The notes beneath the pieces were generated by a model. The model saw only the letters and a list, made by a program, of their open reading frames with translations, searched no databases and was not told where the DNA came from. DNA of 64,000 nt. Origin: an uncultured Lentisphaeraceae bacterium (GTDB lineage: Bacteria; Verrucomicrobiota; Kiritimatiellia; RFP12; DVOR01). Shown piece by piece: positions 1-64,000 of the stretch. Location: positions 1 to 64,000 of the forward strand of contig CASDPK010000021.1 in the NCBI GenBank assembly GCA_949282555.1. The letters are read 5' to 3'. Both the position numbers and the translations under genes were made by a program. Position 1 is the first letter of the stretch. Every line of letters begins with the position of its first letter.

Positions 1-392
1 AAATGTTCTTGCAGAGCTATGACGGCGTGCTCCGCGTCTTCCCCGCGGTTCCCTCCCGCAAAACCTTTTCGGGAGCCTTCACCCTCCTTGCGCAAGGCGA
101 CTTCCTCGTAAGCGCCGAACATCGTGAAGGCGCGGTGCGATACGTCGCCATCAAGAGCCAACACGGCGGCGCCGTGACCCTCGCCAACCCATGGAAAACG
201 CCCTCCGTAAACGTCAACGGCACGCCGAAAAAGGCAGACCCGCAAGGACGCATCATCTTCGAGACCGAGGCGGGGAAAACCTACCTCATCGAAAACCCCA
301 CCTCCACACTCCAAGGGAAGCCCTTCGCCCCCTTCACCGGCACCCCCAACGCCGCGCGAAAAACCTTCCGCAACCGCACCCTCGGGCTCTGA
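1..392 (+). CDS. Glycoside hydrolase, C-terminal fragment (cut by window edge)
   Basis: The reading frame is open to the left edge; the first ATG is at 3, so the gene very likely starts outside the window. The visible 129 residues begin MFLQSYDGVLRVFPAVP and continue with a short strand-rich stretch (FLVSAEHREG, VAIKSQHGG, VTLANPW). I recognise this as the beta-sandwich tail that closes secreted GH95-like and similar glycoside hydrolases, where a conserved 'LLQS.dG.irlfPA.P' segment follows the catalytic (alpha/alpha)6 barrel. The exact family cannot be fixed without the catalytic part. It ends 17 bp from the convergent dprA stop. No catalytic residue is visible. Sugar-degrading function is inferred from family resemblance. 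Confidence 0.55.
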   Translation, partial: MFLQSYDGVLRVFPAVPSRKTFSGAFTLLAQGDFLVSAEHREGAVRYVAIKSQHGGAVTLANPWKTPSVNVNGTPKKADPQGRIIFETEAGKTYLIENPTSTLQGKPFAPFTGTPNAARKTFRNRTLGL

Positions 393-409
393 GCAATCCG
401 CGAGCGCGT

Positions 410-1525
410 TCAGTTTTGGCGGAGCAAGCCGCCGGGGAGCGGACGAAGTTTGCGGCGCATCTGGAGCCCCATCGTGAGATCGAGCACCTGCGGGAGCGGG
501 AGGCCCGTGCGCGCACAGAGATCATCAAGCGATGCGCCCTCCGTTCCGGCGGCCTCCCAAAGTTTCCGCTCTTCGGCCGTGAGGCCCACGGGACCCCCAA
601 CGTTTTCCGGTTCGGCTCCGACAAGTTCCAAGCTGTCGAAATCCTCAAGGATCTGCTCCGGCGAAATCACCAACCGCGCATCCCCCGCGCGGAGCAAGGC
701 ATGGTTGCCGGCGAAGCCGGGCCAATCGGCGCGGCCGGGCAACGCATAGATGGCTCGGCCCAATTCCCGCGCAAAGTCCACGGTGATCAGCGTGCCACTG
801 CGGGCGGGCGACTCCGCCACGAACACACCCTTGCTGAGCGCGGCGACGATGCGATTGCGCTGTGGGAAGGTCTTCGCGTCGGCATGCCGCCCGAAGGGAT
901 ATTCGCTCACCACCAAGCCGCCCGCCCGGACAATGTCGCGCGCCAACGGTTTGCGGCTGGCGGGATAGACGCAATCGAGTGCGGCCCCAATCACGGCGAT
1001 GGTGCGCCCCGGCGCCTCCTTCCCCGCCATCAGGGCACCCTCGTGCGCGGCGGAATCAATGCCCTCCGCCAAGCCGCTGAGCACATGAATGCCTGCGGAG
1101 GCCAGGCGCAGGGCAAAACGTTGCGCCTGCTCGGTGCCGTAGATGGAAGCACGGCGCGTGCCGATGATGGCCACCTGTGTTTGCGACAGCAAGGCAACGT
1201 CTCCCGCGCAGTACAGGCAAAGCGGCGGCGAAGGGGCGGCGCGCAGGCGCTCCGGATAGGCATCGTCGGCCCACGTGAGGATACGCACGGCCCGCGCCTC
1301 CGCGGCGGACTCCTCCTCATATGCGGCGGAAGGCTCGGCCAACGCGGCGGCGACCTCCGTCGCGAGCGCCGGCCCAAGTTCCTTGCAACGCCGGGCAATC
1401 TCCCCTGCCCCGGCCTCGGCGGCGTCGGCAAAAGAGCCGAAGGCCCGCTCCAACGAGCGAGCCTTCGCGGCCCCGATGCGCGGCACGCGGTTCAGGGCGA
1501 TGAGCGCATGGCGCGTGTCAATCAT
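410..1525 (-). CDS. dprA: DNA-processing protein DprA
   Basis: DprA (Smf) binds incoming single-stranded DNA and loads RecA during natural transformation, and it persists widely in non-competent bacteria. The 371-residue protein has an N-terminal helical region with a helix-hairpin-helix-like stretch (ALNRVPRIGAAKARSLE). A Rossmann-like core follows, with the family signatures IIGTRRASIYG, SGLAEGIDSAAHEGAL and SGTLITVDFAREL ending AlPG. A short winged-helix-like tail closes it. The start chosen is the ATG at 1525, whose A is also the last base of the pta stop (TGATG), so the two genes are translationally coupled. An upstream in-frame extension to 1582 lies inside pta and is unlikely. No other competence genes are in the window. 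Confidence 0.93.
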   Translation of the reverse strand: MIDTRHALIALNRVPRIGAAKARSLERAFGSFADAAEAGAGEIARRCKELGPALATEVAAALAEPSAAYEEESAAEARAVRILTWADDAYPERLRAAPSPPLCLYCAGDVALLSQTQVAIIGTRRASIYGTEQAQRFALRLASAGIHVLSGLAEGIDSAAHEGALMAGKEAPGRTIAVIGAALDCVYPASRKPLARDIVRAGGLVVSEYPFGRHADAKTFPQRNRIVAALSKGVFVAESPARSGTLITVDFARELGRAIYALPGRADWPGFAGNHALLRAGDARLVISPEQILEDFDSLELVGAEPENVGGPVGLTAEERKLWEAAGTEGASLDDLCARTGLPLPQVLDLTMGLQMRRKLRPLPGGLLRQN

Positions 1526-2535
1526 CAGAGCGTCTGGCCCACAGTGATGCAGATATTGCCGAAGATGTCCTCGGCGGAGCACCCGCGGGAGAGATCGTTG
1601 ATGGGCTTGGCGACACCCTGCACCACAGGGCCCAGGGCGGTGGCGCCACCGAGACGCTGCACCAGCTTGTAGCAGATGTTGCCGGCCTGAAGGTCGGGGA
1701 AGATGAGCACGTTGGCGTCGCCCTTGATGGTGCCGCCGGGGTTCTTCTGGAGGGCCACGGCCGGAACGATGGCGGCGTCGGCCTGGATTTCGCCATCCAC
1801 CACCGCGTCGAGCCCCAGTTCCTCAAACTTCGCCTTGGTGAGGCGCGCGGCCTCGGCCACCTTGTCCACCAGCTCATGCTTGGCCGACCCCTTGGAGGAG
1901 AAGGAGAGGAAGGCGACCTTCGGCTGCTTGCCCACGAGCGAACGGAAGGTGCGGGCCGTCGCCAACGCGATGTCCACCATCTGTTCGGCGGTGGGGCAAG
2001 GATTCACCGCGCAGTCGGCGAAGCACAGCACCTCGTCGCCCGCGGCCGTCGGCTCACGCAATCCCATCAGGAAGGTCGACGACGCCAACTTGATGCCGGG
2101 GGCCGTGCCCACGCACTGGAACGCCGCCCGAAGCATGTCGCCGGTGGACGCGATCGAGCCCGCCACAAGGCCATCGGCCTTGCCGGTGGCAAGCATCATG
2201 GCGCCGAAGTAAATGCGCTTGTCGAGCAGGGTCTGACGCGCCGCCTCGGGCGTCATGCCCTTGGCCTTGCGCTTCTCATAAAAGGCCGTGGTGAGCTCTT
2301 CGAGCAAGGGGCCCTTCGTGTAATCGATGGTCTGAACCTCGGGGGCCAACTTCATGCCGGCGGCATTCTCGGAGAAGACGATCTCCTCGGGCGTGCCGAG
2401 CACAACGATTTTGGCGACGTTTTCCTGCACGGCGAGGTTGGCGGCCTTGATGACGCGCGGATCCTGCCCCTCGGGCAACACCACCGTCCGCCCGGACCCT
2501 TTGGCCTTGGCGCAAATCTGCTTGAGCAATTCCAT
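1525..2535 (-). CDS. pta: Phosphate acetyltransferase
   Basis: Pta converts acetyl-CoA and phosphate to acetyl-phosphate and CoA, the first step of acetate formation and ATP recovery in fermenters. The protein is 336 residues, the size of the short single-domain Pta. It shows the family pattern from ELLKQICAKA and VVLPEGQDPR through ADGLVAGSI, FLSFSSKGSAKHELVDKV, DGEIQADAAIVP and ANVLIFPDLQAGNICYKL. The start at 2535 is preceded by AAAGGA with good spacing; a longer frame to 2625 has no such site. A -10-like TATCAT lies near 2568. It heads an operon with dprA, overlapping by one base. An acetate kinase gene is not present here. Confidence 0.95.
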   Translation of the reverse strand: MELLKQICAKAKGSGRTVVLPEGQDPRVIKAANLAVQENVAKIVVLGTPEEIVFSENAAGMKLAPEVQTIDYTKGPLLEELTTAFYEKRKAKGMTPEAARQTLLDKRIYFGAMMLATGKADGLVAGSIASTGDMLRAAFQCVGTAPGIKLASSTFLMGLREPTAAGDEVLCFADCAVNPCPTAEQMVDIALATARTFRSLVGKQPKVAFLSFSSKGSAKHELVDKVAEAARLTKAKFEELGLDAVVDGEIQADAAIVPAVALQKNPGGTIKGDANVLIFPDLQAGNICYKLVQRLGGATALGPVVQGVAKPINDLSRGCSAEDIFGNICITVGQTL

Positions 2536-2656
2536 GACAAATCCTTTCGTAACAGCAAGGAAAGCCGTATGATACACCCTGCCGCCGCCCCCATGCAAGC
2601 CGAACCCCTCCCGCAGGAGGGGCACGCTCGCAAGTTATTCGTGACGTCTTATGGGC

Positions 2657-3112
2657 TTAGGCAAATGGATTGCCATCCGCATCGACGGTTGTCGTGACGA
2701 TTTCGTAAATCGCCCATCCCGTGAGCCCCAACAGTATGACCCCTCCGATCAGAAAGAAAGAAGTGATGAGGCCGAAGATTCCAACGCCCAATTGCACAAA
2801 AGCCTTCGATTTGTAGCCGGCATAAAAATTGTGTACACCGTAGGCGCCAAGGAAAATACCAAGGAGGATGAACACCGTCCGACTGCGCACCCCACCCTGC
2901 AGACCACTTTTTATCGCAGGCGCAGTGGGAGCCTTGCGCACGGCCTGATTCGTCAAGGGGACACCGCAATTCAAGCAAATTGCCTGACGTTCATTCTTGA
3001 TTTCGGTGCCACAAGCTGCGCAAAACTTTTTCTCAACGCCGACAGGAAGTCCGCATTTCGTGCAGATCGTAGCCTTGTCATTCAGCTCATTGCCACAGTT
3101 AGTGCAAAACAT
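2657..3112 (-). CDS. Zinc-ribbon and TM2-domain membrane protein
   Basis: A 151-residue protein of unknown cellular role. The N-terminus (residues 1-55) holds three zinc-ribbon-like CxxC pairs (CTNCGNE, CTKCGLP, CAACGTE, then CLNCGVP). This is followed by a linker and a TM2 domain near residues 80-145, recognised by GIFLGAYGVHNFYAGYKSKA and a second hydrophobic helix with TGWAIYEI. Such zinc-ribbon/TM2 fusions are common, uncharacterised inner-membrane proteins. The start at ATG 3112 puts the first CxxC at the very N-terminus and has an AGAGG-like site upstream; the TTG further upstream is less likely. It is a single gene, divergent from the acyltransferase. Confidence 0.85.
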   Translation of the reverse strand: MFCTNCGNELNDKATICTKCGLPVGVEKKFCAACGTEIKNERQAICLNCGVPLTNQAVRKAPTAPAIKSGLQGGVRSRTVFILLGIFLGAYGVHNFYAGYKSKAFVQLGVGIFGLITSFFLIGGVILLGLTGWAIYEIVTTTVDADGNPFA

Positions 3113-3479
3113 GAGATTACCTCTTCCTTCATACTCTCGGGCTTGCAACGATTCCCTTAAGGCGTTTCATTTACGTCGCCCATACGTGCCAAAAGAAACC
3201 TATTTCTTAGAGCACGGCTATAATAGCCTCACCTCCCCCTCCCCCCTATTTGTCAAGTACTTTTTTAGAGTGCTTGCCTTGTTGTGATGTTCTCCCTCCT
3301 CCTTCTTGATAAGGGACGGAGCCTGTGTGCCGTTCCGAGATGCAGAGCGTCTTGAGGGAAAGGCTTAAGGGGGACGAACTCCGCCCTCTTACGCTGAGTT
3401 ATCATCTCCCGGTCTGCCTACGCGGGAACGCACCGGCGGAGAAACACCGAAAACGCCCCCGATGCGGCGAGGTTTCGCC
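3113..3479. other. Divergent intergenic region, TM2 gene / acyltransferase
   Basis: About 370 bp without a convincing gene. On the minus strand a TATTAT box near 3216-3223 could serve the TM2-protein gene. A TATAAT in the plus direction near 3220 faces no close gene start. There is a pyrimidine-rich run (3230-3250). I see no RNA gene or strong repeat. Confidence 0.5.
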
Positions 3480-3485
3480 TATAAT
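3480..3485 (+). promoter_or_regulatory. -10 box TATAAT, probable leaderless promoter of acyltransferase gene
   Basis: A perfect TATAAT ends only 6 nt before the ATG at 3492, so transcription should begin at or next to the start codon. No recognisable -35 lies 17 bp upstream. The GGGG between the box and the ATG would lie at or before the transcription start. Confidence 0.55.
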
Positions 3486-3491
3486 GGGGCC

Positions 3492-4613
3492 ATGAGCACA
3501 CAGTCCCTTCCCACAAAGCCCCATTATCTCTCCCTCGATGCCCTGCGCGGCGTGGCGGCCGTGATGGTGGTTCTCTTCCACATCATGGAAACGCACATGG
3601 CCTTGGGCGGAGGCACCTCCCGCGACACGTTGCTCAACCACACCTACTTGGCCGTGGATTTCTTCTTCCTGCTCTCGGGATTTGTCATCGGCTATGCCTA
3701 CGACAGCCGCAAAGACAGTCTCTCCGTGGGGGCCTTCCTGCGCCGGCGCCTCATCCGCCTCCAACCGATGGTGGTGATCGGCGGCCTCTTGGGGGCGGCG
3801 CTCTTCTGGTTCCACGTGGCGCCGGCCGTGGGCTGGGGCGGCATCCCCGACACGCCGGTGTGGCAATGGGCCGTCATCGCGCTGATGGGATGCTTGCTCC
3901 TCCCGGTCACCACGGGGTGGGACATCCGGGGATGGAACGAGATGTTCCCCCTCAACGCCGTCTCTTGGTCGCTCTTCTATGAATACATCGGCAATTTGGC
4001 CTACGTCCTTGTGATCCGCCGATTGCCCACGCGCGTGCTGGGGGCGCTGACGGGACTGCTTGCCTTCACCATGGTGGGCTGGCTCCTCTTTGGGCCCCAA
4101 GGCGACGTTATCCGGGGGTGGACGTTTGCACCCAACCATGCGGCGGTGGCTTCCCTTCGGCTCTTCCTCCCCTTCTGCTTGGGCCTGCTGATGTCGCGCA
4201 CGCTCCGGCCGTGTCCGTTGCGGGTTCCCTTCCCGGCGCTGGCGGCGGCGTTGGTCGTGCTGTTCTCGGTGCCGCGGTTGGGGGGCGAACAGGCCCTGTG
4301 GGTGAATGGCCTCTATGAGGCCTTCTGCCTGCTGATCGCCTTCCCGCTCATCGTTTGGCTGGGCTCCGGATGCCACACCGAGGGGGCTGTCGGCTCCCGG
4401 GTCTGCACCTTCTTGGGCGATCTCTCGTATCCGCTTTACATCACGCATTTCCCCATCATTTACAGCTATACCGCCTTCGTGGCCAACACGGGCCGCCACA
4501 CCCTCGCACAGGCTTGGCCCTTCGCGCTCCTTGCGGTGGGGGTGGCCGTGATCTTCGCGTGGGTGACCTTCCGCTTCATCGACCTGCCGCTCCGCCGTTG
4601 GCTCTCGCGCTAA
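3492..4613 (+). CDS. Acyltransferase 3 family membrane protein (OafA/YrhL-like)
   Basis: A 373-residue polytopic membrane acyltransferase of the family that O-acetylates or otherwise acylates surface polysaccharides. The N-terminal signature SLDALRGVAAVMVVLFH places the essential His at residue 30, followed by a second motif FFLLSGFVIGY. About ten hydrophobic helices follow, with a late SYPLYITHFPI motif typical of the family. There is no C-terminal SGNH domain, so it is the short form. The first ATG after the -10 box is used. It stands alone between the TM2 gene and ppx, so its sugar substrate cannot be deduced. Confidence 0.88.
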   Translation: MSTQSLPTKPHYLSLDALRGVAAVMVVLFHIMETHMALGGGTSRDTLLNHTYLAVDFFFLLSGFVIGYAYDSRKDSLSVGAFLRRRLIRLQPMVVIGGLLGAALFWFHVAPAVGWGGIPDTPVWQWAVIALMGCLLLPVTTGWDIRGWNEMFPLNAVSWSLFYEYIGNLAYVLVIRRLPTRVLGALTGLLAFTMVGWLLFGPQGDVIRGWTFAPNHAAVASLRLFLPFCLGLLMSRTLRPCPLRVPFPALAAALVVLFSVPRLGGEQALWVNGLYEAFCLLIAFPLIVWLGSGCHTEGAVGSRVCTFLGDLSYPLYITHFPIIYSYTAFVANTGRHTLAQAWPFALLAVGVAVIFAWVTFRFIDLPLRRWLSR

Positions 4614-4620
4614 CCAAAAA

Positions 4621-4663
4621 CTGACACAAGGCTGACCTTCCGCGAACATCCGCGCGCTATCTT
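4621..4663 (+). promoter_or_regulatory. Candidate Pho box and -10 upstream of ppx-ppk
   Basis: Two direct repeats with the 11-bp period of PhoB sites, CTGACACAAGG (4621-4631) and CTGACCTTCCG (4632-4642), precede a weak -10 TATCTT (4658-4663). The ATG of ppx is at 4673. PhoB control of polyphosphate genes is known in other bacteria; that it applies here is inferred from the spacing and the partial match to the CTGTCAT core. Confidence 0.35.
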
Positions 4664-4672
4664 GGCGGACGT

Positions 4673-5599
4673 ATGGGAACGGAAACCAAAGAGAAACTCG
4701 CCCTCATCGACGTGGGCTCAAACACCATCCGCACCGTCGTCTACGGGCGGTACGGCGGGCGCGTGCGCAAACTTTACAGCGAGCGCGACTACACCGGCCT
4801 GCTGGCCTACGTGCGCGACGGCCGCCTGAGCGCCGAAGGCATCACCCGACTCTGCGAAACGCTGGCGCACATGCGGCGCTTCTGCGCGCTCTGCCAATGC
4901 GCCTCCGTCACCGCCTTCTCCACGGCCTCCCTGCGGGGCGTCACCAACCGCGCGGCCGTGCTCTCCGCCGTGCGGCGGCGCACCGGATTGGAGATCCGCC
5001 CCCTCTCCGAGGAGGAAGAAATGGCCTGCGACTGCGAGGGTCTGCGCCGCAGCGGCGTGCGCGAAGGGGTGGCCTTCGACCTCGGCGGCGGCAGTTGCCA
5101 AGTTTTCCGCTTCGGCGAAGAGGGCCTCCAAGAGGGCGCCTCGCTCCCCTTCGGGTGCCTCTCGCTCGGCACCCACTTTGTGCGCGAGGGGCTCTTCCCA
5201 AGCCGCGAGGAGGCCAAAACCATCCGCCGCTTCGTGCGCAACGCGCTGGAAGACCGTCTGCCCGGCCTCTCCGGCATCGCCCCGCCCACGCTCTACGCCA
5301 TGGGCGGCACCGCCCGCGCCGCCGCCAAAGTGTTGCGCGCCCTCTCGGGCGACGACGCCGGGGCCGGCGTCTCTTGCGAGGCCCTCCACCGACTGTTGCG
5401 CGACGCCCGGCGCAACGAGGCCCGCACCGTTGATCTCCTCCGTCGCGTCATCCCCGGACGCATGTCCACGCTTCTGCCCGGCATTGCCGCCATGGAGGCC
5501 ATCGCACGCCACGTAGGGCGCGACACCATCGACGTCTCGCCCGTGGGCGTCAGGGAAGGATTCTTATGGACGTATCTTCTGCCTTCGGTTGCACCCTGA
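4673..5599 (+). CDS. ppx: Exopolyphosphatase / pppGpp phosphatase family (Ppx/GppA)
   Basis: A member of the ASKHA-fold Ppx/GppA family, which hydrolyses terminal phosphate from polyphosphate or pppGpp. At 308 residues it is the short form lacking the C-terminal HD domain of E. coli Ppx. Phosphate-binding loops are visible as LIDVGSNTIRTVVY (residues 10-23) and AFDLGGGSCQVF, with a later YAMGGTARAAAK loop. The gene overlaps ppk by 34 bp, so the two are certainly co-transcribed. A polyphosphatase role is favoured over pppGpp hydrolysis because of ppk. There is no good Shine-Dalgarno site and the -10-like box is only 9 nt from the ATG. Confidence 0.88.
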   Translation: MGTETKEKLALIDVGSNTIRTVVYGRYGGRVRKLYSERDYTGLLAYVRDGRLSAEGITRLCETLAHMRRFCALCQCASVTAFSTASLRGVTNRAAVLSAVRRRTGLEIRPLSEEEEMACDCEGLRRSGVREGVAFDLGGGSCQVFRFGEEGLQEGASLPFGCLSLGTHFVREGLFPSREEAKTIRRFVRNALEDRLPGLSGIAPPTLYAMGGTARAAAKVLRALSGDDAGAGVSCEALHRLLRDARRNEARTVDLLRRVIPGRMSTLLPGIAAMEAIARHVGRDTIDVSPVGVREGFLWTYLLPSVAP

Positions 5600-7677
5600 A
5601 CCGCGAACTCAGCTGGCTGGCCTTCAATGGCCGCGTGCTGGAGGAAGCCACGCTCCCGGAGCGTCCGCCGCTTGACCGGCTGACCTTTTTGGGGATCTTC
5701 CTCAACAATCTCGACGAGTTCTACCGCGTCCGCGTGGGGTCGCTTCTCGACGCGGCGGCCCTTCCCCGTCCGCCCATCGACGACAAGACCGGCTGGACGC
5801 CCGACCGCCAGCTCGCCGCCGTGGCCGCCGAAGTCGCCCGCCTCATGGAAGCCACCGAACGAGCCGCCGAGAGTCTGCGGGAGGCCTTCGCCGCCGCGGA
5901 GGTCACCTTCCCGCGGCCCGAGACGTTGGAGGGGGCCCGCGCCGCCACCATGGCCCGCTTCTTCAAGGAAGAGCTCAAACCGCTCCTGTCGCCGCTGGTG
6001 ATCGACGCGCACCACCCCTTCCCCTTCCTGCGCGACCGCGAGAGCGCGGTGCTTTCGGACTTCGGCCACAAGGCGCTGGGCGTCATCCCCTTGGGGCGGT
6101 TGCCCCGCTTCCGCGTCTTTTCCGACGCCGAGGGCCATTGGATGCTCCACACCGCCGACGTGGTGCGCTTCTTCGCCCCCCGCCTCTACGGCCGCCGCAC
6201 CCTCGCCGAAAGCGTGGTCTGCCGCGTCACCCGAAACGCCGACCTCACCGTGGAGGAACACGAGAGCGAGGGCGACTTCCGCGGCGCCATGCGGGACTTC
6301 GTCCGCCGCCGCAAACGCTTGGCGCCCGTGCGGGTGCAATTCTCCCCCGCGGCCAGCCCCCGCCTCGCCGAGCTCGTCGCCGACCGTTTGGGGTGCCCTG
6401 CCGGCGTGGCCCCCGTGGCGCAGGCGCTCCCGCTCGATCCCGCCTTTGCGTTCGGCCTGGCCAAAGCCCTGCCGCCGGAGGTGGCCCGGAATCTCTCCCC
6501 CTCCCCGCACCGTCCCGCCCAGCCCGCATGGGCCCAGGGCGACATCACCGCCCGCATCCGTGAGCGCGATCGCCTGCTGCACCTTCCCTTCGAGTCCATC
6601 ACGCCCTTTGTCCGACTGCTCGAACAGGCCGCCGACGACCCGCAGGTGACCGCCATCCGCATCACGCTCTACCGCCTCGCCGCCAATTCGCGTATCGCCC
6701 AAGCCCTCGCCCGCGCCGCCGAGAACGGAAAGGACGTGCTGTGCGTGCTGGAACTCCGCGCCCGTTTCGACGAGGAGAGCAACATCAACTATTCCGAGAT
6801 GTTGCAGGAGGCCGGGTGCACCGTCATTTACGGCCTCCCCGAAGACAAAGTCCACGCCAAGGTCTGCCTCATCCTCTACGCGGGCCACAACGGCGCCCCC
6901 AAGACCATCACGCAGATCGGCACCGGCAACTACAACGAAAAGACCGCCGCCCTCTACACCGACCTCTCCTACCTCACGGCCAATCCCGCCATCGGCCGCG
7001 ACGCCCAGCGCCTCTTCCGCCACCTCTGCCTCGGCGATTCCCACTGCGAGACCGACCTGCTGTGGGTGGCCCCGCACGCCTTCCTGACCCGCGTCTTGGC
7101 CCAGCTCGACGAAGAGATCGCCGAGGCCCGCGCGGGACGCCCCGCCTACGCCTTCCTCAAGGTCAATGGCCTCAACTCCATGCCGCTCATCGAGAAACTC
7201 ATCGAGGCCTCCTGCGCCGGCGTCACCCTTGAGCTCTTCGTCCGCGGCATCTGCTGTCTGCGACCCGGCGTGCCGGGGAAGACCGACCGCATCCGCGTGG
7301 TCTCCGTGGTCGGCGACCATCTCGAGCACACCCGCCTGCTCTGCTTCGGCGCCAAGGGCCGCGAACGCCTTTTCATCGGCTCCGGGGATTTCCTCAACCG
7401 CAACCTCACCCGACGGGTCGAGGTCTACGTGCCCATCCTCGACGCCGATTGCCGCGCCGATTTGCTCGGGATGATTGACATCCTCCGCGCCGACACCGCC
7501 AAGGGCCGCCGAATGTCCGCCGATGGCACCTATGCCCTCCCCGCGCCCGATGGCACCCCGCCCTTCAGCTCCCAGCGGGCCCTTGCCGAACGCTACGCCA
7601 CCCCCGCCCCCGTGCCGGAGCGCCGCCCCCTCCTCCGGCGTCTCTTCGGATGGAAGCCCCGCCGCACGTCCCCCTGA
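5566..7677 (+). CDS. ppk: Polyphosphate kinase 1
   Basis: PPK1 polymerises the gamma-phosphate of ATP into inorganic polyphosphate. The 703-residue protein has the standard order: N domain (LNRELSWLAFNGRVLEEA, residues 11-28), head domain, and two phospholipase-D-like catalytic domains. The autophosphorylated His is H430 in KVHAKVCLI, followed by IGTGNYNEKTAALYTDLS. The second active-site His is H588 in DHLEHTRLLCF. It starts within the last 34 bp of ppx, with AGGA just upstream of the ATG. The proline-rich tail after residue 660 is family-variable. With ppx it forms a make-and-break polyphosphate unit, possibly phosphate-regulated. Confidence 0.96.
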   Translation: MDVSSAFGCTLNRELSWLAFNGRVLEEATLPERPPLDRLTFLGIFLNNLDEFYRVRVGSLLDAAALPRPPIDDKTGWTPDRQLAAVAAEVARLMEATERAAESLREAFAAAEVTFPRPETLEGARAATMARFFKEELKPLLSPLVIDAHHPFPFLRDRESAVLSDFGHKALGVIPLGRLPRFRVFSDAEGHWMLHTADVVRFFAPRLYGRRTLAESVVCRVTRNADLTVEEHESEGDFRGAMRDFVRRRKRLAPVRVQFSPAASPRLAELVADRLGCPAGVAPVAQALPLDPAFAFGLAKALPPEVARNLSPSPHRPAQPAWAQGDITARIRERDRLLHLPFESITPFVRLLEQAADDPQVTAIRITLYRLAANSRIAQALARAAENGKDVLCVLELRARFDEESNINYSEMLQEAGCTVIYGLPEDKVHAKVCLILYAGHNGAPKTITQIGTGNYNEKTAALYTDLSYLTANPAIGRDAQRLFRHLCLGDSHCETDLLWVAPHAFLTRVLAQLDEEIAEARAGRPAYAFLKVNGLNSMPLIEKLIEASCAGVTLELFVRGICCLRPGVPGKTDRIRVVSVVGDHLEHTRLLCFGAKGRERLFIGSGDFLNRNLTRRVEVYVPILDADCRADLLGMIDILRADTAKGRRMSADGTYALPAPDGTPPFSSQRALAERYATPAPVPERRPLLRRLFGWKPRRTSP

Positions 7678-7716
7678 CCGCCGTCATGCCCCTTGCGCCG
7701 GCGGAAGGGATTGGGC

Positions 7717-7722
7717 TATACT
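7717..7722 (+). promoter_or_regulatory. -10 box TATACT, probable leaderless promoter
   Basis: TATACT ends 7 nt before the ATG at 7730. No Shine-Dalgarno sequence can fit in the transcribed leader. It is the same arrangement as at 3480 and 8561. Confidence 0.5.
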
Positions 7723-7729
7723 CCGAAAC

Positions 7730-8521
7730 ATGAAACTCTGTCTCCTCGGCCCCCTTTGGGGCGATATCTGCGGCGCGCCCTACGAGTTCCACCCGGAGCG
7801 CGACCCCGAAGCCATCGACCTCGCCCACCCCAACCGGGACTTCACGGACGACACCGTGCTGACGCTTGCCGTCGCAAAAGCCATTCTGGAGCGGCGCCCT
7901 TACCGCGACACGCTCTTTGAGCTGGCGCGCGCCTACCCCAACGTCGGCTACGGCGGGCGCTTCCTGCGCCAGTGGCTCCAAAAGGGCGATCCCTCCCCCT
8001 ATGGCAGCTTCGGCAACGGCGCGGCCATGCGGGTGGCGCCCGTGGGCTGGGCCTTCAACACCGTGGAGGACGTGTTGCGCGAGGCGGAGGCTTCGGCCGC
8101 CTGTTCGCACGACCACCCCGACGGCATCGCCTCGGCGCAAGCCGTCGCCCTCGCCGTCTTCCTCGCCCGCAAAGGACAGGACAAGGCGGAGATCCGCGAG
8201 GCCCTCGAAGAGCGCTTCGGCTACGCCCTCTCCGACGACCTCCCCGCCCTCCGCGACGAGGCGGCGCGGCAGGGGTTCGACGCGACCTTCCGTTCCGTCC
8301 CGCTCGCCCTTGGCGTCTTTCTGGGGACGGAGAGCTTCGACGACTGTCTGCGCCAAGCCATCGCCCTTGGCGGCGACGCCGACACACAGGCCTGCATCGC
8401 CTGCGCCGTGGCCGAGGCCTACTACGGCCCCGACGAGGCCCTGGCCCCACAGGTGGCCGCCTTCCTCCCGCCGCCCCTGCGCCATATCCTCTCGGCCTTT
8501 GCGGCCAAATACGGCGTGTGA
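7730..8521 (+). CDS. ADP-ribosylglycohydrolase family protein
   Basis: A 263-residue member of the DraG/ARH family, which removes ADP-ribose from proteins or other ADP-ribosylated molecules using two Mg ions. The metal-binding motifs are FTDDTVL at residues 38-44 and GGDADTQACI near residue 215, both complete. An internal GSFGNGAAMRVAPVGW motif, also typical, follows. It starts at the ATG next to the -10 box; the frame is open further upstream but overlaps ppk. It is not next to a DraT or toxin gene, so the substrate is unknown. It is a single gene between ppk and pdxA, with its own promoter. Confidence 0.9.
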   Translation: MKLCLLGPLWGDICGAPYEFHPERDPEAIDLAHPNRDFTDDTVLTLAVAKAILERRPYRDTLFELARAYPNVGYGGRFLRQWLQKGDPSPYGSFGNGAAMRVAPVGWAFNTVEDVLREAEASAACSHDHPDGIASAQAVALAVFLARKGQDKAEIREALEERFGYALSDDLPALRDEAARQGFDATFRSVPLALGVFLGTESFDDCLRQAIALGGDADTQACIACAVAEAYYGPDEALAPQVAAFLPPPLRHILSAFAAKYGV

Positions 8522-8557
8522 CCCCTGCGCGGCGACATCCTCCCTCCGAGGCCAACG

Positions 8558-8566
8558 TGTTATAAT
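8558..8566 (+). promoter_or_regulatory. Extended -10 promoter TGTTATAAT, probable leaderless start of pdxA
   Basis: TGT plus TATAAT (8561-8566) matches the extended -10 consensus. The ATG of pdxA at 8573 is 6 nt after the box, close to the expected transcription start. There is no clear -35. Confidence 0.55.
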
Positions 8567-8572
8567 GGCGGC

Positions 8573-9511
8573 ATGAGCAAGCCCTTGGCCGTCACCGGGG
8601 GGGATTGTGCCGGCATCGGGCCCGAAATCGCGGCCCGGGCCATGGCCGCCTTCCCCGAAGAAAGTTTCCGCGTCTACACCCACCGTGCGCTCTTTGAGCG
8701 GGCGTGCGCCGTCGCGCGCGTCCCCCTGCCGGACAACATCGAGTGGCACGACCTGCCCTTGACGTGCGCCCCGGAGGCCATCCGCCCCGGCGTGAACCAA
8801 GCGGCGACGGGGGCGCTGGCCTACGACAGCGTGACGGCGGCCGGGCGCGACGCCTTGGCGGGCCACGTGCGCGGCCTCGTGACGGCGCCCTTCAGCAAAG
8901 CCGCGCTCCACTTGGCCGGGCACACCGACGTGCCGGGCCACACGGAGCTCCTCGCGCGCCTCTGCGGACGGGAGGAGGCGACCATGGCCTTCTTCGCGCC
9001 GGGGCTGACGGTGTCGCTCGTGACGATCCATTGCGCCCTGCGCGACGTGCCGGCCCTGATCACCCGCGAGCGTCTCCTGCGGGTGCTGAGGGATACGGCG
9101 CACGCGGTGGGGCGTTTGGTGGGCCGCCGCCCGAAAATCGGCGTGTTGGCGCTCAATCCGCACGCCGGGGAAGAGGGCGCCTTTGGCGACGAGGAAGCCC
9201 GCGTCATCCGCCCCGCGCTCCAAGAGGCCGCGGCATGGGCCGACATCGAGGGGCCGCTGGTGCCGGACACCGCGTTGATCCCCGCCAACGGCGCAGGAAG
9301 GTTTGATGCCTTCGTGGCGATGTATCACGACCAAGGGCTCATCCCCTTCAAGCTGGCGGCCTTCGACCAAGGCGTCAACGTCACCCTCGGCCTCCCCTTC
9401 GTCCGCACAAGCCCCGACCACGGCACGGCCTTTGGGCTTGCGTGGCAGGGCGTGGCCTCCGCCGCCAGCATGGAAGCCGCCATCCGCAAGGCGCGGGAGC
9501 TGACCCGATGA
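8573..9511 (+). CDS. pdxA: 4-hydroxythreonine-4-phosphate dehydrogenase
   Basis: PdxA oxidises 4-phospho-hydroxy-L-threonine in the DXP-independent route to pyridoxal phosphate. The 312-residue protein is close to the usual length. Visible family motifs are GDCAGIGPEIAARA at the N-terminus, VTAPFSKAALH, the PGHTELLA segment, LNPHAGEEGAFGDEE and the metal-site YHDQGLIPFK, then TSPDHGTAFGLA. A PdxA2-type isozyme acting on other hydroxy-acid phosphates is a lesser possibility; no pdxJ is nearby. The stop overlaps the next start (ATGA), so it leads an operon with the following unknown gene and rsmD. Confidence 0.93.
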   Translation: MSKPLAVTGGDCAGIGPEIAARAMAAFPEESFRVYTHRALFERACAVARVPLPDNIEWHDLPLTCAPEAIRPGVNQAATGALAYDSVTAAGRDALAGHVRGLVTAPFSKAALHLAGHTDVPGHTELLARLCGREEATMAFFAPGLTVSLVTIHCALRDVPALITRERLLRVLRDTAHAVGRLVGRRPKIGVLALNPHAGEEGAFGDEEARVIRPALQEAAAWADIEGPLVPDTALIPANGAGRFDAFVAMYHDQGLIPFKLAAFDQGVNVTLGLPFVRTSPDHGTAFGLAWQGVASAASMEAAIRKARELTR

Positions 9512-10077
9512 GCCGTGACCCGCGCGAAAACCCCTATGCCGAGCACGAACGGCGCGACCGCGCCTTCTGTCGGGCCTTGCTGGGCGGATTCGGCGGGCTC
9601 TTGGTGGCCTATCTGTGCGCCGACGCGGCAGGCGTCTTGCCCGCCGCGGTCTCCGTCCGGGCCGCCACCCAGCGGCGCAACCGCGTGGAGATCTCCGACC
9701 GTTACGAGGAATACGACCCCGACTTGGTGCTCGGCATCGCGGTGGGGGACACCCGTTTCCGCCTCAACTACGCCAAATGCCGCGCCATCGTCACCCGCCC
9801 CGTCTTCGGGGTCACCGAGTGGATCATCCCCTCTTCGTTCGAGCTGCAAGGGCGCGTTTTCACGGTCACGGCGCTGGACCCCTTCGCCTTCCTCAACGCT
9901 CAGGGCGTGCGCACCATCTCGTTGCCGCCCACCCTGCGTTACACCAACCAGGCCGAGCGCTTCCCCCCGGAGACCCTCCGCCAAGTGAAGCTCCGCCGGG
10001 CCGACGGCTCCGAAACCACCCTCACCCCACCCCTTCCCTCTCCGCTCATCCCCGAACCGCAGGAGGATCAACCATGA
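9508..10077 (+). CDS. Unknown single-span membrane protein with one LRR_5-like repeat
   Basis: A 189-residue protein I cannot assign. Residues 1-20 are charged, followed by one membrane helix (residues 22-42, LLGGFGGLLVAYLCADAAGV), so the rest probably lies outside the cytoplasm. Residues 110-150 resemble a single BspA-type leucine-rich repeat (VTALDPFAFLNAQGVRTISL), a pattern usually found in long arrays on surface proteins. The tail is proline-rich. The start overlaps the pdxA stop by ATGA and its own stop overlaps the rsmD start by ATGA. Expression is therefore tied to housekeeping genes with no obvious functional link. Confidence 0.75.
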   Translation: MSRDPRENPYAEHERRDRAFCRALLGGFGGLLVAYLCADAAGVLPAAVSVRAATQRRNRVEISDRYEEYDPDLVLGIAVGDTRFRLNYAKCRAIVTRPVFGVTEWIIPSSFELQGRVFTVTALDPFAFLNAQGVRTISLPPTLRYTNQAERFPPETLRQVKLRRADGSETTLTPPLPSPLIPEPQEDQP

Positions 10078-10664
10078 GAATCACCGGCGGACAATGGCGC
10101 GGGCGAACCCTGCTCATGCCCAAATCCGACGCCGTGCGCCCCACGCAAGACCGCGTGCGCGAAGCCCTCTTCGGCCTCCTTCAACCCGTCCTCCCCGGGG
10201 CCACGTTCCTTGACCTCTTCGCCGGCTCCGGGGCCGTGGGCTTGGAGGCCCTGAGCCGCGGCGCCCGCGAAGCCACCTTCCTGGAGCGCGACCGCACCGT
10301 CTTCACCACCCTCCTGCGCAACCTCGCGGCCTTCGGCGTGGAGGCCCACCATGCCCGCAACGCCGACACCCTGCGGCTCCTCGGCGTCGCCGCCGACGCC
10401 CCCGAAACGCCCCGCCGTCCGCTCCCCCTTGCCCTGCCTTCGGCGACGATCGTCTTTGCCGATCCGCCCTACCTTTGGGCCAAGGAAAATGGCTTCGGGG
10501 AACTGGCCAAAGCGCTCGTGGCCCATGGATTGCCGGAGCCGGGAGGCTTCCTTGTGGCGGAGTTCGACCACCGCACCGACCCGGAGCCCCTGCCCGGCTT
10601 CACCCTCTTGCGCGACCGCGCCTATGGCAAAACCCGCCTTGCCATTTGGCGGCGCGACGCCTAA
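10074..10664 (+). CDS. rsmD: 16S rRNA (guanine-966-N2)-methyltransferase RsmD
   Basis: RsmD methylates G966 of 16S rRNA on the assembled small subunit, using S-adenosylmethionine. The 196-residue protein starts MRITGGQWRGR, typical of the family. It carries DRVREALFGLL, the SAM-binding LDLFAGSGAVGLEALSRGA (near residues 43-61) and the catalytic DPPY motif (FADPPYLW). A proline-rich stretch around residues 105-120 is longer than in E. coli. The start ATG overlaps the preceding stop (ATGA). An intrinsic terminator follows at 10694-10732. Confidence 0.93.
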   Translation: MRITGGQWRGRTLLMPKSDAVRPTQDRVREALFGLLQPVLPGATFLDLFAGSGAVGLEALSRGAREATFLERDRTVFTTLLRNLAAFGVEAHHARNADTLRLLGVAADAPETPRRPLPLALPSATIVFADPPYLWAKENGFGELAKALVAHGLPEPGGFLVAEFDHRTDPEPLPGFTLLRDRAYGKTRLAIWRRDA

Positions 10665-10693
10665 CGCCCCAAGACCCTCCGTATCTCGACCCG

Positions 10694-10734
10694 CGAGGCT
10701 CCGTATCCCAATGAACGATACGGAGCCTCTCGTT
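10694..10734 (+). terminator. Intrinsic terminator after rsmD, within a dispersed repeat
   Basis: A perfect 13-bp inverted repeat, GAGGCTCCGTATC (10695-10707) and GATACGGAGCCTC (10717-10729), with a 9-nt loop, is followed by TCGTTTT. The left arm and the preceding CCGTATC copy belong to the same dispersed repeat seen at 36510 and 58759. Confidence 0.8.
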
Positions 10735-10961
10735 TTCACGCACCCTGCGCCCCGCCGCCGTCGGCCTCATGAAATATGTTAAACTGTTCCCAGTGACGGA
10801 GATTGGCATGGGAAGAGGCGAAGGCGAACCCTTGGGCGTCAAGGGGACAGATGCTCCTGCGACATTGCAAGGAACGACAGGAATGAAGCGTGAGGCGATG
10901 CCGAATGGGAGAGAAGATGCCTAAGCGTAGGCCCGTCTTTGCGTATTGAGGGAAACAACGT
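10735..10961. other. Intergenic region upstream of the small-gene operon
   Basis: About 230 bp with an AT-richer start (near 10770-10785) that may hold the promoter for the 10962 gene. A 51-codon frame at 10769-10924 has no ribosome-binding site and is not claimed as a gene. Confidence 0.4.
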
Positions 10962-11501
10962 ATGACCGACAATTTCAAGGTGTTGCATGAGCGCGTGGCG
11001 GCCAAGGTCTCCCGTCCGCTAAGCCTTTCCGATCCCGATGAGGATTTTCAGGCCCCTGTGGATTGCCGTTGGCGAGAGGAAACCGTGGCAAAGGCAGTGG
11101 AGGAGTTGTCCTCGACAGACCTCCAAATCATTTTTCAGAGTGTCATGCCCGCCGGGACATTTGAGGAGTGCCTCTATTATTATCCGTTTGCCTTGGAACG
11201 CTTTTCCCTTTCGTTGGCGCGGCCTCCCCAAGAGGAAATCAACGCGGATTTGTTGGACAATTTGTTGGCTTGGACGGTGCAAAACCAAAAGCGCTTGGAG
11301 GCGTATGGGCTCCTTCATCTCTCCATGAAGTGTATCCTCGACATCTACGCCCAACTGTTTGCGTGCAATCAGACGACGACTTGTGAGTGCCTTTTGGAAG
11401 TGACCCGATTCCTACGATACGTCGCCAAGCGACAATGGTATCACCTTGTCCCCCAACCCTCGTTGCCCTATCACAGCACAACCATTTGGAGACAAGATTG
11501 A
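10962..11501 (+). CDS. Unknown cytoplasmic protein, first gene of a five-gene operon
   Basis: A 179-residue protein I do not recognise. It is soluble and mostly helical by composition, with Leu/Glu-rich segments and no signal peptide or membrane span. A GAGG sequence sits about 10 nt before the ATG. Its codon use is less GC-rich than the housekeeping genes to its left. It is followed 64 bp later by four tightly overlapping small genes on the same strand, which suggests one transcript. The make-up (one soluble protein, two small membrane proteins, one lipoprotein, one soluble protein) is reminiscent of accessory immunity-type clusters, but this is only a guess. Confidence 0.7.
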   Translation: MTDNFKVLHERVAAKVSRPLSLSDPDEDFQAPVDCRWREETVAKAVEELSSTDLQIIFQSVMPAGTFEECLYYYPFALERFSLSLARPPQEEINADLLDNLLAWTVQNQKRLEAYGLLHLSMKCILDIYAQLFACNQTTTCECLLEVTRFLRYVAKRQWYHLVPQPSLPYHSTTIWRQD

Positions 11502-11565
11502 AACGTGTGGGGAAACGTGTCAGATTACACGAAGGAAAAGGCTCCGATGAAGTGAAGGGGCAGAA

Positions 11566-11847
11566 ATGAAATCGCTTTCCATCCTCTATGTCCTAATCGC
11601 GCTCCTTCTTTTGACGGTGTTTGGCCTCGTCCATACGGAGTGCTTCCCCTATCTTCTCGGGTCTCTCGCGTTGGGGTTCTGCCTGCCCAAGCTCGCCAAA
11701 ATCCCCCTTGTGATTGTCTTGTTCCTGACACTTCTGCTCGTGTTTTCGTCCCTCTTGGTCAAAGAGACGCATCATAAGGTCGAGATGACAAATGCGTGGC
11801 TCCGTTCCCTTCCGCACACGTCCAAAACCGTGGAGGAAAAACAATGA
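11566..11847 (+). CDS. Small unknown membrane protein
   Basis: A 93-residue, strongly hydrophobic protein with two to three predicted membrane helices (residues 3-24, 28-44 and 46-64) and a charged C-terminal tail of about 30 residues. I recognise no family. The ATG is preceded by AAGGGG. The stop overlaps the start of the next gene by ATGA, so it belongs to the same operon as its neighbours. Confidence 0.65.
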   Translation: MKSLSILYVLIALLLLTVFGLVHTECFPYLLGSLALGFCLPKLAKIPLVIVLFLTLLLVFSSLLVKETHHKVEMTNAWLRSLPHTSKTVEEKQ

Positions 11848-11990
11848 TGTTGCGCTGGGGGCTCCTACTGATCGGGTTTTCGGCGTCTGCCTACATCTGC
11901 GTTGTGGGGTCTCTCGAAGGCCAGCCGCTCTATGAGCCCCTGTTGCTCTTCCCTCTCTTTGCAATAGGCAATCGCTTGAGGCACCGATGA
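11844..11990 (+). CDS. Very small unknown membrane protein
   Basis: A 48-residue protein beginning MMLRWGLLLIGFSASAYICV, with one or two short hydrophobic helices and a basic C-terminus (NRLRHR). Its reality is supported mainly by context: the start overlaps the previous stop (ATGA) and its stop overlaps the next start (ATGA). GGAGG lies 8-12 nt upstream. No function can be proposed. Confidence 0.6.
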   Translation: MMLRWGLLLIGFSASAYICVVGSLEGQPLYEPLLLFPLFAIGNRLRHR

Positions 11991-12352
11991 AAAGACGTGT
12001 GGGAATCGGCATGGTTGCGGGGACGCTTTGGGGCCTATCGCTGGCTTTTGGATGTGCGCAGACGACCTATCAGACGTGCCCGGATGAGGCGGCGTTGTGC
12101 GCACAGCTCTTCGCATTGCGCAACGATTTGTTACGAGGCACTTATTATTGCGGAAGTGACGACGCATGGCACTATTTTAGGGTCAAACGCCAAATAGGGT
12201 TCTTTGTGTTTGAAGACGGCTTTAAAGCCCCTGCCGCAGTCGATCTGCCCTTTCCGCTCCAACCGAAAAGTGATGAACCCGATGCTTGGCTCGCCATTGA
12301 CGGCCATCTGACGGAGTGGATGGCGGAGGCGGACAAGGGAGGTCACAAGTGA
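11987..12352 (+). CDS. Unknown small lipoprotein
   Basis: A 121-residue protein with a basic start (MKRRVG), a hydrophobic stretch and a lipobox-like LAFGCAQ, so the mature protein probably begins at Cys23 and is lipid-anchored. Four Cys occur after the lipobox (CPDEAALC and YYCG among them), which may form disulfides outside the cytoplasm. It has no recognised domain. It overlaps both neighbours by 4 bp and is translationally coupled to them. Confidence 0.65.
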   Translation: MKRRVGIGMVAGTLWGLSLAFGCAQTTYQTCPDEAALCAQLFALRNDLLRGTYYCGSDDAWHYFRVKRQIGFFVFEDGFKAPAAVDLPFPLQPKSDEPDAWLAIDGHLTEWMAEADKGGHK

Positions 12353-12930
12353 CGACATCAGAATCCACCACTGAGTTGTGTTATTTGGAAGTGGATTTCC
12401 CGGAGCACGTCGTTGGGCTGCAAAAGAGGGTGTTGCGCAATCACCATGTCACCTTCGGGGAAACGCGCGACGGGAAACGCCCCTTCCTGTGCTGTGAGTG
12501 TGCGGATGTCGCCTCGCTTGAAGGGTGGCTTTCCGACGTGGAGACCTTGATCCGCTTGGCCAAACCCACGTGGCGACACCATGTTTGGCTCTCGCTTTAT
12601 CCGGAGAAGGATCGTTCGCATTGGATGCTTCCGAACGCCCTCTTGCACTTCCTTGCCCGCAAGCATTTGAGCCTCACGGTGTCCTTTACGGGCTGGGGAG
12701 ATGAGCGCTGTGGACAAAGGGAGGGAAGGATGCTTCAAGAGGTGCGCTATCGGGCGACACCGCGCGCGAAATCGGTGTGCGGTCTACGGAAGCCCATCTT
12801 GGAATGGATAGAACACATCACGCTCCGCACCTCAGCCGATAGCGATGGATACACGCTCTCGCCGAGGAAGTTGCGGCGGTTTTCCCGTGAGAACGCCGCG
12901 GTCATCGTTTCCATCCGCCGATATTCCTAA
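12349..12930 (+). CDS. Unknown soluble protein, last gene of small-gene operon
   Basis: A 193-residue protein of no family known to me. The start chosen is a GTG at 12349 that overlaps the preceding stop as GTGA, matching the spacing of the other operon members. It alternates hydrophobic strands with charged loops and contains a CCEC cluster near residue 45. It has no membrane span. The 3' end overlaps the convergent antiporter gene by 4 bp. The codon use resembles the other operon members, supporting a shared origin. Confidence 0.65.
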   Translation: MTTSESTTELCYLEVDFPEHVVGLQKRVLRNHHVTFGETRDGKRPFLCCECADVASLEGWLSDVETLIRLAKPTWRHHVWLSLYPEKDRSHWMLPNALLHFLARKHLSLTVSFTGWGDERCGQREGRMLQEVRYRATPRAKSVCGLRKPILEWIEHITLRTSADSDGYTLSPRKLRRFSRENAAVIVSIRRYS

Positions 12931-14228
12931 GAGCGCCGCCGCTCCAAGAGAATCAGCACCGGCACCGTCACCCCCATCAGGAACGGATAGAAGAGCCACG
13001 GCAACACCTCCGTGGGGGCCAGCGTCATGCCCTGCGCGGTGGCGCCGCCGGCGGCATAGAGCAGCTGCGCGCCATAGGGCAGAATCCCCTGCCACACCGA
13101 CGTGAAGATGTCCAGCACCGCCGCCGCGCGGGCCGATGAGACGCCATGCGTCGCGGCGACTTCGCGTGCCACGGGCCCGGCCACCACAATGGCCACGGTG
13201 TTGTTGGCGGTGGCCACGTCCATCGCGGAGCCTAGGGCGGCGATGCCCAGCTGGGCGCCTTTGGGCCCGCGGACACGCCGCGACACATGGCCCAAGAGCC
13301 AGTCCAACCCGCCATTGTCCCGCACCAATCTCAGCACCCCGGCCACCACCAGCGAGATCGCCGTGATATCGTACATCCCGGCGATGCCGTTGCCCACCGC
13401 CTCAAAGGCGGCGTGCGGCGCCAAGGCTCCGGTGCCCACGCCCACCACCAAGGAGAGCGCCGTCCCCAACGTCAGCACCAAAAAGACGTTCACGCCCGCC
13501 AGCGCCGCCGTGAGCACCGCAAGATAGGGCAACAGCCGCAGAAAATGCCACGGGAGCTCCTCCGGGAGCGTGGTGCCCTCGCCGCCGGCAAAGAGCGCGA
13601 AGAGTCCGAGGGAGAGCACCGCGGCCGGCAAGACGAGGCGGATATTCTCACGGAACTTGTCGCGCATTCCGCACCCCTGCGTCCGCGTCGCGGCGATGGT
13701 GGTGTCGGAAATCATGGAGAGATTGTCGCCGAACATCGCCCCGCAGACCACCGCCCCCACGCAGAGCGCCCCGGGGAAGCCCGCCTTTTGCGCCACCCCC
13801 ACGGCAATCGGCACCAACGCCGCAATCGTCCCCACCGAGGTGCCCATCGCCGTGGAGACGAAGGCCCCGACCGCGAAGAGTCCCGCCACCGCCACGCGCG
13901 GCGGCAAAACCGACAGTCCGGCATTCACCGTGCTCTCCACGCCGCCCGCCGCCGTCACGGCCCCGGAGAACGCCCCGGCCAGCAGGAAGACCAAGCACAT
14001 GATCATGACGTTGCGCTCGCCCATGCCATGGGCGACGCTTTCAAGCTTCTCGGCGAAGGGACGGCGCGGATTTTGGAGGAACGCCACACACAGCGCCAGC
14101 ACAAAGGGCACAATCGGCGGCAACGCCACCGCCTCGCGAAAGGGAATCCCCACGCCCAGGAACAACAGCAACAACACGGCAACGGGCAAAAGCCCCGACA
14201 GTTTTCCACGGTTTGTGTGTCCTTCCAT
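12927..14228 (-). CDS. Na+/H+ antiporter, NhaC family
   Basis: A 433-residue polytopic protein (about 11-12 membrane helices) of the NhaC antiporter superfamily, which exchanges Na+ or organic substrates for protons across the inner membrane. Family features include MGTSVGTIAALVPIAVG and the GDNLSMISDTTIAATRTQG segment, in which polar residues line the ion path. A late SAMDVATANNTVAIVVAGP repeats that theme in the second half. NhaC relatives may instead move malate/lactate or amino acids, so the substrate is unproven. The promoter TATACT lies about 30 nt upstream with AAAGGAGG before the ATG. Confidence 0.87.
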   Translation of the reverse strand: MEGHTNRGKLSGLLPVAVLLLLFLGVGIPFREAVALPPIVPFVLALCVAFLQNPRRPFAEKLESVAHGMGERNVMIMCLVFLLAGAFSGAVTAAGGVESTVNAGLSVLPPRVAVAGLFAVGAFVSTAMGTSVGTIAALVPIAVGVAQKAGFPGALCVGAVVCGAMFGDNLSMISDTTIAATRTQGCGMRDKFRENIRLVLPAAVLSLGLFALFAGGEGTTLPEELPWHFLRLLPYLAVLTAALAGVNVFLVLTLGTALSLVVGVGTGALAPHAAFEAVGNGIAGMYDITAISLVVAGVLRLVRDNGGLDWLLGHVSRRVRGPKGAQLGIAALGSAMDVATANNTVAIVVAGPVAREVAATHGVSSARAAAVLDIFTSVWQGILPYGAQLLYAAGGATAQGMTLAPTEVLPWLFYPFLMGVTVPVLILLERRRS

Positions 14229-14291
14229 TCGCTCCGTCCCTCCTTTTGGCGCGACAGTATACCGAACTTATGCCCGAGCGGCACCCCCCCC

Positions 14292-14331
14292 CAAAAAAAA
14301 ACAAGCCATGACACCGCTGTCGGTGCCATGG
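14292..14331 (-). terminator. Intrinsic terminator of ileS
   Basis: On the minus strand an 11-bp stem (14321-14331 with 14306-14316, one G-U pair) and a 4-nt loop are followed by a run of nine T. Adjacent runs of nine A and nine C on the plus strand are prone to slippage. Confidence 0.9.
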
Positions 14332-14373
14332 CCGTGATGGGAACCGGCGTGGGCCGATACGTCCGTGCGGGAC

Positions 14374-17300
14374 TCAGTGGGCGTCAATCGCAAGGGCGAT
14401 TTCGTGTCCGTTGAGGTCGATGGGGTCCGCGGGCACCTCGCCGAAGACAAGCGCGTCGGCCTGGGTCTCTTCAAGGATGGTGTCCTGCCACGCCTCCAGC
14501 GCGGCGGAGACCTCGTCGTCGGCCTGGACGGCGATATCGATGCGCTGGGTCACCTCCAAGTCCGCCTCCTTGCGCAAGGCCTGGACCTTGGAGACGAATT
14601 CACGCATGAGCCCCTCAGCCACGAGGGCCGGGGTGAGCGCCGTCTCAAGCGCAACGACCACATCGCCCTCGGCGGCGACGACGAGCCCTTCGCGGGGTTC
14701 GCGGCGGATCACCACGTCGCCGGGGCCGAGGGTCGCCTCCTCCCCTTGGATGGAGAGGGAGACCGTCTCACCGCGGGCGAGGGCGGCGGCCTGTTCCTGC
14801 CCAAGGGCGGCGATGGCGGCGGCGGCGGCCTTCATCTTGGCGCCGAAGCGGGGGCCAAGGGCCTTGAAGTCTGCCTTGAGGGAAAGGGTGGCAAAGGCGG
14901 TTTCATCCTCATCGAACGCAACGTCCTTGACGTTGAGCTCCTCGCGCACGATGTCGGCATAGCCGGCGAGCGCGGTGCGAAGCGCGGCATCGGCCGAAGC
15001 CACACGGAGGCGGGCGAGGGGCTGGCGCACCTTGAGGTCCTCGTCGGTGCGGAGCTGACGGCCCAAGCTGACCACGCGCTGGACGAGGGCCATATCCTCC
15101 TCCAAACGAAGGTCGCGGGCAGCGGCTTCGGCGACGGGGAAATCGCAGAGGTGCACGCTCTCGGGATCGGACGCGCCGCGAAGGTTGCGGTAGATCTGCT
15201 CGGAAACGAAGGGGCAGAAGGGCGCGGCGACCTTGGAAAGCTGAACGAGGACGTAGCGGAGCGTGCGGTAGGCGCGGCGCTTGTCGGTGTCGTCCTCGCT
15301 CTTCCAGAAACGGCGGCGGGAGCGGCGGATGTACCAATTGGTGAGATCATCGACGAACGCAACGAAGGGCCGGACGGCACGCTGGAGATCGTAGGTGTCG
15401 AGTGCGGAGGTGACGTCGGCGATGAGCGTCTCCATGGAGGAGACGATCCAACGGTCGAGGACGTTCGTGGAGTCGGGGCGGGCCACCTCGGGCTCGTCGA
15501 ACCCATCGGCATTCGCGTAGGTGACGAAGAAGCTGTAGGCGTTCCACCACGGGATGAGGAGGTCGCGCAGAATCTGCCGCACGCCATTTTCGGAGAAGCG
15601 GAGGTTCTCCGCGCGGACGACGGGGGAATTGATGAGGTAGAGGCGGAGGGCGTCGGCGCCGTACTTCTGGATGATCTCGTTGGGGTCGGGATAGTTCTTC
15701 AGGCGCTTGGACATCTTCTTGCCGTCCTCGGCAAGGACGAGGCCATTGACGACGACGTTCTTGTAAGGGGCCTTGCCGAAGAGGAGCGTTCCGAGCACCA
15801 AGAGCGTGTAGAACCAACCGCGCGTTTGGTCAAGCCCCTCGGCAATGAAGTCGGCGGGGAAGAAGCCCTCCAACGCCTTGCCCGAGAAGGGATAGTGCTG
15901 CTGGGCATAGGGCATGGAGCCGGATTCGAACCAGCAGTCCAACACCTCGGGCGTGCGGCGATAGGTGTGGCCATCGCGGACGATGAGCACCTTGTCGATG
16001 AAATGCTTGTGCAGATCGGTGATCTTCTGCCCGGAGAGCGCCTCCAGCTCGGCCACGGAGCCCACGCAGATCATGTCGTCGGGATCGTCTTCGTTCACCC
16101 ACACCGGGAGGCAGGAACCCCAGAAGCGGTTGCGGGAGATGTTCCAATCCTTCGCGTCGCGCAGCCAGTTGCCGAAACGGTTGGCGCCGACGGCCGCAGG
16201 CTGCCAATGCACGGTGGCGTTGTTGGCGGTCAGGCGGTCGTGCAGATCCTCCACGCGCACATACCACGCGTCGATGGCACGGTAGATGAGCGGGGAGTCG
16301 GTGCGGTCGCAGAAGGGATAGGAGTGAACGATGGTGGATTGGTGAACCAACTTCCCGGCGGCCTTGAGCTCGCGGATGATGTCCTTGTCGCAATCCTTGC
16401 AGAAGCGCCCGCGCCAAGCCTCAGGCGCCGGGGCGATGAAGGCGCAGGCTTCGTCGAGCGGGTCCACCAGCTCAATCCCCGCCGCGGAGCAGACGCGGAA
16501 GTCGTCCTCACCATAGGCAGGCGCGTTGTGCACCAAGCCGGTGCCGTCGGTGGTCGTCACATAAGCGTCGGTGAGCACCACAAAGGCGTTCGGCGCGTCC
16601 TTGTACTGCGGGAAGATGGGCTCGTAGCGCACGCCCTGGAGGGCCGTGCCCTTGAAGCGTTCGAGCACCTCGCAGCTCTCGGCCTTCCGGAAGACGGCGG
16701 AGAGGCGGGCCTCCGCGAGGATATAGACGGCGCCGTCGGCCTTGTCGCGCACAGCCACATAGTCAATCTCCGGGCCGGCGCAGATGGCGAGGTTGGAAAG
16801 GAGCGTCCACGGGGTCGTCGTCCAAACGAGGAGGTAAGCCTCATCGCCCCACGCGGGGTGCGCGCCCTCGGTGACGCGGCAACGGACGGTCACCGCGGGG
16901 TCCTGCACATCCTTGTAGTTGTTGCCCGCCTCGAAGTTGGAAAGCGGCGTGGAGAGCTTCCACGAATAGGGCATGATGCGGTGGCTCTTGTAGATGCGCC
17001 CCTGATCCCACAACTGCTTGAAGGCCCACCACACGCTCTCCATGAAGGCAGGCTGCATCGTCTTGTAGTCGTTGTCGAAATCGACCCAGCGTCCCATGCG
17101 CGTGACGGTCTCGCGCCATTGCGAAACGTAACGCAACACCATGGAGCGGCACTGCTCATTGAAGGCGTCCACGCCATGCTTGCGGATTTCGTAGGCGCCG
17201 CTCACCCCCAGCGCGTCCTGCGCCAAAGCCTCAATGGGCAGACCGTGGCAATCCCAGCCGAAACGCCGCTCCACGTAATGCCCACGCATGGTCTGATAAC

Positions 17301-17508
17301 GCGGCACGATGTCCTTGATCGTGCCGGCCAGCAGGTGGCCATAGTGCGGGAGACCGGTGGCGAAGGGGGGCCCGTCATAGAAGCGGAAGACGGGCGCATC
17401 CTTGCGCTGCGCCAAGCTCTTGGCAAAGGTGCCTTCCTCGGCCCAGAGGGCGAGCACGGATTCTTCGTTCTTGGAGAAATCGGGACGGTTGGATACAGGT
17501 TTGAACAT
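14374..17508 (-). CDS. ileS: Isoleucyl-tRNA synthetase, type 2 (eukaryote-like)
   Basis: Charges tRNA-Ile with isoleucine and edits valine. The 1044-residue class I synthetase has the HIGH-type motif GLPHYGHLLAG near residue 52, the CP1 editing domain, the KMSKR motif (KKMSKRLKNYPDP, near residue 600) and a long C-terminal DUF5915-type region. The 'KMSKRLKNYPDP' form and the absence of a C-terminal zinc finger mark the type 2, eukaryote-like enzyme, a group known for low sensitivity to mupirocin. The ATG at 17508 is chosen because the protein then begins MFKPVSNRPDFSKNEE, as in homologues. It is last in a probable aminotransferase-EIIA-ileS unit and is followed by a strong terminator. Confidence 0.96.
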   Translation of the reverse strand: MFKPVSNRPDFSKNEESVLALWAEEGTFAKSLAQRKDAPVFRFYDGPPFATGLPHYGHLLAGTIKDIVPRYQTMRGHYVERRFGWDCHGLPIEALAQDALGVSGAYEIRKHGVDAFNEQCRSMVLRYVSQWRETVTRMGRWVDFDNDYKTMQPAFMESVWWAFKQLWDQGRIYKSHRIMPYSWKLSTPLSNFEAGNNYKDVQDPAVTVRCRVTEGAHPAWGDEAYLLVWTTTPWTLLSNLAICAGPEIDYVAVRDKADGAVYILAEARLSAVFRKAESCEVLERFKGTALQGVRYEPIFPQYKDAPNAFVVLTDAYVTTTDGTGLVHNAPAYGEDDFRVCSAAGIELVDPLDEACAFIAPAPEAWRGRFCKDCDKDIIRELKAAGKLVHQSTIVHSYPFCDRTDSPLIYRAIDAWYVRVEDLHDRLTANNATVHWQPAAVGANRFGNWLRDAKDWNISRNRFWGSCLPVWVNEDDPDDMICVGSVAELEALSGQKITDLHKHFIDKVLIVRDGHTYRRTPEVLDCWFESGSMPYAQQHYPFSGKALEGFFPADFIAEGLDQTRGWFYTLLVLGTLLFGKAPYKNVVVNGLVLAEDGKKMSKRLKNYPDPNEIIQKYGADALRLYLINSPVVRAENLRFSENGVRQILRDLLIPWWNAYSFFVTYANADGFDEPEVARPDSTNVLDRWIVSSMETLIADVTSALDTYDLQRAVRPFVAFVDDLTNWYIRRSRRRFWKSEDDTDKRRAYRTLRYVLVQLSKVAAPFCPFVSEQIYRNLRGASDPESVHLCDFPVAEAAARDLRLEEDMALVQRVVSLGRQLRTDEDLKVRQPLARLRVASADAALRTALAGYADIVREELNVKDVAFDEDETAFATLSLKADFKALGPRFGAKMKAAAAAIAALGQEQAAALARGETVSLSIQGEEATLGPGDVVIRREPREGLVVAAEGDVVVALETALTPALVAEGLMREFVSKVQALRKEADLEVTQRIDIAVQADDEVSAALEAWQDTILEETQADALVFGEVPADPIDLNGHEIALAIDAH

Positions 17509-17600
17509 AAGGCTGGGGGGTTGACGTGAAAACGCTGGGCGGCACACGGGCGGGCCGCCGGGGAGGCCCCTTCGCGGGGCCCTTCCGGAGGTCTCCGGGA

Positions 17601-18056
17601 TCAGCCGCGGAGCACCGCGAGCACACCCTCGCGGTCAGTCGCGGCAATGATGGCCGCACGCTTCTCGGCATCCATGAGCGTGCGGCAGACGGTCGCCAAA
17701 AACGCGGTGTAGCCCGCACCCGCCGAGGGCGGCACAAGCAAAAGGATCACCACGTGCGTGGGCTGGCCGTCGGGCGCATCGGCCGCGAAACCGTCGCGGC
17801 TCACGCCGATGCAGCACGTCAGCTCCGCCACCACGTCGGTGCGGCCATGGGGAAGGGCGATCTCATCGGTCATCACGGTGGAAGCCGACATCTCGCGGCG
17901 GACGATGGCCTGCTTGGCCTCATCGCGCGCGGCCTCGGGCAACGCCCCGGCGGCCACAAGCGCGTCGGTCATCTCGGCGATGGCCCCGAAAATATCCTCG
18001 CTCTTCAGCGAATTGAGGACAACGGCCTTTTGGAGCATGGTGTCGTAGGTGTTCAT
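17601..18056 (-). CDS. PTS EIIA domain protein (fructose/nitrogen-regulatory type)
   Basis: A 151-residue stand-alone EIIA domain of the fructose/mannitol superfamily. The phosphorylated His is H70 within DEIALPHGRTD, and TVMTDEIALPHG fits the PtsN-like consensus. Single-domain EIIA proteins like this usually regulate (nitrogen or potassium signalling) rather than transport sugar; no EIIB or EIIC is nearby. The ATG at 18056 has AAGGA about nine bases upstream. It lies 23 bp after an aminotransferase gene on the same strand, which agrees with a link to nitrogen metabolism, but that link is inferred. Confidence 0.88.
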   Translation of the reverse strand: MNTYDTMLQKAVVLNSLKSEDIFGAIAEMTDALVAAGALPEAARDEAKQAIVRREMSASTVMTDEIALPHGRTDVVAELTCCIGVSRDGFAADAPDGQPTHVVILLLVPPSAGAGYTAFLATVCRTLMDAEKRAAIIAATDREGVLAVLRG

Positions 18057-18079
18057 ATCGGAAGGATCCTTTGCCAAAA

Positions 18080-19048
18080 TCAGAGATAACGCACGCGCAA
18101 GGCGGCGTTTTCGAGCGTATCGCGGGCGACGAGCGCGTCGAGCGCGCGGCCAATGGGCCCGGGCCGGCCGTCGCCCACGCGCCGCCCGTTGTATTCCACC
18201 ACCGAGGCCACATTCAGCGTGGTGCCCACCACGAGAATCTCATGCGCCTCGTAAAGCTCTTCCTCACGGATGGGACGGAACACCACACCCTTCAAGCGCC
18301 CATCCGCCTCCAACCCCTGCGCCAATTCGGAAACGCGCAACATCGTGGTGCCCGCCAACACCGCATCCAGCGGCGGAAACACCAAGCGCCCGCTTTTGGA
18401 GACAATCCCGACATTCTCCGTGGCCCCCTCCGTCACATGCCCGTGACCATCCACCCCCACCATGAAATCCACGTGCCACACATCGGCCTCCGCCCGCATC
18501 AACACATTGGGGACATAATTGCACGTCTTCGCCGTGGCGAAACACGGCGGCTTGGCCGGCACCTGACTCTTGCGCAGCGTCGCCCCCTCCGGCTTCCGCT
18601 CCATGAACGGCCTGCCCGCGCCATAAACCATCACATAAAGCGCCGTCCCCGAACTCTCCGACGGCGCCACCCCCATGCCGCCGGGCCCACGGCTCAACAC
18701 CACCCGCACCGAACACTCCGGCTGCCCCGCGCGCTCCAACGCCTCCAACACCTTCGCCCGCACCGCCTCCGGCCCCCGGCGAAACGTGAGGCCAATCTGA
18801 TACGCGCTCCGCTGGAGCCGCTGAAGGTGCGCATCGAGATTGTACACCGCGCCATCCAAGCACTTCATCGTCTCAAAGACGCCATCCCCGCGATGCACCA
18901 CGTGGTCGTCAAACGGCACCACCATCAGCGCCGGGTCCGTCACGTAAGCGTCCCAAAGGCTTGAATAAAAGAGATAATAAGGCACCTTCCCCGGGCGCAA
19001 GGACGCGCGCAGGGCCTCCGCAAAATCGCCGGCCTGAAGTTCCTTCAT
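18080..19048 (-). CDS. Class IV aminotransferase (BCAT / aminodeoxychorismate-lyase like)
   Basis: A 322-residue PLP enzyme of fold type IV. Family signs are VVPFDDHVVHRGDGVFETM near residue 42, the PLP-lysine region AKTCNYVPNVLM and the cofactor-binding EGATENVGIV, with LAGTTMLRV after it. The set fits branched-chain aminotransferase, D-amino acid aminotransferase or PabC; the sequence alone does not decide. The ATG at 19048 gives an N-terminus of normal length, and the longer frame upstream has no ribosome-binding site. It is the first gene of a possible operon with the EIIA protein and ileS. Confidence 0.85.
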   Translation of the reverse strand: MKELQAGDFAEALRASLRPGKVPYYLFYSSLWDAYVTDPALMVVPFDDHVVHRGDGVFETMKCLDGAVYNLDAHLQRLQRSAYQIGLTFRRGPEAVRAKVLEALERAGQPECSVRVVLSRGPGGMGVAPSESSGTALYVMVYGAGRPFMERKPEGATLRKSQVPAKPPCFATAKTCNYVPNVLMRAEADVWHVDFMVGVDGHGHVTEGATENVGIVSKSGRLVFPPLDAVLAGTTMLRVSELAQGLEADGRLKGVVFRPIREEELYEAHEILVVGTTLNVASVVEYNGRRVGDGRPGPIGRALDALVARDTLENAALRVRYL

Positions 19049-19201
19049 CTTAGGCTGTGGCTCCGTAAAACCGACCCTAGCATAACAAAAGTTCCGCTCC
19101 CCACGCAAAACGAAAGGCAACGCCCTCTCAGGGGAAAAGGGAAATCAAAGTACCTTTGGCATTTCCTCCAGGACATCTATCCCAACCCGATTTCCACGCC
19201 T

Positions 19202-19912
19202 TCACCGAGGACACGGTGAAGAAACGCGATGTTCCCAGATTTTGACATCTTTTCCGTAAGGGACAATCACGTCGAACGGCCACACACGGGAACGTTCACG
19301 CCCTCCAAGGCAAACGAGCGTCCCACTCAAATGGATTTCCGTCTCCGTCGCCGAAACGATGTTGCCCGTCACCGAGAGCCCGGAGTAATTCTCCTCTTTA
19401 TGGACATCCCGCCCCTTGAGATAGGAGATAGACTCACTTGATGGATCCTCCAAAGGCCGCGCAACCGTCAAACGAAACGGTTTTTCCTTTTCGTGAGTCA
19501 AGACCCTAAAATAAGGAAGTGAAACCACCGAACGTGGCGCGCCTGCGGTGACGGTGCGCGGGCTCTCCTTCAAGACCCTAAAATAAGGAAGTGAAACCAC
19601 CGAACGTGTCCCCGCGTCCGAAGCCTCCGCCATCGATTCCGGCTCTCCTTCCCTCCCATTCACAGCCGCTTCGGGCGTTTCCTTTTTCGCCCCCCATTGT
19701 TCCGATTCCTCCCAGCGGATGGACACCTGCACTTCATCAACGCCTCCCCCATCATCCGGTTTATCGACCCTCAACCGAATGGTTGAGACATAGGAATCGA
19801 ATTTCGGCGCACACTCCGAAGCGGCACCCCTTCCCCCCGCGCACCCCACCGCCATCATTGCCAACAAAAGCAATGAAGCGAGGCTTCCTCCAAAACCTTT
19901 CGCAATCTTCAC
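19202..19912 (-). CDS. Unknown lipoprotein with an internal duplicated segment
   Basis: A 236-residue predicted lipoprotein: a basic start, a hydrophobic core and lipobox VGCAGG (Cys24). The GTG start is supported by GAGGAGG just upstream. The middle contains two copies of RSVVSLPYFRVL, spaced 24 residues apart, encoded by an identical 38-bp DNA repeat. The rest shows beta-strand-like patterns (IRLRVDKPDD, VQVSIRWEE; IHLSGTLVCLGG). I recognise no family. The DNA identity of the repeats suggests a recent in-frame tandem duplication. It lies alone between the aminotransferase and purB. Confidence 0.7.
   Translation of the reverse strand: MKIAKGFGGSLASLLLLAMMAVGCAGGRGAASECAPKFDSYVSTIRLRVDKPDDGGGVDEVQVSIRWEESEQWGAKKETPEAAVNGREGEPESMAEASDAGTRSVVSLPYFRVLKESPRTVTAGAPRSVVSLPYFRVLTHEKEKPFRLTVARPLEDPSSESISYLKGRDVHKEENYSGLSVTGNIVSATETEIHLSGTLVCLGGRERSRVWPFDVIVPYGKDVKIWEHRVSSPCPR
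19499..19536. repeat. 38-bp repeat, copy 1
   Basis: Identical to 19571-19608; the period is 72 bp, so the repeat keeps the reading frame of the surrounding lipoprotein gene. It encodes RSVVSLPYFRVL. Confidence 0.95.
19571..19608. repeat. 38-bp repeat, copy 2
   Basis: Second identical copy of the 38-bp unit at 19499-19536, in the same orientation and inside the same gene. Confidence 0.95.
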
Positions 19913-19962
19913 TGCGCCTCCTCAGGTTCCAACCGCTCGGACGTTGGTTTCGGTGGCAAAAC

Positions 19963-21321
19963 TCAGCGGGCGATGGCCATCTGTGCGGCAAGCCCGATGT
20001 AGTCGGCGGGGGTCATGGCCGTGAGGCGGGCTTTGTCAGCCTCGGGGATCTCAAGCGTGGCAATGAAGTCGGCGAGGGCCTCGCGGGTCATGGCATGGCC
20101 GCGGGTGAGGGCTTTGAGCTTTTCGTAGGCGTTGGGGACGCCGTAGCGGCGCATCACCGTTTGGATGGGCTCGGCGAGGACTTCCCAAGCGTGGTTGAGA
20201 TCGGCGGCGAGGGCCTCCTCATTGGGGCTCATGCGGCCGAGGCCGCGGAGGGTGGAGAGGATCGCGATGAGGGTGTAGGCAAAGCCGGCGCCGACGTTGC
20301 GGATGGCGGTGGAGTCGGTCAAATCGCGCTGCATCCGGGAGACGGGGAGCTTGCGGGCGAGGTGGCCGAGGATCGCGTTGGCGAGGCCGAGGTTGCCTTC
20401 GGAGTTCTCAAAGTCGATGGGGTTGATCTTGTGGGGCATGGTGGAGGAGCCCACCTCCCCGGCGACGACCTTCTGCTTGAGATAGCGCATGGAAACGTAC
20501 ATCCACACGTCGCGGTCAAGATCGAGGAGCACCATGTTCCAGCGCTGGAGGGCGTCGAAGAGCTCAGCCATGCCGTCGTGGCTCTCGATTTGGGTGGTGT
20601 AGGGATTCTGCACGAGGCCAAAGCCCTCAATGACGCGGCGGGAAAGCGCGGGCCAATCCACATCCGGCGCGGCGGCGACGTGGGCGTTGTAGTTGCCAAC
20701 GGCGCCGTTCATCTTCGCGGGGAGCTCGGTGGCGTCGATCCGCGCGGCCTGCCGGCGGAGGCGGTGGACGAAGACGGCGAGTTCCTTGCCCAGCGTGGTG
20801 GGGCTGGCGGGCTGGCCGTGGGTGTGGGCGAGCATGGGCAGGGCGATGGTGTCGTTGGCCAAGGCGGCCAAGGCATCGGTGAGGCGGTCGCGTTCGGCGC
20901 GGAGGACGGCCAACCCATCGCGCAACTGGAGCGCGTGGGCCATGTTGTTGATGTCCTCGGAGGTGCAGGCAAAGTGGATGAACTCGCTCAGGTGGGCGCA
21001 ATCCTTGGGGAGGCGCTCACGGATGAGGTATTCCACGGCCTTCACGTCGTGGCGGGTGGTGGCCTCGATGGCCTTCACGCGCTCGGCGTCGGCCAGCGAA
21101 AAGCCATCGGCGATGGCTTGGATTTCGGCGCGCTGGGCGGGCGTGAGGGTGCCCGTTTCCGGGAGGCCCGGCGCGTCGCAAAGGGCGAGCAACCAGGCAA
21201 TCTCCACCCGCACGCGGCGCTGGATGAGGCCAAACTCGGAAAAGACGTCGCGCAGGGGCGCGGTCTTGTCGGCATAACGCCCATCAATGGGGGAGATGGC
21301 GGTGAGGGGGGAGAGGTCCAT
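19963..21321 (-). CDS. purB: Adenylosuccinate lyase
   Basis: PurB cleaves SAICAR and adenylosuccinate, releasing fumarate, in purine synthesis. The 452-residue protein is of the E. coli-like long class: it starts LTAISPIDGRYADKTAPLRD, has TSEDINNMAHALQLRD, the HTHGQPASPTTLGKEL active-site region and the signature loop GSSTMPHKINPIDFEN. A GGAG site lies seven bases before the ATG. A run of 13 G (21339-21351) sits in its leader, a likely slippage-prone site. It is flanked by the lipoprotein gene and dnaJ on the same strand, but is 57 bp from dnaJ. Confidence 0.96.
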   Translation of the reverse strand: MDLSPLTAISPIDGRYADKTAPLRDVFSEFGLIQRRVRVEIAWLLALCDAPGLPETGTLTPAQRAEIQAIADGFSLADAERVKAIEATTRHDVKAVEYLIRERLPKDCAHLSEFIHFACTSEDINNMAHALQLRDGLAVLRAERDRLTDALAALANDTIALPMLAHTHGQPASPTTLGKELAVFVHRLRRQAARIDATELPAKMNGAVGNYNAHVAAAPDVDWPALSRRVIEGFGLVQNPYTTQIESHDGMAELFDALQRWNMVLLDLDRDVWMYVSMRYLKQKVVAGEVGSSTMPHKINPIDFENSEGNLGLANAILGHLARKLPVSRMQRDLTDSTAIRNVGAGFAYTLIAILSTLRGLGRMSPNEEALAADLNHAWEVLAEPIQTVMRRYGVPNAYEKLKALTRGHAMTREALADFIATLEIPEADKARLTAMTPADYIGLAAQMAIAR

Positions 21322-21378
21322 GGGTGCTCCGGGGTTGCGGGGGGGGGGGGGACTGAAAGGAAAGGCGCCGGGCGGGAA

Positions 21379-22551
21379 TCACTTTTTCCCGCGGCGGGCC
21401 GCGAAACGCTGGGCGGCCTTCTGCTGTTTGGCGCGGGCCGGGAAGGTTTTGTCGGTCTCGGAGTCGCGGAGCTGTTCCAGGAGCTTGGTCTGCTCGCGGG
21501 AGAGCGCCTGCGGCGTCTCGACCTCAAGGATCACGTGCAAATCGCCCGTGGGGTAGCGGCCGATGGCGCGAACGCCCTGACCGCGGAGCCGCTGCACGGA
21601 ACCATTGGCGGTGCCGGGGCGGATCTTGAGGGTGGCCGTGCCGTTGGGGGTCTCCACGGCGACTTCGCCGCCGAGGGCCAACAACGTGGGCGAAACGCTC
21701 AGGCGGAGGATGAGATCCTGCCCTTCGCGCTCGAACAGGTCGCTCTCCTCCACGGAGCAGCGCAGATAAAGGTCGCCGCGGGGGCCATTGTTCGCGCCGG
21801 CGTTGCCCTTGCCGGCCACGCGCACGCTCATGCCATCGGCCACGCCGGCGGGAATGGGCACTTCCACCGTTTCGTCGGAGGCCACAAAGCCATCGCCGCG
21901 GCACTTCTTGCAGGGCTTTTCGATCACCGAACCGGTGCCACCGCACACGGGGCACGTCTGCTGCACGAACCCGAAGAAGCCGCCCTGCCCGCGGACCACG
22001 CCGGAGCCGCCGCAGTGTTTGCACGTCTCACGCTTGGAACCCTTCTCGGCGCCGGTGCCGCCGCAATCGGGGCAAGCCACGGCCGCGTGGATGCGCAGTT
22101 TCGCCACGGTGCCGAAGAGGGCATCCTCAAAGCTCAGGCGGATGCCTTGCTCGGTGTCTTCACCGCGCCGGGGGGCCGTGGGGTCGGCACGGCGGGCACG
22201 CCCGCCGCCGAAACCAAAACCGCCGCCAAAGCCGCCGCCGAAGAACTGGTTGAGGATGTCGTTCAGGTCGGCGCCGTGGGTGAAGTCGCGGTCGAAGTCG
22301 AATCCGCCGCCGCCAAAGGCGCCCTTCATGCCGTCGTGGCCATACTGATCGTAAAGCTGGCGCTTCTTTTCGTCGGAGAGGACTTCGTAGGCCTCGGAGG
22401 CCTCCTTAAACTTCTCCTCGGCCTCTTTGTTGCCTTGGTTGCGGTCGGGGTGCCACTTCATGGCGAGCTTGCGGTAGGCCTTCTTGATCTCCTCCGCGCT
22501 CGCGTTCTTGGCGACGCCAAGCACCTCGTAATAATCGCGCTTTCCCGCCAT
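21379..22551 (-). CDS. dnaJ: Chaperone DnaJ
   Basis: Hsp40 co-chaperone that stimulates DnaK ATPase. The 390-residue type I DnaJ has a J domain (residues 5-70, with [10 protein letters not shown] containing HPD), a Gly/Phe-rich linker, four CxxCxGxG zinc motifs ([32 protein letters not shown]) and the C-terminal substrate-binding region. The ATG at 22551 begins [13 protein letters not shown], the usual N-terminus. It starts one base after the grpE stop with GGAGG overlapping the end of grpE. dnaK is not in the window. Confidence 0.97.
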
Positions 22552-22552
22552 C

Positions 22553-23164
22553 TTACGCCTCCTTCTCCGGCGCGGTCTCCGCCGTTTCCGGCGCACCCGA
22601 GGAAACGATCACTTGCGCCGGGCGCAACACCTTGCCGCCCAGCCGCCAGCCCTTCCGGAACTGCGCCGCCACGCACCCCTTGGGCACGGTGGCGTGGGGC
22701 GTCATGGAGAGCGCCTCGTGGGTCATGGGGTCGAAAGTGGTGCCCTCCGGCGCGTCGAGCACTTCCGCGCCCGACTGCTCCAGCGCCTTTCGGAAGCCCT
22801 CGGCGATCATCCGCACCCCCTGCACGAAGGGCGAATCCTCCTTGGCCGCCGCCAGCGCCATCTCGAATTGGTCAAACACGGGGATGAGGGTGCCGAGCAA
22901 GCGTTCGTTGGCGCGCGCCGTGCGCTCCTCCAGCTCGCGCGCTTGGCGCTTGCGCATGTTGTCGACGTCCGCCAACAGGCGGAGATAACGCTCCTTCGCC
23001 GCGGCAAGCTCCGCCTCGAGCGGATTCGGCGCCGCCGGTTCGGGCGTCTGCTCGGCGGGGGCGGCCTCAGCGGAAGGCTCCGCCCCGTCGGCTCCCTCAC
23101 ACGAAACCGTTGCCTCGGGGATCTGCTCTTCGGGATGGGTCTGCTGCGTCTCGTCGTCTGTCAT
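22553..23164 (-). CDS. grpE: Nucleotide exchange factor GrpE
   Basis: GrpE releases ADP from DnaK and acts as a thermosensor. The 203-residue protein has an acidic, low-complexity N-terminus (to about residue 50), a long coiled coil ([22 protein letters not shown]) and the beta-wing domain with FDPMTHEAL and [17 protein letters not shown]. It lies 16 bp after tRNA-Leu and one base before dnaJ, so all three are probably on one transcript from the promoter upstream of the tRNA. I see no HrcA CIRCE element before it. Confidence 0.95.
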
Positions 23165-23180
23165 ATGAAAGCCTCTTTTC

Positions 23181-23264
<84 letters not shown>

Positions 23265-23281
23265 CCCTTGATTGTCGTGGA

Positions 23282-23290
23282 ATTATAGCA
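23282..23290 (-). promoter_or_regulatory. Extended -10 promoter for tRNA-Leu (and probably grpE-dnaJ)
   Basis: On the minus strand TGCTATAAT ends 17 nt before the tRNA 5' end, so the transcript would have a leader of about 10 nt. A weak TGCCGG lies 17 bp further up at the -35 position. Confidence 0.7.
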
Positions 23291-23407
23291 AAACGGGTGA
23301 ACCCCGGCAGATCTCCCGACAGCGGCGCGGAACGCTCCCCGTGCATACATGCGTATGCGCGGCGCACAAATGGCGCCGTTCCCGGGCACGCGGAGGCAAG
23401 GGCCGTT

Positions 23408-23413
23408 TATACT
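23408..23413 (+). promoter_or_regulatory. -10 box TATACT for the GH43-type gene
   Basis: TATACT is followed by AGGAAAGGAG and the ATG at 23432, giving a 5' leader of roughly 12 nt that contains the ribosome-binding site. Confidence 0.5.
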
Positions 23414-23431
23414 GTGAGGAAAGGAGTCACC

Positions 23432-24460
23432 ATGCAGCGTTTGATTGTTGGCTTGCCTATCCTCCTGGCCACGTTGTTCTGTCTTCCTTCCGCCCATGCG
23501 CAAATCACGCAACGCGAACGGCCGAAGGGATGGGAGAGGCTTGTGCCCGGGGCGCGTTTCGCCGACACGTTGTTGCCGATGCAAGGGCAGAAGCTTTCTT
23601 CGGACACGTGGGGCAACGCGTGCGTGAAGCCGCGCTTTTTGGACAATGGCATTGAGGACCGCACGTGGTCGTATTGGGGCGGCAACGTTCTCCGCGGGGA
23701 GGATGGCCTTTGCCACCTGATGGTCGCGGCATGGCGGGAGGACTCCCCGAAGGGACACATGGAGTGGCCCAACTCCATTGTCATTCACGCCGTTTCCACC
23801 AATCCCGTGGGGCCCTTCGTGCAAAAGGACACCGTGGGCAAAGGACACAATCCCGAGGTCTTTCGCTTGGCGGATGGGCGTTATGTGATCTACGTCATCG
23901 GGAAATATTACCTTTCATCCTCGCTCAATGGCCCATGGACGGAGGGGCGCTTTTCCTTCGATGCGCGTGACCGCCCAATCATCGAAGGGCTCTCGAATCT
24001 CACCTTCGCGCGGCGCGAGGATGGCTCTTTCCTGATGGTCTGCCGCGGGGGCGGTGTGTGGATCAGCCGGACGGGATTGTCGCCCTATCTCCAACTCAGC
24101 GATCGGCGGATTTATCCCGACATTCCCGGGAACTTTGAGGACCCTGTCGTTTGGCGTGACGATGTGCAATATCATGCCATCGTGAACGATTGGCGCGGAC
24201 GCATTGCCTACCATCTGCGCTCGGGCGATGGGCGCACCTGGGTCGTCGACCCCGGAGAGGCCTACCTGCCCGGCGTTGCCCGGCATCCCAATGGGCACGT
24301 TGAACAATGGTACAAATACGAACGCCCCAAAGTCTTTCAGGACGCGCGCGGGCGGGCCATCCAGATGAACTTTGCCGTCATCGACCACATCAAGTGGGAA
24401 GACAAGGGCGGCGACATCCACAGCTCGAAGAATATCGCCATCCCGCTCGATCCGGGCTGA
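23432..24460 (+). CDS. Secreted GH43-like glycoside hydrolase, N-terminal part (frameshifted)
   Basis: A secreted five-bladed beta-propeller hydrolase of the GH43/GH117-like superfamily, expected to act on plant or algal polysaccharide side chains. A signal peptide (MQRLIVGLPILLATLFCLPSAHA) precedes the propeller, where blades are visible as GGNVLRGEDGLCHLMVAAW, GHNPEVFRLADGRYVIYV, NFEDPVVWRDD and ERPKVFQDARG. The frame stops after KNIAIPLDPG, but homologous proteins as I recall them continue past this point with a sandwich domain. That domain is present here in another frame (24454-25068), so the gene looks broken by one missing base in GATCCGGGCTG. Ribosome-binding site AGGAAAGGAG supports the start. 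Confidence 0.82.
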   Translation: MQRLIVGLPILLATLFCLPSAHAQITQRERPKGWERLVPGARFADTLLPMQGQKLSSDTWGNACVKPRFLDNGIEDRTWSYWGGNVLRGEDGLCHLMVAAWREDSPKGHMEWPNSIVIHAVSTNPVGPFVQKDTVGKGHNPEVFRLADGRYVIYVIGKYYLSSSLNGPWTEGRFSFDARDRPIIEGLSNLTFARREDGSFLMVCRGGGVWISRTGLSPYLQLSDRRIYPDIPGNFEDPVVWRDDVQYHAIVNDWRGRIAYHLRSGDGRTWVVDPGEAYLPGVARHPNGHVEQWYKYERPKVFQDARGRAIQMNFAVIDHIKWEDKGGDIHSSKNIAIPLDPG

Positions 24461-25068
24461 CGCTCGACATCCTCGCCCCCGAAGTCTTGACGCCCGAGAC
24501 TCCTCGCATTCGTCTTCGCGTCGCGGCGGAGCCCGGTCTCAATCCGGCCCGCGACCTTGATGTGAAATCGCTTCGCTTCGGCACTTCGGCGGAGGTCAAC
24601 GATGGAGGCGGCGCCCCTGTCCTCGCCTCGGAGGTGGGAGCCGATGGAACGCTCGTGCTCACCTTCGATGGGGCCCTGGCAAACATCGGGCCGGAAGAGT
24701 TCGCCCCCAAACTGCTCGGGAAGCGCACCGATGGACGCCCGGCGTTTGGCTATGCGCGCCATCCTCAGTGGAAAGCCCCGCGATCGATCCTGACGGCACG
24801 GGCCCCGCAATTGAAGACCGGCAAAACCATGACCTATGCCGTCACCGTCCAGAACCTCGGCCTCGCGCCGTCCCCGAAGGGGGTCACCCTTCGCCTCATC
24901 TCCCCGGAGGGGCGCCTCCTCGCCGAAGGCCCCGTGCCTTCATTGGCCCCCTATGCCGAAGCCACGCTCTCGCTGCCGTTGGCCGCCGGGGCCCCCACGC
25001 AACGCCCCAAGCGCATCACCCTTACCTTCTCCACCCCCTCGGGCGTTCTTGCCACCGAGCGGCTGTGA
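24454..25068 (+). pseudogene. C-terminal domain of the GH43-like hydrolase, out of frame
   Basis: About 204 residues beginning GLTLDILAPEVLTPETPRI and ending LATERL. It has no start codon of its own and no ribosome-binding site, and it reads directly on from the upstream gene if one G is added to the GGG at 24454-24456. The region first shows LDVKSLRFGTSAEVNDGGG and KLLGKRTDGRPAFGYAR, which I associate with the tail of this hydrolase group. A second beta-sandwich (TYAVTVQNLGLAPSPKGVTL) resembles a CARDB-type adhesion module. Either the gene is truncated in life, or the sequence has a one-base error. Confidence 0.75.
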
Positions 25069-25090
25069 CGGGGACGACCCAGACGCAAAA

Positions 25091-25126
25091 ACAAGGGCGA
25101 CCCCCGCACGTGGGGGCCGCCTTTTT
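25091..25126. terminator. Bidirectional intrinsic terminator between GH43-like gene and panD
   Basis: A 10-bp stem (25096-25105 with 25112-25121, one G-T mismatch) is flanked by TTTTT on the plus side and, on the minus strand, by CTTGTTTTTG. It can therefore end both convergent transcripts. Confidence 0.9.
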
Positions 25127-25142
25127 CGTTGAACCAACCCTA

Positions 25143-25502
25143 TCAGTACGCCTTGGCGACGATGCGATTGTCCGCATCGAGCCGGACGACTTTGGGCTGA
25201 TGGGTGGGCGCCTCCTTGGCATCGACCTGGGCAAAGGCCATGACGATGAGGCGGTCGCCGACCTTCCCCATGTAAGCGGCGGCGCCATTGAGGCAGGCGA
25301 TGCGGGAACCGCGAGGCCCGGGGATGGCATACGTCTCAAGGCGCTGCCCATTGTCGAGATTGGCCACCAGGATTTTCTCGTAGGTGACGATGCCAACGGC
25401 ATCCATGAGATCCTCGTCAATCGTCAAGGAGCCAAGGTATTCAAGATCCGCCTGCGTGACGCGGAGGTGGTGGAGTTTGGCGTGGAGAAGTGTAAGCGTC
25501 AT
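25143..25502 (-). CDS. panD: Aspartate 1-decarboxylase (pyruvoyl-type)
   Basis: PanD makes beta-alanine from aspartate for pantothenate and coenzyme A. The 119-residue proenzyme self-cleaves between Gly24 and Ser25 (EYLGSLTIDEDLMD) to form the pyruvoyl cofactor. The other family segments, NGQRLETYAIPGPRGSRIACLNGAAA and VGDRLIVMAF, are complete. The N-terminus MTLTLLHAKLHHLRVTQADL fits the family. It lies 43 bp after the tricorn-like gene on the same strand and is followed by a strong terminator, so it probably ends the ABC exporter-protease transcript, an unusual partner set. Confidence 0.95.
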   Translation of the reverse strand: MTLTLLHAKLHHLRVTQADLEYLGSLTIDEDLMDAVGIVTYEKILVANLDNGQRLETYAIPGPRGSRIACLNGAAAYMGKVGDRLIVMAFAQVDAKEAPTHQPKVVRLDADNRIVAKAY

Positions 25503-25545
25503 AATCTAAACGAACGAACAGGGATGGGCGAACCCACAGAGGGGC

Positions 25546-28500
25546 TCAGAGTTGGTGTTTCCACTTGAAGGTGTTGGGGGCGAAGGGGCGATAATCCTTT
25601 TGATAGGCCTCAACCTCGGCGCGGAGAACGTCGATGGCGGCATCGAGCTGAGGGTCGCGGCCGGCCACCGCATCGGCCGGGGTGTTCTCGACAATCACAT
25701 CCGGAACGGCGCCATGCAACTCCATGTCCGTGCCGTCGAGGGTGTACCAACCGTAGTGCGCCCGGCGAAGCGTGCCAAGGTCAAGCAGAGGGCCATCGTT
25801 GGTGGCGATCACGCCGCCGTTGGTCTGAACGCCGACGAGCTTCCCGCGGCCAAGCTGCTTGATGGCGTGGGAGAAGATCTCACCGTTGGAGACCGTGTTC
25901 TGATTGCAGAGCACCACGATGGGCTTGTCAAAGACCGGGCGCCCCCAGTAACCCGCGAGATAGGCGGGGTTGCCGTGGCGGGGCACGGACCACGAGTGGC
26001 GCTGAACGCCCAAGATGTTGAGCACCTTGTCCGCCGTGAAGCCGCCGGTGTTGTCGCGGACGTCGATGACCATGCCCGCCTTGTCGAAGCCCTCGGCGAA
26101 GATCTCACGCTCGAAGCGGAAGTATTCGTCGTTGTTCATCTTGGCGATGTTGATATACCCGAAAGCCCCGCCGGAACGCCGATGGACATAGTCGCGGCGG
26201 CCGCGATACATGGCCTTTTGGACAAGCTCACGGGCTTTGCCGTAGGTGATGGCCTCGATATAGACCTTCCGCGTCGTGTCGCCGGAGCGCACTTCGACCA
26301 CAAACTTCCCGGGTTGCGGGCCGTTGAGCAACAGCGTGGGGTCCATCCCGGGGCGGACAGGCTTGCCATCGATGGAGAGCACCAAATCCCCGGGACGAAG
26401 GCCAATCTGATCGGAATCGGCGGGCCCGCCGGGAATCACCCGCTTGACCAACCACCCGCGCTCGCCGGCATAATCCTGGTCAAACACAACGCCAAGGTGG
26501 GACGTCAAGGGCTCCCAAGCCTGAAGCGTGGCACTGCGCTCCCACTCTCTGCGGGAATTGTCATTGCCATAGAAGCCGAGATGGGAGGAGTTGAGCTCGC
26601 CATTCAGGGAGTGGATGATGCGCTCAAAAACCGTGCGGCTGGGCGCAAACCGCGCCGGCGCCTGATACTTGGCGCGGACGGCCTCCCAATCGGCCCCATG
26701 GAAATTGGCGTCGTAGTAATTGTCGCGGAGGATACCCCACGCCAACAGGAAGCCCAATTCCTGATAATCCCGAATGTCAAGCTCCTGGTAAACACGGAAT
26801 TCATACGTCTCATCGAACGTGCCGATCTTTCGCTCCGACGTCATCATCACAAGCCGATCGGCCTTCTTCGGGTCCTTGTCCTTGCCGAACCAACCGACGG
26901 GATAACCCCAGCGCGGCTTCAGAAACTTCGGCTTCATATTGTCCGGCAGCGTGATTTCATACGTCCCGGGGCGTCCGCCAATGGTCGCGGGGAAGAGCAC
27001 GCGGCGCGAATCCGGCGCGAAGAAAGGAGACCCCAACTCCGCAATCGGCACCGCACGGACCCGCTCATGGAGGCCGTCGAGATCGACCACCACCTGAGGC
27101 TCCCCCTTCAGGACGTTGGCGTCGGCATCCGGGCGATTGGGGTCCGGCGAGGCATTCACGGTCGCCCCAAGAATCTCAGAGGTCTCCGGGCGATCTTTCA
27201 GCTGCAAGCCCATATGCTCGATGGCCTTGCGGTAATCCTGCGCCTTGAGGGCCTCCTCATCGGAGCGCCGAAGCCACACATAAAAGAGGTTGGAGCCCGT
27301 CCCCGCGCGCTGGCCATTCCAGGCGATCAACTGGCCATCCGGCGACCAAACAGGATTCCCATCCCACGTGAAGCTGCGGGAGAGGTTGTAGGGTCTGGCC
27401 TCCTTGTCGTCGATCGAAAGCAACCAGATATCGTTGTTGCCATAGTCATCGGAGAGCGCCGCGACCAACCACCGGCCATCCGGCGACCAATCGTAGCCTC
27501 CGACCGACTTGACCTTCGGGAAACGGCGAATCACCTTGCCTTCGGCATCCGCCACCGTCAGCACGCTGCCGGTTTCCACCCACGCCAAGCGGCTTCCATC
27601 CGGAGAGGCGGAAAGCGATTCGCGCCGGAGGGAATCCTCCAACAGCGGCCGCACCACGAATTCCGAGTTCTCCCACCAGAAGTGATCCGGACGCGCCTTC
27701 TCCGCCACGAGCAACGCCACGCTGTCGCCACGGTCAGAGAACACGTAAAGACGCTTCCCATCCTTGGAGAACACGCAGTCGCGCTCCTGCGTCCGGGAAT
27801 CGCCATACACCAGCTTCGGCTCCCGCAGAACGGTGTCCATGACGTAAAGGTCGCCGCCGACGGTGAACCCGAATTCCAATCCGCCGCTGGTCGCGGTGAG
27901 GCATCCCGGCGTGTCGTTGTTCCAAAGCGAATCGTAGAAGCGGCGGCGCGTGCCCACGCGGGCAAGGCCCGTATCCTCGGGCACCAAATCGATCCGACGC
28001 GGCGCGACCCCCGGCTGCGTGGGGTCAAACACCCAAAACCACAATCCTTGGCGGAACACCATCGTGCGCCCATCCGCCGAGAGCGTGGGATGAATGACAC
28101 TGTCGCCCTTGAAGAAGGTCAGCTGACGCTCTTCCGTCCCCGGGAAGGCGTGCCACCACACGTTCTGCGTGCCATCCTGCCCGGAAACGTAATAAAACCC
28201 CTTCCCATCCGGGGCCCACGTGGGGGAACGGCTCTCCGTGGGATGCTTCACCGCGAGCGAAAAGGTCTTGGCCTGCGTGTCATAACACCACACGCGGGAG
28301 GCGTTCTCCCCCTTGAAGCCCTTGCGGTAAAGGTCATCCCCCTCCTGCGTGAAGAGCACATAGCGGCCATCCGGCGAAGGCGAAGGCTCAGACCCCATCG
28401 CATCGAAAAGGCGGCGCTCCGCGGCGCGGCGATCCACCGGCAACCACGCCAAGCGCCCCATGTCGAAGGCCGATCCCTCGTCGTCCCGCAACACATAGCA

Positions 28501-28953
28501 AAGCAACTCCGAATCATCGGCCGACCACGCATAGGGCCGCTCCGCCTCGGAGTTGAACCCAATCTGCCGGGCCTCGGCCCCCTCGGCGATGTCCGCCACG
28601 AACGTGTGCCACCCGCCCGCGCGGTTGGATTGGAAGGCAAAGCGCTTGCCATCCCGCGAAACCACCGGCCAAGCATCGCGCCCCAAAGAATGCTGGAGCA
28701 CCTTCGCCGTCCCACCTTCCACGGGCGCAATCCAAATCGCATTGCACCACTCGAAAAGGAAGCGCTTTCCATCCGGCAAAAGCGACGGACGGGAGGCCAA
28801 ATAAATCCGTTCCGGGTCGAACCCCTGCGGCAACGCCACCGAAGCCGGGCGGCACGGCCACGTCGCCTCCTCCTCGGCCACCGCCGGCGCCACGGCCGCC
28901 AACGAAAGGCCCAGCGTCAGCAAAAGGGAAAACGAAAACGCACGATGGGGCAT
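25546..28953 (-). CDS. Secreted tricorn-like S41 protease
   Basis: A 1135-residue homologue of the tricorn protease, which degrades peptides released by larger proteases. A signal peptide (residues 1-27, ending PAVAEEE) implies periplasmic action, unlike archaeal tricorn. Order: WD40/TolB-like propellers (residues 35-680; repeated SPDGR/FLFEW-type strands), a helical linker, a PDZ domain near 850 (GGPADSDQIGLRPGDLVLSIDG) and an S41 core. The nucleophile Ser lies in NTVSNGEIF, after FDKPIVVLCN. The ATG at 28953 has GGAG eight bases upstream; a TTG at 28959 overlapping the exporter stop is the alternative. It is coupled to the ABC exporter gene before it. Confidence 0.92.
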   Translation of the reverse strand: MPHRAFSFSLLLTLGLSLAAVAPAVAEEEATWPCRPASVALPQGFDPERIYLASRPSLLPDGKRFLFEWCNAIWIAPVEGGTAKVLQHSLGRDAWPVVSRDGKRFAFQSNRAGGWHTFVADIAEGAEARQIGFNSEAERPYAWSADDSELLCYVLRDDEGSAFDMGRLAWLPVDRRAAERRLFDAMGSEPSPSPDGRYVLFTQEGDDLYRKGFKGENASRVWCYDTQAKTFSLAVKHPTESRSPTWAPDGKGFYYVSGQDGTQNVWWHAFPGTEERQLTFFKGDSVIHPTLSADGRTMVFRQGLWFWVFDPTQPGVAPRRIDLVPEDTGLARVGTRRRFYDSLWNNDTPGCLTATSGGLEFGFTVGGDLYVMDTVLREPKLVYGDSRTQERDCVFSKDGKRLYVFSDRGDSVALLVAEKARPDHFWWENSEFVVRPLLEDSLRRESLSASPDGSRLAWVETGSVLTVADAEGKVIRRFPKVKSVGGYDWSPDGRWLVAALSDDYGNNDIWLLSIDDKEARPYNLSRSFTWDGNPVWSPDGQLIAWNGQRAGTGSNLFYVWLRRSDEEALKAQDYRKAIEHMGLQLKDRPETSEILGATVNASPDPNRPDADANVLKGEPQVVVDLDGLHERVRAVPIAELGSPFFAPDSRRVLFPATIGGRPGTYEITLPDNMKPKFLKPRWGYPVGWFGKDKDPKKADRLVMMTSERKIGTFDETYEFRVYQELDIRDYQELGFLLAWGILRDNYYDANFHGADWEAVRAKYQAPARFAPSRTVFERIIHSLNGELNSSHLGFYGNDNSRREWERSATLQAWEPLTSHLGVVFDQDYAGERGWLVKRVIPGGPADSDQIGLRPGDLVLSIDGKPVRPGMDPTLLLNGPQPGKFVVEVRSGDTTRKVYIEAITYGKARELVQKAMYRGRRDYVHRRSGGAFGYINIAKMNNDEYFRFEREIFAEGFDKAGMVIDVRDNTGGFTADKVLNILGVQRHSWSVPRHGNPAYLAGYWGRPVFDKPIVVLCNQNTVSNGEIFSHAIKQLGRGKLVGVQTNGGVIATNDGPLLDLGTLRRAHYGWYTLDGTDMELHGAVPDVIVENTPADAVAGRDPQLDAAIDVLRAEVEAYQKDYRPFAPNTFKWKHQL

Positions 28954-28955
28954 AC

Positions 28956-31088
28956 TCAATTCTCCGAAGTCTCGCGATTCTGAATGTCACACAAGCGCCG
29001 ATAGAGCCCGCCGAGGGCGTAGAGCTCCTCATGCGTGCCGCGCTCCTTGATGACGCCCTGGTCAAGCACCAAGATGCAATCGGCCTTGCGCACGGTGGAC
29101 AACCGATGGGCAATGGCAAAAATGGTCCGCTCCTTCATGAGGTTGTCAATCGCGGCCTGCACCTGCTGCTCGGTGACGGTGTCCAGCGCGCTGGTCGCTT
29201 CGTCAAGGATCAGAATGGGCGGATTGCGCAGGATGGCTCTGGCAATGGCCACGCGCTGGCGTTCGCCGCCGCTGAGCACAAAGCCCTTCTCGCCCACCAC
29301 CCGGGCATAGCCCTCCGGATGGGCCATGATGAAATCATGCGCGTTGGCGAGGCGCGCCGCGGCCTCAATCTGCTCCTGCGTGGCCCCGGGCGTGCCATAG
29401 GCGATGTTGGCGGCCACGGTGTCGTTGAAGAGAATCGACTCCTGCGTCACTGCGCCAATCACCGTCCGCAAATCGGCGATCCGATACTCGCGGATATCGT
29501 GCCCATCCAAAAGCACCCGCCCGCCGGAGACATCGTAGAAGCGCGCGAGCAAATTGGCCAACGTGCTCTTGCCGCTCCCGGTGGAGCCCACCACGGCGTA
29601 CATCTGCCCGGGGCGGATCTCGAAGGAAGCATCACGCACCACCAATTCGCCCTTGCCCGCATAACGGAAGTCCACATGGTCAAAGACAAGACGCTCCCGG
29701 AACGCCGTGATCGGCAGGGCGTCGGGCCGCTCAACCAACTCCTCGTGCACGTCGAGCAACGAGAAGATACGCTGGAGCGCCGCACGGCCATTCTCCAACG
29801 CCGTCTGCAAACGCCCAATCTGCTTCATCGGCTTGTAAAGGATGATGAACGGCAATGCCAACGGAATGATCTCCGCCAATCCATGCCCCGTGGCAAAGCA
29901 ATACACCGCAAACAGCGTCGCCAACAAAATCGCCACCGTCTCCGTGAGCGGCCCCACCAGAATGCTCAGCCGCACGGCCCGCAAGCACATCTTGAGCGCC
30001 TTGAGGTTGTACAGATGGTACTTCTCGCTCTCCTGCGCCTCCGTGTGATAGGCCTTGACCACGCGCACGCACGTCAGGTTCTCATGGAAATTGGAGCCGA
30101 TCTCCGCGCTCTGCGCCAGCAGGCGGGTGGACCACTGCCGGATGCGCTTGCCCAGCCACACCACCGGCAGCATACAGAGCGGATACCCGAAAACCGCAAT
30201 GAGCAACAGCGACATCATGCCGTTGTGGATCGCGAACCAACACACGAAAATCACCGCGCCAAGCACCTCAAACGGCGCACGGCACAAGTCACTCATCGTC
30301 TGGCTGATCAGCGTTCGGATGGTTTCGGGGTCACCCGTCGCGCGGCTCATCAAGCGCCCCACGTCGGCACGCCCATGGAACGCCAGCGACTGCGCCTGCA
30401 AGTGGTCGAACATCGCATTGCGCACGTCCATCACCACCTTCATCCCGGCCTTGGTGAGGTAATACTGGTTCAGATACTGCGTGACCATCTTCAGCAGCAC
30501 CGCCAACGCCATCACCAGTCCGAAGACCGTCACCGTCGCCGCCGGCCCCGAAATCCCCACCTTCCCGAGCCACCGCTCGGCCTGCGCAAGATAGCGCTGA
30601 TACTTTGCCGCCTCGGCCTGATTCTGCCGTTCCAATCGCGAAGCCGCCTGCGCCTCGGGCGAAAGTTCCTTCGCCACCGTCAGCACCGCCTCCGAGGACT
30701 GCCCCACCGCCGTGCCCAAACGCGACACCTCGCCCGCGCGAAGCGGCGCCGTCTCGGGAGCGCGCCCCAAAGCCGCGCCCTCATGGCCGATGGCCTTGGC
30801 CGTCTCGGCCAAACGGCGTCCCTCACGCTCCAACCGCGCGGAGACGGAAGTCGTATCGACCGTCTCCACCTCCATCGACTTCAGCATGGGCTGAACCGCC
30901 GAGAAGAGCGGCACCCATGCGCCCCCCGTCACCATTCCGAGGAACGCCCCCAGAAAAATCAACCGCCGATAGCGGCGGGCGAACCCCCACAAACGGCGGT
31001 AGACTTCCTTGGCCGTGTAGTCCCGATCAAACCACTCACGGTTGACGGCAGGCGGCGCGGGCTCAGGGCGTTTCCGCTTTCTGGACAT
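28956..31088 (-). CDS. ABC exporter (MsbA/LmrA type) with a large extracytoplasmic insertion
   Basis: A 710-residue half-transporter with fused membrane and ATPase domains, expected to work as a homodimer exporting lipids, drugs or peptides. Six membrane helices lie between residues 42 and about 430. The ATPase has Walker A GSTGSGKS (501-508), signature LSGGERQ (605-611), Walker B ILILDEATSALD (625-636) and the H-loop AHRLST (660-665). Between helix 1 and helix 2 (residues 67-180) lies a charged, Ala/Glu/Arg-rich, probably coiled-coil segment of about 115 residues, where most family members have a short loop. The start ATG 31088 is preceded by TAGGAG. Its stop abuts the tricorn-like gene. Confidence 0.93.
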   Translation of the reverse strand: MSRKRKRPEPAPPAVNREWFDRDYTAKEVYRRLWGFARRYRRLIFLGAFLGMVTGGAWVPLFSAVQPMLKSMEVETVDTTSVSARLEREGRRLAETAKAIGHEGAALGRAPETAPLRAGEVSRLGTAVGQSSEAVLTVAKELSPEAQAASRLERQNQAEAAKYQRYLAQAERWLGKVGISGPAATVTVFGLVMALAVLLKMVTQYLNQYYLTKAGMKVVMDVRNAMFDHLQAQSLAFHGRADVGRLMSRATGDPETIRTLISQTMSDLCRAPFEVLGAVIFVCWFAIHNGMMSLLLIAVFGYPLCMLPVVWLGKRIRQWSTRLLAQSAEIGSNFHENLTCVRVVKAYHTEAQESEKYHLYNLKALKMCLRAVRLSILVGPLTETVAILLATLFAVYCFATGHGLAEIIPLALPFIILYKPMKQIGRLQTALENGRAALQRIFSLLDVHEELVERPDALPITAFRERLVFDHVDFRYAGKGELVVRDASFEIRPGQMYAVVGSTGSGKSTLANLLARFYDVSGGRVLLDGHDIREYRIADLRTVIGAVTQESILFNDTVAANIAYGTPGATQEQIEAAARLANAHDFIMAHPEGYARVVGEKGFVLSGGERQRVAIARAILRNPPILILDEATSALDTVTEQQVQAAIDNLMKERTIFAIAHRLSTVRKADCILVLDQGVIKERGTHEELYALGGLYRRLCDIQNRETSEN

Positions 31089-31130
31089 GGCAACTCCTAG
31101 GGATAAAGCCTCGGGCGGGGACTGACGTCC

Positions 31131-31166
31131 CGGGGCATGAGACGCCACAACGCGCCTCATGCCCCG
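31131..31166. other. Stem-loop between oadA-like gene and ABC exporter
   Basis: A 15-bp inverted repeat with a single mismatch (31131-31145 with 31152-31166) and a 6-nt loop lies 18 bp past the stop of the minus-strand carboxylase gene. No T-run follows on either strand, so it may slow 3' degradation of mRNA rather than terminate. Confidence 0.6.
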
Positions 31167-31183
31167 CTACGCTCCAAGTGGTC

Positions 31184-33046
31184 TCACTCAATCTCGGCGA
31201 TGGGCGAACCCTTCTGCACGTTCTCGCCGGCCTTCACGAGGAAGCGGACGATCTTGCAGTCTTCGGGGGCCTTCACCGGGTTGAAGAGCTTCATGGCCTC
31301 CAACACGCACACGGGCTGGCCGGCCTTGACGGTGGCGCCTTCCTCGACCATGTTCGGCTTGCCGGGGGCATCGGCGCGATAGAACGTGCCGGTGAGCGTG
31401 GCGTTGAGCGTCTTCTTCGGCGCGGCGGCGGGAGCCGGGGCGGCTTCCGCGGCAGTCGGGGCCGCCGTCGCGGCGGGGGCCGGGGCGGCGGCAAGCGCTG
31501 AGGCGTCCACCTTCAGGTTTCCGCCCAGCGAGCCGAAGAGCGCCACAAACTGGCGGCCGATGGCGGCGAAGCGCGCATCATCCGCGCTGAGCGGGGCCGG
31601 AGCAGGGGCTTCGGCGGCCTTCTTGGCCTCAGCGGCGGCCTTGGCCACGGTCATTTCCGTGTCGGCGGGGATGGGATCGCGCTCACCCTCGGGCTTGGCG
31701 CGCCACTGGAAGTAATCCAGCGCCACGGCGGGGAACATGCAATAAGAAAGGATATCCTCCTCGCTCTGCACCAGCTTGGGGTCCAGCTCCTTGGCGGCCT
31801 GAGCCAAGCCGGGCTTCAACAGGTCGGCCGGGCGGCAGGTGATCTTCTTCTCCTTGCCGAGGATCTTCTTCTCGAGCTTCGGGTCCACCGGTGCGGGCGA
31901 ACGGCCATAGTAGCCGGCGACATACTGGCGGGTCTCATTGGACACCATCGAGTAGCGCTCACCGGAAAGGACGTTGAGCACCGCCTGCACCCCCATGATC
32001 TGCGAGGTGGGCGTGACGAGCGGCGGATAGCCCATGTCCTTGCGCACGCGCGGGAGCTCCTCCAGCACCTCAGGGAGGCGGTCAAGCGCGCCCTGCTGGG
32101 CCAGCTGACTGCGGGTGTTGGAAATCATGCCGCCGGGGATGTGGTGCAGCAACACCTGCACGTCCACGGCCTCGGCGCCGGCGTTGGCCTTGAGGGCGCG
32201 CTGGGGCTTGAGCGCCTTGAAATAGTTGTCGATCTCGGTGAGGCGTTCGGCCTTGAGGCCGGTCTCGTAGCCAAGGCCCTCAAAGATGGCCTTCATCGTG
32301 CCATGCGCCGGCTGGGAAGAGAAGCCGGAGAGCGTCGCCACCGCGCAGTCCACCGCGCCCGCGCCCGCCTCCACGGCCGCCATGTACATGGCCGGGGCCA
32401 TGCCGCTGGTCATGTGCGAGTGCACCTCGATGGGCAGATCGGGCAACGCCTTCTTCAACCCCGCGATGAGCTCACGCGCGGCCGAAGGCGTCAAAATGCC
32501 GGCCATGTCCTTGATCGCCAGCGAGTCAATGCCCAGCTCCACCTGCTCCTTGGCGAACTTCACGTAATTCGCCACCGTGTGCACGGGCGAGAAGGTGTAG
32601 CAAATGGTGCCCTGCGCGTGCCCGCCATACTTCTTCACCGCGCGGATCGCGGCCTCAAGGTTGCGGACGTCGTTCAGCGCGTCAAAGCAACGGAAGATGT
32701 CCATCCCGTTCTCGCACATCTTCGCCACGCAACGCTCCAGCACATCGTCCGGATAGTGCTTGTAGCCCAAGCAGTTCTGCCCGCGCAACAACATCTGGAG
32801 CGGCGTCTTTTTGCACACGGCCTTGATCTGGCGCAGACGCTCCCACGGATCTTCGCGCAGGAAGCGCATGCAGACGTCGAACGTCGCCCCGCCCCAGCAC
32901 TCGATCGCGTAAAAGCCCGCATCATCCACCGCCTCCAGGATGCCCAGGATGTCCTTCGTGCGCATCCGGGTGGCCCAGAGCGACTGATGCGCGTCGCGCA
33001 GGGAGGTATCGACGAAACGAACCGTCTTCTTTTCAGCTTTGGCCAT
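31184..33046 (-). CDS. oadA: Oxaloacetate decarboxylase alpha / pyruvate carboxylase subunit B-like
   Basis: A 620-residue biotin-carrying carboxyltransferase. The N-terminal TIM barrel starts RFVDTSLRDAHQSLWATRMRT, with metal ligands in LRDAHQS and VEVHSHMTSGMAP. The central conserved carboxylase domain spans about residues 290-470. An Ala/Pro-rich linker (about 500-550) leads to the biotinyl domain with EAMKL; the biotin lysine (586) is the usual 35 residues from the C-terminus. The partner subunits of a sodium-pumping decarboxylase (beta, gamma) or of a pyruvate carboxylase are not in the window, so its complex is unknown. A very good promoter lies upstream. Confidence 0.92.
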   Translation of the reverse strand: MAKAEKKTVRFVDTSLRDAHQSLWATRMRTKDILGILEAVDDAGFYAIECWGGATFDVCMRFLREDPWERLRQIKAVCKKTPLQMLLRGQNCLGYKHYPDDVLERCVAKMCENGMDIFRCFDALNDVRNLEAAIRAVKKYGGHAQGTICYTFSPVHTVANYVKFAKEQVELGIDSLAIKDMAGILTPSAARELIAGLKKALPDLPIEVHSHMTSGMAPAMYMAAVEAGAGAVDCAVATLSGFSSQPAHGTMKAIFEGLGYETGLKAERLTEIDNYFKALKPQRALKANAGAEAVDVQVLLHHIPGGMISNTRSQLAQQGALDRLPEVLEELPRVRKDMGYPPLVTPTSQIMGVQAVLNVLSGERYSMVSNETRQYVAGYYGRSPAPVDPKLEKKILGKEKKITCRPADLLKPGLAQAAKELDPKLVQSEEDILSYCMFPAVALDYFQWRAKPEGERDPIPADTEMTVAKAAAEAKKAAEAPAPAPLSADDARFAAIGRQFVALFGSLGGNLKVDASALAAAPAPAATAAPTAAEAAPAPAAAPKKTLNATLTGTFYRADAPGKPNMVEEGATVKAGQPVCVLEAMKLFNPVKAPEDCKIVRFLVKAGENVQKGSPIAEIE

Positions 33047-33108
33047 GAACGTGTTTCCTTTCGGGATGTTCGATTGAAATTGGCACAGGATACTCCAAAA
33101 CGCTGTCC

Positions 33109-33137
33109 ATTATCCCACGTCCCCGCCCCGCGGTCAA
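33109..33137 (-). promoter_or_regulatory. Sigma-70 type promoter of the oadA-like gene
   Basis: On the minus strand TTGACC (33132-33137), a 17-bp spacer and GATAAT (33109-33114). Transcription should start near 33102, leaving a leader of about 55 nt that ends with a GAAAGGAAA ribosome-binding site. It is the best -35/-10 pair in the window. Confidence 0.75.
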
Positions 33138-33176
33138 GTCGTTGAACATGACAGGGTAACGCTGAAGGGCGACGGC

Positions 33177-36100
33177 CTACTCCATCTCGACGGCCACGCG
33201 GAAGAACCGGCTCTCAGCGGTGGCGGGGAGCCATTCCGGGTCGGAAAGAGACGTCTTCCCAAGAAGGGTGTAGGCACGCCCCGGGATCTTCTCCCACGTG
33301 ATGTCGGCCACGTCTCCCTCCTTGGGGATGATGGAGGTAATGCGCAGGGCGCTGGTGGCATCGGTGGGGTCGGTTCCGGCGACGTATTCCTCCCAGTTCA
33401 GGAAACCATCCCCATCGGAATCCTCCTCCGCCTTGAGGCGTTGTTTGGCCTCGGTATTCTCGGTGGGGAAGTAGGAGGAGATCCAGCCCAACGGCATGGA
33501 GCCTTTGTCAGAGCCCAACGTGACGCCGAGCGGTTTCACCGTCACGGTTTTGTCACTGCCACTGAGATAGGTATAGGAGCCTGAACCCGTTCGGCGAGCG
33601 AAGAAGCGTAAGGCAAGGGCACCAGGAGTCACATCGCGCGCCAAAGGATAGAGGTAACCATAGCGCCATGCTGTATTGTCCACAGCAGAGATGGCAACCT
33701 CTGCCTTAGAAAGATCCGTGACGGTCTGCCATGGTCTTCCATGAACCTCTGCATAGAAGGCAACATTGCTCACTCGTAGGACAGTTCCTGGATAGGCGAC
33801 CATCGGCGAAAGCGTCCATTTCGCCGGCCAAAGGCGCATGACCGGGTAAAGCGTGAGGGTCTTGGTGGCAGTCTTACCACAAGCCTCCGCCGTGATCCTC
33901 AAGGTAGCGGCATAGAAGCGGGAGGTTTTCGGCACAAGGCGACCGAGGGCGTCCACCTCCACCTCAACGGAAGTGACCCCATTATTGGAACTTACCGAGG
34001 TGCTGACGACACTCCACGTGGGGAGGATGTCGATGGTTCTTCCATCCGCCAGCGTAGCCGTACACGTCAGGCATGTTTCGGGATCATCCTCTAGATCCAC
34101 GACATTCGGGGCCACGATGGCGAGACTCCGAACATCGTCTTCCGAGACCACTGAGACGGATTGATTCGCACGAACGCTTTGGTTCCAAAGAATCCCGGCG
34201 ACCTGCACAGTGATGTCGCCAGTGGCCCTAGGCGTCAAAAGCCCTTCTTCGGAAATGTCCGCAACCGTTCCAGACACGAGGCCCCACACCAACGATTCCC
34301 CCACGTCCGCCTCAACACCGTCGGAGAAAAGGGCCACTGCGGAATAGACAGTGGGAGAAAGAATAGCCTCCGGACCAACAATGCGAACCTCACTTATGGT
34401 GACTCGAGGGAGTTTGGCATGGCCAACGGCAACAACGTTCGCCACCTTATTGGTGTAAGAACCCCTGTCTTGGGCGAGGGCAGCATTGCCAAACCAACCC
34501 TTCTTGGGGGCGAAGGCCCTAGGGTCAAAGGCTCCGTATTGCGGGCTGCCACCCGCCATCCCGGAAGTGTCTGTGTCGATATTGCAATAGTAGAGCACGT
34601 AACGCTCTGTGAAATCCGTTCCCATGTCACGGAGCTGGCCCTTCACCGAAGACGTGGGGCCACACCAATCCGCCCCACTGAGCACGAAGAGCGCCTTGCC
34701 TGTGCGCAACGCCTCGGCGCGCGCCTCGGCGGCGTCGGTATGGATTCGGAAGGGCGCCTCCCCGGAGAGCGCGAAGTCGATCGGGCCGGGCAATTGTGGG
34801 CAAAGGGTCGCCGCAGCGATGGGTGTTTGTTCTTTCGCCTTTGTGCCGATGGGAATATTCGCGGAAAGCCCTCCTACTGAGACCTGACGGTCGCCAAGGA
34901 GCCATTCGGCACTTGCCCGCCGTCCATATTCTCCAAAGACGCCCGTCCGGAAGGAAACGGAGCCAAGACGCCCAGGAACACAGGATTCGCCCCAACCATC
35001 GCCCCATGTGGCACATCCATAGACGGGCACCACGTCAGCCGTAGGGCCAACCATTGTCACCACAGAATTGATTGTCGTGTACCCTCCGACTGCCGGCAAA
35101 GCGTACCATGCGTCGTCCATCCCACCCCACCCCATGAAAATGCGGGTGTAGGGTGCTCCCGCGTCGTCCTCCCCATAGCCCACGGCCAAAACCGCGTGTC
35201 CTCCGTTGCCGGAAAGGCTAAGGACCACGGGCGCCTCACACCGCGTCTGCGCGTAGATGAGTTTCTCATAATGTTCGGGAGTGACGTTATGGACCGCCCG
35301 TGCCGATTTCAAGCCGAAATCATTACGCAACACGTCGGCCAACATGGTGGTGACGGCTCCCGAACCGTTGGCGGTGTATGCCATGTTCACACAGACACCG
35401 ACATCGTAGACCACGCGGCCCATGAGCTCTTTGGCCGCCTCGCTGAGTTCAATGCCTTTGAGCCATTTCCGCGGAAGGAGCGACCAATCGTAAGCACCGC
35501 CAAGGGTCGTCAGGTTTCGCGTCACGCCGTCCACCTTGCACGCGCGGGTGACGCCCGTCGGGCCTTGGGCAACGCGGAAATAGTGTAAGACAGCCGCACC
35601 CGCCACGGCCACGCACCCGGCGGGATAATGATTCGGCGTGTAACGGTCGTAGAGCTCACCGGAAGGCAACGAGACAAAACTGTTCCAGTTGTTTTGGTTC
35701 CAATGCGTTGTGCGGCGCTGGCACCAATCGTACGGGAAGGAATAGACCCGTGCGGGATGTCCGGAAGCCTCCAAGGCAAAAGTCTGAAGGACACGCTCTC
35801 CCAAGAGATCGTCCCAGCGAGCTTCCGCTTCAGCGGCGGCCTCCTCAACGTCAGCCGAGACCGCCTTGCGGGCGGTGGACGAGGGCGCCACCGCCGCCAA
35901 GCGTGACGAAAGATCCGCCTGTAGCAGGTCAACGAGCGGATGCCCCGCCGGGATGTCGGCGCCCTCGGCCTCCGGCACGGCGGCGATCACCGGCGGCAGG
36001 CGGGTGTCGCCCGCCACCACCAAAAGCCCCGCCTCTTCCATCGGCACCTTCCAGTAAAGTGTTGCACCCGAAGCCGAAGCGACAGCCACCGGCTCCCCGG

Positions 36101-36248
36101 CATGGGCAATCTTCCCCGACAGGGCTCCATTGCGTGCGCACCACGCCTCTGCCACACGAACGGCCTCTTGCGGCGTCACTTCACGCGCAAACGAAAATTG
36201 CCCCACAATGGCTCCGGCAATCAACGCCACGACGACTCTCAAATTCAT
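33177..36248 (-). CDS. Secreted C10 (streptopain-like) cysteine peptidase with thioredoxin-like domain
   Basis: A 1023-residue secreted protein. Signal peptide (residues 1-21, MNLRVVVALIAGAIVGQFSFA) is followed by a SpeB-type inhibitory pro-region (VTPQEAVRVAEAWCA). The C10 peptidase core has catalytic Cys212 in YPAGCVAVAGAAVLHYF and His351 in GNGGHAVLAVGYG, then MGWGGMDDAWYALP. A thioredoxin-like segment (about 508-600) contains KALFVLSGADWCGPTSS, with only one Cys at the redox site. Ig-like beta domains follow, then an SDGDGFLNWEEYVAGTDPTD calcium-binding motif and a short C-terminal strand module. The ATG at 36248 is preferred to the long upstream frame because it opens the signal peptide. 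Confidence 0.86.
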   Translation of the reverse strand: MNLRVVVALIAGAIVGQFSFAREVTPQEAVRVAEAWCARNGALSGKIAHAGEPVAVASASGATLYWKVPMEEAGLLVVAGDTRLPPVIAAVPEAEGADIPAGHPLVDLLQADLSSRLAAVAPSSTARKAVSADVEEAAAEAEARWDDLLGERVLQTFALEASGHPARVYSFPYDWCQRRTTHWNQNNWNSFVSLPSGELYDRYTPNHYPAGCVAVAGAAVLHYFRVAQGPTGVTRACKVDGVTRNLTTLGGAYDWSLLPRKWLKGIELSEAAKELMGRVVYDVGVCVNMAYTANGSGAVTTMLADVLRNDFGLKSARAVHNVTPEHYEKLIYAQTRCEAPVVLSLSGNGGHAVLAVGYGEDDAGAPYTRIFMGWGGMDDAWYALPAVGGYTTINSVVTMVGPTADVVPVYGCATWGDGWGESCVPGRLGSVSFRTGVFGEYGRRASAEWLLGDRQVSVGGLSANIPIGTKAKEQTPIAAATLCPQLPGPIDFALSGEAPFRIHTDAAEARAEALRTGKALFVLSGADWCGPTSSVKGQLRDMGTDFTERYVLYYCNIDTDTSGMAGGSPQYGAFDPRAFAPKKGWFGNAALAQDRGSYTNKVANVVAVGHAKLPRVTISEVRIVGPEAILSPTVYSAVALFSDGVEADVGESLVWGLVSGTVADISEEGLLTPRATGDITVQVAGILWNQSVRANQSVSVVSEDDVRSLAIVAPNVVDLEDDPETCLTCTATLADGRTIDILPTWSVVSTSVSSNNGVTSVEVEVDALGRLVPKTSRFYAATLRITAEACGKTATKTLTLYPVMRLWPAKWTLSPMVAYPGTVLRVSNVAFYAEVHGRPWQTVTDLSKAEVAISAVDNTAWRYGYLYPLARDVTPGALALRFFARRTGSGSYTYLSGSDKTVTVKPLGVTLGSDKGSMPLGWISSYFPTENTEAKQRLKAEEDSDGDGFLNWEEYVAGTDPTDATSALRITSIIPKEGDVADITWEKIPGRAYTLLGKTSLSDPEWLPATAESRFFRVAVEME

Positions 36249-36594
36249 TTTGCGACCCTCACATTTGGAGCACTCGGTCAACGCCTCCGCCATGCTCCGA
36301 TTTGGCGCTATTGTACCATACTTCCCCTTCTGCCATCGCAAATCAATTGCACGACGACTCAACGCAGCCGATCCAAAGAGACGACTCACTCATCCACAGT
36401 CAAAAGCCACCTTAACAAACGACCCTTTGCCGCGACATCGGCACGTTGCCAAGCGATCGCCCCTTTATGTCCGCGGGAACGATCCTAAGGCGAATGGGCC
36501 TCCATCGAAAGGCTCCGTATCCCGAGGGGAGAGACTCCGTATCCCGAGGCGGGATGCGCTGCACGCCAAATCGGCAGACCGTAGGGGACAAAAA
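36249..36594. other. Intergenic region upstream of the C10 peptidase gene
   Basis: About 345 bp. On the minus strand TACAAT near 36311-36316 is a plausible -10 for the peptidase gene. The right part (36508-36565) holds a copy of the dispersed palindromic repeat. I see no gene or RNA otherwise. Confidence 0.5.
36508..36565. repeat. Dispersed intergenic palindromic repeat, copy B
   Basis: Two head-to-tail units, each with CTCCGTATCCCGAGG. The second continues CGGGATGCGCTGCACG, so that ATCCCG and CGGGAT can form a hairpin with AGG in the loop. It aligns over about 53 bp with 58759-58813 at roughly 75% identity and in part with 10675-10707. Confidence 0.65.
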
Positions 36595-36619
36595 CGGCAT
36601 CCCCGAAGTGGGGATGCCG
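36590..36619 (-). terminator. Intrinsic terminator of the Fe-ADH gene
   Basis: On the minus strand a perfect 10-bp stem (36610-36619 with 36595-36604) with a 5-nt loop is followed by TTTTTG, 30 bp past the stop of the alcohol dehydrogenase gene. Confidence 0.9.
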
Positions 36620-36649
36620 AAGGCGTGGCCGTGAAGGCGAGCGCGTCCC

Positions 36650-37828
36650 TTACCAGTTGATGGCGGCAGGGGTGCCGTTGTAGGCGGCCTTGAGGATGCG
36701 CTTGAGGTCGGCGGCCGAGGTCTTGCGGGGGTTGGCGCCGGTGCAGGGGTCGAGCTTCGCGTTCTTGGCGATGAAGTCGAGGTGCTGATCGAAGACTTCC
36801 TGGGAGACGCCGGCGGCTTCGAGGGTCGGCGGGATGTCGAGGGAGTCGTTGATGGCGCAGATCTTGTCGATGAGCACGTTGACGAGCTGGCGATCCGTGG
36901 CGCCGGGAAGGCCGAGGGCGCGGGCGATGTCGGCATAGCGCGCTTCGCAGGCCTTGCGGTTGAACTGGATGACGTAGGGCTGGAGGATGGCGTTGCAGAG
37001 GCCGTGGGGGAGGTGGAACTGCGCGCCGATCTTGTGGGCGATGGAGTGCGTGATGCCGAGGAGGGCGTTGGAGAAGGCCATGCCGGCGAGGCACTGGGCG
37101 ATGTGCATCCGCCCGCGGGCGGCCATGTCGCCGTTGTAGGAGGCGATGAGGTCGTCATCGATCATCTGGATGGCCTTGATGGCGAGCGGGTCGGAGAAGT
37201 CGCTGTGCAGGGCGGCGACGTAGGCCTCAATGGCGTGGGTGAGGGCGTCGAGGCCGGTGTGGGCGGTGAGTTTGGGGGGCATGGTCTCGGCGAGGTCGGA
37301 ATCCACCACCGCGATGTCGGGGGTGATCTCGAAGTCGGCGAGCGGATACTTCACCTTGGTGGAATAGTCGGTGATCACGGAGAAGGCGGTGACCTCGGTG
37401 GCGGTGCCGGAGGTGGAGGGAATGGCCACGAAGATGGCCTTCTGGCGGAGCACCGGCAGGGTGAAGGGCTCCTTGATGTCGTCGAAGGTCTTTTCGGGGT
37501 ATTCGTAGAAGACCCACATGGCCTTGGCGGCGTCGATGGGGGAGCCGCCGCCGATGGCGACGATGACGTCGGGCCCAAATTCGCGCATGGCCTTGGCGCC
37601 CTTCATCACGGTTTCGACGGAGGGATCGGGCTCCACGCCCTCAAAGTGCTTGACCTTGAGTCCGGCGTCCTTGAGGATCTTGTCAAGGCGATCCAGCGCT
37701 CCGCTCTTCTTCATGGAGGAGCCGCCGGTGACGACCATCGCGCGCTTGTGGGTTTTGCCGAGGACGGCGAGTTCCTTCATCGCGCCGGGGCCGAAGTAAA
37801 GATCACGGGGAAGGGTGAAACGTGCCAT
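36650..37828 (-). CDS. Iron-containing alcohol dehydrogenase
   Basis: A 392-residue group III (iron-dependent) alcohol dehydrogenase, usually reducing aldehydes (ethanol, butanol, lactaldehyde or 1,3-propanediol routes) with NAD(P)H. The nucleotide-binding motif GGGSPIDAAKA is near residue 96 and PSTSGTATEVTAFSVI follows. Iron ligands are in HTGLDALTHAIEAYVA (Asp and His), GITHSIAHKIGA and LPHGLCNAILQP, all present. The start has AAAGGAA upstream and a TACACT -10-like box about 50 nt before. In this genome it would regenerate NAD during fermentation alongside Pta; the exact substrate is not predictable. Confidence 0.93.
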   Translation of the reverse strand: MARFTLPRDLYFGPGAMKELAVLGKTHKRAMVVTGGSSMKKSGALDRLDKILKDAGLKVKHFEGVEPDPSVETVMKGAKAMREFGPDVIVAIGGGSPIDAAKAMWVFYEYPEKTFDDIKEPFTLPVLRQKAIFVAIPSTSGTATEVTAFSVITDYSTKVKYPLADFEITPDIAVVDSDLAETMPPKLTAHTGLDALTHAIEAYVAALHSDFSDPLAIKAIQMIDDDLIASYNGDMAARGRMHIAQCLAGMAFSNALLGITHSIAHKIGAQFHLPHGLCNAILQPYVIQFNRKACEARYADIARALGLPGATDRQLVNVLIDKICAINDSLDIPPTLEAAGVSQEVFDQHLDFIAKNAKLDPCTGANPRKTSAADLKRILKAAYNGTPAAINW

Positions 37829-38005
37829 TGCTGTGTTCCTTTCGCTGTCGCGTGGGGAAGCCCCAACGCTCGGGACACAGTGTAGCGCAAACGCCCGCGG
37901 GGCGCAATCGCACGACGGCTTTGAATGGCGATTTCATCGTGGCGATCCCCTACCCTTTGGCGTCTTCCCGCCAAATGCCTACGCAAAGTTTCTCCCCAAA
38001 CACGC

Positions 38006-38062
38006 CCTAACATCATGCCACTTCAATCCTCAACCGCGAAATGTTTTTTGGCATGGTCCGCC
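38006..38062. repeat. Shared junction sequence of RHS cassettes, copy 1
   Basis: About 57 bp, roughly 75% identical to 43876-43932 (common core ATCATGC, CAAT, CGAAATGTTTTT). Here it encodes the last residues (KKHFAVED) of the third putative immunity protein and its 3' flank; the other copy lies just after the first immunity gene. It may be the remnant of a shared recombination boundary. Confidence 0.65.
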
Positions 38063-38817
38063 TTTTCAGAAATTATCACCCGATTCAAAGCGATAAGAAG
38101 TTTTATCGCTTCCTTGGCTTCAATCGAGAAATGATTTTTTAAATATTGGAGCATAATTCCATCCAATACTGGCAAGGAACATACTTTTTCCCATGTCTCC
38201 TTAGCGGTGGAATTGGGAAGACTTGAGGTGTCGACTTCGTTCAACCTCCGAAGCACCAACGCGTTAGATTTAAAAAACGGATTGTTGTCTGAATCCAATA
38301 TATATTCATTTCCAAGAACACTTCTGGCTTCTTCACAAGCGATGCCCTCTCTTATCTTTGGTAGGCAAACTGTCACTTTAAGAGCCGGGATGAATGTGTT
38401 AGACGAATTATTGACTCGTTTACTATCTGGATCTCCCAAAAAAAATTCCTCTTGGCAATCTCGTTCATTTAAGAAGGTTGTCACATAACTAATATTCACA
38501 GGATAAGTGCCATTTGCAAATACCAAAACGACTGGACTCAAGGAAATACCATCGCCCCTTATGCCCTGTGGGATATTGTCGACAAAACCTTCATTTGTTG
38601 GCCGTAATAACGTCAATCGATGAGGGACACCGGATTCCCACCAAACCTTTTTCGTCCTCCTCGTAAAAACGAAAACCGAAATATCCTTTGGAGGTATTTT
38701 TTGCCCAGAAGTTGTGTAACAGTCCAGTCGAATTGGACGATATGTAACATTCATACACCCCACGCACAATAAACACAAAATCAACATGGCATGACTTATA
38801 CTTCTCATTGTTCTCAT
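38023..38817 (-). CDS. Putative immunity lipoprotein for the lipase-like RHS tip
   Basis: A 264-residue AT-richer protein of unknown family with a lipobox (LILCLLCVGCMN, Cys near residue 21), so it is probably lipid-anchored and exported. If the adjacent IS is removed, the toxin frame ends AAATGA with this ATG inside, the same ATGA overlap as in the first RHS-immunity pair; this supports both the start at 38817 and the role as immunity protein. A second ATG three codons in (38808) has better AGGA spacing. The IS now separates it from any upstream promoter. The function is inferred from position only. Confidence 0.65.
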   Translation of the reverse strand: MRTMRSISHAMLILCLLCVGCMNVTYRPIRLDCYTTSGQKIPPKDISVFVFTRRTKKVWWESGVPHRLTLLRPTNEGFVDNIPQGIRGDGISLSPVVLVFANGTYPVNISYVTTFLNERDCQEEFFLGDPDSKRVNNSSNTFIPALKVTVCLPKIREGIACEEARSVLGNEYILDSDNNPFFKSNALVLRRLNEVDTSSLPNSTAKETWEKVCSLPVLDGIMLQYLKNHFSIEAKEAIKLLIALNRVIISEKADHAKKHFAVED

Positions 38818-39916
38818 TTCCTGTTCTTGATTTGTAGAATGTCAATAGATTTGCGCAGAGCGTTTGGGAAGAGTTGTAAAATACGCATGGGTTAGGAGAC
38901 CTTTTTTGGGGAGTGTGGGTAGTGGACGATGTGGAGAAGTTGGTGGATTTGGGGCAGTAGAGGCGCAGGAGGCGATTGTGGCGTTCAATGGAGCCTTTCT
39001 CCCAAGCACTGTAGGGATGGCAGTAGTAGATGGGGACTTGGAGGAGAGTTTCAAGTATGTCTTCATGGAGAAACTCTGAACCATTATCGGTGAGCATCGT
39101 CTTAAGTTCATGGCCGTTGGCGCGAAGGTCGCGACGAAAACGATGAAGCGCGGAGGTCACGGAGGCTTGAGAAATGGTTGGAAGGGCGTACATATAGAAG
39201 CGGCGGGGTGCTGTCGGATTGCCATAGTGGGGGTCGACAAGGGTGAGGATGCCACCGCGGCCACCGGAAGAATGGACGGTGTCCATCTGGAAATGTCCGG
39301 GTTCGGTGTGATGGCGCGCGGCAGGAGGGAGGTCGTCGATCATGTGCTTGGGGGCGTGGTTGCGAGGGACATCGGTGGAGGCGGGCTTGTGTTGGTTTTT
39401 CTTGTAACGCTTGTGGTTGAGAGGTTTGCCGTGTGCATCCCGAAGTTCGCCTTTGTCCATCAGGCGATAGACGGTGCTGCGACTGGGGAGATACGCGTTG
39501 GGCGAAGCCTCATGAAGCACCTTCAATGCGTAGGTGACGCTTTTCGTTTTTTCATATACCTTTGCAAAGTCTCGAACAAAGAAGTTTGAGACCTTGCCGC
39601 GGGGTCCTTTGTTGGCGTTGCGTCTTCGGGTCTCTTCCATGGCAAACCCCGGGTTTAGGTCGAAGTACTCCCACCGTTTTTGGTCGGGAAGATACCACGT
39701 CAACCGATCGGCGGTGGTTCCTTTTTTGAGGATGTATCTCACGGTTGAGGGTTTCTCTCCGATTGCTCGTGCGAACGCCCTGACAGAGGGCCTGGCAACG
39801 GATTTCCGATACGTGTTCCAACACCTGATGCACGCCTCCACGTCGGCTTTTCCGTTTTTGCGAATGTACGATTCTTGCGTTCGTTGCCTGCCAGAAGAAG
39901 TGATAGACTGTTGCAC
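38591..39916 (-). CDS. IS30-family transposase with disrupted C-terminus
   Basis: A DDE transposase of the IS30 family: helix-turn-helix-like N-terminus (RPSVRAFARAIGEKPSTVRYIL), then the catalytic triad in FQMDTVHSSGG, LTDNGSEF and SIERHNRLLR. The GTG start at 39916 is chosen because AAAGGAA lies nine bases upstream; the frame continues further up through non-coding IS sequence. After PKSTNFST the frame probably shifts at CCCCAAAAAAGG. A +1 reading gives PKKGLLTHAYF and ends at 38842, just inside the IS end, which looks like the native tail (compare PRKGLGY-type motifs). The uninterrupted frame instead runs through the IS end into the immunity gene. Confidence 0.8.
   Translation of the reverse strand: MQQSITSSGRQRTQESYIRKNGKADVEACIRCWNTYRKSVARPSVRAFARAIGEKPSTVRYILKKGTTADRLTWYLPDQKRWEYFDLNPGFAMEETRRRNANKGPRGKVSNFFVRDFAKVYEKTKSVTYALKVLHEASPNAYLPSRSTVYRLMDKGELRDAHGKPLNHKRYKKNQHKPASTDVPRNHAPKHMIDDLPPAARHHTEPGHFQMDTVHSSGGRGGILTLVDPHYGNPTAPRRFYMYALPTISQASVTSALHRFRRDLRANGHELKTMLTDNGSEFLHEDILETLLQVPIYYCHPYSAWEKGSIERHNRLLRLYCPKSTNFSTSSTTHTPQKRSPNPCVFYNSSQTLCANLLTFYKSRTGNENNEKYKSCHVDFVFIVRGVYECYISSNSTGLLHNFWAKNTSKGYFGFRFYEEDEKGLVGIRCPSSIDVITANK
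38820..38834. repeat. 15-bp direct repeat flanking the IS, left copy
   Basis: CCTGTTCTTGATTTG, identical to 40069-40083. It is interpreted as a target-site duplication. Most IS30 members duplicate 2-4 bp, but long duplications are known for some mycoplasma members. Confidence 0.85.
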
Positions 39917-40068
39917 GTCGTCGGTTCCTTTTTTGTGTGCGGCACATAGTGTGCCAAGAAAGGCCGACGACGTTTTTGTTTTTGGGCCGCGCCGCCCCCT
40001 AGGGGGCGCCCCCTCCGGGGGGCAGGAGGACGGGCTACGCCCCTCCCAATTACATTGTGGACGATTCA
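38835..40068 (-). mobile_element. IS30-like insertion sequence (1234 bp)
   Basis: Bounded by the 15-bp direct repeats. The ends show weak inverted similarity (minus-strand left end TGAATCGTCCACAATG against TAGAATGTCAATAG from the other side). Between the right end and the transposase start lies a GC-rich palindromic stretch (39993-40008, CGCCCCCTAGGGGGCG). The element sits exactly between a toxin gene and its putative immunity gene and converts the last toxin codon into a stop. Confidence 0.8.
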
Positions 40069-41373
40069 CCTGTTCTTGATTTGCGCATCAAGATGATTCC
40101 AAATATTCGTTATCATACCTTCCGCATTTTCATGCCGCGCGGACGTTGATAGATTGATGGTCGCACCTGATTCTTTCCCCCATTTACCACCCATCGAGGC
40201 GACCCAATCAGAAGCATTTTTCTCGAATGAGATCCATCCTAATGTTCCGCCAACAATTGTGGTTAATCCTGGAACTCCTGATGCAATGTCACCCACCCCT
40301 TTAGGAACATAAATATTAATCCACACATCCGTATCTTTAAGCGATGGGGCGGACGAAAGCGCCCCAACTGGATCAAGTGTGATTAACAGATCCAAACCGC
40401 GATTCTCATTTTCGTTTATAAAACCAAGCACTTCAGCTGCCGTTGCCCCCCCGAGACTATGTCCTATTATGACAAGTCGAGTACAATTACATTTTTTTAG
40501 ATATGAATTTATTTCCTCTGCAATCTGTTGACTGTTCTCTTTGCAGAATCGCCAATAGTAATAGGCAATCTTTGCGTCTGGGTAACGTTTGGCTATTACG
40601 TCATACACATCTTTCCCTACTCGTTCATGATTTTCATCTCCAAACCCTCCGATAAGAATTACCAAAGCTGGAGGGCAGTCATCTTTGGATTTGGGCGGAG
40701 ATCCGAGAGGCATTTCCTCTCTTAGCCCAAGAATATCGATGCACGAAACCGAATTGTTCGAACAAAACAAATACGTCTCAGGGAACAGACAATCCCGTCC
40801 GCTCCAACGTCCAAATATTGGCAAATAATGCCTAAAGTTATAGTAAAAAAGTCCAAGTTTCTCATCAAGCATTTCAGAGGAAAAGCGATAGGGATTGTCA
40901 GACCCCGAGGAGGCGGTAGGGGAGCCGCAAGGGGTGTAATCGTAATGGACAACGCTTCCTTGAAGATCCACGAGGTCGGAGACGTTTTTGTTACCGTCGT
41001 GGAAATAGTAGGAAAGGGTTCCGGAAACTGGCTGGAAGACGAGTGGGCGGGTAGCGATGGGTTCGGTGGGATCCCACACGTAGGAGTGGAAGAGGGCGTT
41101 GTCGGTGCCACGAAGTTGCTGGATGCAGAGGTAGTTGTCGTAGACAAAACGTTGGAGGGTTTCTTCGCCATCCTTCACTGTGCGCATTTCGACACGGCGG
41201 CCCATGCGGTCGAAGGCCATGGTGATCACGGTGTCGCCGGATTCCCAACGGATGGGGCGGTTTTCGGCATTGTAGGAGACTGACCAAATGCCGGTTTCGG
41301 TCTTGATGAGGGTTTGATTTCCTATCTCACTCATGCTCATGGGCACATGTATTCTGATATCGCCGTAGAGCAT
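40066..41373 (-). CDS. RHS cassette 3: partial RHS core with lipase-like toxin tip
   Basis: A 435-residue orphan RHS tip. Residues 10-200 repeat the end of the main RHS protein (NAENRPIRWESGDTVI, DNYLCIQQLRGTDNALFHSY, YFHDGNKNVSDLVD, NPYRFSSEM). The unique tip begins near residue 218, after IDILGL. It looks like an alpha/beta-hydrolase (lipase class 3-like): GHSLGG with nucleophile Ser306, then LITLDPVG (Asp343) and SARHENA (His414) as a likely triad. A phospholipase toxin is therefore plausible. The IS created the present stop; before insertion the protein ended QIKNRK. It has no promoter or export signal of its own. Confidence 0.8.
   Translation of the reverse strand: MLYGDIRIHVPMSMSEIGNQTLIKTETGIWSVSYNAENRPIRWESGDTVITMAFDRMGRRVEMRTVKDGEETLQRFVYDNYLCIQQLRGTDNALFHSYVWDPTEPIATRPLVFQPVSGTLSYYFHDGNKNVSDLVDLQGSVVHYDYTPCGSPTASSGSDNPYRFSSEMLDEKLGLFYYNFRHYLPIFGRWSGRDCLFPETYLFCSNNSVSCIDILGLREEMPLGSPPKSKDDCPPALVILIGGFGDENHERVGKDVYDVIAKRYPDAKIAYYYWRFCKENSQQIAEEINSYLKKCNCTRLVIIGHSLGGATAAEVLGFINENENRGLDLLITLDPVGALSSAPSLKDTDVWINIYVPKGVGDIASGVPGLTTIVGGTLGWISFEKNASDWVASMGGKWGKESGATINLSTSARHENAEGMITNIWNHLDAQIKNR
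40069..40083. repeat. 15-bp direct repeat flanking the IS, right copy
   Basis: Second copy of the 15-bp repeat; it encodes the QIKNR end of the lipase-tip protein. Confidence 0.85.
41323..41355. repeat. 33-bp in-frame insert, copy in RHS cassette 3
   Basis: A diverged copy of the unit, encoding IHVPMSMSEIG on the minus strand, close to the start of this cassette. Confidence 0.65.
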
Positions 41374-41378
41374 CAGCG

Positions 41379-42023
41379 TCAGAAATCATCGGGGTTAATC
41401 TCTTCTATATCAATCCATTTATCTAGATCAATCCAGTTGGTTAAATACAATTCGATATCCTCTTTCTTATCGCAAATAGCGCGCAAAAGAGAGAATAGTT
41501 CGAGGCCATTGGCATCCTCCTTAATTTGGAGAAAAACCTGTTCTACGTGATATTCTTCGAGCACTATCGCTATTTCTTCCGCCGACATTTTTCTTTTCCA
41601 TACCGCGGTCTGTTGGCATGTTCCGATCTCTCTTAAGATGAGTCCATCCTTCATAACATCGACAAGAATCATCATACGCCATGAAGCCCATCCTCCATAT
41701 CTCGGACAAATATCAAAGCGGAGTTTTTTATCCCCAACGCAGAGATAATTGCATGTATTCGCATCAGAAAGCTCCCACAACGCGCACAATAGGTTCGAAA
41801 TATCTTCTTTATAGTCAGTAAGCTTTACGGTATATTGATAATCGATGTAACCCTCATTCGGTGGAGGGGCGGACGCTTCCTTAATGCGTTTTAGCTGTTC
41901 TTCGACTTGTTGTCTTGGTTGTGACAGCGAGAGACGAACAGTTCGTGTACAGCAACTCGTAATAAAGAAGGCAACAAACCCCATCACAGCATAACGCAAA
42001 AGTTTCCTCAATATAACTTCCAT
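41379..42023 (-). CDS. Putative immunity lipoprotein for RHS cassette 2
   Basis: A 214-residue protein of unknown family, lying between toxin cassette 2 and cassette 3 on the same strand. The N-terminus MEVILRKLLRYAVMGFVAFFITSCC is a lipoprotein signal with a lipobox-like FITSCC. The ATG at 42023 has AAAGGAG eight bases upstream, better than the TTG at 42056. The mature part has a charged, coiled-coil-like start (QQVEEQLKRIKEAS) and a C-terminus rich in Asp/Trp. Its base composition is AT-rich like the toxin tips. The immunity role is inferred from its place directly after the toxin. Confidence 0.65.
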   Translation of the reverse strand: MEVILRKLLRYAVMGFVAFFITSCCTRTVRLSLSQPRQQVEEQLKRIKEASAPPPNEGYIDYQYTVKLTDYKEDISNLLCALWELSDANTCNYLCVGDKKLRFDICPRYGGWASWRMMILVDVMKDGLILREIGTCQQTAVWKRKMSAEEIAIVLEEYHVEQVFLQIKEDANGLELFSLLRAICDKKEDIELYLTNWIDLDKWIDIEEINPDDF

Positions 42024-42057
42024 AAATGGACTCCTTTGGGATTCGAAGTGGGTCAAA

Positions 42058-43872
42058 TTAAAATCGTTCAGGATACTTCATCCTAACTCTGTCCGTACTC
42101 CAATAAGAATCTTTCCTTCTCTCTTCTCCCTCGTAAATCACAATTTTAATCGGGCAAGGACAATCCGATCGATTGGCATACTTCACTTTGAGGGTATTAT
42201 AAAACTCTCTGTACATTTTAGCGTATGTATCCTTGGAACTTGTATGCCTTCCAATTATCCAAGAACCTGACGTTTTCTTTCGAACATGCGGACTCATATA
42301 ACACCCAAATAGGTTCTCATCTTTTACACAGCCAAAATCTTTGACATCTGTGACTGTTCCGTCATGCCATATGTCAAATCCTTCAACGATCTTTTCCTTT
42401 TTATGATCCTCCCAAACAAAGTCTCGTTCAGTGAAAAGATTATCATTAACCGTTATTCCGCCATGAGCGATCACAAAGACATTATCGGCATTACGTTGTG
42501 CTTCTCTGTATACGTCTTCACTTCCAAGCCTCGCGAGATCCCTAATCTCGATCTCGAAACACGTCCTTCCATTCGAATCTTTTTTTTTCTTCAATTCGTC
42601 AATCAAATCCCATACCTCAAGTGCTACTTCTTTGCCTGATCCCCACGATGAACCACTTCCAATTAATGCCCCCGTCAGCATTCGTGCAAGTCCAAGGATA
42701 TCAATTCCAAAAGGATTATTGTCCAAGAAAGTATAGAGCCGAAATGACTCGACTTCCCCCATTAGATCTCTCGTTACCCAACTGCCATATAGAGCATTAT
42801 AATGCCTATAATTATAGTAAGATAATCGTAATTCATCATCACACATTTCGGAAGAGAAGCGATAGGGATTCTCCGAAGGAGCGGAGGTAATGGAGGTGCC
42901 AAAGGGAGTGTAGGCGTAGTGAACAACGCTTCCGTGAGCATCCACGAGGTCGGAGACGTTTTTGTTGCCGTCGTGGAAGTAGTAGGAGAGCACACCGGAG
43001 GCGGGAAGGAAGATCAGTGGGCGGGTGGCGATGGGTTCGGTGGGATCCCAGATGTAGAAGTGGAAGAGGGCGTTATCGGCGCCACGGAGTTGCTGGATAC
43101 AAAGATAGTTGTCGTAGACGAAGCGTTGGAGGGTTTCTGCGCCATCCTTCACCGTGCGCATTTCGACACGTCGGCCCATACGGTCGAAGGACATGGTAAT
43201 CACCGTATCGCCGGATTGCCAGCGAATGGGGCGATTTTCGGCATTGTACAGAACCGACCAAATGCCGGTCTCGGTCTTGATGAGGGTCTGATTTCCCACC
43301 TCGCTCATGCTCGTGGGCGCATGTATTCCATCGTCGTCGTATTGGGGCGCGAAGTCGTCAATCGCCGTGTATTGATTAAGGTTGTTGGCGGTGTAGGTCT
43401 TGCCTTCGGCGGTCGTGCGGTTTCCCACCTCGCTTACGCTCGTGGGCGCATGTACTCCGATGTCGTCGTAGGCATAGGAAACTTCGTCTGCGGAAATCAG
43501 CTCATCGCGGGCGTTGTAACCATACTGCTCGTCATTCTTTGAGGTGCGGCGGCCGAGAAGGTCGTTGGTGTAAACGTAGGTGGAATAGGTGGCGTTGGTG
43601 ACGGCGGTGAGAAGGTCGCGGTGAGGTTCGTATGTCCATGTGACCACGGCGTCATTCGGATAGGTCAATTGAGACTTGAGGTTCGTTCCTGGCAAATACG
43701 TCCACTTGAAACCGTCGGATTCGGCGATGCGGCCGGTGGCGGAGTCATAGGTGATGGACCGCTTGCGTTCCCCATCGACGGAGTAGCCCACATTGCGACC
43801 GTAGGCATCCCAATGAAGGGTGAGGGTTTTATAGCCCTGTAGTTTAACTCGTTGCTCGGTTCGCCAACTCAT
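42058..43872 (-). CDS. RHS cassette 2: partial RHS core with unknown toxin tip
   Basis: A 604-residue orphan RHS tip without export signal. After a unique start (MSWRTEQRVKLQGY), residues 15-390 repeat the last YD-repeats and the RHS-associated core of the main protein with high nucleotide identity. The tip (209 residues) begins near residue 396, after IDILGL. It has a short Gly/Ser segment, then NVFVIAHGGITVND (His470) and NLFGCYMSPHVRK (Cys524), a His-Gly/Cys pair reminiscent of clan CD (caspase/CHAT) peptidases; this is a tentative idea. The tip DNA is much AT-richer than the core. Its putative immunity gene follows 34 bp later. Confidence 0.78.
   Translation of the reverse strand: MSWRTEQRVKLQGYKTLTLHWDAYGRNVGYSVDGERKRSITYDSATGRIAESDGFKWTYLPGTNLKSQLTYPNDAVVTWTYEPHRDLLTAVTNATYSTYVYTNDLLGRRTSKNDEQYGYNARDELISADEVSYAYDDIGVHAPTSVSEVGNRTTAEGKTYTANNLNQYTAIDDFAPQYDDDGIHAPTSMSEVGNQTLIKTETGIWSVLYNAENRPIRWQSGDTVITMSFDRMGRRVEMRTVKDGAETLQRFVYDNYLCIQQLRGADNALFHFYIWDPTEPIATRPLIFLPASGVLSYYFHDGNKNVSDLVDAHGSVVHYAYTPFGTSITSAPSENPYRFSSEMCDDELRLSYYNYRHYNALYGSWVTRDLMGEVESFRLYTFLDNNPFGIDILGLARMLTGALIGSGSSWGSGKEVALEVWDLIDELKKKKDSNGRTCFEIEIRDLARLGSEDVYREAQRNADNVFVIAHGGITVNDNLFTERDFVWEDHKKEKIVEGFDIWHDGTVTDVKDFGCVKDENLFGCYMSPHVRKKTSGSWIIGRHTSSKDTYAKMYREFYNTLKVKYANRSDCPCPIKIVIYEGEERRKDSYWSTDRVRMKYPERF
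43297..43329. repeat. 33-bp in-frame insert, RHS cassette 2 copy a
   Basis: Encodes IHAPTSMSEVG on the minus strand, splitting the expected DDG/NQTL core motif. Nearly identical to 45703-45735. Confidence 0.85.
43426..43458. repeat. 33-bp in-frame insert, RHS cassette 2 copy b
   Basis: Encodes VHAPTSVSEVG, splitting DDIG/NRTT. The main RHS gene has the uninterrupted DDIGNRTT at the same place (near 45830), showing directly that this is an insertion. Confidence 0.9.
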
Positions 43873-43875
43873 AAT

Positions 43876-43932
43876 ACCTTAATATCATGCAACTGCAATA
43901 TTCAATTACGAAATGTTTTTGACACGATCCAC
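43876..43932. repeat. Shared junction sequence of RHS cassettes, copy 2
   Basis: Partner of 38006-38062. It lies between the end of the first immunity gene and the start of cassette 2. Confidence 0.65.
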
Positions 43933-43936
43933 CGCA

Positions 43937-44596
43937 TTATCGGACATCAATGATAGTTCTAGAAAGAACATGCCCCAGTTTAAACTCTTCCAACTGAGGA
44001 AGATCGTGAAGATTGTGAAAATCGGACATTATGTTTCCTTTATCTAATAATGAGAGAACTTCACTTGGGGACGCGTATGTAAGCGTAGTAATATCTCCTC
44101 CGGCGCATGATACAACGGTAATCCTTGAAGTTATCTTGATATATTCTCTAGGCTCTACAACACACACTTTCTCCTTCCCATTCTCTTCAAATGAAAATGA
44201 AAATCCATTAAAGCCTACTTGGAGCATTTTTCCGACATCCTTTCTTGAAAAGAGAAAGATGAAGAAAGACATATATGGCGCATTCTTTTTGGGGATATAT
44301 CGATAAAAAAGAAACGAAGAATCAGAAGTATATGCCTCATTCATGCGTTGCAAAATATCTAATATGGTTTCCTTGTTGAGAACGGGAGAGAAACTCATAA
44401 TAGCACCGTGCAACCCTTCACTCAATTTTCCGATAACTGTTGGTGGAATGTAACTAATCCACCCTTTTTCCGAATTAAAACTAAACGACGCATCAAGAGA
44501 AATATATGCAATTACGTCAGGTTGCCGTATCTCATAGCATATGTAGATAAAAAAACTAATGGCGATGATCGTGGCAAAATAGGTACGTCTTTTCAT
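43937..44596 (-). CDS. Putative membrane-anchored immunity protein for the main RHS toxin
   Basis: A 219-residue AT-rich protein of unknown family. It begins with a single membrane helix (YFATIIAISFFIYICYE, residues 6-22), so most of it should face the periplasm. Aromatic and Ser-rich strands follow (GKEKVCVVEPREYIKITSR). The start overlaps the RHS stop as ATGA, which strongly suggests co-expression and a toxin-immunity pair. No catalytic motif is visible. It is followed by the junction repeat and cassette 2. Confidence 0.7.
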   Translation of the reverse strand: MKRRTYFATIIAISFFIYICYEIRQPDVIAYISLDASFSFNSEKGWISYIPPTVIGKLSEGLHGAIMSFSPVLNKETILDILQRMNEAYTSDSSFLFYRYIPKKNAPYMSFFIFLFSRKDVGKMLQVGFNGFSFSFEENGKEKVCVVEPREYIKITSRITVVSCAGGDITTLTYASPSEVLSLLDKGNIMSDFHNLHDLPQLEEFKLGHVLSRTIIDVR

Positions 44597-47500
44597 TTAA
44601 AATCCTCCTTGGCACAACGATGCGTATATGAAATTTCATCAGTGGCTAATATCGTAGACTTCTCTGAAATGCTTCTATCAACTGAACCGCCTCCGAAAGA
44701 GAATCCTAAAATAACGTTACTCGTCTTCACAATATTAATTTTATGAATACTAGTTCCTAGAACAGAACCATCTTCGTTTATGACTACCTCTATTTCTGAC
44801 CCACTCCCATCTATCACCTGATCCACATTAATTGACACTCCGACAGGGCCAGCACTTATGCCCAATCCTCTGCCATTACCATTATCAGAAAGAAATCTTC
44901 TGGCCACGACGTTTATGCCCGCTCGTACTACACGCTTCCCATTCTTGCATAAACATTTGCCCCATGTTACATATTCCACTTCCGCAATATAGTTATTCGG
45001 GACTCGATGCCGAACGCCACTGCCTGGTAACATCGGAATCTTTCCTAATACAATATCTCGTTCACCATCTTGAAATGGGATTTGTTTTTTTAACAGTCCA
45101 AGCCAATCAAATTGAAATGGGGAATTGGAAACAAAGGAAAATAAATTAACTCCATCCAATTCCCCTATTGGGTCTTTACTACACCACCTTCCGTTGTTGG
45201 GTTGATAATGACGGTAATTATAGTATGTAAGGCCTAATGTCTCATTGAAGTATTCCGAAGAGAAACGATACGGATTTTCGGAAGGGCTCGAAGCCATGGG
45301 AACACCAAAAGGTGTGTAATCATAGTGTACGAAGGCTCCAGAGAGACACACAAGGTCAGAGACGTTTTTGTTACCGTCGTGGAAATAATAGGCGATTTCA
45401 CCCGCTGAAGAGATGAAAACCAGCGGACGGGTGGCGATGGGTTCCGTGGGATCCCAAATGTAGGAGTGGAAGAGGGCGTTGTCGGTGCCACGAAGTTGCT
45501 GGATGCAGAGGTAGTTGTCGTAGACGAAGCGTTGGAGGGTTTCTGCGCCATCCTTCACCGTACGCATTTCGACACGTCGGCCCATACGGTCGAAGGCCAT
45601 CGTAATCATGGTGTCGCCGGATTGCCAACGGATGGGGCGGTTTTCGGCATTGTACAGAACCGACCAAATGCCGGTCTCGGTCTTGATGAGGGTCTGATTT
45701 CCCACCTCGCTCATGCTCGTGGGCGCATGTATTCCATCGGCGTCGTATTGTGGCGCGAAGTCATCGATGGCGGTGTATTGGTTGAGGTTGTTGGCGGTGT
45801 AGGTCTTGCCTTCGGCGGTGGTACGATTGCCGATGTCGTCGTAGGCATAGGAAACTTCGTCTGCGGAAATCAGTTCATTGCGGACGTTGTAGCCGTACTG
45901 CTCGTCGTTCTTCGAGGTTCGGCGACCAAGGAGATCATTGGTGTAGACGTACGTGGAATAGGTGGCGTTGGTGACGGCGGTGAGGAGGTCGCGGTGGGGT
46001 TCGTAACTCCATGTGACCACGGCCTCATTGGGATAGGTGAGTTTAGACTTGAGATTGGAACCCGCGAGGTAGTCCCACGCAAAGCCATCGGACTCGGCGA
46101 TGCGGCCGGTGGCGGAGTCATAGGTGATGGACTGCTTGCGTTCCCCATCGACGGAGTAGCCCACATTGCGACCGAAGGCATCCCAATGAAGGGTGAGGGT
46201 TTTGGCGTAGAGACCGCTTACTTGTTCGACCGTGCGTTGGCCGAAGGCATCATAGGTGAAGGTGGTGGTGCCGACGGCATCGGTGGCGGAGATTCGGCGG
46301 CCCATGGCGTCGTAGGTATAGGCAATGTCGGGCGTGGTGTCGGCGTAGTCCACCGAGAGGAGTTGCCCCCAAGCGTCGTAAGTATAGGTTGTGACGATGT
46401 TGCGGGCGTTGGTGCGGGTGGCGAGTTGGCCATTGTTCGTGTAGGTGTAGGTCAGGCCCTTGCCGTCGGCGTAGGTCTTGGCGAGGAGAACTCCCGAGGC
46501 TTCGTCGTACGTCCACGTGGTGGTGTCGCCCACACCGGAGGCCTCGTTGCGATAGGTCGTCATGGAGGTCTTGTTGCCGAAGACGTCGTAGGTGTAGCGG
46601 ACAGGATAGGTGGCGCCGCCTTCGTAGGTCTTGTTGCCCCGCAAATCATACTCGTAGGTTATGACATTGCCGAGGGCATTGGTGACGGCGACGGTCTGCC
46701 CCATCACGTCGTAACCGTAGGCCGTGACGGCGCCGACGGCATCGGTGACTGACATGAGGTTTCCTTTGGCATCGTAGGCAGAAACGGTGCGGTTGTTGCG
46801 GCCATCAATGGCGGCCACGCGACGGTCGAGCGCATCGTACTCAAAACGGTTGGTCACACAGGCCGTATCCACCGTCTCGACCAACTGACCGAAGGCATAA
46901 CGCTCAATCTGCGGGTTCGAGCAGGAGGGTACCTGTGTGGTGCGCTGGGTGTCGTTGCCAAAGGTGCGGGTCTCGTTGCCGCGGATGTCCACGATAATTT
47001 GGTTGAAGGTATTGGAAACCGAGAGACCGGAGAGCTGGGTATAAACCGTTTGCGTCAAGGGCGCAATGTCCGCATCGGAGCACGACTGCACGGCGGTTTG
47101 TTTCTGCCACACGTTACCATCGCGCAAAAGATACTCCGCTTCGCTCTGCTGTTTGCGCCACACCTCACCGACCGTCTGCGTGAGGGCGGTTTGCTCGCCC
47201 ATCACATCATAGGCATAGGATTGCACGGGCTGACCCGTCTCACTGATTTGGCTTGTGCGCCCATAACTGTCATAGGCCATCGACGTTTCCAGCGTGGAAC
47301 CATTCGCCCCGGAGCGGGTTTGGCGGAGGGTCTGGCCGAGGAGATTCTGTTCCGTCTTCTGCCAACGCGCTCCCGTGGCGACGCGCTCCCACAGGGGGCC
47401 GTAGGTGACCGCCTGCGGCTGGACAGCGGTGCCGGAGAGTTCAAGGAGACGACCGATGGCGTCCGTCTTGCGGATCTGTGTACCACCATTCGGGAAGGTG

Positions 47501-49854
47501 GTGGTGACGGTGCGACCATCAAGGCCATAGGTGGTCAGTGTGATAGCGCCGCGGATGTCGGTTTGGGAGATGACTTGGCCAAAGACATCATAGGCAACCG
47601 TTTCGGGATTGAGGCCATCCTTCCATGTTTTCACCGCGCGACCGAGGGCGTCATATTCAAAATGCGTGGTGCAGGGAATCGGATCAAGCTTGGTTTCGGC
47701 GATGAGGCGGCCCTCATCGTCGTAGGTGTAGGTGAAGCGGGTGCCGTCAGGGAGCGTCATGGAGGACTTGCCGCAACAGTTGCCACCCCAAACAATCGTC
47801 GTCACACGCCCCGCGAAGTCAGTCTCTTGGAGGAGGTGACCTTCGCTGTCGTACACATACAGGAGACGGTCGATGAGGTGCCACACACCGTCGATGAAGG
47901 CTTCCTGGTTGCGCTCAATGATATTGCCCACGCGGTCGTAGAGGATGTTGTTGCGCAGGGTCTTTCCCGAGACGGGCTCGGGGGCCTCCTCGTGCAGGAA
48001 AGTCACCGTCTTCTTCCAAATCTCCCCCTCCACAAGCGCGTAGGCATAGAGCTCCAGCCGCCCATCCTCATGACGGATGGACTTCAGGCGGCCCGCGCAG
48101 TAGGGCGTTTCATCGTCCGGCGCATACCACGTCTTCACGGTGCGCAGGGCGCCCGCCGCGCCATAAGCCGCCCCCGCCGTGGCGGCGCGTTCATGGATCT
48201 CCTGCGTGGGCAAATACGCCCAATAGGAGCGCACCACCTCCACCTGCTCCCCGCTCTCCGGGTCGCGCTCCGTGACGACCACGCACCGCGGGCGCGTGTC
48301 GCGGAGCGACGTGCGATCGCCTTCCGCAACGGGCGCATAGGAGGTCGTCGTCACACGCGCTTCCACCGTGCCATCCCCTTCGGCCTCGCGGATCACGCGC
48401 GCGAGCCCGTCATAGGCGAAGGTCGTCACCTTCCCGGTGTAGGCCGTGGCCTTGGAGACCTTGCCCTTGGCCGGGCCGCTCATCACATATTCCCAACGGT
48501 TCGTGCGGGCGACGTCCGCCGCCCCCGTCACCTCCCAAATGCCCTCCGCCGTCCAATGCTTCATGTAGCCGCCCCACGGCGCCTCCGTGAGATAGGTCTT
48601 CCGCATCGAAAGCACCCTCCCCTGCGCATCCTTCACGGTCTTGCCGATCATCGCATTCTCATCGTCCCCATACATCATCTCCTTCATCTCCTCCACCCCG
48701 GAGGGGCGCGTCAGCGTCCAGTCGTTCCCCACATACACATAGCGGAAGAGCCGCGCATCCCCCGTGCCCTTGCGCACCGTCACGTTCAGATGGCGGTCAT
48801 CCTCCCCCCGCGCCACGGTCAACGTCTCGATCGGCGACACCCCCGCGGGCGGCACATACACCCCCTCCCCGAAGGCCGGCGACGCCGTCAGCGGATAAAC
48901 CTTCACCGTATACGACGTCTCCCCCTCCATCACAATGTCGGCCAAGCGGGAAGGCGTCACCACCTGCCGCAACAGCCCATTGCTTCCGCGAAGGATCTCC
49001 ACCCCAAACTCCGCCGCCGTGATGACCCGTCCCCGAGGGTCGGTGTAGGAGACCAAGTCCCCCAGCCGCCCCGTGACATCCGTGGCGTAGAACCGCCACA
49101 CCGAGCCATCCCCCGGATAAAGGTCGTAATAGGCCGGATCCTCCGCCGTCGCCCAGCCCTCCGCATCCACCATCTGCACCCGCTCATCCAGCTCCACATG
49201 CACCCCCGGGTCCGGAATGCCCAGCGATTCGCCCTCCCCAAAGACAAACCGGATCGGCTCCCCCTGCGCCTGATTGAAGAGCACCGCCGCCGGCACCCCC
49301 TTGGACGTGCGGCCAGACCCCAACGCATTGAAGCTATACCCCATGACCACCCGAAGCTCCTCCGGCGTGAAGAGCGCCGGGCTCGCCGTGGACGTGTAAA
49401 TCCGGAGCGAAATCCCCCGGCTGTCCGACATCACCGAGGCCCGCCCCAACGGGATTGTCACCTGCACACACCCATTCTCGACGCTCGACCCGCCGGGGGC
49501 GGAGGAGGCCCCCATGCCTCCGATGGAAGACGATGCCCCCGTCTTCACGTTCATATCAGGCCCTCGAGAACTTGCCCTTCCGCCCGGAAACCCCACGCCC
49601 ACGTTCTCCGGTTGCGGCCCGGCGTTTGTACAATCGCATTGATTGCACGGTGTCTGCCCCGGGCCGTCCCCGCATTCCGACGGCGGATTCCGCAAAACCG
49701 AAGGATCGGCCCACACCGAACCCACGGCAAGCCCCAAGGCCCCAACATCCACCAAACCTTTGATGTCGCGCTCATCATCGACCAACCTTTCGCTCTGCGC
49801 GTCCCAAGGCAAACACCCTTCAAGCCAACGACTGTTCACCCATAACGTGCGCAA
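44593..49854 (-). CDS. Full-length RHS/YD-repeat polymorphic toxin
   Basis: A 1753-residue RHS protein, which forms a hollow beta-cocoon that delivers a C-terminal toxin. The N-terminus (TTG 49854, uncertain) has a hydrophobic stretch GLVDVGALGLAVGSVWA that may be a signal, then a Cys/Gly-rich linker. Residues about 120-600 hold N-terminal RHS strands, and about 600-1480 many YD repeats (YDALGRAV, YDVFGQVI, YDAMGRRI). The RHS-associated core ends near FQFDWLGL (about 1588), after which comes a 166-residue tip of unknown type, rich in Gly/Val, with a CLCKNGKRVVRAGINVVARR segment. A TATACT -10 box lies at 49886. The immunity gene overlaps its stop. Confidence 0.88.
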   Translation of the reverse strand: MRTLWVNSRWLEGCLPWDAQSERLVDDERDIKGLVDVGALGLAVGSVWADPSVLRNPPSECGDGPGQTPCNQCDCTNAGPQPENVGVGFPGGRASSRGPDMNVKTGASSSIGGMGASSAPGGSSVENGCVQVTIPLGRASVMSDSRGISLRIYTSTASPALFTPEELRVVMGYSFNALGSGRTSKGVPAAVLFNQAQGEPIRFVFGEGESLGIPDPGVHVELDERVQMVDAEGWATAEDPAYYDLYPGDGSVWRFYATDVTGRLGDLVSYTDPRGRVITAAEFGVEILRGSNGLLRQVVTPSRLADIVMEGETSYTVKVYPLTASPAFGEGVYVPPAGVSPIETLTVARGEDDRHLNVTVRKGTGDARLFRYVYVGNDWTLTRPSGVEEMKEMMYGDDENAMIGKTVKDAQGRVLSMRKTYLTEAPWGGYMKHWTAEGIWEVTGAADVARTNRWEYVMSGPAKGKVSKATAYTGKVTTFAYDGLARVIREAEGDGTVEARVTTTSYAPVAEGDRTSLRDTRPRCVVVTERDPESGEQVEVVRSYWAYLPTQEIHERAATAGAAYGAAGALRTVKTWYAPDDETPYCAGRLKSIRHEDGRLELYAYALVEGEIWKKTVTFLHEEAPEPVSGKTLRNNILYDRVGNIIERNQEAFIDGVWHLIDRLLYVYDSEGHLLQETDFAGRVTTIVWGGNCCGKSSMTLPDGTRFTYTYDDEGRLIAETKLDPIPCTTHFEYDALGRAVKTWKDGLNPETVAYDVFGQVISQTDIRGAITLTTYGLDGRTVTTTFPNGGTQIRKTDAIGRLLELSGTAVQPQAVTYGPLWERVATGARWQKTEQNLLGQTLRQTRSGANGSTLETSMAYDSYGRTSQISETGQPVQSYAYDVMGEQTALTQTVGEVWRKQQSEAEYLLRDGNVWQKQTAVQSCSDADIAPLTQTVYTQLSGLSVSNTFNQIIVDIRGNETRTFGNDTQRTTQVPSCSNPQIERYAFGQLVETVDTACVTNRFEYDALDRRVAAIDGRNNRTVSAYDAKGNLMSVTDAVGAVTAYGYDVMGQTVAVTNALGNVITYEYDLRGNKTYEGGATYPVRYTYDVFGNKTSMTTYRNEASGVGDTTTWTYDEASGVLLAKTYADGKGLTYTYTNNGQLATRTNARNIVTTYTYDAWGQLLSVDYADTTPDIAYTYDAMGRRISATDAVGTTTFTYDAFGQRTVEQVSGLYAKTLTLHWDAFGRNVGYSVDGERKQSITYDSATGRIAESDGFAWDYLAGSNLKSKLTYPNEAVVTWSYEPHRDLLTAVTNATYSTYVYTNDLLGRRTSKNDEQYGYNVRNELISADEVSYAYDDIGNRTTAEGKTYTANNLNQYTAIDDFAPQYDADGIHAPTSMSEVGNQTLIKTETGIWSVLYNAENRPIRWQSGDTMITMAFDRMGRRVEMRTVKDGAETLQRFVYDNYLCIQQLRGTDNALFHSYIWDPTEPIATRPLVFISSAGEIAYYFHDGNKNVSDLVCLSGAFVHYDYTPFGVPMASSPSENPYRFSSEYFNETLGLTYYNYRHYQPNNGRWCSKDPIGELDGVNLFSFVSNSPFQFDWLGLLKKQIPFQDGERDIVLGKIPMLPGSGVRHRVPNNYIAEVEYVTWGKCLCKNGKRVVRAGINVVARRFLSDNGNGRGLGISAGPVGVSINVDQVIDGSGSEIEVVINEDGSVLGTSIHKINIVKTSNVILGFSFGGGSVDRSISEKSTILATDEISYTHRCAKEDFK
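45240..46203. repeat. RHS core block duplicated in cassettes 2 and 3
   Basis: This ~960-bp block at the end of the RHS core is repeated with high nucleotide identity at 42838-43833 (cassette 2), and its last part at 40862-41337 (cassette 3). Identity falls off sharply at the toxin tips, the usual pattern when tips are exchanged by homologous recombination. Confidence 0.85.
45703..45735. repeat. 33-bp in-frame insert, main RHS copy
   Basis: Encodes IHAPTSMSEVG between YDADG and NQTLIKTETG. On the coding strand CATGC and GCATG form a short inverted repeat around GCCCACGA. Confidence 0.85.
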
Positions 49855-49885
49855 TACCCGGAACAGGCATCCACTCTTTGTCCTC

Positions 49886-49891
49886 AGTATA
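49886..49891 (-). promoter_or_regulatory. -10 box TATACT upstream of the RHS gene
   Basis: Minus-strand TATATACT, about 30 nt before the TTG start at 49854. No clear -35. It is the only promoter-like sequence seen for the whole RHS cassette set. Confidence 0.4.
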
Positions 49892-49942
49892 TACCCCTTC
49901 CGCGGGAATGTCCAGCAAAAACTTTATGGGGCAGTCCCAACA

Positions 49943-49970
49943 AAAAGGCGGCCCCGGGGAGGGGCCGCCC
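49943..49970 (-). terminator. Intrinsic terminator of the DUF3332 genes
   Basis: On the minus strand a perfect 9-bp stem (49962-49970 with 49948-49956) and a 5-nt loop are followed by TTTTTG, 20 bp past the stop at 49991. It separates the lipoprotein genes from the RHS locus. Confidence 0.9.
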
Positions 49971-49990
49971 ATTCGTTGCCGCAGGCGCAC

Positions 49991-50479
49991 TCAGCGGAGC
50001 GCGGACTGGACGCTGCCATCGGCGCCGGTGAAGGTGACGAGGGAGCCGTTGCGGGTGAAGGAACCCAGATAGACGCCATCTTGGGTGACGCGGACGGCAT
50101 CGCCCTGGCGGGTGAGGGTGCAGACCTGATCCTTGTAGGAGAGGGTCGCGGTGCCGTCGCCATTGGGAACGATGGCGTAGGCATTGCCCTGGCCATCGGT
50201 GCCTTCGACGGCGGCAAAGGCGTTCTTCACGGGGTTGTCGTCCGTCCAGAAGTCGATGGAGTTGAAGACGAGGACGTCGGCGAAGAGGAAGACGCCGTAC
50301 ACGGGGATGATGTTGAGGCCCAAGAAGATGAGCTCATTGACCCACTCATTGTCGCTGACCGAACGGTTCCACTTGGCCAAGCCATTGAAGAGGCAGAACG
50401 CATTGTTCTTGCCGACGCACCCGGTGGTGGCGCCTGCGAGCGTGAGGGCCGCCACGGTGAGGAAGAGTGCCTTTTTCAT
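49991..50479 (-). CDS. DUF3332-like lipoprotein, paralogue A
   Basis: A 162-residue lipoprotein with lipobox GATTGCVG. I recognise the DUF3332 pattern: FCLFNGLAKWNRSVSDNEWVNELIFLGLNIIPVYGVFLFADVLVFNSIDFWTDDNP-like core, shown here in pieces as WVNELIFLGLNIIPVYG and VFNSIDFWTDDNPV, containing one or two membrane-inserted hydrophobic segments. A C-terminal beta-rich stretch (LSYKDQVCTLTRQGD) follows. The family has no known function. The next gene upstream is a paralogue (CTGSFQLMQAIHRW, LNSVEFWIGENPL), so a tandem duplication is likely. ATG 50479 begins MKKALFLTV, with a good basic start. Confidence 0.85.
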   Translation of the reverse strand: MKKALFLTVAALTLAGATTGCVGKNNAFCLFNGLAKWNRSVSDNEWVNELIFLGLNIIPVYGVFLFADVLVFNSIDFWTDDNPVKNAFAAVEGTDGQGNAYAIVPNGDGTATLSYKDQVCTLTRQGDAVRVTQDGVYLGSFTRNGSLVTFTGADGSVQSALR

Positions 50480-50549
50480 GTTGCGCATACCTTTCGTGCT
50501 CTGCGGGCGGGGCGAACCGCACCATACGGCCCACCCCGGCCCGAAGGGG

Positions 50550-50999
50550 TCACAGAAGGGCGGTGCGGACGGAGCCGTCGGGGGCGGTCATCGTCAGCAG
50601 GGAGCCCTTCACCTCGGCGGTGACGGCGTTGCCCTCGGCGTCGGACATGGCGAAGGTGCCATCGGCGTTGCGGCGGAGGGTGTAGACGGCGCCGGAAGCC
50701 TTGCTCTGCACAAGGGCGGTGTTCGCGTCAAGACGGGTGATGGTGGCGTCGGCCGTCTGGATGGTGAGGGGGTTCTCGCCGATCCAGAACTCGACGGAGT
50801 TCAGGAAGATGGTGTCCACCGTGTAGGCGGAGGCGTAGATGGGGATGATGCATGCCACGAGATAGCAGATCTCGTCGGTCCAACGGTTCTCGAAATTGGT
50901 GTGCCAGCGGTGAATCGCCTGCATCAGCTGGAACGAACCGGTGCAACCGGTGGCCATGAGGGTGAGCGCGACGGCGGCGCCATAAACCATCTTCTTCAT
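50550..50999 (-). CDS. DUF3332-like lipoprotein, paralogue B
   Basis: A 149-residue lipoprotein (MKKMVYGAAVALTLMATGCTG) related to its downstream neighbour over the whole length: CYLVACIIPIYASAYTVD matches the FLGLNIIPVYGVFLFAD segment and LNSVEFWIGENP matches FNSIDFWTDDNP. The C-terminus ends MTAPDGSVRTALL against FTGADGSVQSALR. The two genes are 70 bp apart on the same strand and probably share a transcript. Function unknown. Confidence 0.85.
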   Translation of the reverse strand: MKKMVYGAAVALTLMATGCTGSFQLMQAIHRWHTNFENRWTDEICYLVACIIPIYASAYTVDTIFLNSVEFWIGENPLTIQTADATITRLDANTALVQSKASGAVYTLRRNADGTFAMSDAEGNAVTAEVKGSLLTMTAPDGSVRTALL

Positions 51000-51044
51000 C
51001 TTTTTGTCCTTCCTCTCAGGGGTGGGTGTTGTCTTAAGACAGCG

Positions 51045-52178
51045 CTAGTATGGCACATTCCCCGCGTCAGCGCAAACGGTCTTGCGAAGCCCGGCATAGA
51101 GGGCAAGCGTGTCGGCGGCCATGCGTTCGGCGGTGAAACGTTCGGCGATGTGGGCCCGCAGGCCGGAAAAGGCGGAGGCGCGGAGACGGCGAAGGGCGTC
51201 GGCAAGGGCCGCGACGTCGCCCGGGGGCACCAAGAAGCCGTCCTGCCCATCGCGCACGATGTCGAGGACGCCGCCATGGGCGGCGGCGATGACGGGCGTT
51301 TCCATGGCGAGGGCTTCGGCGACGGTGCGCCCGAAACTCTCCGGCTTGCGGACGTTGCAGGAGCAGACCACGTCGGCCAGCGCCGCAATCTCGGGAATGC
51401 GCCGCTGACTGCCCACGAAGCGGACGCGCCCCTCCACGCCGAGGTCGCGCGCCAGGGCCTTCAATCCCTCAAAGTAATTTTCCTGACGCCGCTGGGGGCC
51501 GCCGACGACAAGGGCGGTGAGCTCCGGCCAATCGGGAAGCGCGGCCACGGCACGGATGAGGACGTCCACGCCTTTGAGGGAGGAGACGCGGCCAATGGCG
51601 GCGGCGACGAAGCGCCCCTCCAAGCCCTGTTCCCGGCGGAACCGCCCCATCCACGCAAGGTCGATCCGGGCAGGATCGAAGGTCGCCAAATCCACGCCGC
51701 GGGGAATGACGCTGAGGCGTCCCTCGGGGACCCACGGATAGTGCGTCCGCACGAAGTCGCGCCCGGCGGTGGACACGCAGATGACGCGGTCGGCCCGCAC
51801 CATCACGCTGCTGTAGAGGCAGGGGTGGTTGAGGCCGTGCAGGGTGGCCACGGTGGGGAGGCGCAGATCCCGGGCGCGGTTGGCCCAAAGCGTCAGCCAG
51901 CCGGGCACGCGGCTGCGGTAGTGGATGATCTCGGGGCGGAGACGGCGCAACGCCCGGCGCAACGCCAACATTCGGAGAGGGGCGGTGAGCGGATTCTTGC
52001 TCTTGACGTCCAACGTGAGGTGGCGCCCGCCATCGCGCTCGATTTCCGCCACGCGGCGGCCGCCGGCGGAGATCACCCAGCTTTCGTGGCCGGCGGCGAC
52101 GTAAAGCCGGTTGGAATCCACGACGCCGCGTTCCACGCCGCCATCGTCAAGGGAAGGAAGGATTTGGAGAATGCGCAT
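51045..52178 (-). CDS. Glycosyltransferase family 4
   Basis: A 377-residue GT-B fold glycosyltransferase that transfers a sugar from a nucleotide donor, probably to a surface glycan or lipid. The N-terminus MRILQILPSLDDGGVERGVVD matches the acceptor-side Rossmann start. The donor side has AAIGRVSSLKGVDVLIRAVAALP and the E-x7-E region KPESFGRTVAEALAMETPVIAA. The C-terminal DGFLVPPGDVAALADAL is also typical. GGAAGG precedes the ATG. It lies 13 bp after cstA on the same strand, so they are probably co-transcribed, although no functional link is evident. The substrate is unknown. Confidence 0.92.
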   Translation of the reverse strand: MRILQILPSLDDGGVERGVVDSNRLYVAAGHESWVISAGGRRVAEIERDGGRHLTLDVKSKNPLTAPLRMLALRRALRRLRPEIIHYRSRVPGWLTLWANRARDLRLPTVATLHGLNHPCLYSSVMVRADRVICVSTAGRDFVRTHYPWVPEGRLSVIPRGVDLATFDPARIDLAWMGRFRREQGLEGRFVAAAIGRVSSLKGVDVLIRAVAALPDWPELTALVVGGPQRRQENYFEGLKALARDLGVEGRVRFVGSQRRIPEIAALADVVCSCNVRKPESFGRTVAEALAMETPVIAAAHGGVLDIVRDGQDGFLVPPGDVAALADALRRLRASAFSGLRAHIAERFTAERMAADTLALYAGLRKTVCADAGNVPY

Positions 52179-52191
52179 AAGCGTGAAAGGA

Positions 52192-53658
52192 TTACGAAGC
52201 GACGTCGCGGGGGCGCTCCCCGCCGAGGCGGATGACCATGGCGGCGCAGAGGAAGGTGAAGACGCCGGCGATGGCGTAGGCCTCGCGGATGGGGAGATTG
52301 AGGCCGTAGGGGCAGCCCGCGTGGGAGGGGTCGGACCACAGGATGAAGCTCGTGACCACAAAGGTCATGAACATCCCGGGCGCCAGCGTGAACCATGGGG
52401 CGATGCCTTTGCGCATCAGCCACACGGTGCAGACCATCAGCGTGGAGGCCGAGAGGATCTGATTGCCCCACGCAAAGTATTTCCACAGCCACTCGAAGCT
52501 CTCGGCGCTGAGGTTGCTCCACCACAGCAGCACGCAGACCACGGCGATGAGCGGGAGGCAGAGGAACAGACGCGCCCCCAAGCGGCGCTGGGGCAAACGG
52601 AGCGCCTCGGCCAGCGTCAGGCGCAGACTGCGCAGGGCGGTGTCGCCGGAGGTGATGGCCAGCACGATCACGCTGACCACCGTGACCTTGCCCATCCACG
52701 TGCCCAGGAAATGCTGGGTGGCGCGCACAAGCGCGTCGGTGGCCGGGCGCGACATCAACTCGGGGAAGAGGTTGTAAATCGCCATGCCGGCGCCCGCCCA
52801 AACCATGGCGATGACGCCCTCGACAATCATCATGCCGTAATACGTGGCCCGCGCCTGCGCCTCGGACGTCATCGTGCGCGCGACGATGGGCGACTGCGTG
52901 GCGTGGAAGCCCGAAATGATGCCGCAGGCAATCGTCACAAAGAGACAGGGGATGATGGGTTGGTCGCGGAACATCCCCGCCCGGAAGGCCTCACTCTCCG
53001 TGAACAGGGCCGGCTCCGCGACGCCCTGCCACACCAACGCCCCCAGCATCGCCAGCGAACCCAATAGCAGGAGCCCGCCGAAGATCGGATAAATGCGCCC
53101 GATGATGCGGTCCACCGGGAAGAGCGTCGCGGCGATGTAGTAGAGGAAAATCACGACCACCGCGCCCCAGAAAACGGGCACGGCGGGCGCCGCCGCAGGC
53201 GCAAGCCCCTGCACCAAATGCGCCGGCACGTTGATGAACACCGCCACCACCAGCAACAGAAGCACCGTCACGAACAGGCCATAGACCTGCGTGTACCAGC
53301 GTCCCAGCGAACCCCGCGTCAGCGCGGGCAGATTGGCGCCGCCCGCCCGCAGGCTCATGAACCCGGAAACGCAATCATGCACCGCCCCGCCGAAGATGCA
53401 CCCCAGCGGAATGATCCAAAAGCACACCCATCCGAACTTGATGCCAATGATCACCCCGATCACCGGCCCCACCCCGGCAATGTTCAACAGCTGGATGAGC
53501 AGATTCTTCCACATCGGCAACGGCACATAGTCCACCCCGTCGCCCTGCGCATAGGCCGGCGTGCGGCGGCCGTCCGGCCCCAACAGCCGCTCAATCAAGC
53601 GCCCGTAAGTGAAATAGCCCACAATCAATGCCGCAATGCCGCCGAGAAACCAAAGCAT
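52192..53658 (-). CDS. cstA: CstA-family peptide/pyruvate transporter (short form)
   Basis: A 488-residue polytopic protein of the carbon-starvation CstA family, which imports pyruvate or peptides. Conserved segments are DYVPLPMWKNLLIQLLNIAGVGPVIG split here as WKNLLIQLLNIAG and GPVIGVIIGIKFG, GAVHDCVSGFMSLRAGG and GIISGFHATQSPIVARTM. About 12-13 membrane helices are visible. It is some 200 residues shorter than E. coli CstA, matching the short forms common in Bacteroidetes and PVC bacteria. The ATG at 53658 (MLWFLGGIAALIVGYFTYGRL) follows a weak ribosome-binding site. The riboswitch on the other strand begins about 100 bp away. Confidence 0.9.
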   Translation of the reverse strand: MLWFLGGIAALIVGYFTYGRLIERLLGPDGRRTPAYAQGDGVDYVPLPMWKNLLIQLLNIAGVGPVIGVIIGIKFGWVCFWIIPLGCIFGGAVHDCVSGFMSLRAGGANLPALTRGSLGRWYTQVYGLFVTVLLLLVVAVFINVPAHLVQGLAPAAAPAVPVFWGAVVVIFLYYIAATLFPVDRIIGRIYPIFGGLLLLGSLAMLGALVWQGVAEPALFTESEAFRAGMFRDQPIIPCLFVTIACGIISGFHATQSPIVARTMTSEAQARATYYGMMIVEGVIAMVWAGAGMAIYNLFPELMSRPATDALVRATQHFLGTWMGKVTVVSVIVLAITSGDTALRSLRLTLAEALRLPQRRLGARLFLCLPLIAVVCVLLWWSNLSAESFEWLWKYFAWGNQILSASTLMVCTVWLMRKGIAPWFTLAPGMFMTFVVTSFILWSDPSHAGCPYGLNLPIREAYAIAGVFTFLCAAMVIRLGGERPRDVAS

Positions 53659-53758
53659 CTTCCGTGCCTCCGCAAATGAGAAATACGGACAGTTTACACC
53701 CCCGCCGCCGGCTTTGGCAAACGTCCGCAGGTTCTTCCCAAGGCCACCCAACCGATTA

Positions 53759-53767
53759 TGCTATAAT
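53759..53767 (+). promoter_or_regulatory. Extended -10 promoter of the riboflavin operon
   Basis: TGCTATAAT, ending about 8 nt before the P1 stem of the FMN riboswitch, so the transcript begins at the aptamer. No strong -35 is visible. Confidence 0.75.
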
Positions 53768-53773
53768 CGCAAG

Positions 53774-53902
53774 CACCGTTTCCGGGGTCGGGTGGAAATC
53801 CCTGCCGGTGGTTAAAGCCCACGAGGGGACGCCGGGTGGCGTGCCCCTGACGCGGCGAACGTCCGCGGCCGACGGTCACAGTCCGGAAGAAAGGAAACGG
53901 TC
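53774..53902 (+). ncRNA. FMN riboswitch (RFN element)
   Basis: The P1 stem CCGTTTCC (53776-53783) pairs with GGAAACGG (53893-53900). Inside are the invariant RFN blocks: GGGTGGAAATCCCTGCCGG, GGTTAAAGCCCACGAGG, and CCGCGGCCGACGGTCACAGTCCGGA. Downstream, GCCCC(53906-53910)/GGGGC(53918-53922) can form a hairpin next to the GGGAG ribosome-binding site of ribBA, so control is probably at translation; there is no T-run. FMN binding would lower ribBA expression. Confidence 0.96.
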
Positions 53903-53941
53903 GGAGCCCCGGGTGATGGGGCAGTTCGGGAGTTTGGCGCA

Positions 53942-55153
53942 ATGGCCGAAGATCCGTTCGATTCAGTGGAAGATTGCCTCGCGGAGATCCGCGCGGGAAG
54001 GTTTGTCGTCATCGTGGACGACGCACGGCGGGAAAACGAGGGCGACCTCATCATGGCCGCGGAGGCCGTGACGCCCGACGCCGTCAACTTTTGCATCAAA
54101 GAGGCGCGCGGCCTGCTTTGCGCCCCGTGCGATGGCGCATTGCTCGACCGCCTTGGCATCGGTTTGGCGCCGAGCGTCAACCGCGGCGACGCCTTCGCCA
54201 CGGCCTTCACGCTCAGCATCGACGGCGCGCCGCACACCGGCGTGACCACCGGCATCTCGGCGGCGGATCGCGCCACGGCCGTGCGTTTGCTCGCCGACCC
54301 GGCGGCGACGGAAAAGGATTGGGTCTCCCCCGGCCACCTCTTCCCCCTGCGGGCGCGCGAAGGCGGCGTGCTGGTGCGCGCGGGCCACACGGAGGCCACC
54401 GTGGATTTGGCGCGCCTCGCCGGCATGGCCCCCGCGGGCGTCTGCTGTGAGATCACGAAGGAAGACGGCACCATGGCGCGCCTGCCCGACTTGATCCCCT
54501 TCGCCCGCCAACACGGCCTGAAACTCTGCTCGGTGGAGAAACTGATTGCCTACCGCAGGGCCCACGAGACGCTGATCGAGCAGGTGGAAAGCGTGGATCT
54601 GCCCACGGCCTACGGCCACTTCCGGCTGACGATGTTCCGCTCGAAACCCGATGGCTTGGAACACTTGGCCCTGACGATGGGGGATCTCACGGGCGGCGAG
54701 CCGCCGTTGGTGCGGGTCCACAGCGAATGCTTGACGGGCGACGTCTTCGGCAGTGCGCGGTGCGATTGCGGCTGGCAGCTGCACAGCGCCCTCCGTCAGA
54801 TCGCCGAGGAGGGCCGCGGGTGCCTGCTCTACATGCGCCAAGAGGGCCGCGGCATCGGCTTGGCCAACAAACTCCATGCCTACCGCTTGCAGGAGCAAGG
54901 ATGCGACACGGTGGAGGCCAACGTGCGCCTCGGCTTCGCCCCCGACCTGCGGGACTACGGCATCGGCGCGCAGATCCTCGCGGCGCTCGGCCTCCGGCGT
55001 CTGCGCCTGCTCACGAACAACCCCCAAAAGGTGGTCGGCCTCGCGGGGCACGGGCTGGAGATCGTCGAGCGCGTGCCGCTCGTGGCCCACGCCGGCCCCT
55101 TCAACGCCCACTATCTCGAAACCAAAAAAGAAAAGATGGGCCACCTGCTGTGA
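53942..55153 (+). CDS. ribBA: Bifunctional DHBP synthase / GTP cyclohydrolase II
   Basis: Makes both riboflavin precursors. Residues 1-200 are 3,4-dihydroxy-2-butanone-4-phosphate synthase (DDARRENEGDLIMAAE; HTGVTTGISAADRATAV; GHTEATVDLARLAG, all active-site blocks present). Residues 205-403 are GTP cyclohydrolase II with the zinc site VHSECLTGDVFGSARCDCG, RQEGRGIGLANK and the TNNPQKV motif. It lies directly after the FMN riboswitch, with GGGAG nine bases from the ATG. ribH follows 29 bp later. The ribD and ribE steps are not in the window. Confidence 0.97.
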   Translation: MAEDPFDSVEDCLAEIRAGRFVVIVDDARRENEGDLIMAAEAVTPDAVNFCIKEARGLLCAPCDGALLDRLGIGLAPSVNRGDAFATAFTLSIDGAPHTGVTTGISAADRATAVRLLADPAATEKDWVSPGHLFPLRAREGGVLVRAGHTEATVDLARLAGMAPAGVCCEITKEDGTMARLPDLIPFARQHGLKLCSVEKLIAYRRAHETLIEQVESVDLPTAYGHFRLTMFRSKPDGLEHLALTMGDLTGGEPPLVRVHSECLTGDVFGSARCDCGWQLHSALRQIAEEGRGCLLYMRQEGRGIGLANKLHAYRLQEQGCDTVEANVRLGFAPDLRDYGIGAQILAALGLRRLRLLTNNPQKVVGLAGHGLEIVERVPLVAHAGPFNAHYLETKKEKMGHLL

Positions 55154-55182
55154 GCGGCCCCTCTCCCCGGAGTCCCAAGACC

Positions 55183-55644
55183 ATGAACGAAATCACCGGA
55201 CAACTTTCCGCCAAGGGCCTGCGCCTCGCCTTCGTGGTGAGCCGCTTCAACTCCATCTTCACCGAGCAGCTGCTCAAAGGCGCCCGCGACGCCGCCCTCC
55301 GCCACGGCGCGGAGGAGGCCGACCTCACGGCCGTGCGCGTGCCCGGCGCCAATGAGATCCCGCTGGCCGCCGCCAAGCTCGCCCGGAGCGGGCGGGTGGA
55401 CGCGGTGATCGCGCTCGGGGCCGTCATCGACGGCGCGACCGACCACGCCATGCTCATCAACACCTCCGTGGCCCGCGCCCTCGCGCAAATCGGCCTCGAA
55501 ACCGGCGTGCCCGTGCTCAACGGCATCGTCTGCGCCCACAACCTCGACCAAGCCATCGAGCGTTCCGGCTCCAAGGCCGGCAACAAAGGCTTCGACACCG
55601 TCGTGGCCGCCATCGAGGCCGTCAACGTCCTCCGTCAGCTCTGA
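55183..55644 (+). CDS. ribH: 6,7-dimethyl-8-ribityllumazine synthase
   Basis: RibH condenses the ribBA product with the pyrimidine intermediate to give lumazine. The 153-residue protein has the early VVSRFNSIFTEQLLKGA, VRVPGANEIPLAAAKLA and the catalytic His in GATDHAMLIN, then GNKGFDTVVAAIEAVNVL. Two normally strict parts are altered: GATPH is GATDH here and the usual FGVLT segment reads LNGIVCAHN. So it is a diverged but probably active member. It is in the ribBA-ribH-nusB-pyrD series, with a riboswitch at the head. Confidence 0.92.
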   Translation: MNEITGQLSAKGLRLAFVVSRFNSIFTEQLLKGARDAALRHGAEEADLTAVRVPGANEIPLAAAKLARSGRVDAVIALGAVIDGATDHAMLINTSVARALAQIGLETGVPVLNGIVCAHNLDQAIERSGSKAGNKGFDTVVAAIEAVNVLRQL

Positions 55645-55664
55645 AAGCACAGGGAGCCCCACCC

Positions 55665-56165
55665 ATGGAACCACCCGCCACCAAACGCCGCCGCGGCCGC
55701 GAATGGGCCCTGCAAATGATCGTGCAGGCCGACCTCAACCCCTTCGCCGACGTGAACCTCATCCTCTCCCATTTCTGGGAGCAGCAATGGAGCTGCCGCC
55801 AAGAGGCCGAGGGCAAGGAAGACAACGACATGGACGACCTCGCCCGCACGTTGGAGCCCGGCGAGCGCCTCGCCTCCAGCGATCTGCGCGCCTTCACCGA
55901 AAACCTCGTGCGCGGCACCCTCGGCGCCCTCAAGGAGATTGACGCCTCCATCGCGCCTTACTGCGAGCACTGGAGCCTCGACCGGCTGGGCGTGATCGAG
56001 CGCTGCGTGCTGCGCCTCGGCTTCTATGAGATCGACCGCCTCGGGACGCCCGCGCCCGTCGCCATCAACGAAGCGGTGGAGCTCGCCAAACACTTCTCCA
56101 ACGCCGAGGCCGGCGCCTTCGTCAACGGCATTCTCGACCGCCACGCAAGGGAACGGAAGGCCTAA
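55665..56165 (+). CDS. nusB: Transcription antitermination factor NusB
   Basis: NusB with NusE binds boxA RNA and supports rRNA transcription. The 166-residue all-helical protein starts RRRGREWALQMIVQADL and ends with the conserved LGVIERCVLRLGFYEI, VAINEAVELAKHFSNAEAGAFVNGILD. An insertion of about 20 acidic residues (RQEAEGKEDNDMDDLARTL, about 46-64) is longer than in E. coli. The ribH-nusB adjacency is widespread. It begins 20 bp after ribH. Confidence 0.94.
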   Translation: MEPPATKRRRGREWALQMIVQADLNPFADVNLILSHFWEQQWSCRQEAEGKEDNDMDDLARTLEPGERLASSDLRAFTENLVRGTLGALKEIDASIAPYCEHWSLDRLGVIERCVLRLGFYEIDRLGTPAPVAINEAVELAKHFSNAEAGAFVNGILDRHARERKA

Positions 56166-56186
56166 CGGCCGAAAGGAGCAAGCGCT

Positions 56187-57101
56187 ATGGCCCAGATGGC
56201 AGTGAACCTCGGCGGGATCGCGATGAAAAATCCCGTCACCGTGGCCTCCGGAACCTTCGGCTACGGACAGGAATACGCACAGCTCTTCGACCTCGCACGG
56301 CTCGGCGCCGTGACCGTGAAGGGCATCCGGGCCTGCGCGTGGCCGGGCAACCCCCTGCCGCGCCACACGGAGGTGCCCGGCGGCATGATCAACGCCATCG
56401 GGCTTCAGGGGCCCGGCGTGGAGGCGTTCGTCCGTGACGACATGCCCTTCCTCGCCGAGCGCAACGTGCCCACCATCGTGAACATTTGGGGCACCTCCGC
56501 CGAGGAATACGCCGAAGTGGCCGCGCGGCTCGACGGCGTGCCCGGCGTGTCGGGCCTGGAGCTCAACGTCTCCTGCCCCAACGTGAAGGAGGGCGGCGCA
56601 AGCTTCGGCACCCGCTTGGACACCTTCACGGACGTGGTGCGCCGCGTCCGCGCCGCGACCCGGCTGCCGATCCTGCCCAAGCTCGCCCCCAACGTCCCCG
56701 ACGTGCGCCCCTTCGTGCAGGCGGCGCAGGACGCGGGCGCCGACGCGATCTCCCTGATCAACACGCTCCCCGCCATGGCCGTGGACATCGAGACCCGCCG
56801 CCCCATCTTGGCCAACCGCGTGGGCGGCCTCTCCGGCGCGGGCATCCACCCCATCGCCCTCAAGCACGTGTGGGAGGCCGCGCAGGTCGCCACGGTGCCG
56901 ATTTTGGCGATGGGCGGCATCTTCTCCGCGAAGGACGCGCTCGACTTCATTCTCGTGGGGGCCACCGCCGTGGCCGTGGGCACCGCCACCTTCGTCGATC
57001 CGCTCGCGCCCATTCGGGTGTTGGAGGGCATGGAGCGGTGGTTGGACGACCACGGCATCGCCGACGTCAACGACTTCCGGGGCACGTTGCGCCTTGAGTA
57101 G
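56187..57101 (+). CDS. pyrD: Dihydroorotate dehydrogenase, class 1B catalytic subunit
   Basis: Oxidises dihydroorotate to orotate in pyrimidine synthesis. The 304-residue FMN barrel has NPVTVASGTFGYGQEYAQLFDL, the loop with the catalytic Cys in ELNVSCPNVKEGG, PKLAPNVPDV and GGIFSAKDALDFILVGATAVAVGTA. The Cys base and length fit class 1B, which normally needs the PyrK electron-transfer subunit; pyrK is not seen in the window. AAAGGAG precedes the ATG. It lies 21 bp after nusB and is likely in the same transcript, so it could be partly under FMN-riboswitch control, of interest since it is itself an FMN enzyme. Confidence 0.95.
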   Translation: MAQMAVNLGGIAMKNPVTVASGTFGYGQEYAQLFDLARLGAVTVKGIRACAWPGNPLPRHTEVPGGMINAIGLQGPGVEAFVRDDMPFLAERNVPTIVNIWGTSAEEYAEVAARLDGVPGVSGLELNVSCPNVKEGGASFGTRLDTFTDVVRRVRAATRLPILPKLAPNVPDVRPFVQAAQDAGADAISLINTLPAMAVDIETRRPILANRVGGLSGAGIHPIALKHVWEAAQVATVPILAMGGIFSAKDALDFILVGATAVAVGTATFVDPLAPIRVLEGMERWLDDHGIADVNDFRGTLRLE

Positions 57102-57160
57102 TCTGACGGGCGGACATCCATGGGAATCCCGCGGCGCGGCTCCCGAAGGGAGTCTGTGCC

Positions 57161-58741
57161 GTGGCTGAGATGATTCCCCCTTACTTTGGGCATGGGCCGG
57201 AGGCGGAGCGTTACGTCTTCCGCGCGCTTGAGCGCAATCTCGGCCCGGAATGGACGGTGTGGCACTCGGTGGCCTATTCCGCGCCGCTGAGCGGCGACGG
57301 GTCGGAGGGCGAGATCGACTTCGTCTGCTGTCACCCGCGCTACGGCCTGGTGGTGCTGGAGACCAAAGGCGGCACGCTCGACTTCAAGGACGGGCTGTGG
57401 TTTCAGGATGGCCGCCGCCTGCGCATGGGGCCCCCGGAGCAGGCCACCCGCAACCGTCACGCCTTCCTTGCCATCCTCTGCCGCGCCCTGCGCACCGCGC
57501 CGCTCCCCTTTCCCGTGGCCCACGCGCTTTGGTTCCCCTTCGCGGAACGCCCCTCGCGCGAACCGCCCGAGGCCGCCGGCATCACGCTCTACGCCTCCGA
57601 CCTCCCCAATCCCACGCCGGCCCTTTTGCGCGTGTTGGGCGCCATGGACCGCGTCTGCTCCTCGCCGCTCGACATCGCGCGGCTGCGCACCATCCTCTCC
57701 CCCGACGTGGCCTACCGTCTCGGCTGGTTTCAGCGCCGCTCCCTCGCCGAAGCCCGCATCGCCGTGCTCACGCAGGAACAGGCGTTGGCCTTCGACGCCT
57801 TTTCGGAGTTTCCCCGCCTGCGGGTGCGCGGGTGCGCCGGGTCGGGCAAAACGCTCCTGGCCCTTCGGCGCGCCTTCCTCTTGGCCGACCAAGGGAAGCG
57901 CGTGCTCCTGCTCTGCTTCAACCTGCTGCTCGCCGAACACCTCCGCCGCCTGACGGCGCACCTCCCCACCCTGCGGGCGCAGGCCGTGAACGAATTTCTC
58001 TGCGAGCTCTTGGGCCGCGAGGACGATGGCGACCCCGAGTTCTGGCACAACCTTGCGCGGGATGCCCTGCCCGCCGCGCGTGCGCTTGCGCAAGAGAGAC
58101 GCTATGACGCCGTCATCGTGGACGAGGGGCAAGACTTCTCGCCCGCCGTTTGGGCGGCCGTCAAGGCGCTTGTCCCCGAAGACGCGGTGTTCATCGTCTT
58201 CTACGATCCCGCCCAAAACGTCTTCCAGCGCGATCTCTCGGCCCTGCCGGTCTTCCCTTGGCCCGAGGCCGTCCTTTCCGTCAATTGCCGCAACACCCGC
58301 GCCGTCTTCGAGGCGCTCCTCCCCTACGCCCCCAAAGACGCCGCCGCCTTCCCCTCCGCCCCGCCCGGAGACCAGCCGGAATATCTCTCCGCCGCCACGC
58401 GCCAGGGGATTCGCGCGCGTTTGCGCGCCGTGCTCACGCGCCTCCGGGAGACCGAGGGGATTCCCGTCGCCGACATCGTGCTGATGGGGGCCCACGCCCT
58501 TCACCGCATGGCGCTGGACGACATTCTCGCGGACTTTCCCGGCCTGCGCTATTTCACCTACCGCAAGTTCAAGGGGCTCGAAGCGCCCGTGCTCATCCTG
58601 CTCGACGTCTCGGACACCGACCCGCTCTGGGATCGCACCGCCCGTTACACCGCCATCTCCCGCGCCATCCACCGCCTCATCGTGCTTTCGCTCACCCCGT
58701 CAAAGCGCACGCGGGCGGAACGCAAAGCCGAGACCCCATAG
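57161..58741 (+). CDS. NERD nuclease-domain / UvrD-like helicase protein
   Basis: A 526-residue protein joining an N-terminal NERD domain (residues 5-120; EGEIDFVCCHPRYGLVVLETKGG has the Glu/Asp/Glu-x-Lys of restriction-type nucleases) to a superfamily 1 helicase core. Helicase motifs are GCAGSGKTLLALRRA (Walker A, near 228), DEGQDFSPAVWAAV (motif II), VNCRNTRAV and a late YTAISRAIHRLIVL (motif VI-like). It is shorter than UvrD because the 1B/2B insertions are small. Such proteins occur near defence systems or as lone genes and may process DNA. The GTG at 57161 follows GAAGGGAG. Confidence 0.85.
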   Translation: MAEMIPPYFGHGPEAERYVFRALERNLGPEWTVWHSVAYSAPLSGDGSEGEIDFVCCHPRYGLVVLETKGGTLDFKDGLWFQDGRRLRMGPPEQATRNRHAFLAILCRALRTAPLPFPVAHALWFPFAERPSREPPEAAGITLYASDLPNPTPALLRVLGAMDRVCSSPLDIARLRTILSPDVAYRLGWFQRRSLAEARIAVLTQEQALAFDAFSEFPRLRVRGCAGSGKTLLALRRAFLLADQGKRVLLLCFNLLLAEHLRRLTAHLPTLRAQAVNEFLCELLGREDDGDPEFWHNLARDALPAARALAQERRYDAVIVDEGQDFSPAVWAAVKALVPEDAVFIVFYDPAQNVFQRDLSALPVFPWPEAVLSVNCRNTRAVFEALLPYAPKDAAAFPSAPPGDQPEYLSAATRQGIRARLRAVLTRLRETEGIPVADIVLMGAHALHRMALDDILADFPGLRYFTYRKFKGLEAPVLILLDVSDTDPLWDRTARYTAISRAIHRLIVLSLTPSKRTRAERKAETP

Positions 58742-58758
58742 GCCCCGGATTGGGCCAT

Positions 58759-58813
58759 ACCGTACGCCGAGACGAGATGCACCGCATCCCGAGGTGAGAT
58801 GCAGTGCATCGGC
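58759..58813. repeat. Dispersed intergenic palindromic repeat, copy C
   Basis: Two related units, CGAGATGCACCGCATCCCGAG and the following GTGAGATGCAGTGCATCGGC, with inverted repeats such as GATGCAcCGCATC. It sits between the convergent helicase and DUF5054 genes and aligns with 36512-36565. Confidence 0.65.
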
Positions 58814-58848
58814 GAAAGCGACACGCTGGGGAATGCCGGTCGGGCGCC

Positions 58849-60846
58849 TCACGGTTGGGCGGGGAACCACTCCACCGTGAAGCGGAAGGTCATCGACCCC
58901 TCGCACCACATCCGGAAATTGGTGCCCCAAAAGTTGTTCAGCAAGCAGAACTGCACACCGCCGGAGAGGTCGGGCGGTTCGGTGCCGTAGCTAAGCCCCA
59001 TCTCCTTGCCCACATTGAGCAGGAAGGCTTGCTCGGGGCGAATGCGGAGGGTGCCGGCCTCGGTGAGCAATTCCACGGAATCGCCCACGCCGTGCTGGCG
59101 GCGCGCGCCGCCGGGCACCACGTCCAGCAGATCCACGCGCTCCCCCATCTTGTCGGCGAAGAGGCGCGTGAGCCCGGGCACGTTGAAGCGCACCCAATAG
59201 GCCTCGGGCAGGCGCACGGCGGGTTTGTCGAAGAGCGTCACCTCCACCACGCATCGGCAGGGGTTCTTCGCGTCCTTCTCCATGCTCACCTGCACGCGGC
59301 GGGGGAGAAGGGCACGTTCATGCGCCCCGGCGGTGGGGAAGGCGGCATCCCACGTGGTGCGCTCGCCCGTGGGGGTCTGTTCCGTGAGGTTCCCGGCGGC
59401 ATGGGCGGGGAAGAGGGCGCCTTTGGCCTGCGTCCGCTCCAACCCCGGCTTGCCAAAGTCCGCCAAAGCCCAGCCGTAACGGGCGCGGAGATAACGCGCA
59501 AAGAAGCGGTCGTAATCCGCCGCGTCGAGGGTTTGATAACACAGGCTCACGTCCCCAACGCCGGGGAGCTTCCCGCGCCAAGCCTCCGCCGCCGGGCGTT
59601 GGGTGGGCACGGGACGCTCCGCGACACGGATGGATTCGGCGAGGGTGGCCTCGGCCTCAACCTTTAGGTCGGCGGGGAGCAGGGCCAACGCCTCGGTGAG
59701 GCGGGCATCCACCTCCGCCCAGGATTGCTCGGCGAACCGGAAGGGCGCCGTGGTTCGGGCCTTGGCGAAGGGCTCGGGCTCATAAGCGTCCCACGCTTGC
59801 ACATGCGTCTTCACGTCCACGCCCCAGGTATGCTCGGCGGTGAAGCCCAGCGCCACGGCAAAATCGATGCCAAGGTCGGAGGCGGGATCGATCTTGCCTT
59901 CGGCCATCCAGCGGGCGAAAAGGCGTTGCGCGGCGCGGAACCGGGCCATGCGGCGCGGGGCGGAGGCGAACCCGTAAATCCACGTGTCGCCGATTTCCGA
60001 CGTCACCACGGGAAGGTTCGCCCGCACAGGCTCCAACGCCTGCGCCACCTCGTTGAGCGAGCAGGCCTCCACCTTGGCGTTCGGGAAGCGCTTGTGGAGG
60101 TCGGCGAAGATGTTTTTCACGTGCCCAGCGGAATGGGGGCCGTGGTTGTCGCCCGTGAACGCCAGCGAGAAGGCGGTCTTCCCATCGGGCAAGATGTCCG
60201 TGGAGCCGTAGTCGCGCTGATACATGAGGATGACGCTTTCGCCCGTGGGAGCCTTCCAAAGGCAAGGCGAAGGCACCTGCGGGATGGGAGAGGCGGGATT
60301 CACGCCAATGTGCAGGAGGCGCACGCCCGCCTTGGCAAGCGGCGCCACGATGCCGCGCGTGTGCCCCGGCACATCCGTCATCTTCGCGGCGATGGTCTTG
60401 CGGCCGTACGTTTTGTCCAGCCGCCGGGAAAGCCCAAGCATGGCGGAGAAGAGCGGACGCGTGAGCGCCTCGCTTTGCATGGTGTAGGGCGCGGCCGTCC
60501 ATGCGATGGTCCCCTTGCGCAAGTGCCGCTCCAGCCGCGCGGCTTGCTCCGGTGGGGCCGACTTCAGGAATGTGTCGATGAGCCATGCGCCCACGGTCCA
60601 GGCATACCGAGCCTCACCGCCTTCGGCCTCCAACGCCTCGATGGTGTCCATGGCCTTGGGGATAAAGTCCTTCACATAACGCTCGGTCACCTTGGAGCTC
60701 AGATCCGTGAACCCCACGTCCAAATGCGTCTTGAAGACCACCAACACCCGCTCGACCGCCGCCTCTTGCGGCGACGGCGCACCGAAGGCCGCCGCGCAAA
60801 CCAGCAGCGCCGCCATCACCCATCCCTTCGCGAACATGCCCTTCAT
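58849..60846 (-). CDS. Secreted DUF5054 / GH38-like protein
   Basis: A 665-residue secreted protein. After a signal peptide (residues 1-22, ending AAAFG) comes VERVLVVFKTHLDVGFTDL, whose His-x-Asp resembles the zinc-binding HxD start of GH38 alpha-mannosidases. TDVPGHTRGIVAPLAKAGVRLLHIG and FTGDNHGPHSA may give further metal ligands. The second half is beta-rich, as in GH38 enzymes, and ends FRMWCEGSMTFRFTVEWFP. I assign it to DUF5054, proteins frequent in polysaccharide loci of Bacteroidetes and Verrucomicrobiota. Activity on a glycan is inferred. The ATG at 60846 has AAAGGAG ten bases before it. Confidence 0.8.
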   Translation of the reverse strand: MKGMFAKGWVMAALLVCAAAFGAPSPQEAAVERVLVVFKTHLDVGFTDLSSKVTERYVKDFIPKAMDTIEALEAEGGEARYAWTVGAWLIDTFLKSAPPEQAARLERHLRKGTIAWTAAPYTMQSEALTRPLFSAMLGLSRRLDKTYGRKTIAAKMTDVPGHTRGIVAPLAKAGVRLLHIGVNPASPIPQVPSPCLWKAPTGESVILMYQRDYGSTDILPDGKTAFSLAFTGDNHGPHSAGHVKNIFADLHKRFPNAKVEACSLNEVAQALEPVRANLPVVTSEIGDTWIYGFASAPRRMARFRAAQRLFARWMAEGKIDPASDLGIDFAVALGFTAEHTWGVDVKTHVQAWDAYEPEPFAKARTTAPFRFAEQSWAEVDARLTEALALLPADLKVEAEATLAESIRVAERPVPTQRPAAEAWRGKLPGVGDVSLCYQTLDAADYDRFFARYLRARYGWALADFGKPGLERTQAKGALFPAHAAGNLTEQTPTGERTTWDAAFPTAGAHERALLPRRVQVSMEKDAKNPCRCVVEVTLFDKPAVRLPEAYWVRFNVPGLTRLFADKMGERVDLLDVVPGGARRQHGVGDSVELLTEAGTLRIRPEQAFLLNVGKEMGLSYGTEPPDLSGGVQFCLLNNFWGTNFRMWCEGSMTFRFTVEWFPAQP

Positions 60847-61059
60847 ACGCACGATACTCCTTTCCGGAAGACGCTCCGCCCAAAGCGTAGCACACGTGCC
60901 GGGCAGGCATCCCCCTCTTTCCGCCCCTCCCCGCACCCTGCATACACCAATAGCCACCCCATAAGATCATGGACGCCGTTCCCACGACAAGGCGGGCGAA
61001 CAACGCCGCGAAAACGGCATCGTCCGTGTCAGAGAGGGGGTGCGAGGTCGGCGATGGAC

Positions 61060-61224
61060 TCAATCCCGCATGGTCGCTGGCGGGTCCATCTTTCCCTCGG
61101 AGACCGTCGTGAAAACGACCGCTGCCACATCCTCAAGAAAGGACTCCTCAGAGGAAAAGAAACAGACATGATAAAAGAGTGCCAACAACGTGAGGATGAG
61201 AATGATCTTGAGCGTCCTAAGCAT
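61060..61224 (-). CDS. Small membrane protein (54 aa)
   Basis: A short frame not usually reported: MLRTLKIILILTLLALFYHV forms one membrane helix, followed by an acidic tail of about 32 residues (SSEESFLEDV, EGKMDPPATMRD). AAGGGGG lies eight bases before the ATG, and the gene starts 15 bp after the stop of the 126-residue gene upstream, so the two look like an operon. No function can be assigned. Confidence 0.55.
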   Translation of the reverse strand: MLRTLKIILILTLLALFYHVCFFSSEESFLEDVAAVVFTTVSEGKMDPPATMRD

Positions 61225-61239
61225 CGCACACCCCCTTCG

Positions 61240-61620
61240 TCACGGTTGCGCATCATTGCCGCAAGGCTTTGGCTCTGGCAAATAGCGAAACATCCGACTG
61301 AACGGATCGCCAACCGTCACACGTTGTCGCCACGCGTCACGGGTCGTCGCGTCATATCGAAATGTCGCCATTGGGAGCCCGAAGATACGAAACACGCGAA
61401 CGACCACGTCCCCGTCCTTCTTCGTCACGAAAAAGATGTAGTGCTTGAACACAAAGAAGAACTTCTCTTTCCGATTGTTGTCCGAGCTTGCGATCACCTT
61501 CTCCTGAATGGCCTCCCAATCCTGTCGCGATGCACAAGGAAGAAACCGGGATTTCAGAGTTAGCACCGCGAGACCGACGGCAACACCCCACAGCACATTG
61601 AGTAGTGAAATCCTCTTCAT
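61240..61620 (-). CDS. Unknown small membrane-anchored protein
   Basis: A 126-residue protein with an N-terminal membrane helix (ISLLNVLWGVAVGLAVLTL, residues 4-22) and a soluble domain of about 100 residues, rich in Phe and basic residues (KEKFFFVFKHYIFFVTKKDGDVVV). No family is recognised. GGAGG lies about seven bases before the ATG. It pairs with the 54-residue gene downstream. Its base composition is lower in GC than its neighbours, like the 10962-12930 cluster. Confidence 0.65.
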   Translation of the reverse strand: MKRISLLNVLWGVAVGLAVLTLKSRFLPCASRQDWEAIQEKVIASSDNNRKEKFFFVFKHYIFFVTKKDGDVVVRVFRIFGLPMATFRYDATTRDAWRQRVTVGDPFSRMFRYLPEPKPCGNDAQP

Positions 61621-61888
61621 TGCATGCCTCCATTACCTCACTTCGACGTCCGCCGAGCGGGAGAAACGATGGGGCGACCCGTCGCACTCAGGCATACGAC
61701 GCCCCCAAAGAGCTTCCGCCCTCCACGACTTCCATACACATGCTCTCGCGAACACCATGCGTCCATGCTATCACAGTTTTGGCATTGCCGCTTGGAACGT
61801 CACCCACCCTCCACGGAAGAGCCGCCGCTTTGCCCCCCGGAACGGCGATGCGCCCAAATGCCGCTCACTCTCCGCTCACGGCCTGTGC
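61621..61888. other. Divergent intergenic region
   Basis: About 270 bp between the divergent small-protein gene and the ACT-domain gene. No gene, RNA or clear repeat was found apart from the extended -10 at its right end. Confidence 0.5.
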
Positions 61889-61894
61889 TATACT
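61886..61894 (+). promoter_or_regulatory. Extended -10 promoter TGCTATACT for the ACT/UPF0210 operon
   Basis: TGC plus TATACT, with the ATG at 61923 and an AAGGAG ribosome-binding site at 61911-61916; the leader is about 22 nt. Confidence 0.65.
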
Positions 61895-61922
61895 GTTGCA
61901 TCATCCCTTCCAAGGAGCACCC

Positions 61923-62495
61923 ATGGACAAGTTCACTTATCTCGTTTCCGTGATCACGCCGGACCGCGTCGGCCTCACGCGCGACATTGCGCAGACCGTG
62001 GTGGATCTGCGTGGCTACATTTCCGACATGCGCCAGACGATCGTGAGTGGCTTCTTCTCGCTCATTTTCGTCACCGAACACTCCGAAGACGTGGGCACAC
62101 GTCTGCACGATGCGTTGCGCGCGGTGCTCCCCGAGGGCGCGGTGCTCTCCATCATGGAAGGCCCCGAGCGCGTGCGCAAGGCGCTCCCCGCGGTCGGCCC
62201 GCGATATGTGGCGATTGCCTCCGGCGAGGACCGCCCGGGAATGATGCTGGCGATCTCCGGGTTCATGGCGTCGCACAACATCAACATTGAGGATTGGTCG
62301 ACCGTCTTCGACGGGAACCACGTCACCCACTTGGCCTATGTCACCTTCCGCGCCCCGTGCACCGACCTCAAGGCCACGCAGGCCGAATACAAGAAGGCGA
62401 TGGAGAGCCTTGGCTTTTCCGCCCAGCTCTGCCACGAGGACATCTTCCGCGCCACCGGCGAGGTCGCCCCCATCAAGTCCATCATCCAGGAGTAA
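61923..62495 (+). CDS. ACT-domain regulatory protein (UPF0237 / GcvR-like)
   Basis: A 190-residue protein of two tandem ACT domains (residues 4-80, YLVSVITPDRVGLTRDIAQTV; and 92-175, YVAIASGEDRPGMMLAISGF). ACT domains bind amino acids or other small ligands to regulate a partner. The direct neighbour five bases downstream is the UPF0210 protein, and UPF0237-UPF0210 pairs are conserved across bacteria and archaea, so it probably regulates that enzyme. The ligand is unknown. AAGGAG precedes the ATG. Confidence 0.88.
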   Translation: MDKFTYLVSVITPDRVGLTRDIAQTVVDLRGYISDMRQTIVSGFFSLIFVTEHSEDVGTRLHDALRAVLPEGAVLSIMEGPERVRKALPAVGPRYVAIASGEDRPGMMLAISGFMASHNINIEDWSTVFDGNHVTHLAYVTFRAPCTDLKATQAEYKKAMESLGFSAQLCHEDIFRATGEVAPIKSIIQE

Positions 62496-62500
62496 TCGCG

Positions 62501-63874
62501 ATGCTCAACAATCAGGCCGTCCTTGCCACGCTGCGCATGGTCAATGAGGAAAACCTCGACGTGCGCACCTGCACCATGGGCATCAATCTCTGCCGTTGCG
62601 CCAATCCCGACCCCAAGGCCATGGTCACCGCCGTCTATGACCGCATCATGACGGTGGCCAAAGACCTCGTGCGCACCTGCAACGAGGCCACCACCCTCTT
62701 CGGCGTGAACGTGGTCAACAAGCGCATCTCCATCTCCCCCGCCTCCATGCTGCTCGAGGGGCACACCGTGGACACCGCGGTGGAGCTCTGCAAGGCCCTC
62801 GACCGCGCCGCCACGGAGTTGGGCGTGGATTTGCTCGGCGGCTTTTCCGCCATCGTCCACAAGGGCATCACCCCCGGCGAACGCACGCTCATTGAGTCCC
62901 TCCCGCGCGCCTTGGCCGAGACCTCCCACGTCTGCTCCTCCATCAACGTGGGCACCACCCGCGCCGGCATCAACGTGGACGCCGTGAACCTCGTCGCCCA
63001 AAAGATGCTCGAGATCTCCAAGGCCACCGAGGCCATCCACGGCTTCGGCTGCGCCAAGCTCGTGGTCTTCGCCAACATCACCGAAGACAACCCCTTCATG
63101 GCCGGCACCCTCCTCGGCCCCGGCGAGCCCGACGTGGTCATCAATGCCGGCGTCTCCGGCCCCGGCGTCGTCAAGTGCGCCATCGAAAAGCTGGTCGCCG
63201 CCGATCCCGACGTGACGCTCGACGAGATCGCCGAGGAAATCAAGCACACCACCTACCGCGTCACCCGCACCGGCGAGCTCATCGGCCGCCATGTCGCCAA
63301 GAAACTCGGCGTTCCCTTCGGCGTGCTCGACCTCTCCCTCGCCCCCACCCCGAAAGTCGGCGACTCCGTGGGCGAAATCTACCAGGCCATGGGCATCAAG
63401 AAGATCGGTTGCCCCGGCACCATCGCCGCCGTGATGATGCTCAACGACGCCGTCAAGAAGGGCGGCGCCTTCGCCTCCTCCGCCGTCGGCGGCCTCTCCG
63501 GCGCCTTCATCCCCCCGATGGAAGACCACACCCTCGAGCTCGCCCTCACCGATGGCACCCTCTGCCTTGAGAAGCTCGAAGGCATGACCAGCGTCTGCTC
63601 CGTGGGCCTCGACATGATCATGCTCCCCGGCGACACGCCCGCCGCCACCCTCGCCGGCATCATCCTCGACGAGTGCGCCATCGGCGTTTCCGCCCGCAAG
63701 ACCACCGGCGTGCGCGTCATCCCCGTGCCGGGCGCCAAGGTCGGCGACTACTTCGACTTCGGCGGGCTCTTCGGCGGCGGCACCGTGGTCGCCCCCCGTT
63801 GCCCCGATGGCCAGGAAGCCTTCGTCGGCCACGGCGGCCACATCCCCGCCCCGATCCACTCCCTCCTCAACTGA
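62501..63874 (+). CDS. UPF0210 (DUF711, PFL-like) protein
   Basis: A 457-residue protein of the UPF0210/DUF711 family, whose fold is related to pyruvate formate-lyase/ribonucleotide reductase but which lacks a proven reaction. Conserved parts are MVNEENLDVRTCTMGINLCRC, VNKRISISPASML, GGFSAIVHKGITPG, SSINVGTTRAGINVDAV and DEIAEEIKHTTYRVTRTGELIG, ending GGHIPAPIHSLLN. The length is the family norm. The ribosome-binding site AGGAG lies at the end of the ACT gene, five bases before this start, so the pair is co-translated. Confidence 0.93.
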   Translation: MLNNQAVLATLRMVNEENLDVRTCTMGINLCRCANPDPKAMVTAVYDRIMTVAKDLVRTCNEATTLFGVNVVNKRISISPASMLLEGHTVDTAVELCKALDRAATELGVDLLGGFSAIVHKGITPGERTLIESLPRALAETSHVCSSINVGTTRAGINVDAVNLVAQKMLEISKATEAIHGFGCAKLVVFANITEDNPFMAGTLLGPGEPDVVINAGVSGPGVVKCAIEKLVAADPDVTLDEIAEEIKHTTYRVTRTGELIGRHVAKKLGVPFGVLDLSLAPTPKVGDSVGEIYQAMGIKKIGCPGTIAAVMMLNDAVKKGGAFASSAVGGLSGAFIPPMEDHTLELALTDGTLCLEKLEGMTSVCSVGLDMIMLPGDTPAATLAGIILDECAIGVSARKTTGVRVIPVPGAKVGDYFDFGGLFGGGTVVAPRCPDGQEAFVGHGGHIPAPIHSLLN

Positions 63875-64000
63875 GCGCGCCCCTGCCGCGGTTCCCCCTC
63901 GGCAGGGCCCGCCCTGCGGGCACGAGGAGAGCTCCACGGCCCCCCGCAGGCGATGATGCCCCCATGCATTTGAACGTTGCAGCCGCCATGATCGTGAACG
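63875..64000. other. Intergenic tail of the window
   Basis: An 8-bp stem CCCTGCCG/CGGCAGGG (63882-63908 region) follows the UPF0210 stop but has no T-run; it may be a weak terminator. No gene start can be supported before the window ends. Confidence 0.4.

What the first reader, a model, noticed from the sequence alone, without database searches (positions are those of the whole stretch)
10962..12930. Five-gene operon of unknown small proteins joined by 4-bp overlaps
Four junction overlaps or near-overlaps (ATGA, ATGA, GTGA after a 64-bp gap) link two tiny membrane proteins, a lipoprotein and two soluble proteins, none of which I recognise. The composition differs from the flanking core genes. 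The tight coupling suggests one envelope-associated complex.
Basis: partly seen in the sequence, partly recalled or inferred. Interest (0 to 1): 0.5.

Follow-up and report, generated by a model that had tools for sequence, protein, structure and literature searches.

The report
Probable orphan Rhs-toxin immunity genes
The five small genes look like a stockpile of antidotes against toxins that related gut bacteria make, kept without the matching toxin, rather than the parts of one molecular machine.

Summary
In detail: five same-strand ORFs, a 64-bp gap, then three 4-bp overlaps, 52-58% GC between genes of 65-70%. None has a credible match in Pfam, NCBIfam, PADLOC or PHROGs. "One complex" does not hold: the five were nowhere found together again.

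The genome is a Kiritimatiellae gut bacterium of the genus that holds Ca. Spyradenecus faecavium. Relatives of B, C and D lie behind an Rhs ORF in one genome (G008). D's relative follows an intact Rhs tip by 3 nt in G015; in G007 the tip is missing between ~99%-identical flanks while D stays; in G008 only a stub remains. Relatives of A adjoin Rhs ORFs in two genomes. Elsewhere, 5 of 15 tested neighbours of A or D relatives resemble genes directly behind Rhs tips. E has no credible relative. The window genome lacks D's toxin.

Best explanation: a heterogeneous polyimmunity (orphan immunity) locus against Rhs toxins. The kind is known; these families are absent from the libraries searched, and a 2012 survey did not list extended loci in this phylum (PMC3482391). 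Protection is untested.

The parts
10962..11501 (+). Gene A, 179 aa, soluble; shortened member of an LSDP/FQ-PAG family (complete members about 220-290 aa). Proposed cytoplasmic orphan immunity protein; may have lost its C-terminal part
   Evidence: Family profile: 9 of 161 order genomes, also Victivallales/Lentisphaeria and Akkermansia; Rhs-adjacent in L046 and L033; model of a full-length relative mostly helical, pLDDT 88.6; A itself aligns mainly to profile positions 2-109
11566..11847 (+). Gene B, 93 aa, about 2 TM segments; proposed membrane immunity protein, paired with C
   Evidence: About 62% identical homologue in G008:C6, downstream of an Rhs ORF and followed directly by the C homologue; codon pattern of a coding gene
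11844..11990 (+). Gene C, 48 aa, 1 TM segment; partner of B
   Evidence: 58% identical homologue directly after B in G008:C6
11987..12352 (+). Gene D, 121 aa, lipoprotein-like; orphan relative of the gene that directly follows an Rhs tip in G015
12349..12930 (+). Gene E, 193 aa, soluble, no credible relative; part of the locus by position only
   Evidence: single-sequence model poor, pLDDT 43.9
10665..10961 (.). Left flank; no Rhs core and no Rhs-like DNA found
38591..49854 (-). The window's own Rhs locus, over 25 kb away: full-length Rhs (44593-49854) and two orphan Rhs tips (42058-43872; 40066-41373, lipase-like), with small genes behind the first two (43937-44596, 41379-42056). Context, not part of the island

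Best explanation
The locus is a heterogeneous polyimmunity (orphan immunity) island. It makes, probably from one message with translational coupling, several unrelated antidotes to C-terminal toxin tips of Rhs proteins of related or neighbouring bacteria. D would be a periplasm-facing lipoprotein that neutralises an Rhs tip of the kind found in G015; B and C small membrane proteins; A (and perhaps E) cytoplasmic binding proteins. Each would bind and block its own incoming toxin, so the genes need not interact with each other. The island arose by loss of toxin parts and transfer of immunity genes. SHOWN: gene structure; Rhs linkage of relatives of A, B/C and D; absence of the tip with D kept in G007 and G008; no relative of that tip in the window genome as held (94% complete); flanking genes not adjacent in relatives. 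INFERRED: toxicity of the tips, neutralisation, co-transcription, protein locations, and the role of E.
For: (1) D family: in G015 the D homologue starts 3 nt after the stop of an Rhs ORF. G007 has 98.98% identity over 978 bp (D, the next gene and the last 37 bp of the tip gene) and 98.6% over 147 bp of Rhs core, but lacks the 515 bp between, i.e. nearly all of the tip. G008 has 98.4% identity over 434 bp: D plus the last 74 bp of the tip gene. The tip is intact in 1 of 161 order genomes (G015), a 35-residue stub with stops in G008, and not found in G000. (2) B-C: adjacent in G008:C6, 2.0 and 2.3 kb behind an Rhs ORF, with D in the same stretch. (3) A family: behind an Rhs ORF in Akkermansia L046 and 188 nt before an Rhs core remnant in G009/L033. 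(4) Neighbours: of 15 neighbours of A/D relatives tested, 5 have a homologue in another locus whose frame opens within 7 nt of the end of an Rhs-core ORF (E 9.5e-188, 1.5e-63, 1.4e-12, 1.8e-5, 3.9e-6; two of them share one target). Control at the looser limit of 300 nt: 1 of 94 mechanical ORFs, of which 61 had any hit; that one looks like a dispersed repeat. (5) Behind 64 Rhs-core ORFs with a following ORF, 45 have GC of 0.50 or less, 44 of these are 320 aa or shorter, and 33 of the 45 have a TM segment or lipobox by a simple script: the same kind of gene as B-D. (6) Patchy distribution, tandem A copies in G008 and a broken A copy in G000:C5.
Against: No protection shown. E has no relatives. 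The D copies of G007, G008 and G015 are one recent lineage, so the strongest case is a single linkage. Relatives of A-E are rare among Rhs loci: profile searches of 30 further stretches fetched around Rhs cores of the genus (L149-L178) found none. Only 2 of the 20 A loci have an Rhs core in the DNA held; the two Victivallales/Lentisphaeria copies read sit between ordinary genes, which suits a resident gene as well. The D copies of G003 and G006 have no Rhs core in the 15-kb stretches around them. Ten of 15 neighbours show no such Rhs link elsewhere. The window's A lacks much of the family's C-terminal part. The window's D is only about 50% identical to the tip-paired D, so its specificity may differ. 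No recombinase is among the 10 flanking proteins scanned.
Confidence: 0.72

Rival explanations
1. One envelope-associated complex or pathway: A-E act together.
For: Tight coupling; B, C and D predicted at the envelope. B-C do travel together.
Against: A, B/C, D and E have different distributions and were not found again as a set; relatives of A, B/C and D are tied to Rhs loci.
Confidence: 0.07
2. A decaying graveyard: former immunity genes without present function.
For: A is shortened against its family; a second A copy in G000:C5 is in fragments; the G008 tip is a stub.
Against: Five intact ORFs, four of them overlapping, with start contexts; codon-position pattern of selection in B, C and D since the split from G008.
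Confidence: 0.12
3. Cargo genes of a phage or other mobile element, for example surface exclusion or anti-phage defence.
For: Low GC and a synteny break; small membrane proteins are common in such cargo (recalled).
Against: No hits in PADLOC; one weak row for B and none for the others in PHROGs; no plasmid or viral-contig relative of D, the only gene tried there; no flanking repeat that stands out.
Confidence: 0.06
4. Accessory partners of Rhs proteins other than immunity (export, maturation or anchoring helpers) that were left behind.
For: Linkage to Rhs ORFs alone cannot separate the two; several are envelope proteins and some Rhs proteins of the genus look Sec-exported.
Against: The downstream genes differ from tip to tip (by eye), as expected for immunity genes and not for a common helper; the gene is present where the tip is missing.
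Confidence: 0.1

Closest known systems
Heterogeneous polyimmunity loci (Zhang et al. 2012, PMC3482391; section 39 read, other parts as passages)
   Same: Tandem, same-strand, closely spaced genes for structurally unrelated immunity proteins without a toxin gene between them; content varies between relatives.
   Different: None of A-D has a credible Pfam match (that Pfam holds many Imm families is recalled). That section lists extended loci (4 or more genes) only in certain proteobacteria, bacteroidetes, firmicutes and actinobacteria; this is a Kiritimatiellae genome.
[quoted passage not shown]
   Same: Clusters of orphan immunity genes, divergent from cognate ones, in gut bacteria.
   Different: No recombinase among the flanking proteins scanned; no T6SS sheath gene found in the genus (0 of 17); no SUKH match.
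Orphan immunity arrays of Vibrio cholerae T6SS clusters (PMC5361080, passages read)
   Same: Effector replaced or lost, immunity gene retained: what G015, G007 and G008 suggest for D.
   Different: Here the array lies apart from the toxin locus, and no T6SS was found.
Orphan Rhs immunity of Serratia Db10 (PMC10539506, passages read)
   Same: An orphan relative of an Rhs immunity gene; there protection was shown experimentally.
   Different: T6SS-delivered Rhs and an immunity gene within the rhs locus.

Membership tests
Heterogeneous polyimmunity locus | Genes in one orientation with small intergenic distances | tested here: met
   64-bp gap and three 4-bp overlaps
Heterogeneous polyimmunity locus | Not interrupted by toxin genes or toxin cassettes | tested here: met
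   No Rhs core and no Rhs-like DNA in 10600-13050; nearest core at 40.7 kb
Heterogeneous polyimmunity locus | The genes encode unrelated immunity proteins | tested here: inconclusive
   Rhs linkage for relatives of A, B/C and D, none for E; neutralisation not testable here
Heterogeneous polyimmunity locus | Content differs between close relatives | tested here: met
   None of 14 relatives carries A-E in the flanks fetched around rsmD; D neighbours differ among G003/G006, G007/G015 and G008
rAID system | Adjacent recombinase gene | tested here: not met
   10 flanking proteins between 4.7 and 21.3 kb scanned, none a recombinase; a weak rve match lies at 38.6-40.1 kb in the Rhs locus
rAID system | Orphan immunity to T6SS effectors | tested here: inconclusive
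   VipB sheath gene in 0 of 17 genus genomes, E. coli control positive, but attackers from outside the genus are not excluded
Known anti-phage defence system | Match to a known defence family | tested here: not met
   PADLOC: 0 families for all five
Rhs polymorphic toxin cassette (toxin plus cognate immunity) | Rhs core and toxin tip upstream of the immunity gene | tested here: not met
   Not found in the island; the G015 tip has no match in G000. The island would work like the immunity half only

The most novel reading that the evidence does not exclude
Gut Kiritimatiellae fight with Rhs toxins that are exported by Sec, not by a T6SS. They exchange envelope-located antidotes (lipoproteins, one- and two-TM proteins), which collect in stand-alone islands. 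The LSDP/FQ-PAG family of gene A would be a helical immunity family spread over Verrucomicrobiota, from Rhs-linked copies to resident genes in Victivallales.
Probability: 0.35. Interest if true: 0.6.

Novelty: new member of a known kind. Interest (0 to 1): 0.42.

Why it matters
It turns five 'unknown' genes into a testable prediction of antidote function and gives protein families absent from the libraries searched a proposed role. It shows an Rhs tip missing in two genomes while the gene behind it is kept at 98-99% DNA identity. It also points to T6SS-independent Rhs conflict in uncultured gut Verrucomicrobiota; the listings of my paper searches showed no paper on that, though PMC3482391 does list verrucomicrobia among holders of several immunity families.

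Tried and rejected
Family libraries: nothing above cut-off for A-E in Pfam, NCBIfam or PADLOC, and only one weak row (B, E 0.034) in PHROGs; members of the A and D families also had nothing above cut-off in Pfam. Weak rows such as OppC_N, DUF6178, GNAT_like and yidC were rejected as below cut-off. PDB sequence searches: A profile no match; D profile 8 rows, the best on a 13-14-residue stretch of repeat or designed proteins, rejected; E two rows at E 0.39-0.94, rejected; the G015 tip none.

Folds: the model of a full-length A relative (not of the window's own A) gave no Foldseek match at E below 0.001; VIA-align gave Z up to 6.8, mostly to HEAT/TOG-like proteins, within what helical models without a clear match give by the tool's own note, so only 'mostly helical, perhaps HEAT-like' is kept. 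The E model (pLDDT 43.9) was not searched.

E: 6 genomes besides G000 of 345 at E 0.01 or less, all local matches, three of them with stops: treated as chance. D: besides the six genus genomes, 9 more of 161 at E up to 0.1, best 9.4e-5 in G004: not used.

The Rhs tip of G015 shows Cys/His motifs that remind me of papain-like/NlpC enzymes; this is recalled and untested (no Pfam match), so not claimed.

Repeats, promoters and terminators: nothing that stands out; promoter-like sites 2 against 0.8 expected, neither upstream of A. Plasmids and viral contigs: no D relative. A DNA comparison of the island with all loci held found only the B and D matches.

Full report
OBSERVATION. B-C and C-D overlap by ATGA and D-E by GTGA; A-B has a 64-bp gap. 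A purine-rich stretch precedes each start (by eye). GC is 0.52-0.58 against 0.65-0.70 in rsmD, nhaC and ileS. E ends tail to tail with nhaC, overlapping it by 4 nt. Flanking genes are ordinary: Ppx/GppA, polyphosphate kinase, ADP-ribosylglycohydrolase, PdxA, an RsmD-like methyltransferase (Cons_hypoth95), a Na+/H+ antiporter, a class I tRNA synthetase, a class IV aminotransferase and an adenylosuccinate-lyase-like protein; one of the 10 scanned had no match.

WHERE IT IS. The window lies on contig C21 of a 2.43-Mb draft genome, 94% complete. Named relatives of gene A come from Kiritimatiellae MAGs, Victivallales/Lentisphaeria and Akkermansia records. The record of Candidatus Spyradenecus faecavium (L033) holds the same A locus, on a contig of the same length, as G009, which is of the window's genus. 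In the genus, rsmD is found in 15 of 17 genomes and nhaC in 12 of 17. In the 10 relatives with both, they lie on different contigs in 9 and about 400 kb apart in 1. rsmD keeps pdxA upstream in 13 of 14 relatives, and none of these carries A-E or nhaC in the flanks fetched, up to about 1.5 kb. The island thus sits at a synteny break; draft contigs limit this.

NOT ONE UNIT. A family: 9 of 161 genomes of the order. D: 15 of 161 at E up to 0.1, of which 6, all in the genus and G000 included, are at E below 1e-30. B: G000 and G008 of 17, besides one row at E 0.14. E: nothing credible in 345 genomes of the class.

THE RHS LINK, GENE D. In G015 (L080) an Rhs ORF ends at 7474 and the D homologue begins 3 nt later. 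In G007 (L081) the same DNA, 98.98% identical over 978 bp on one side and 98.6% over 147 bp on the other, lacks the 515 bp between, nearly all of the tip. The last 37 bp of the tip gene are still there, which speaks for a deletion in G007 rather than an insertion in G015. In G008 (L079) a 434-bp piece, 98.4% identical, carries the D homologue and only the last 74 bp of the tip gene. The tip as a query finds G015 intact, G008 as a 35-residue stub with stops, and no other match at E 0.01 or less in 161 genomes, G000 included. So in two of three genomes the tip is missing and the D gene is kept. These three copies are one recent lineage, and I count them as one case of linkage with different outcomes.

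THE RHS LINK, GENES B, C AND A. B and C homologues (62% and 58%) lie 2.0 and 2.3 kb behind the Rhs ORF of G008:C6. An A homologue in Akkermansia L046 lies behind an Rhs ORF; its ATG is 341 nt after the end of that ORF, whose tip region is broken into several frames. In G009/L033 an Rhs core remnant without a tip lies 188 nt after A. Of the 20 loci these are the only two with an Rhs core in the DNA held. Several other copies lie at or near contig ends, where Rhs repeats could have broken the assembly; that is a guess.

THE RHS LINK, NEIGHBOURS. I searched 15 neighbours of A and D relatives against 807,612 bases of loci (size). Five have a homologue in another locus whose frame opens within 7 nt of the end of an Rhs-core ORF: G003's 312-aa gene (E 9.5e-188, same genome), G006's 447-aa gene (1.5e-63), two G014 membrane proteins (1.4e-12 and 1.8e-5, one target) and G015's 124-aa gene (3.9e-6). 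Of the other ten, three (L033_1698, L033_2117, L079_178) lie behind an Rhs ORF in their own locus and seven show no such place. Control: 94 mechanical ORFs from the window and from the rsmD/nhaC flanks; 61 have any hit (own locus included) and 1 has a hit within 300 nt behind an Rhs-core ORF; it looks like a dispersed repeat. So even unlinked D copies (G003, G006) and one A copy (G014) sit beside Rhs-linked gene types.

THE RHS LINK, LIMITS. Thirty further stretches around Rhs cores of the genus (L149-L178) hold no relative of A-E by profile or sequence search. The families here are thus a small part of the immunity repertoire. Behind 64 Rhs-core ORFs that have a following ORF (longest one taken mechanically), 45 have GC of 0.50 or less, 44 of those are 320 aa or shorter, and 33 of the 45 have a TM segment or lipobox (rows).

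DELIVERY. Rhs cores above cut-off occur in 12 of 17 genus genomes; the T6SS sheath gene VipB in 0 of 17, with the E. coli control positive. Of 9 Rhs ORFs over 1000 aa printed, three (L157, L160, L164) show a signal-peptide-like N-terminus by eye; the window's own shows a candidate inside its open frame, four are cut off by the stretch fetched, and L149 shows none. I infer Sec export. The window has its own Rhs locus at 38.6-49.9 kb.

STRUCTURE. A full-length A relative folds with confidence (pLDDT 88.6, pTM 0.85) into helices with one hairpin; solved-structure matches are weak (no Foldseek match below E 0.001; Z at most 6.8). The window's A covers mainly the N-terminal half of the family profile (positions 2-109), so it may be shortened. 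E's model is not usable.

INTERPRETATION. The anatomy fits the heterogeneous polyimmunity locus of Zhang et al. 2012 (PMC3482391, section 39 read): one orientation, small gaps, no toxin between, unrelated proteins, variable content. I do not file it as a rAID system, because no recombinase was found beside it. Confidence by gene, as judgement: D 0.85, B-C 0.65, A 0.65, E 0.4. What the sequence cannot show is that any of them neutralises a toxin.

AGAINST. E is unexplained; A's family also has apparently resident copies in Victivallales/Lentisphaeria (L034 and L042 read); the strongest case is one lineage; most Rhs loci lack these families; the window's D differs by half its residues from the tip-paired one.

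LITERATURE. Searches for orphan immunity/acquired interbacterial defence, Rhs with Kiritimatiell- (one paper, whose passages concern a large extracellular protein), Spyradenecus, polymorphic toxin with Verrucomicrobi- and immunity protein, Akkermansia with Rhs and immunity, polyimmunity and Rhs with Verrucomicrobi- and orphan: from the listings (20 of 93, 1 of 1, 2 of 2, 5 of 5, 10 of 12, 5 of 5 and 4 of 4 papers shown) I found no description of such a locus in this group. The library is limited to open-licence papers.

Noticed in passing
window 38591-49854 (-): A complete Rhs locus: full-length Rhs, two orphan tips (one with a Lipase_3 match, 26.9 bits over a cut-off of 22), small low-GC genes behind two tips, and a transposase-like ORF (weak rve, below cut-off) at the end.
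   Followed up: partly
G000:C5:23809-24056 (L052 about 7786-8057): A second, broken copy of gene A's family in the same genome, as two short fragments.
   Followed up: partly
L083 7010-10685 (G003:C7) and L082 5348-7675 (G006:C2): Arrays of low-GC, mostly lipoprotein-like genes with a D relative; the G003 array includes a close relative of a gene that overlaps the end of an Rhs ORF elsewhere in the same genome.
   Followed up: partly
L034, L035, L037, L039, L042-L044, about 10000-10660 (L042 5357-6019): A close-knit set of A-family copies in Victivallales/Lentisphaeria and rumen records; in the two loci read (L034, L042) the neighbours are ordinary. It may be a resident gene.
   Followed up: no
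window 2501-3500 and 19001-20000: Two further dips in GC (to 0.53 and 0.56) that were not explained.
   Followed up: no
L168 about 4662-4877, L175 about 7602-7817, L141 about 3575-4024: What looks like a dispersed repeat whose translation reads like VRLTNVPIPCVS, found near Rhs core remnants and elsewhere.
   Followed up: no
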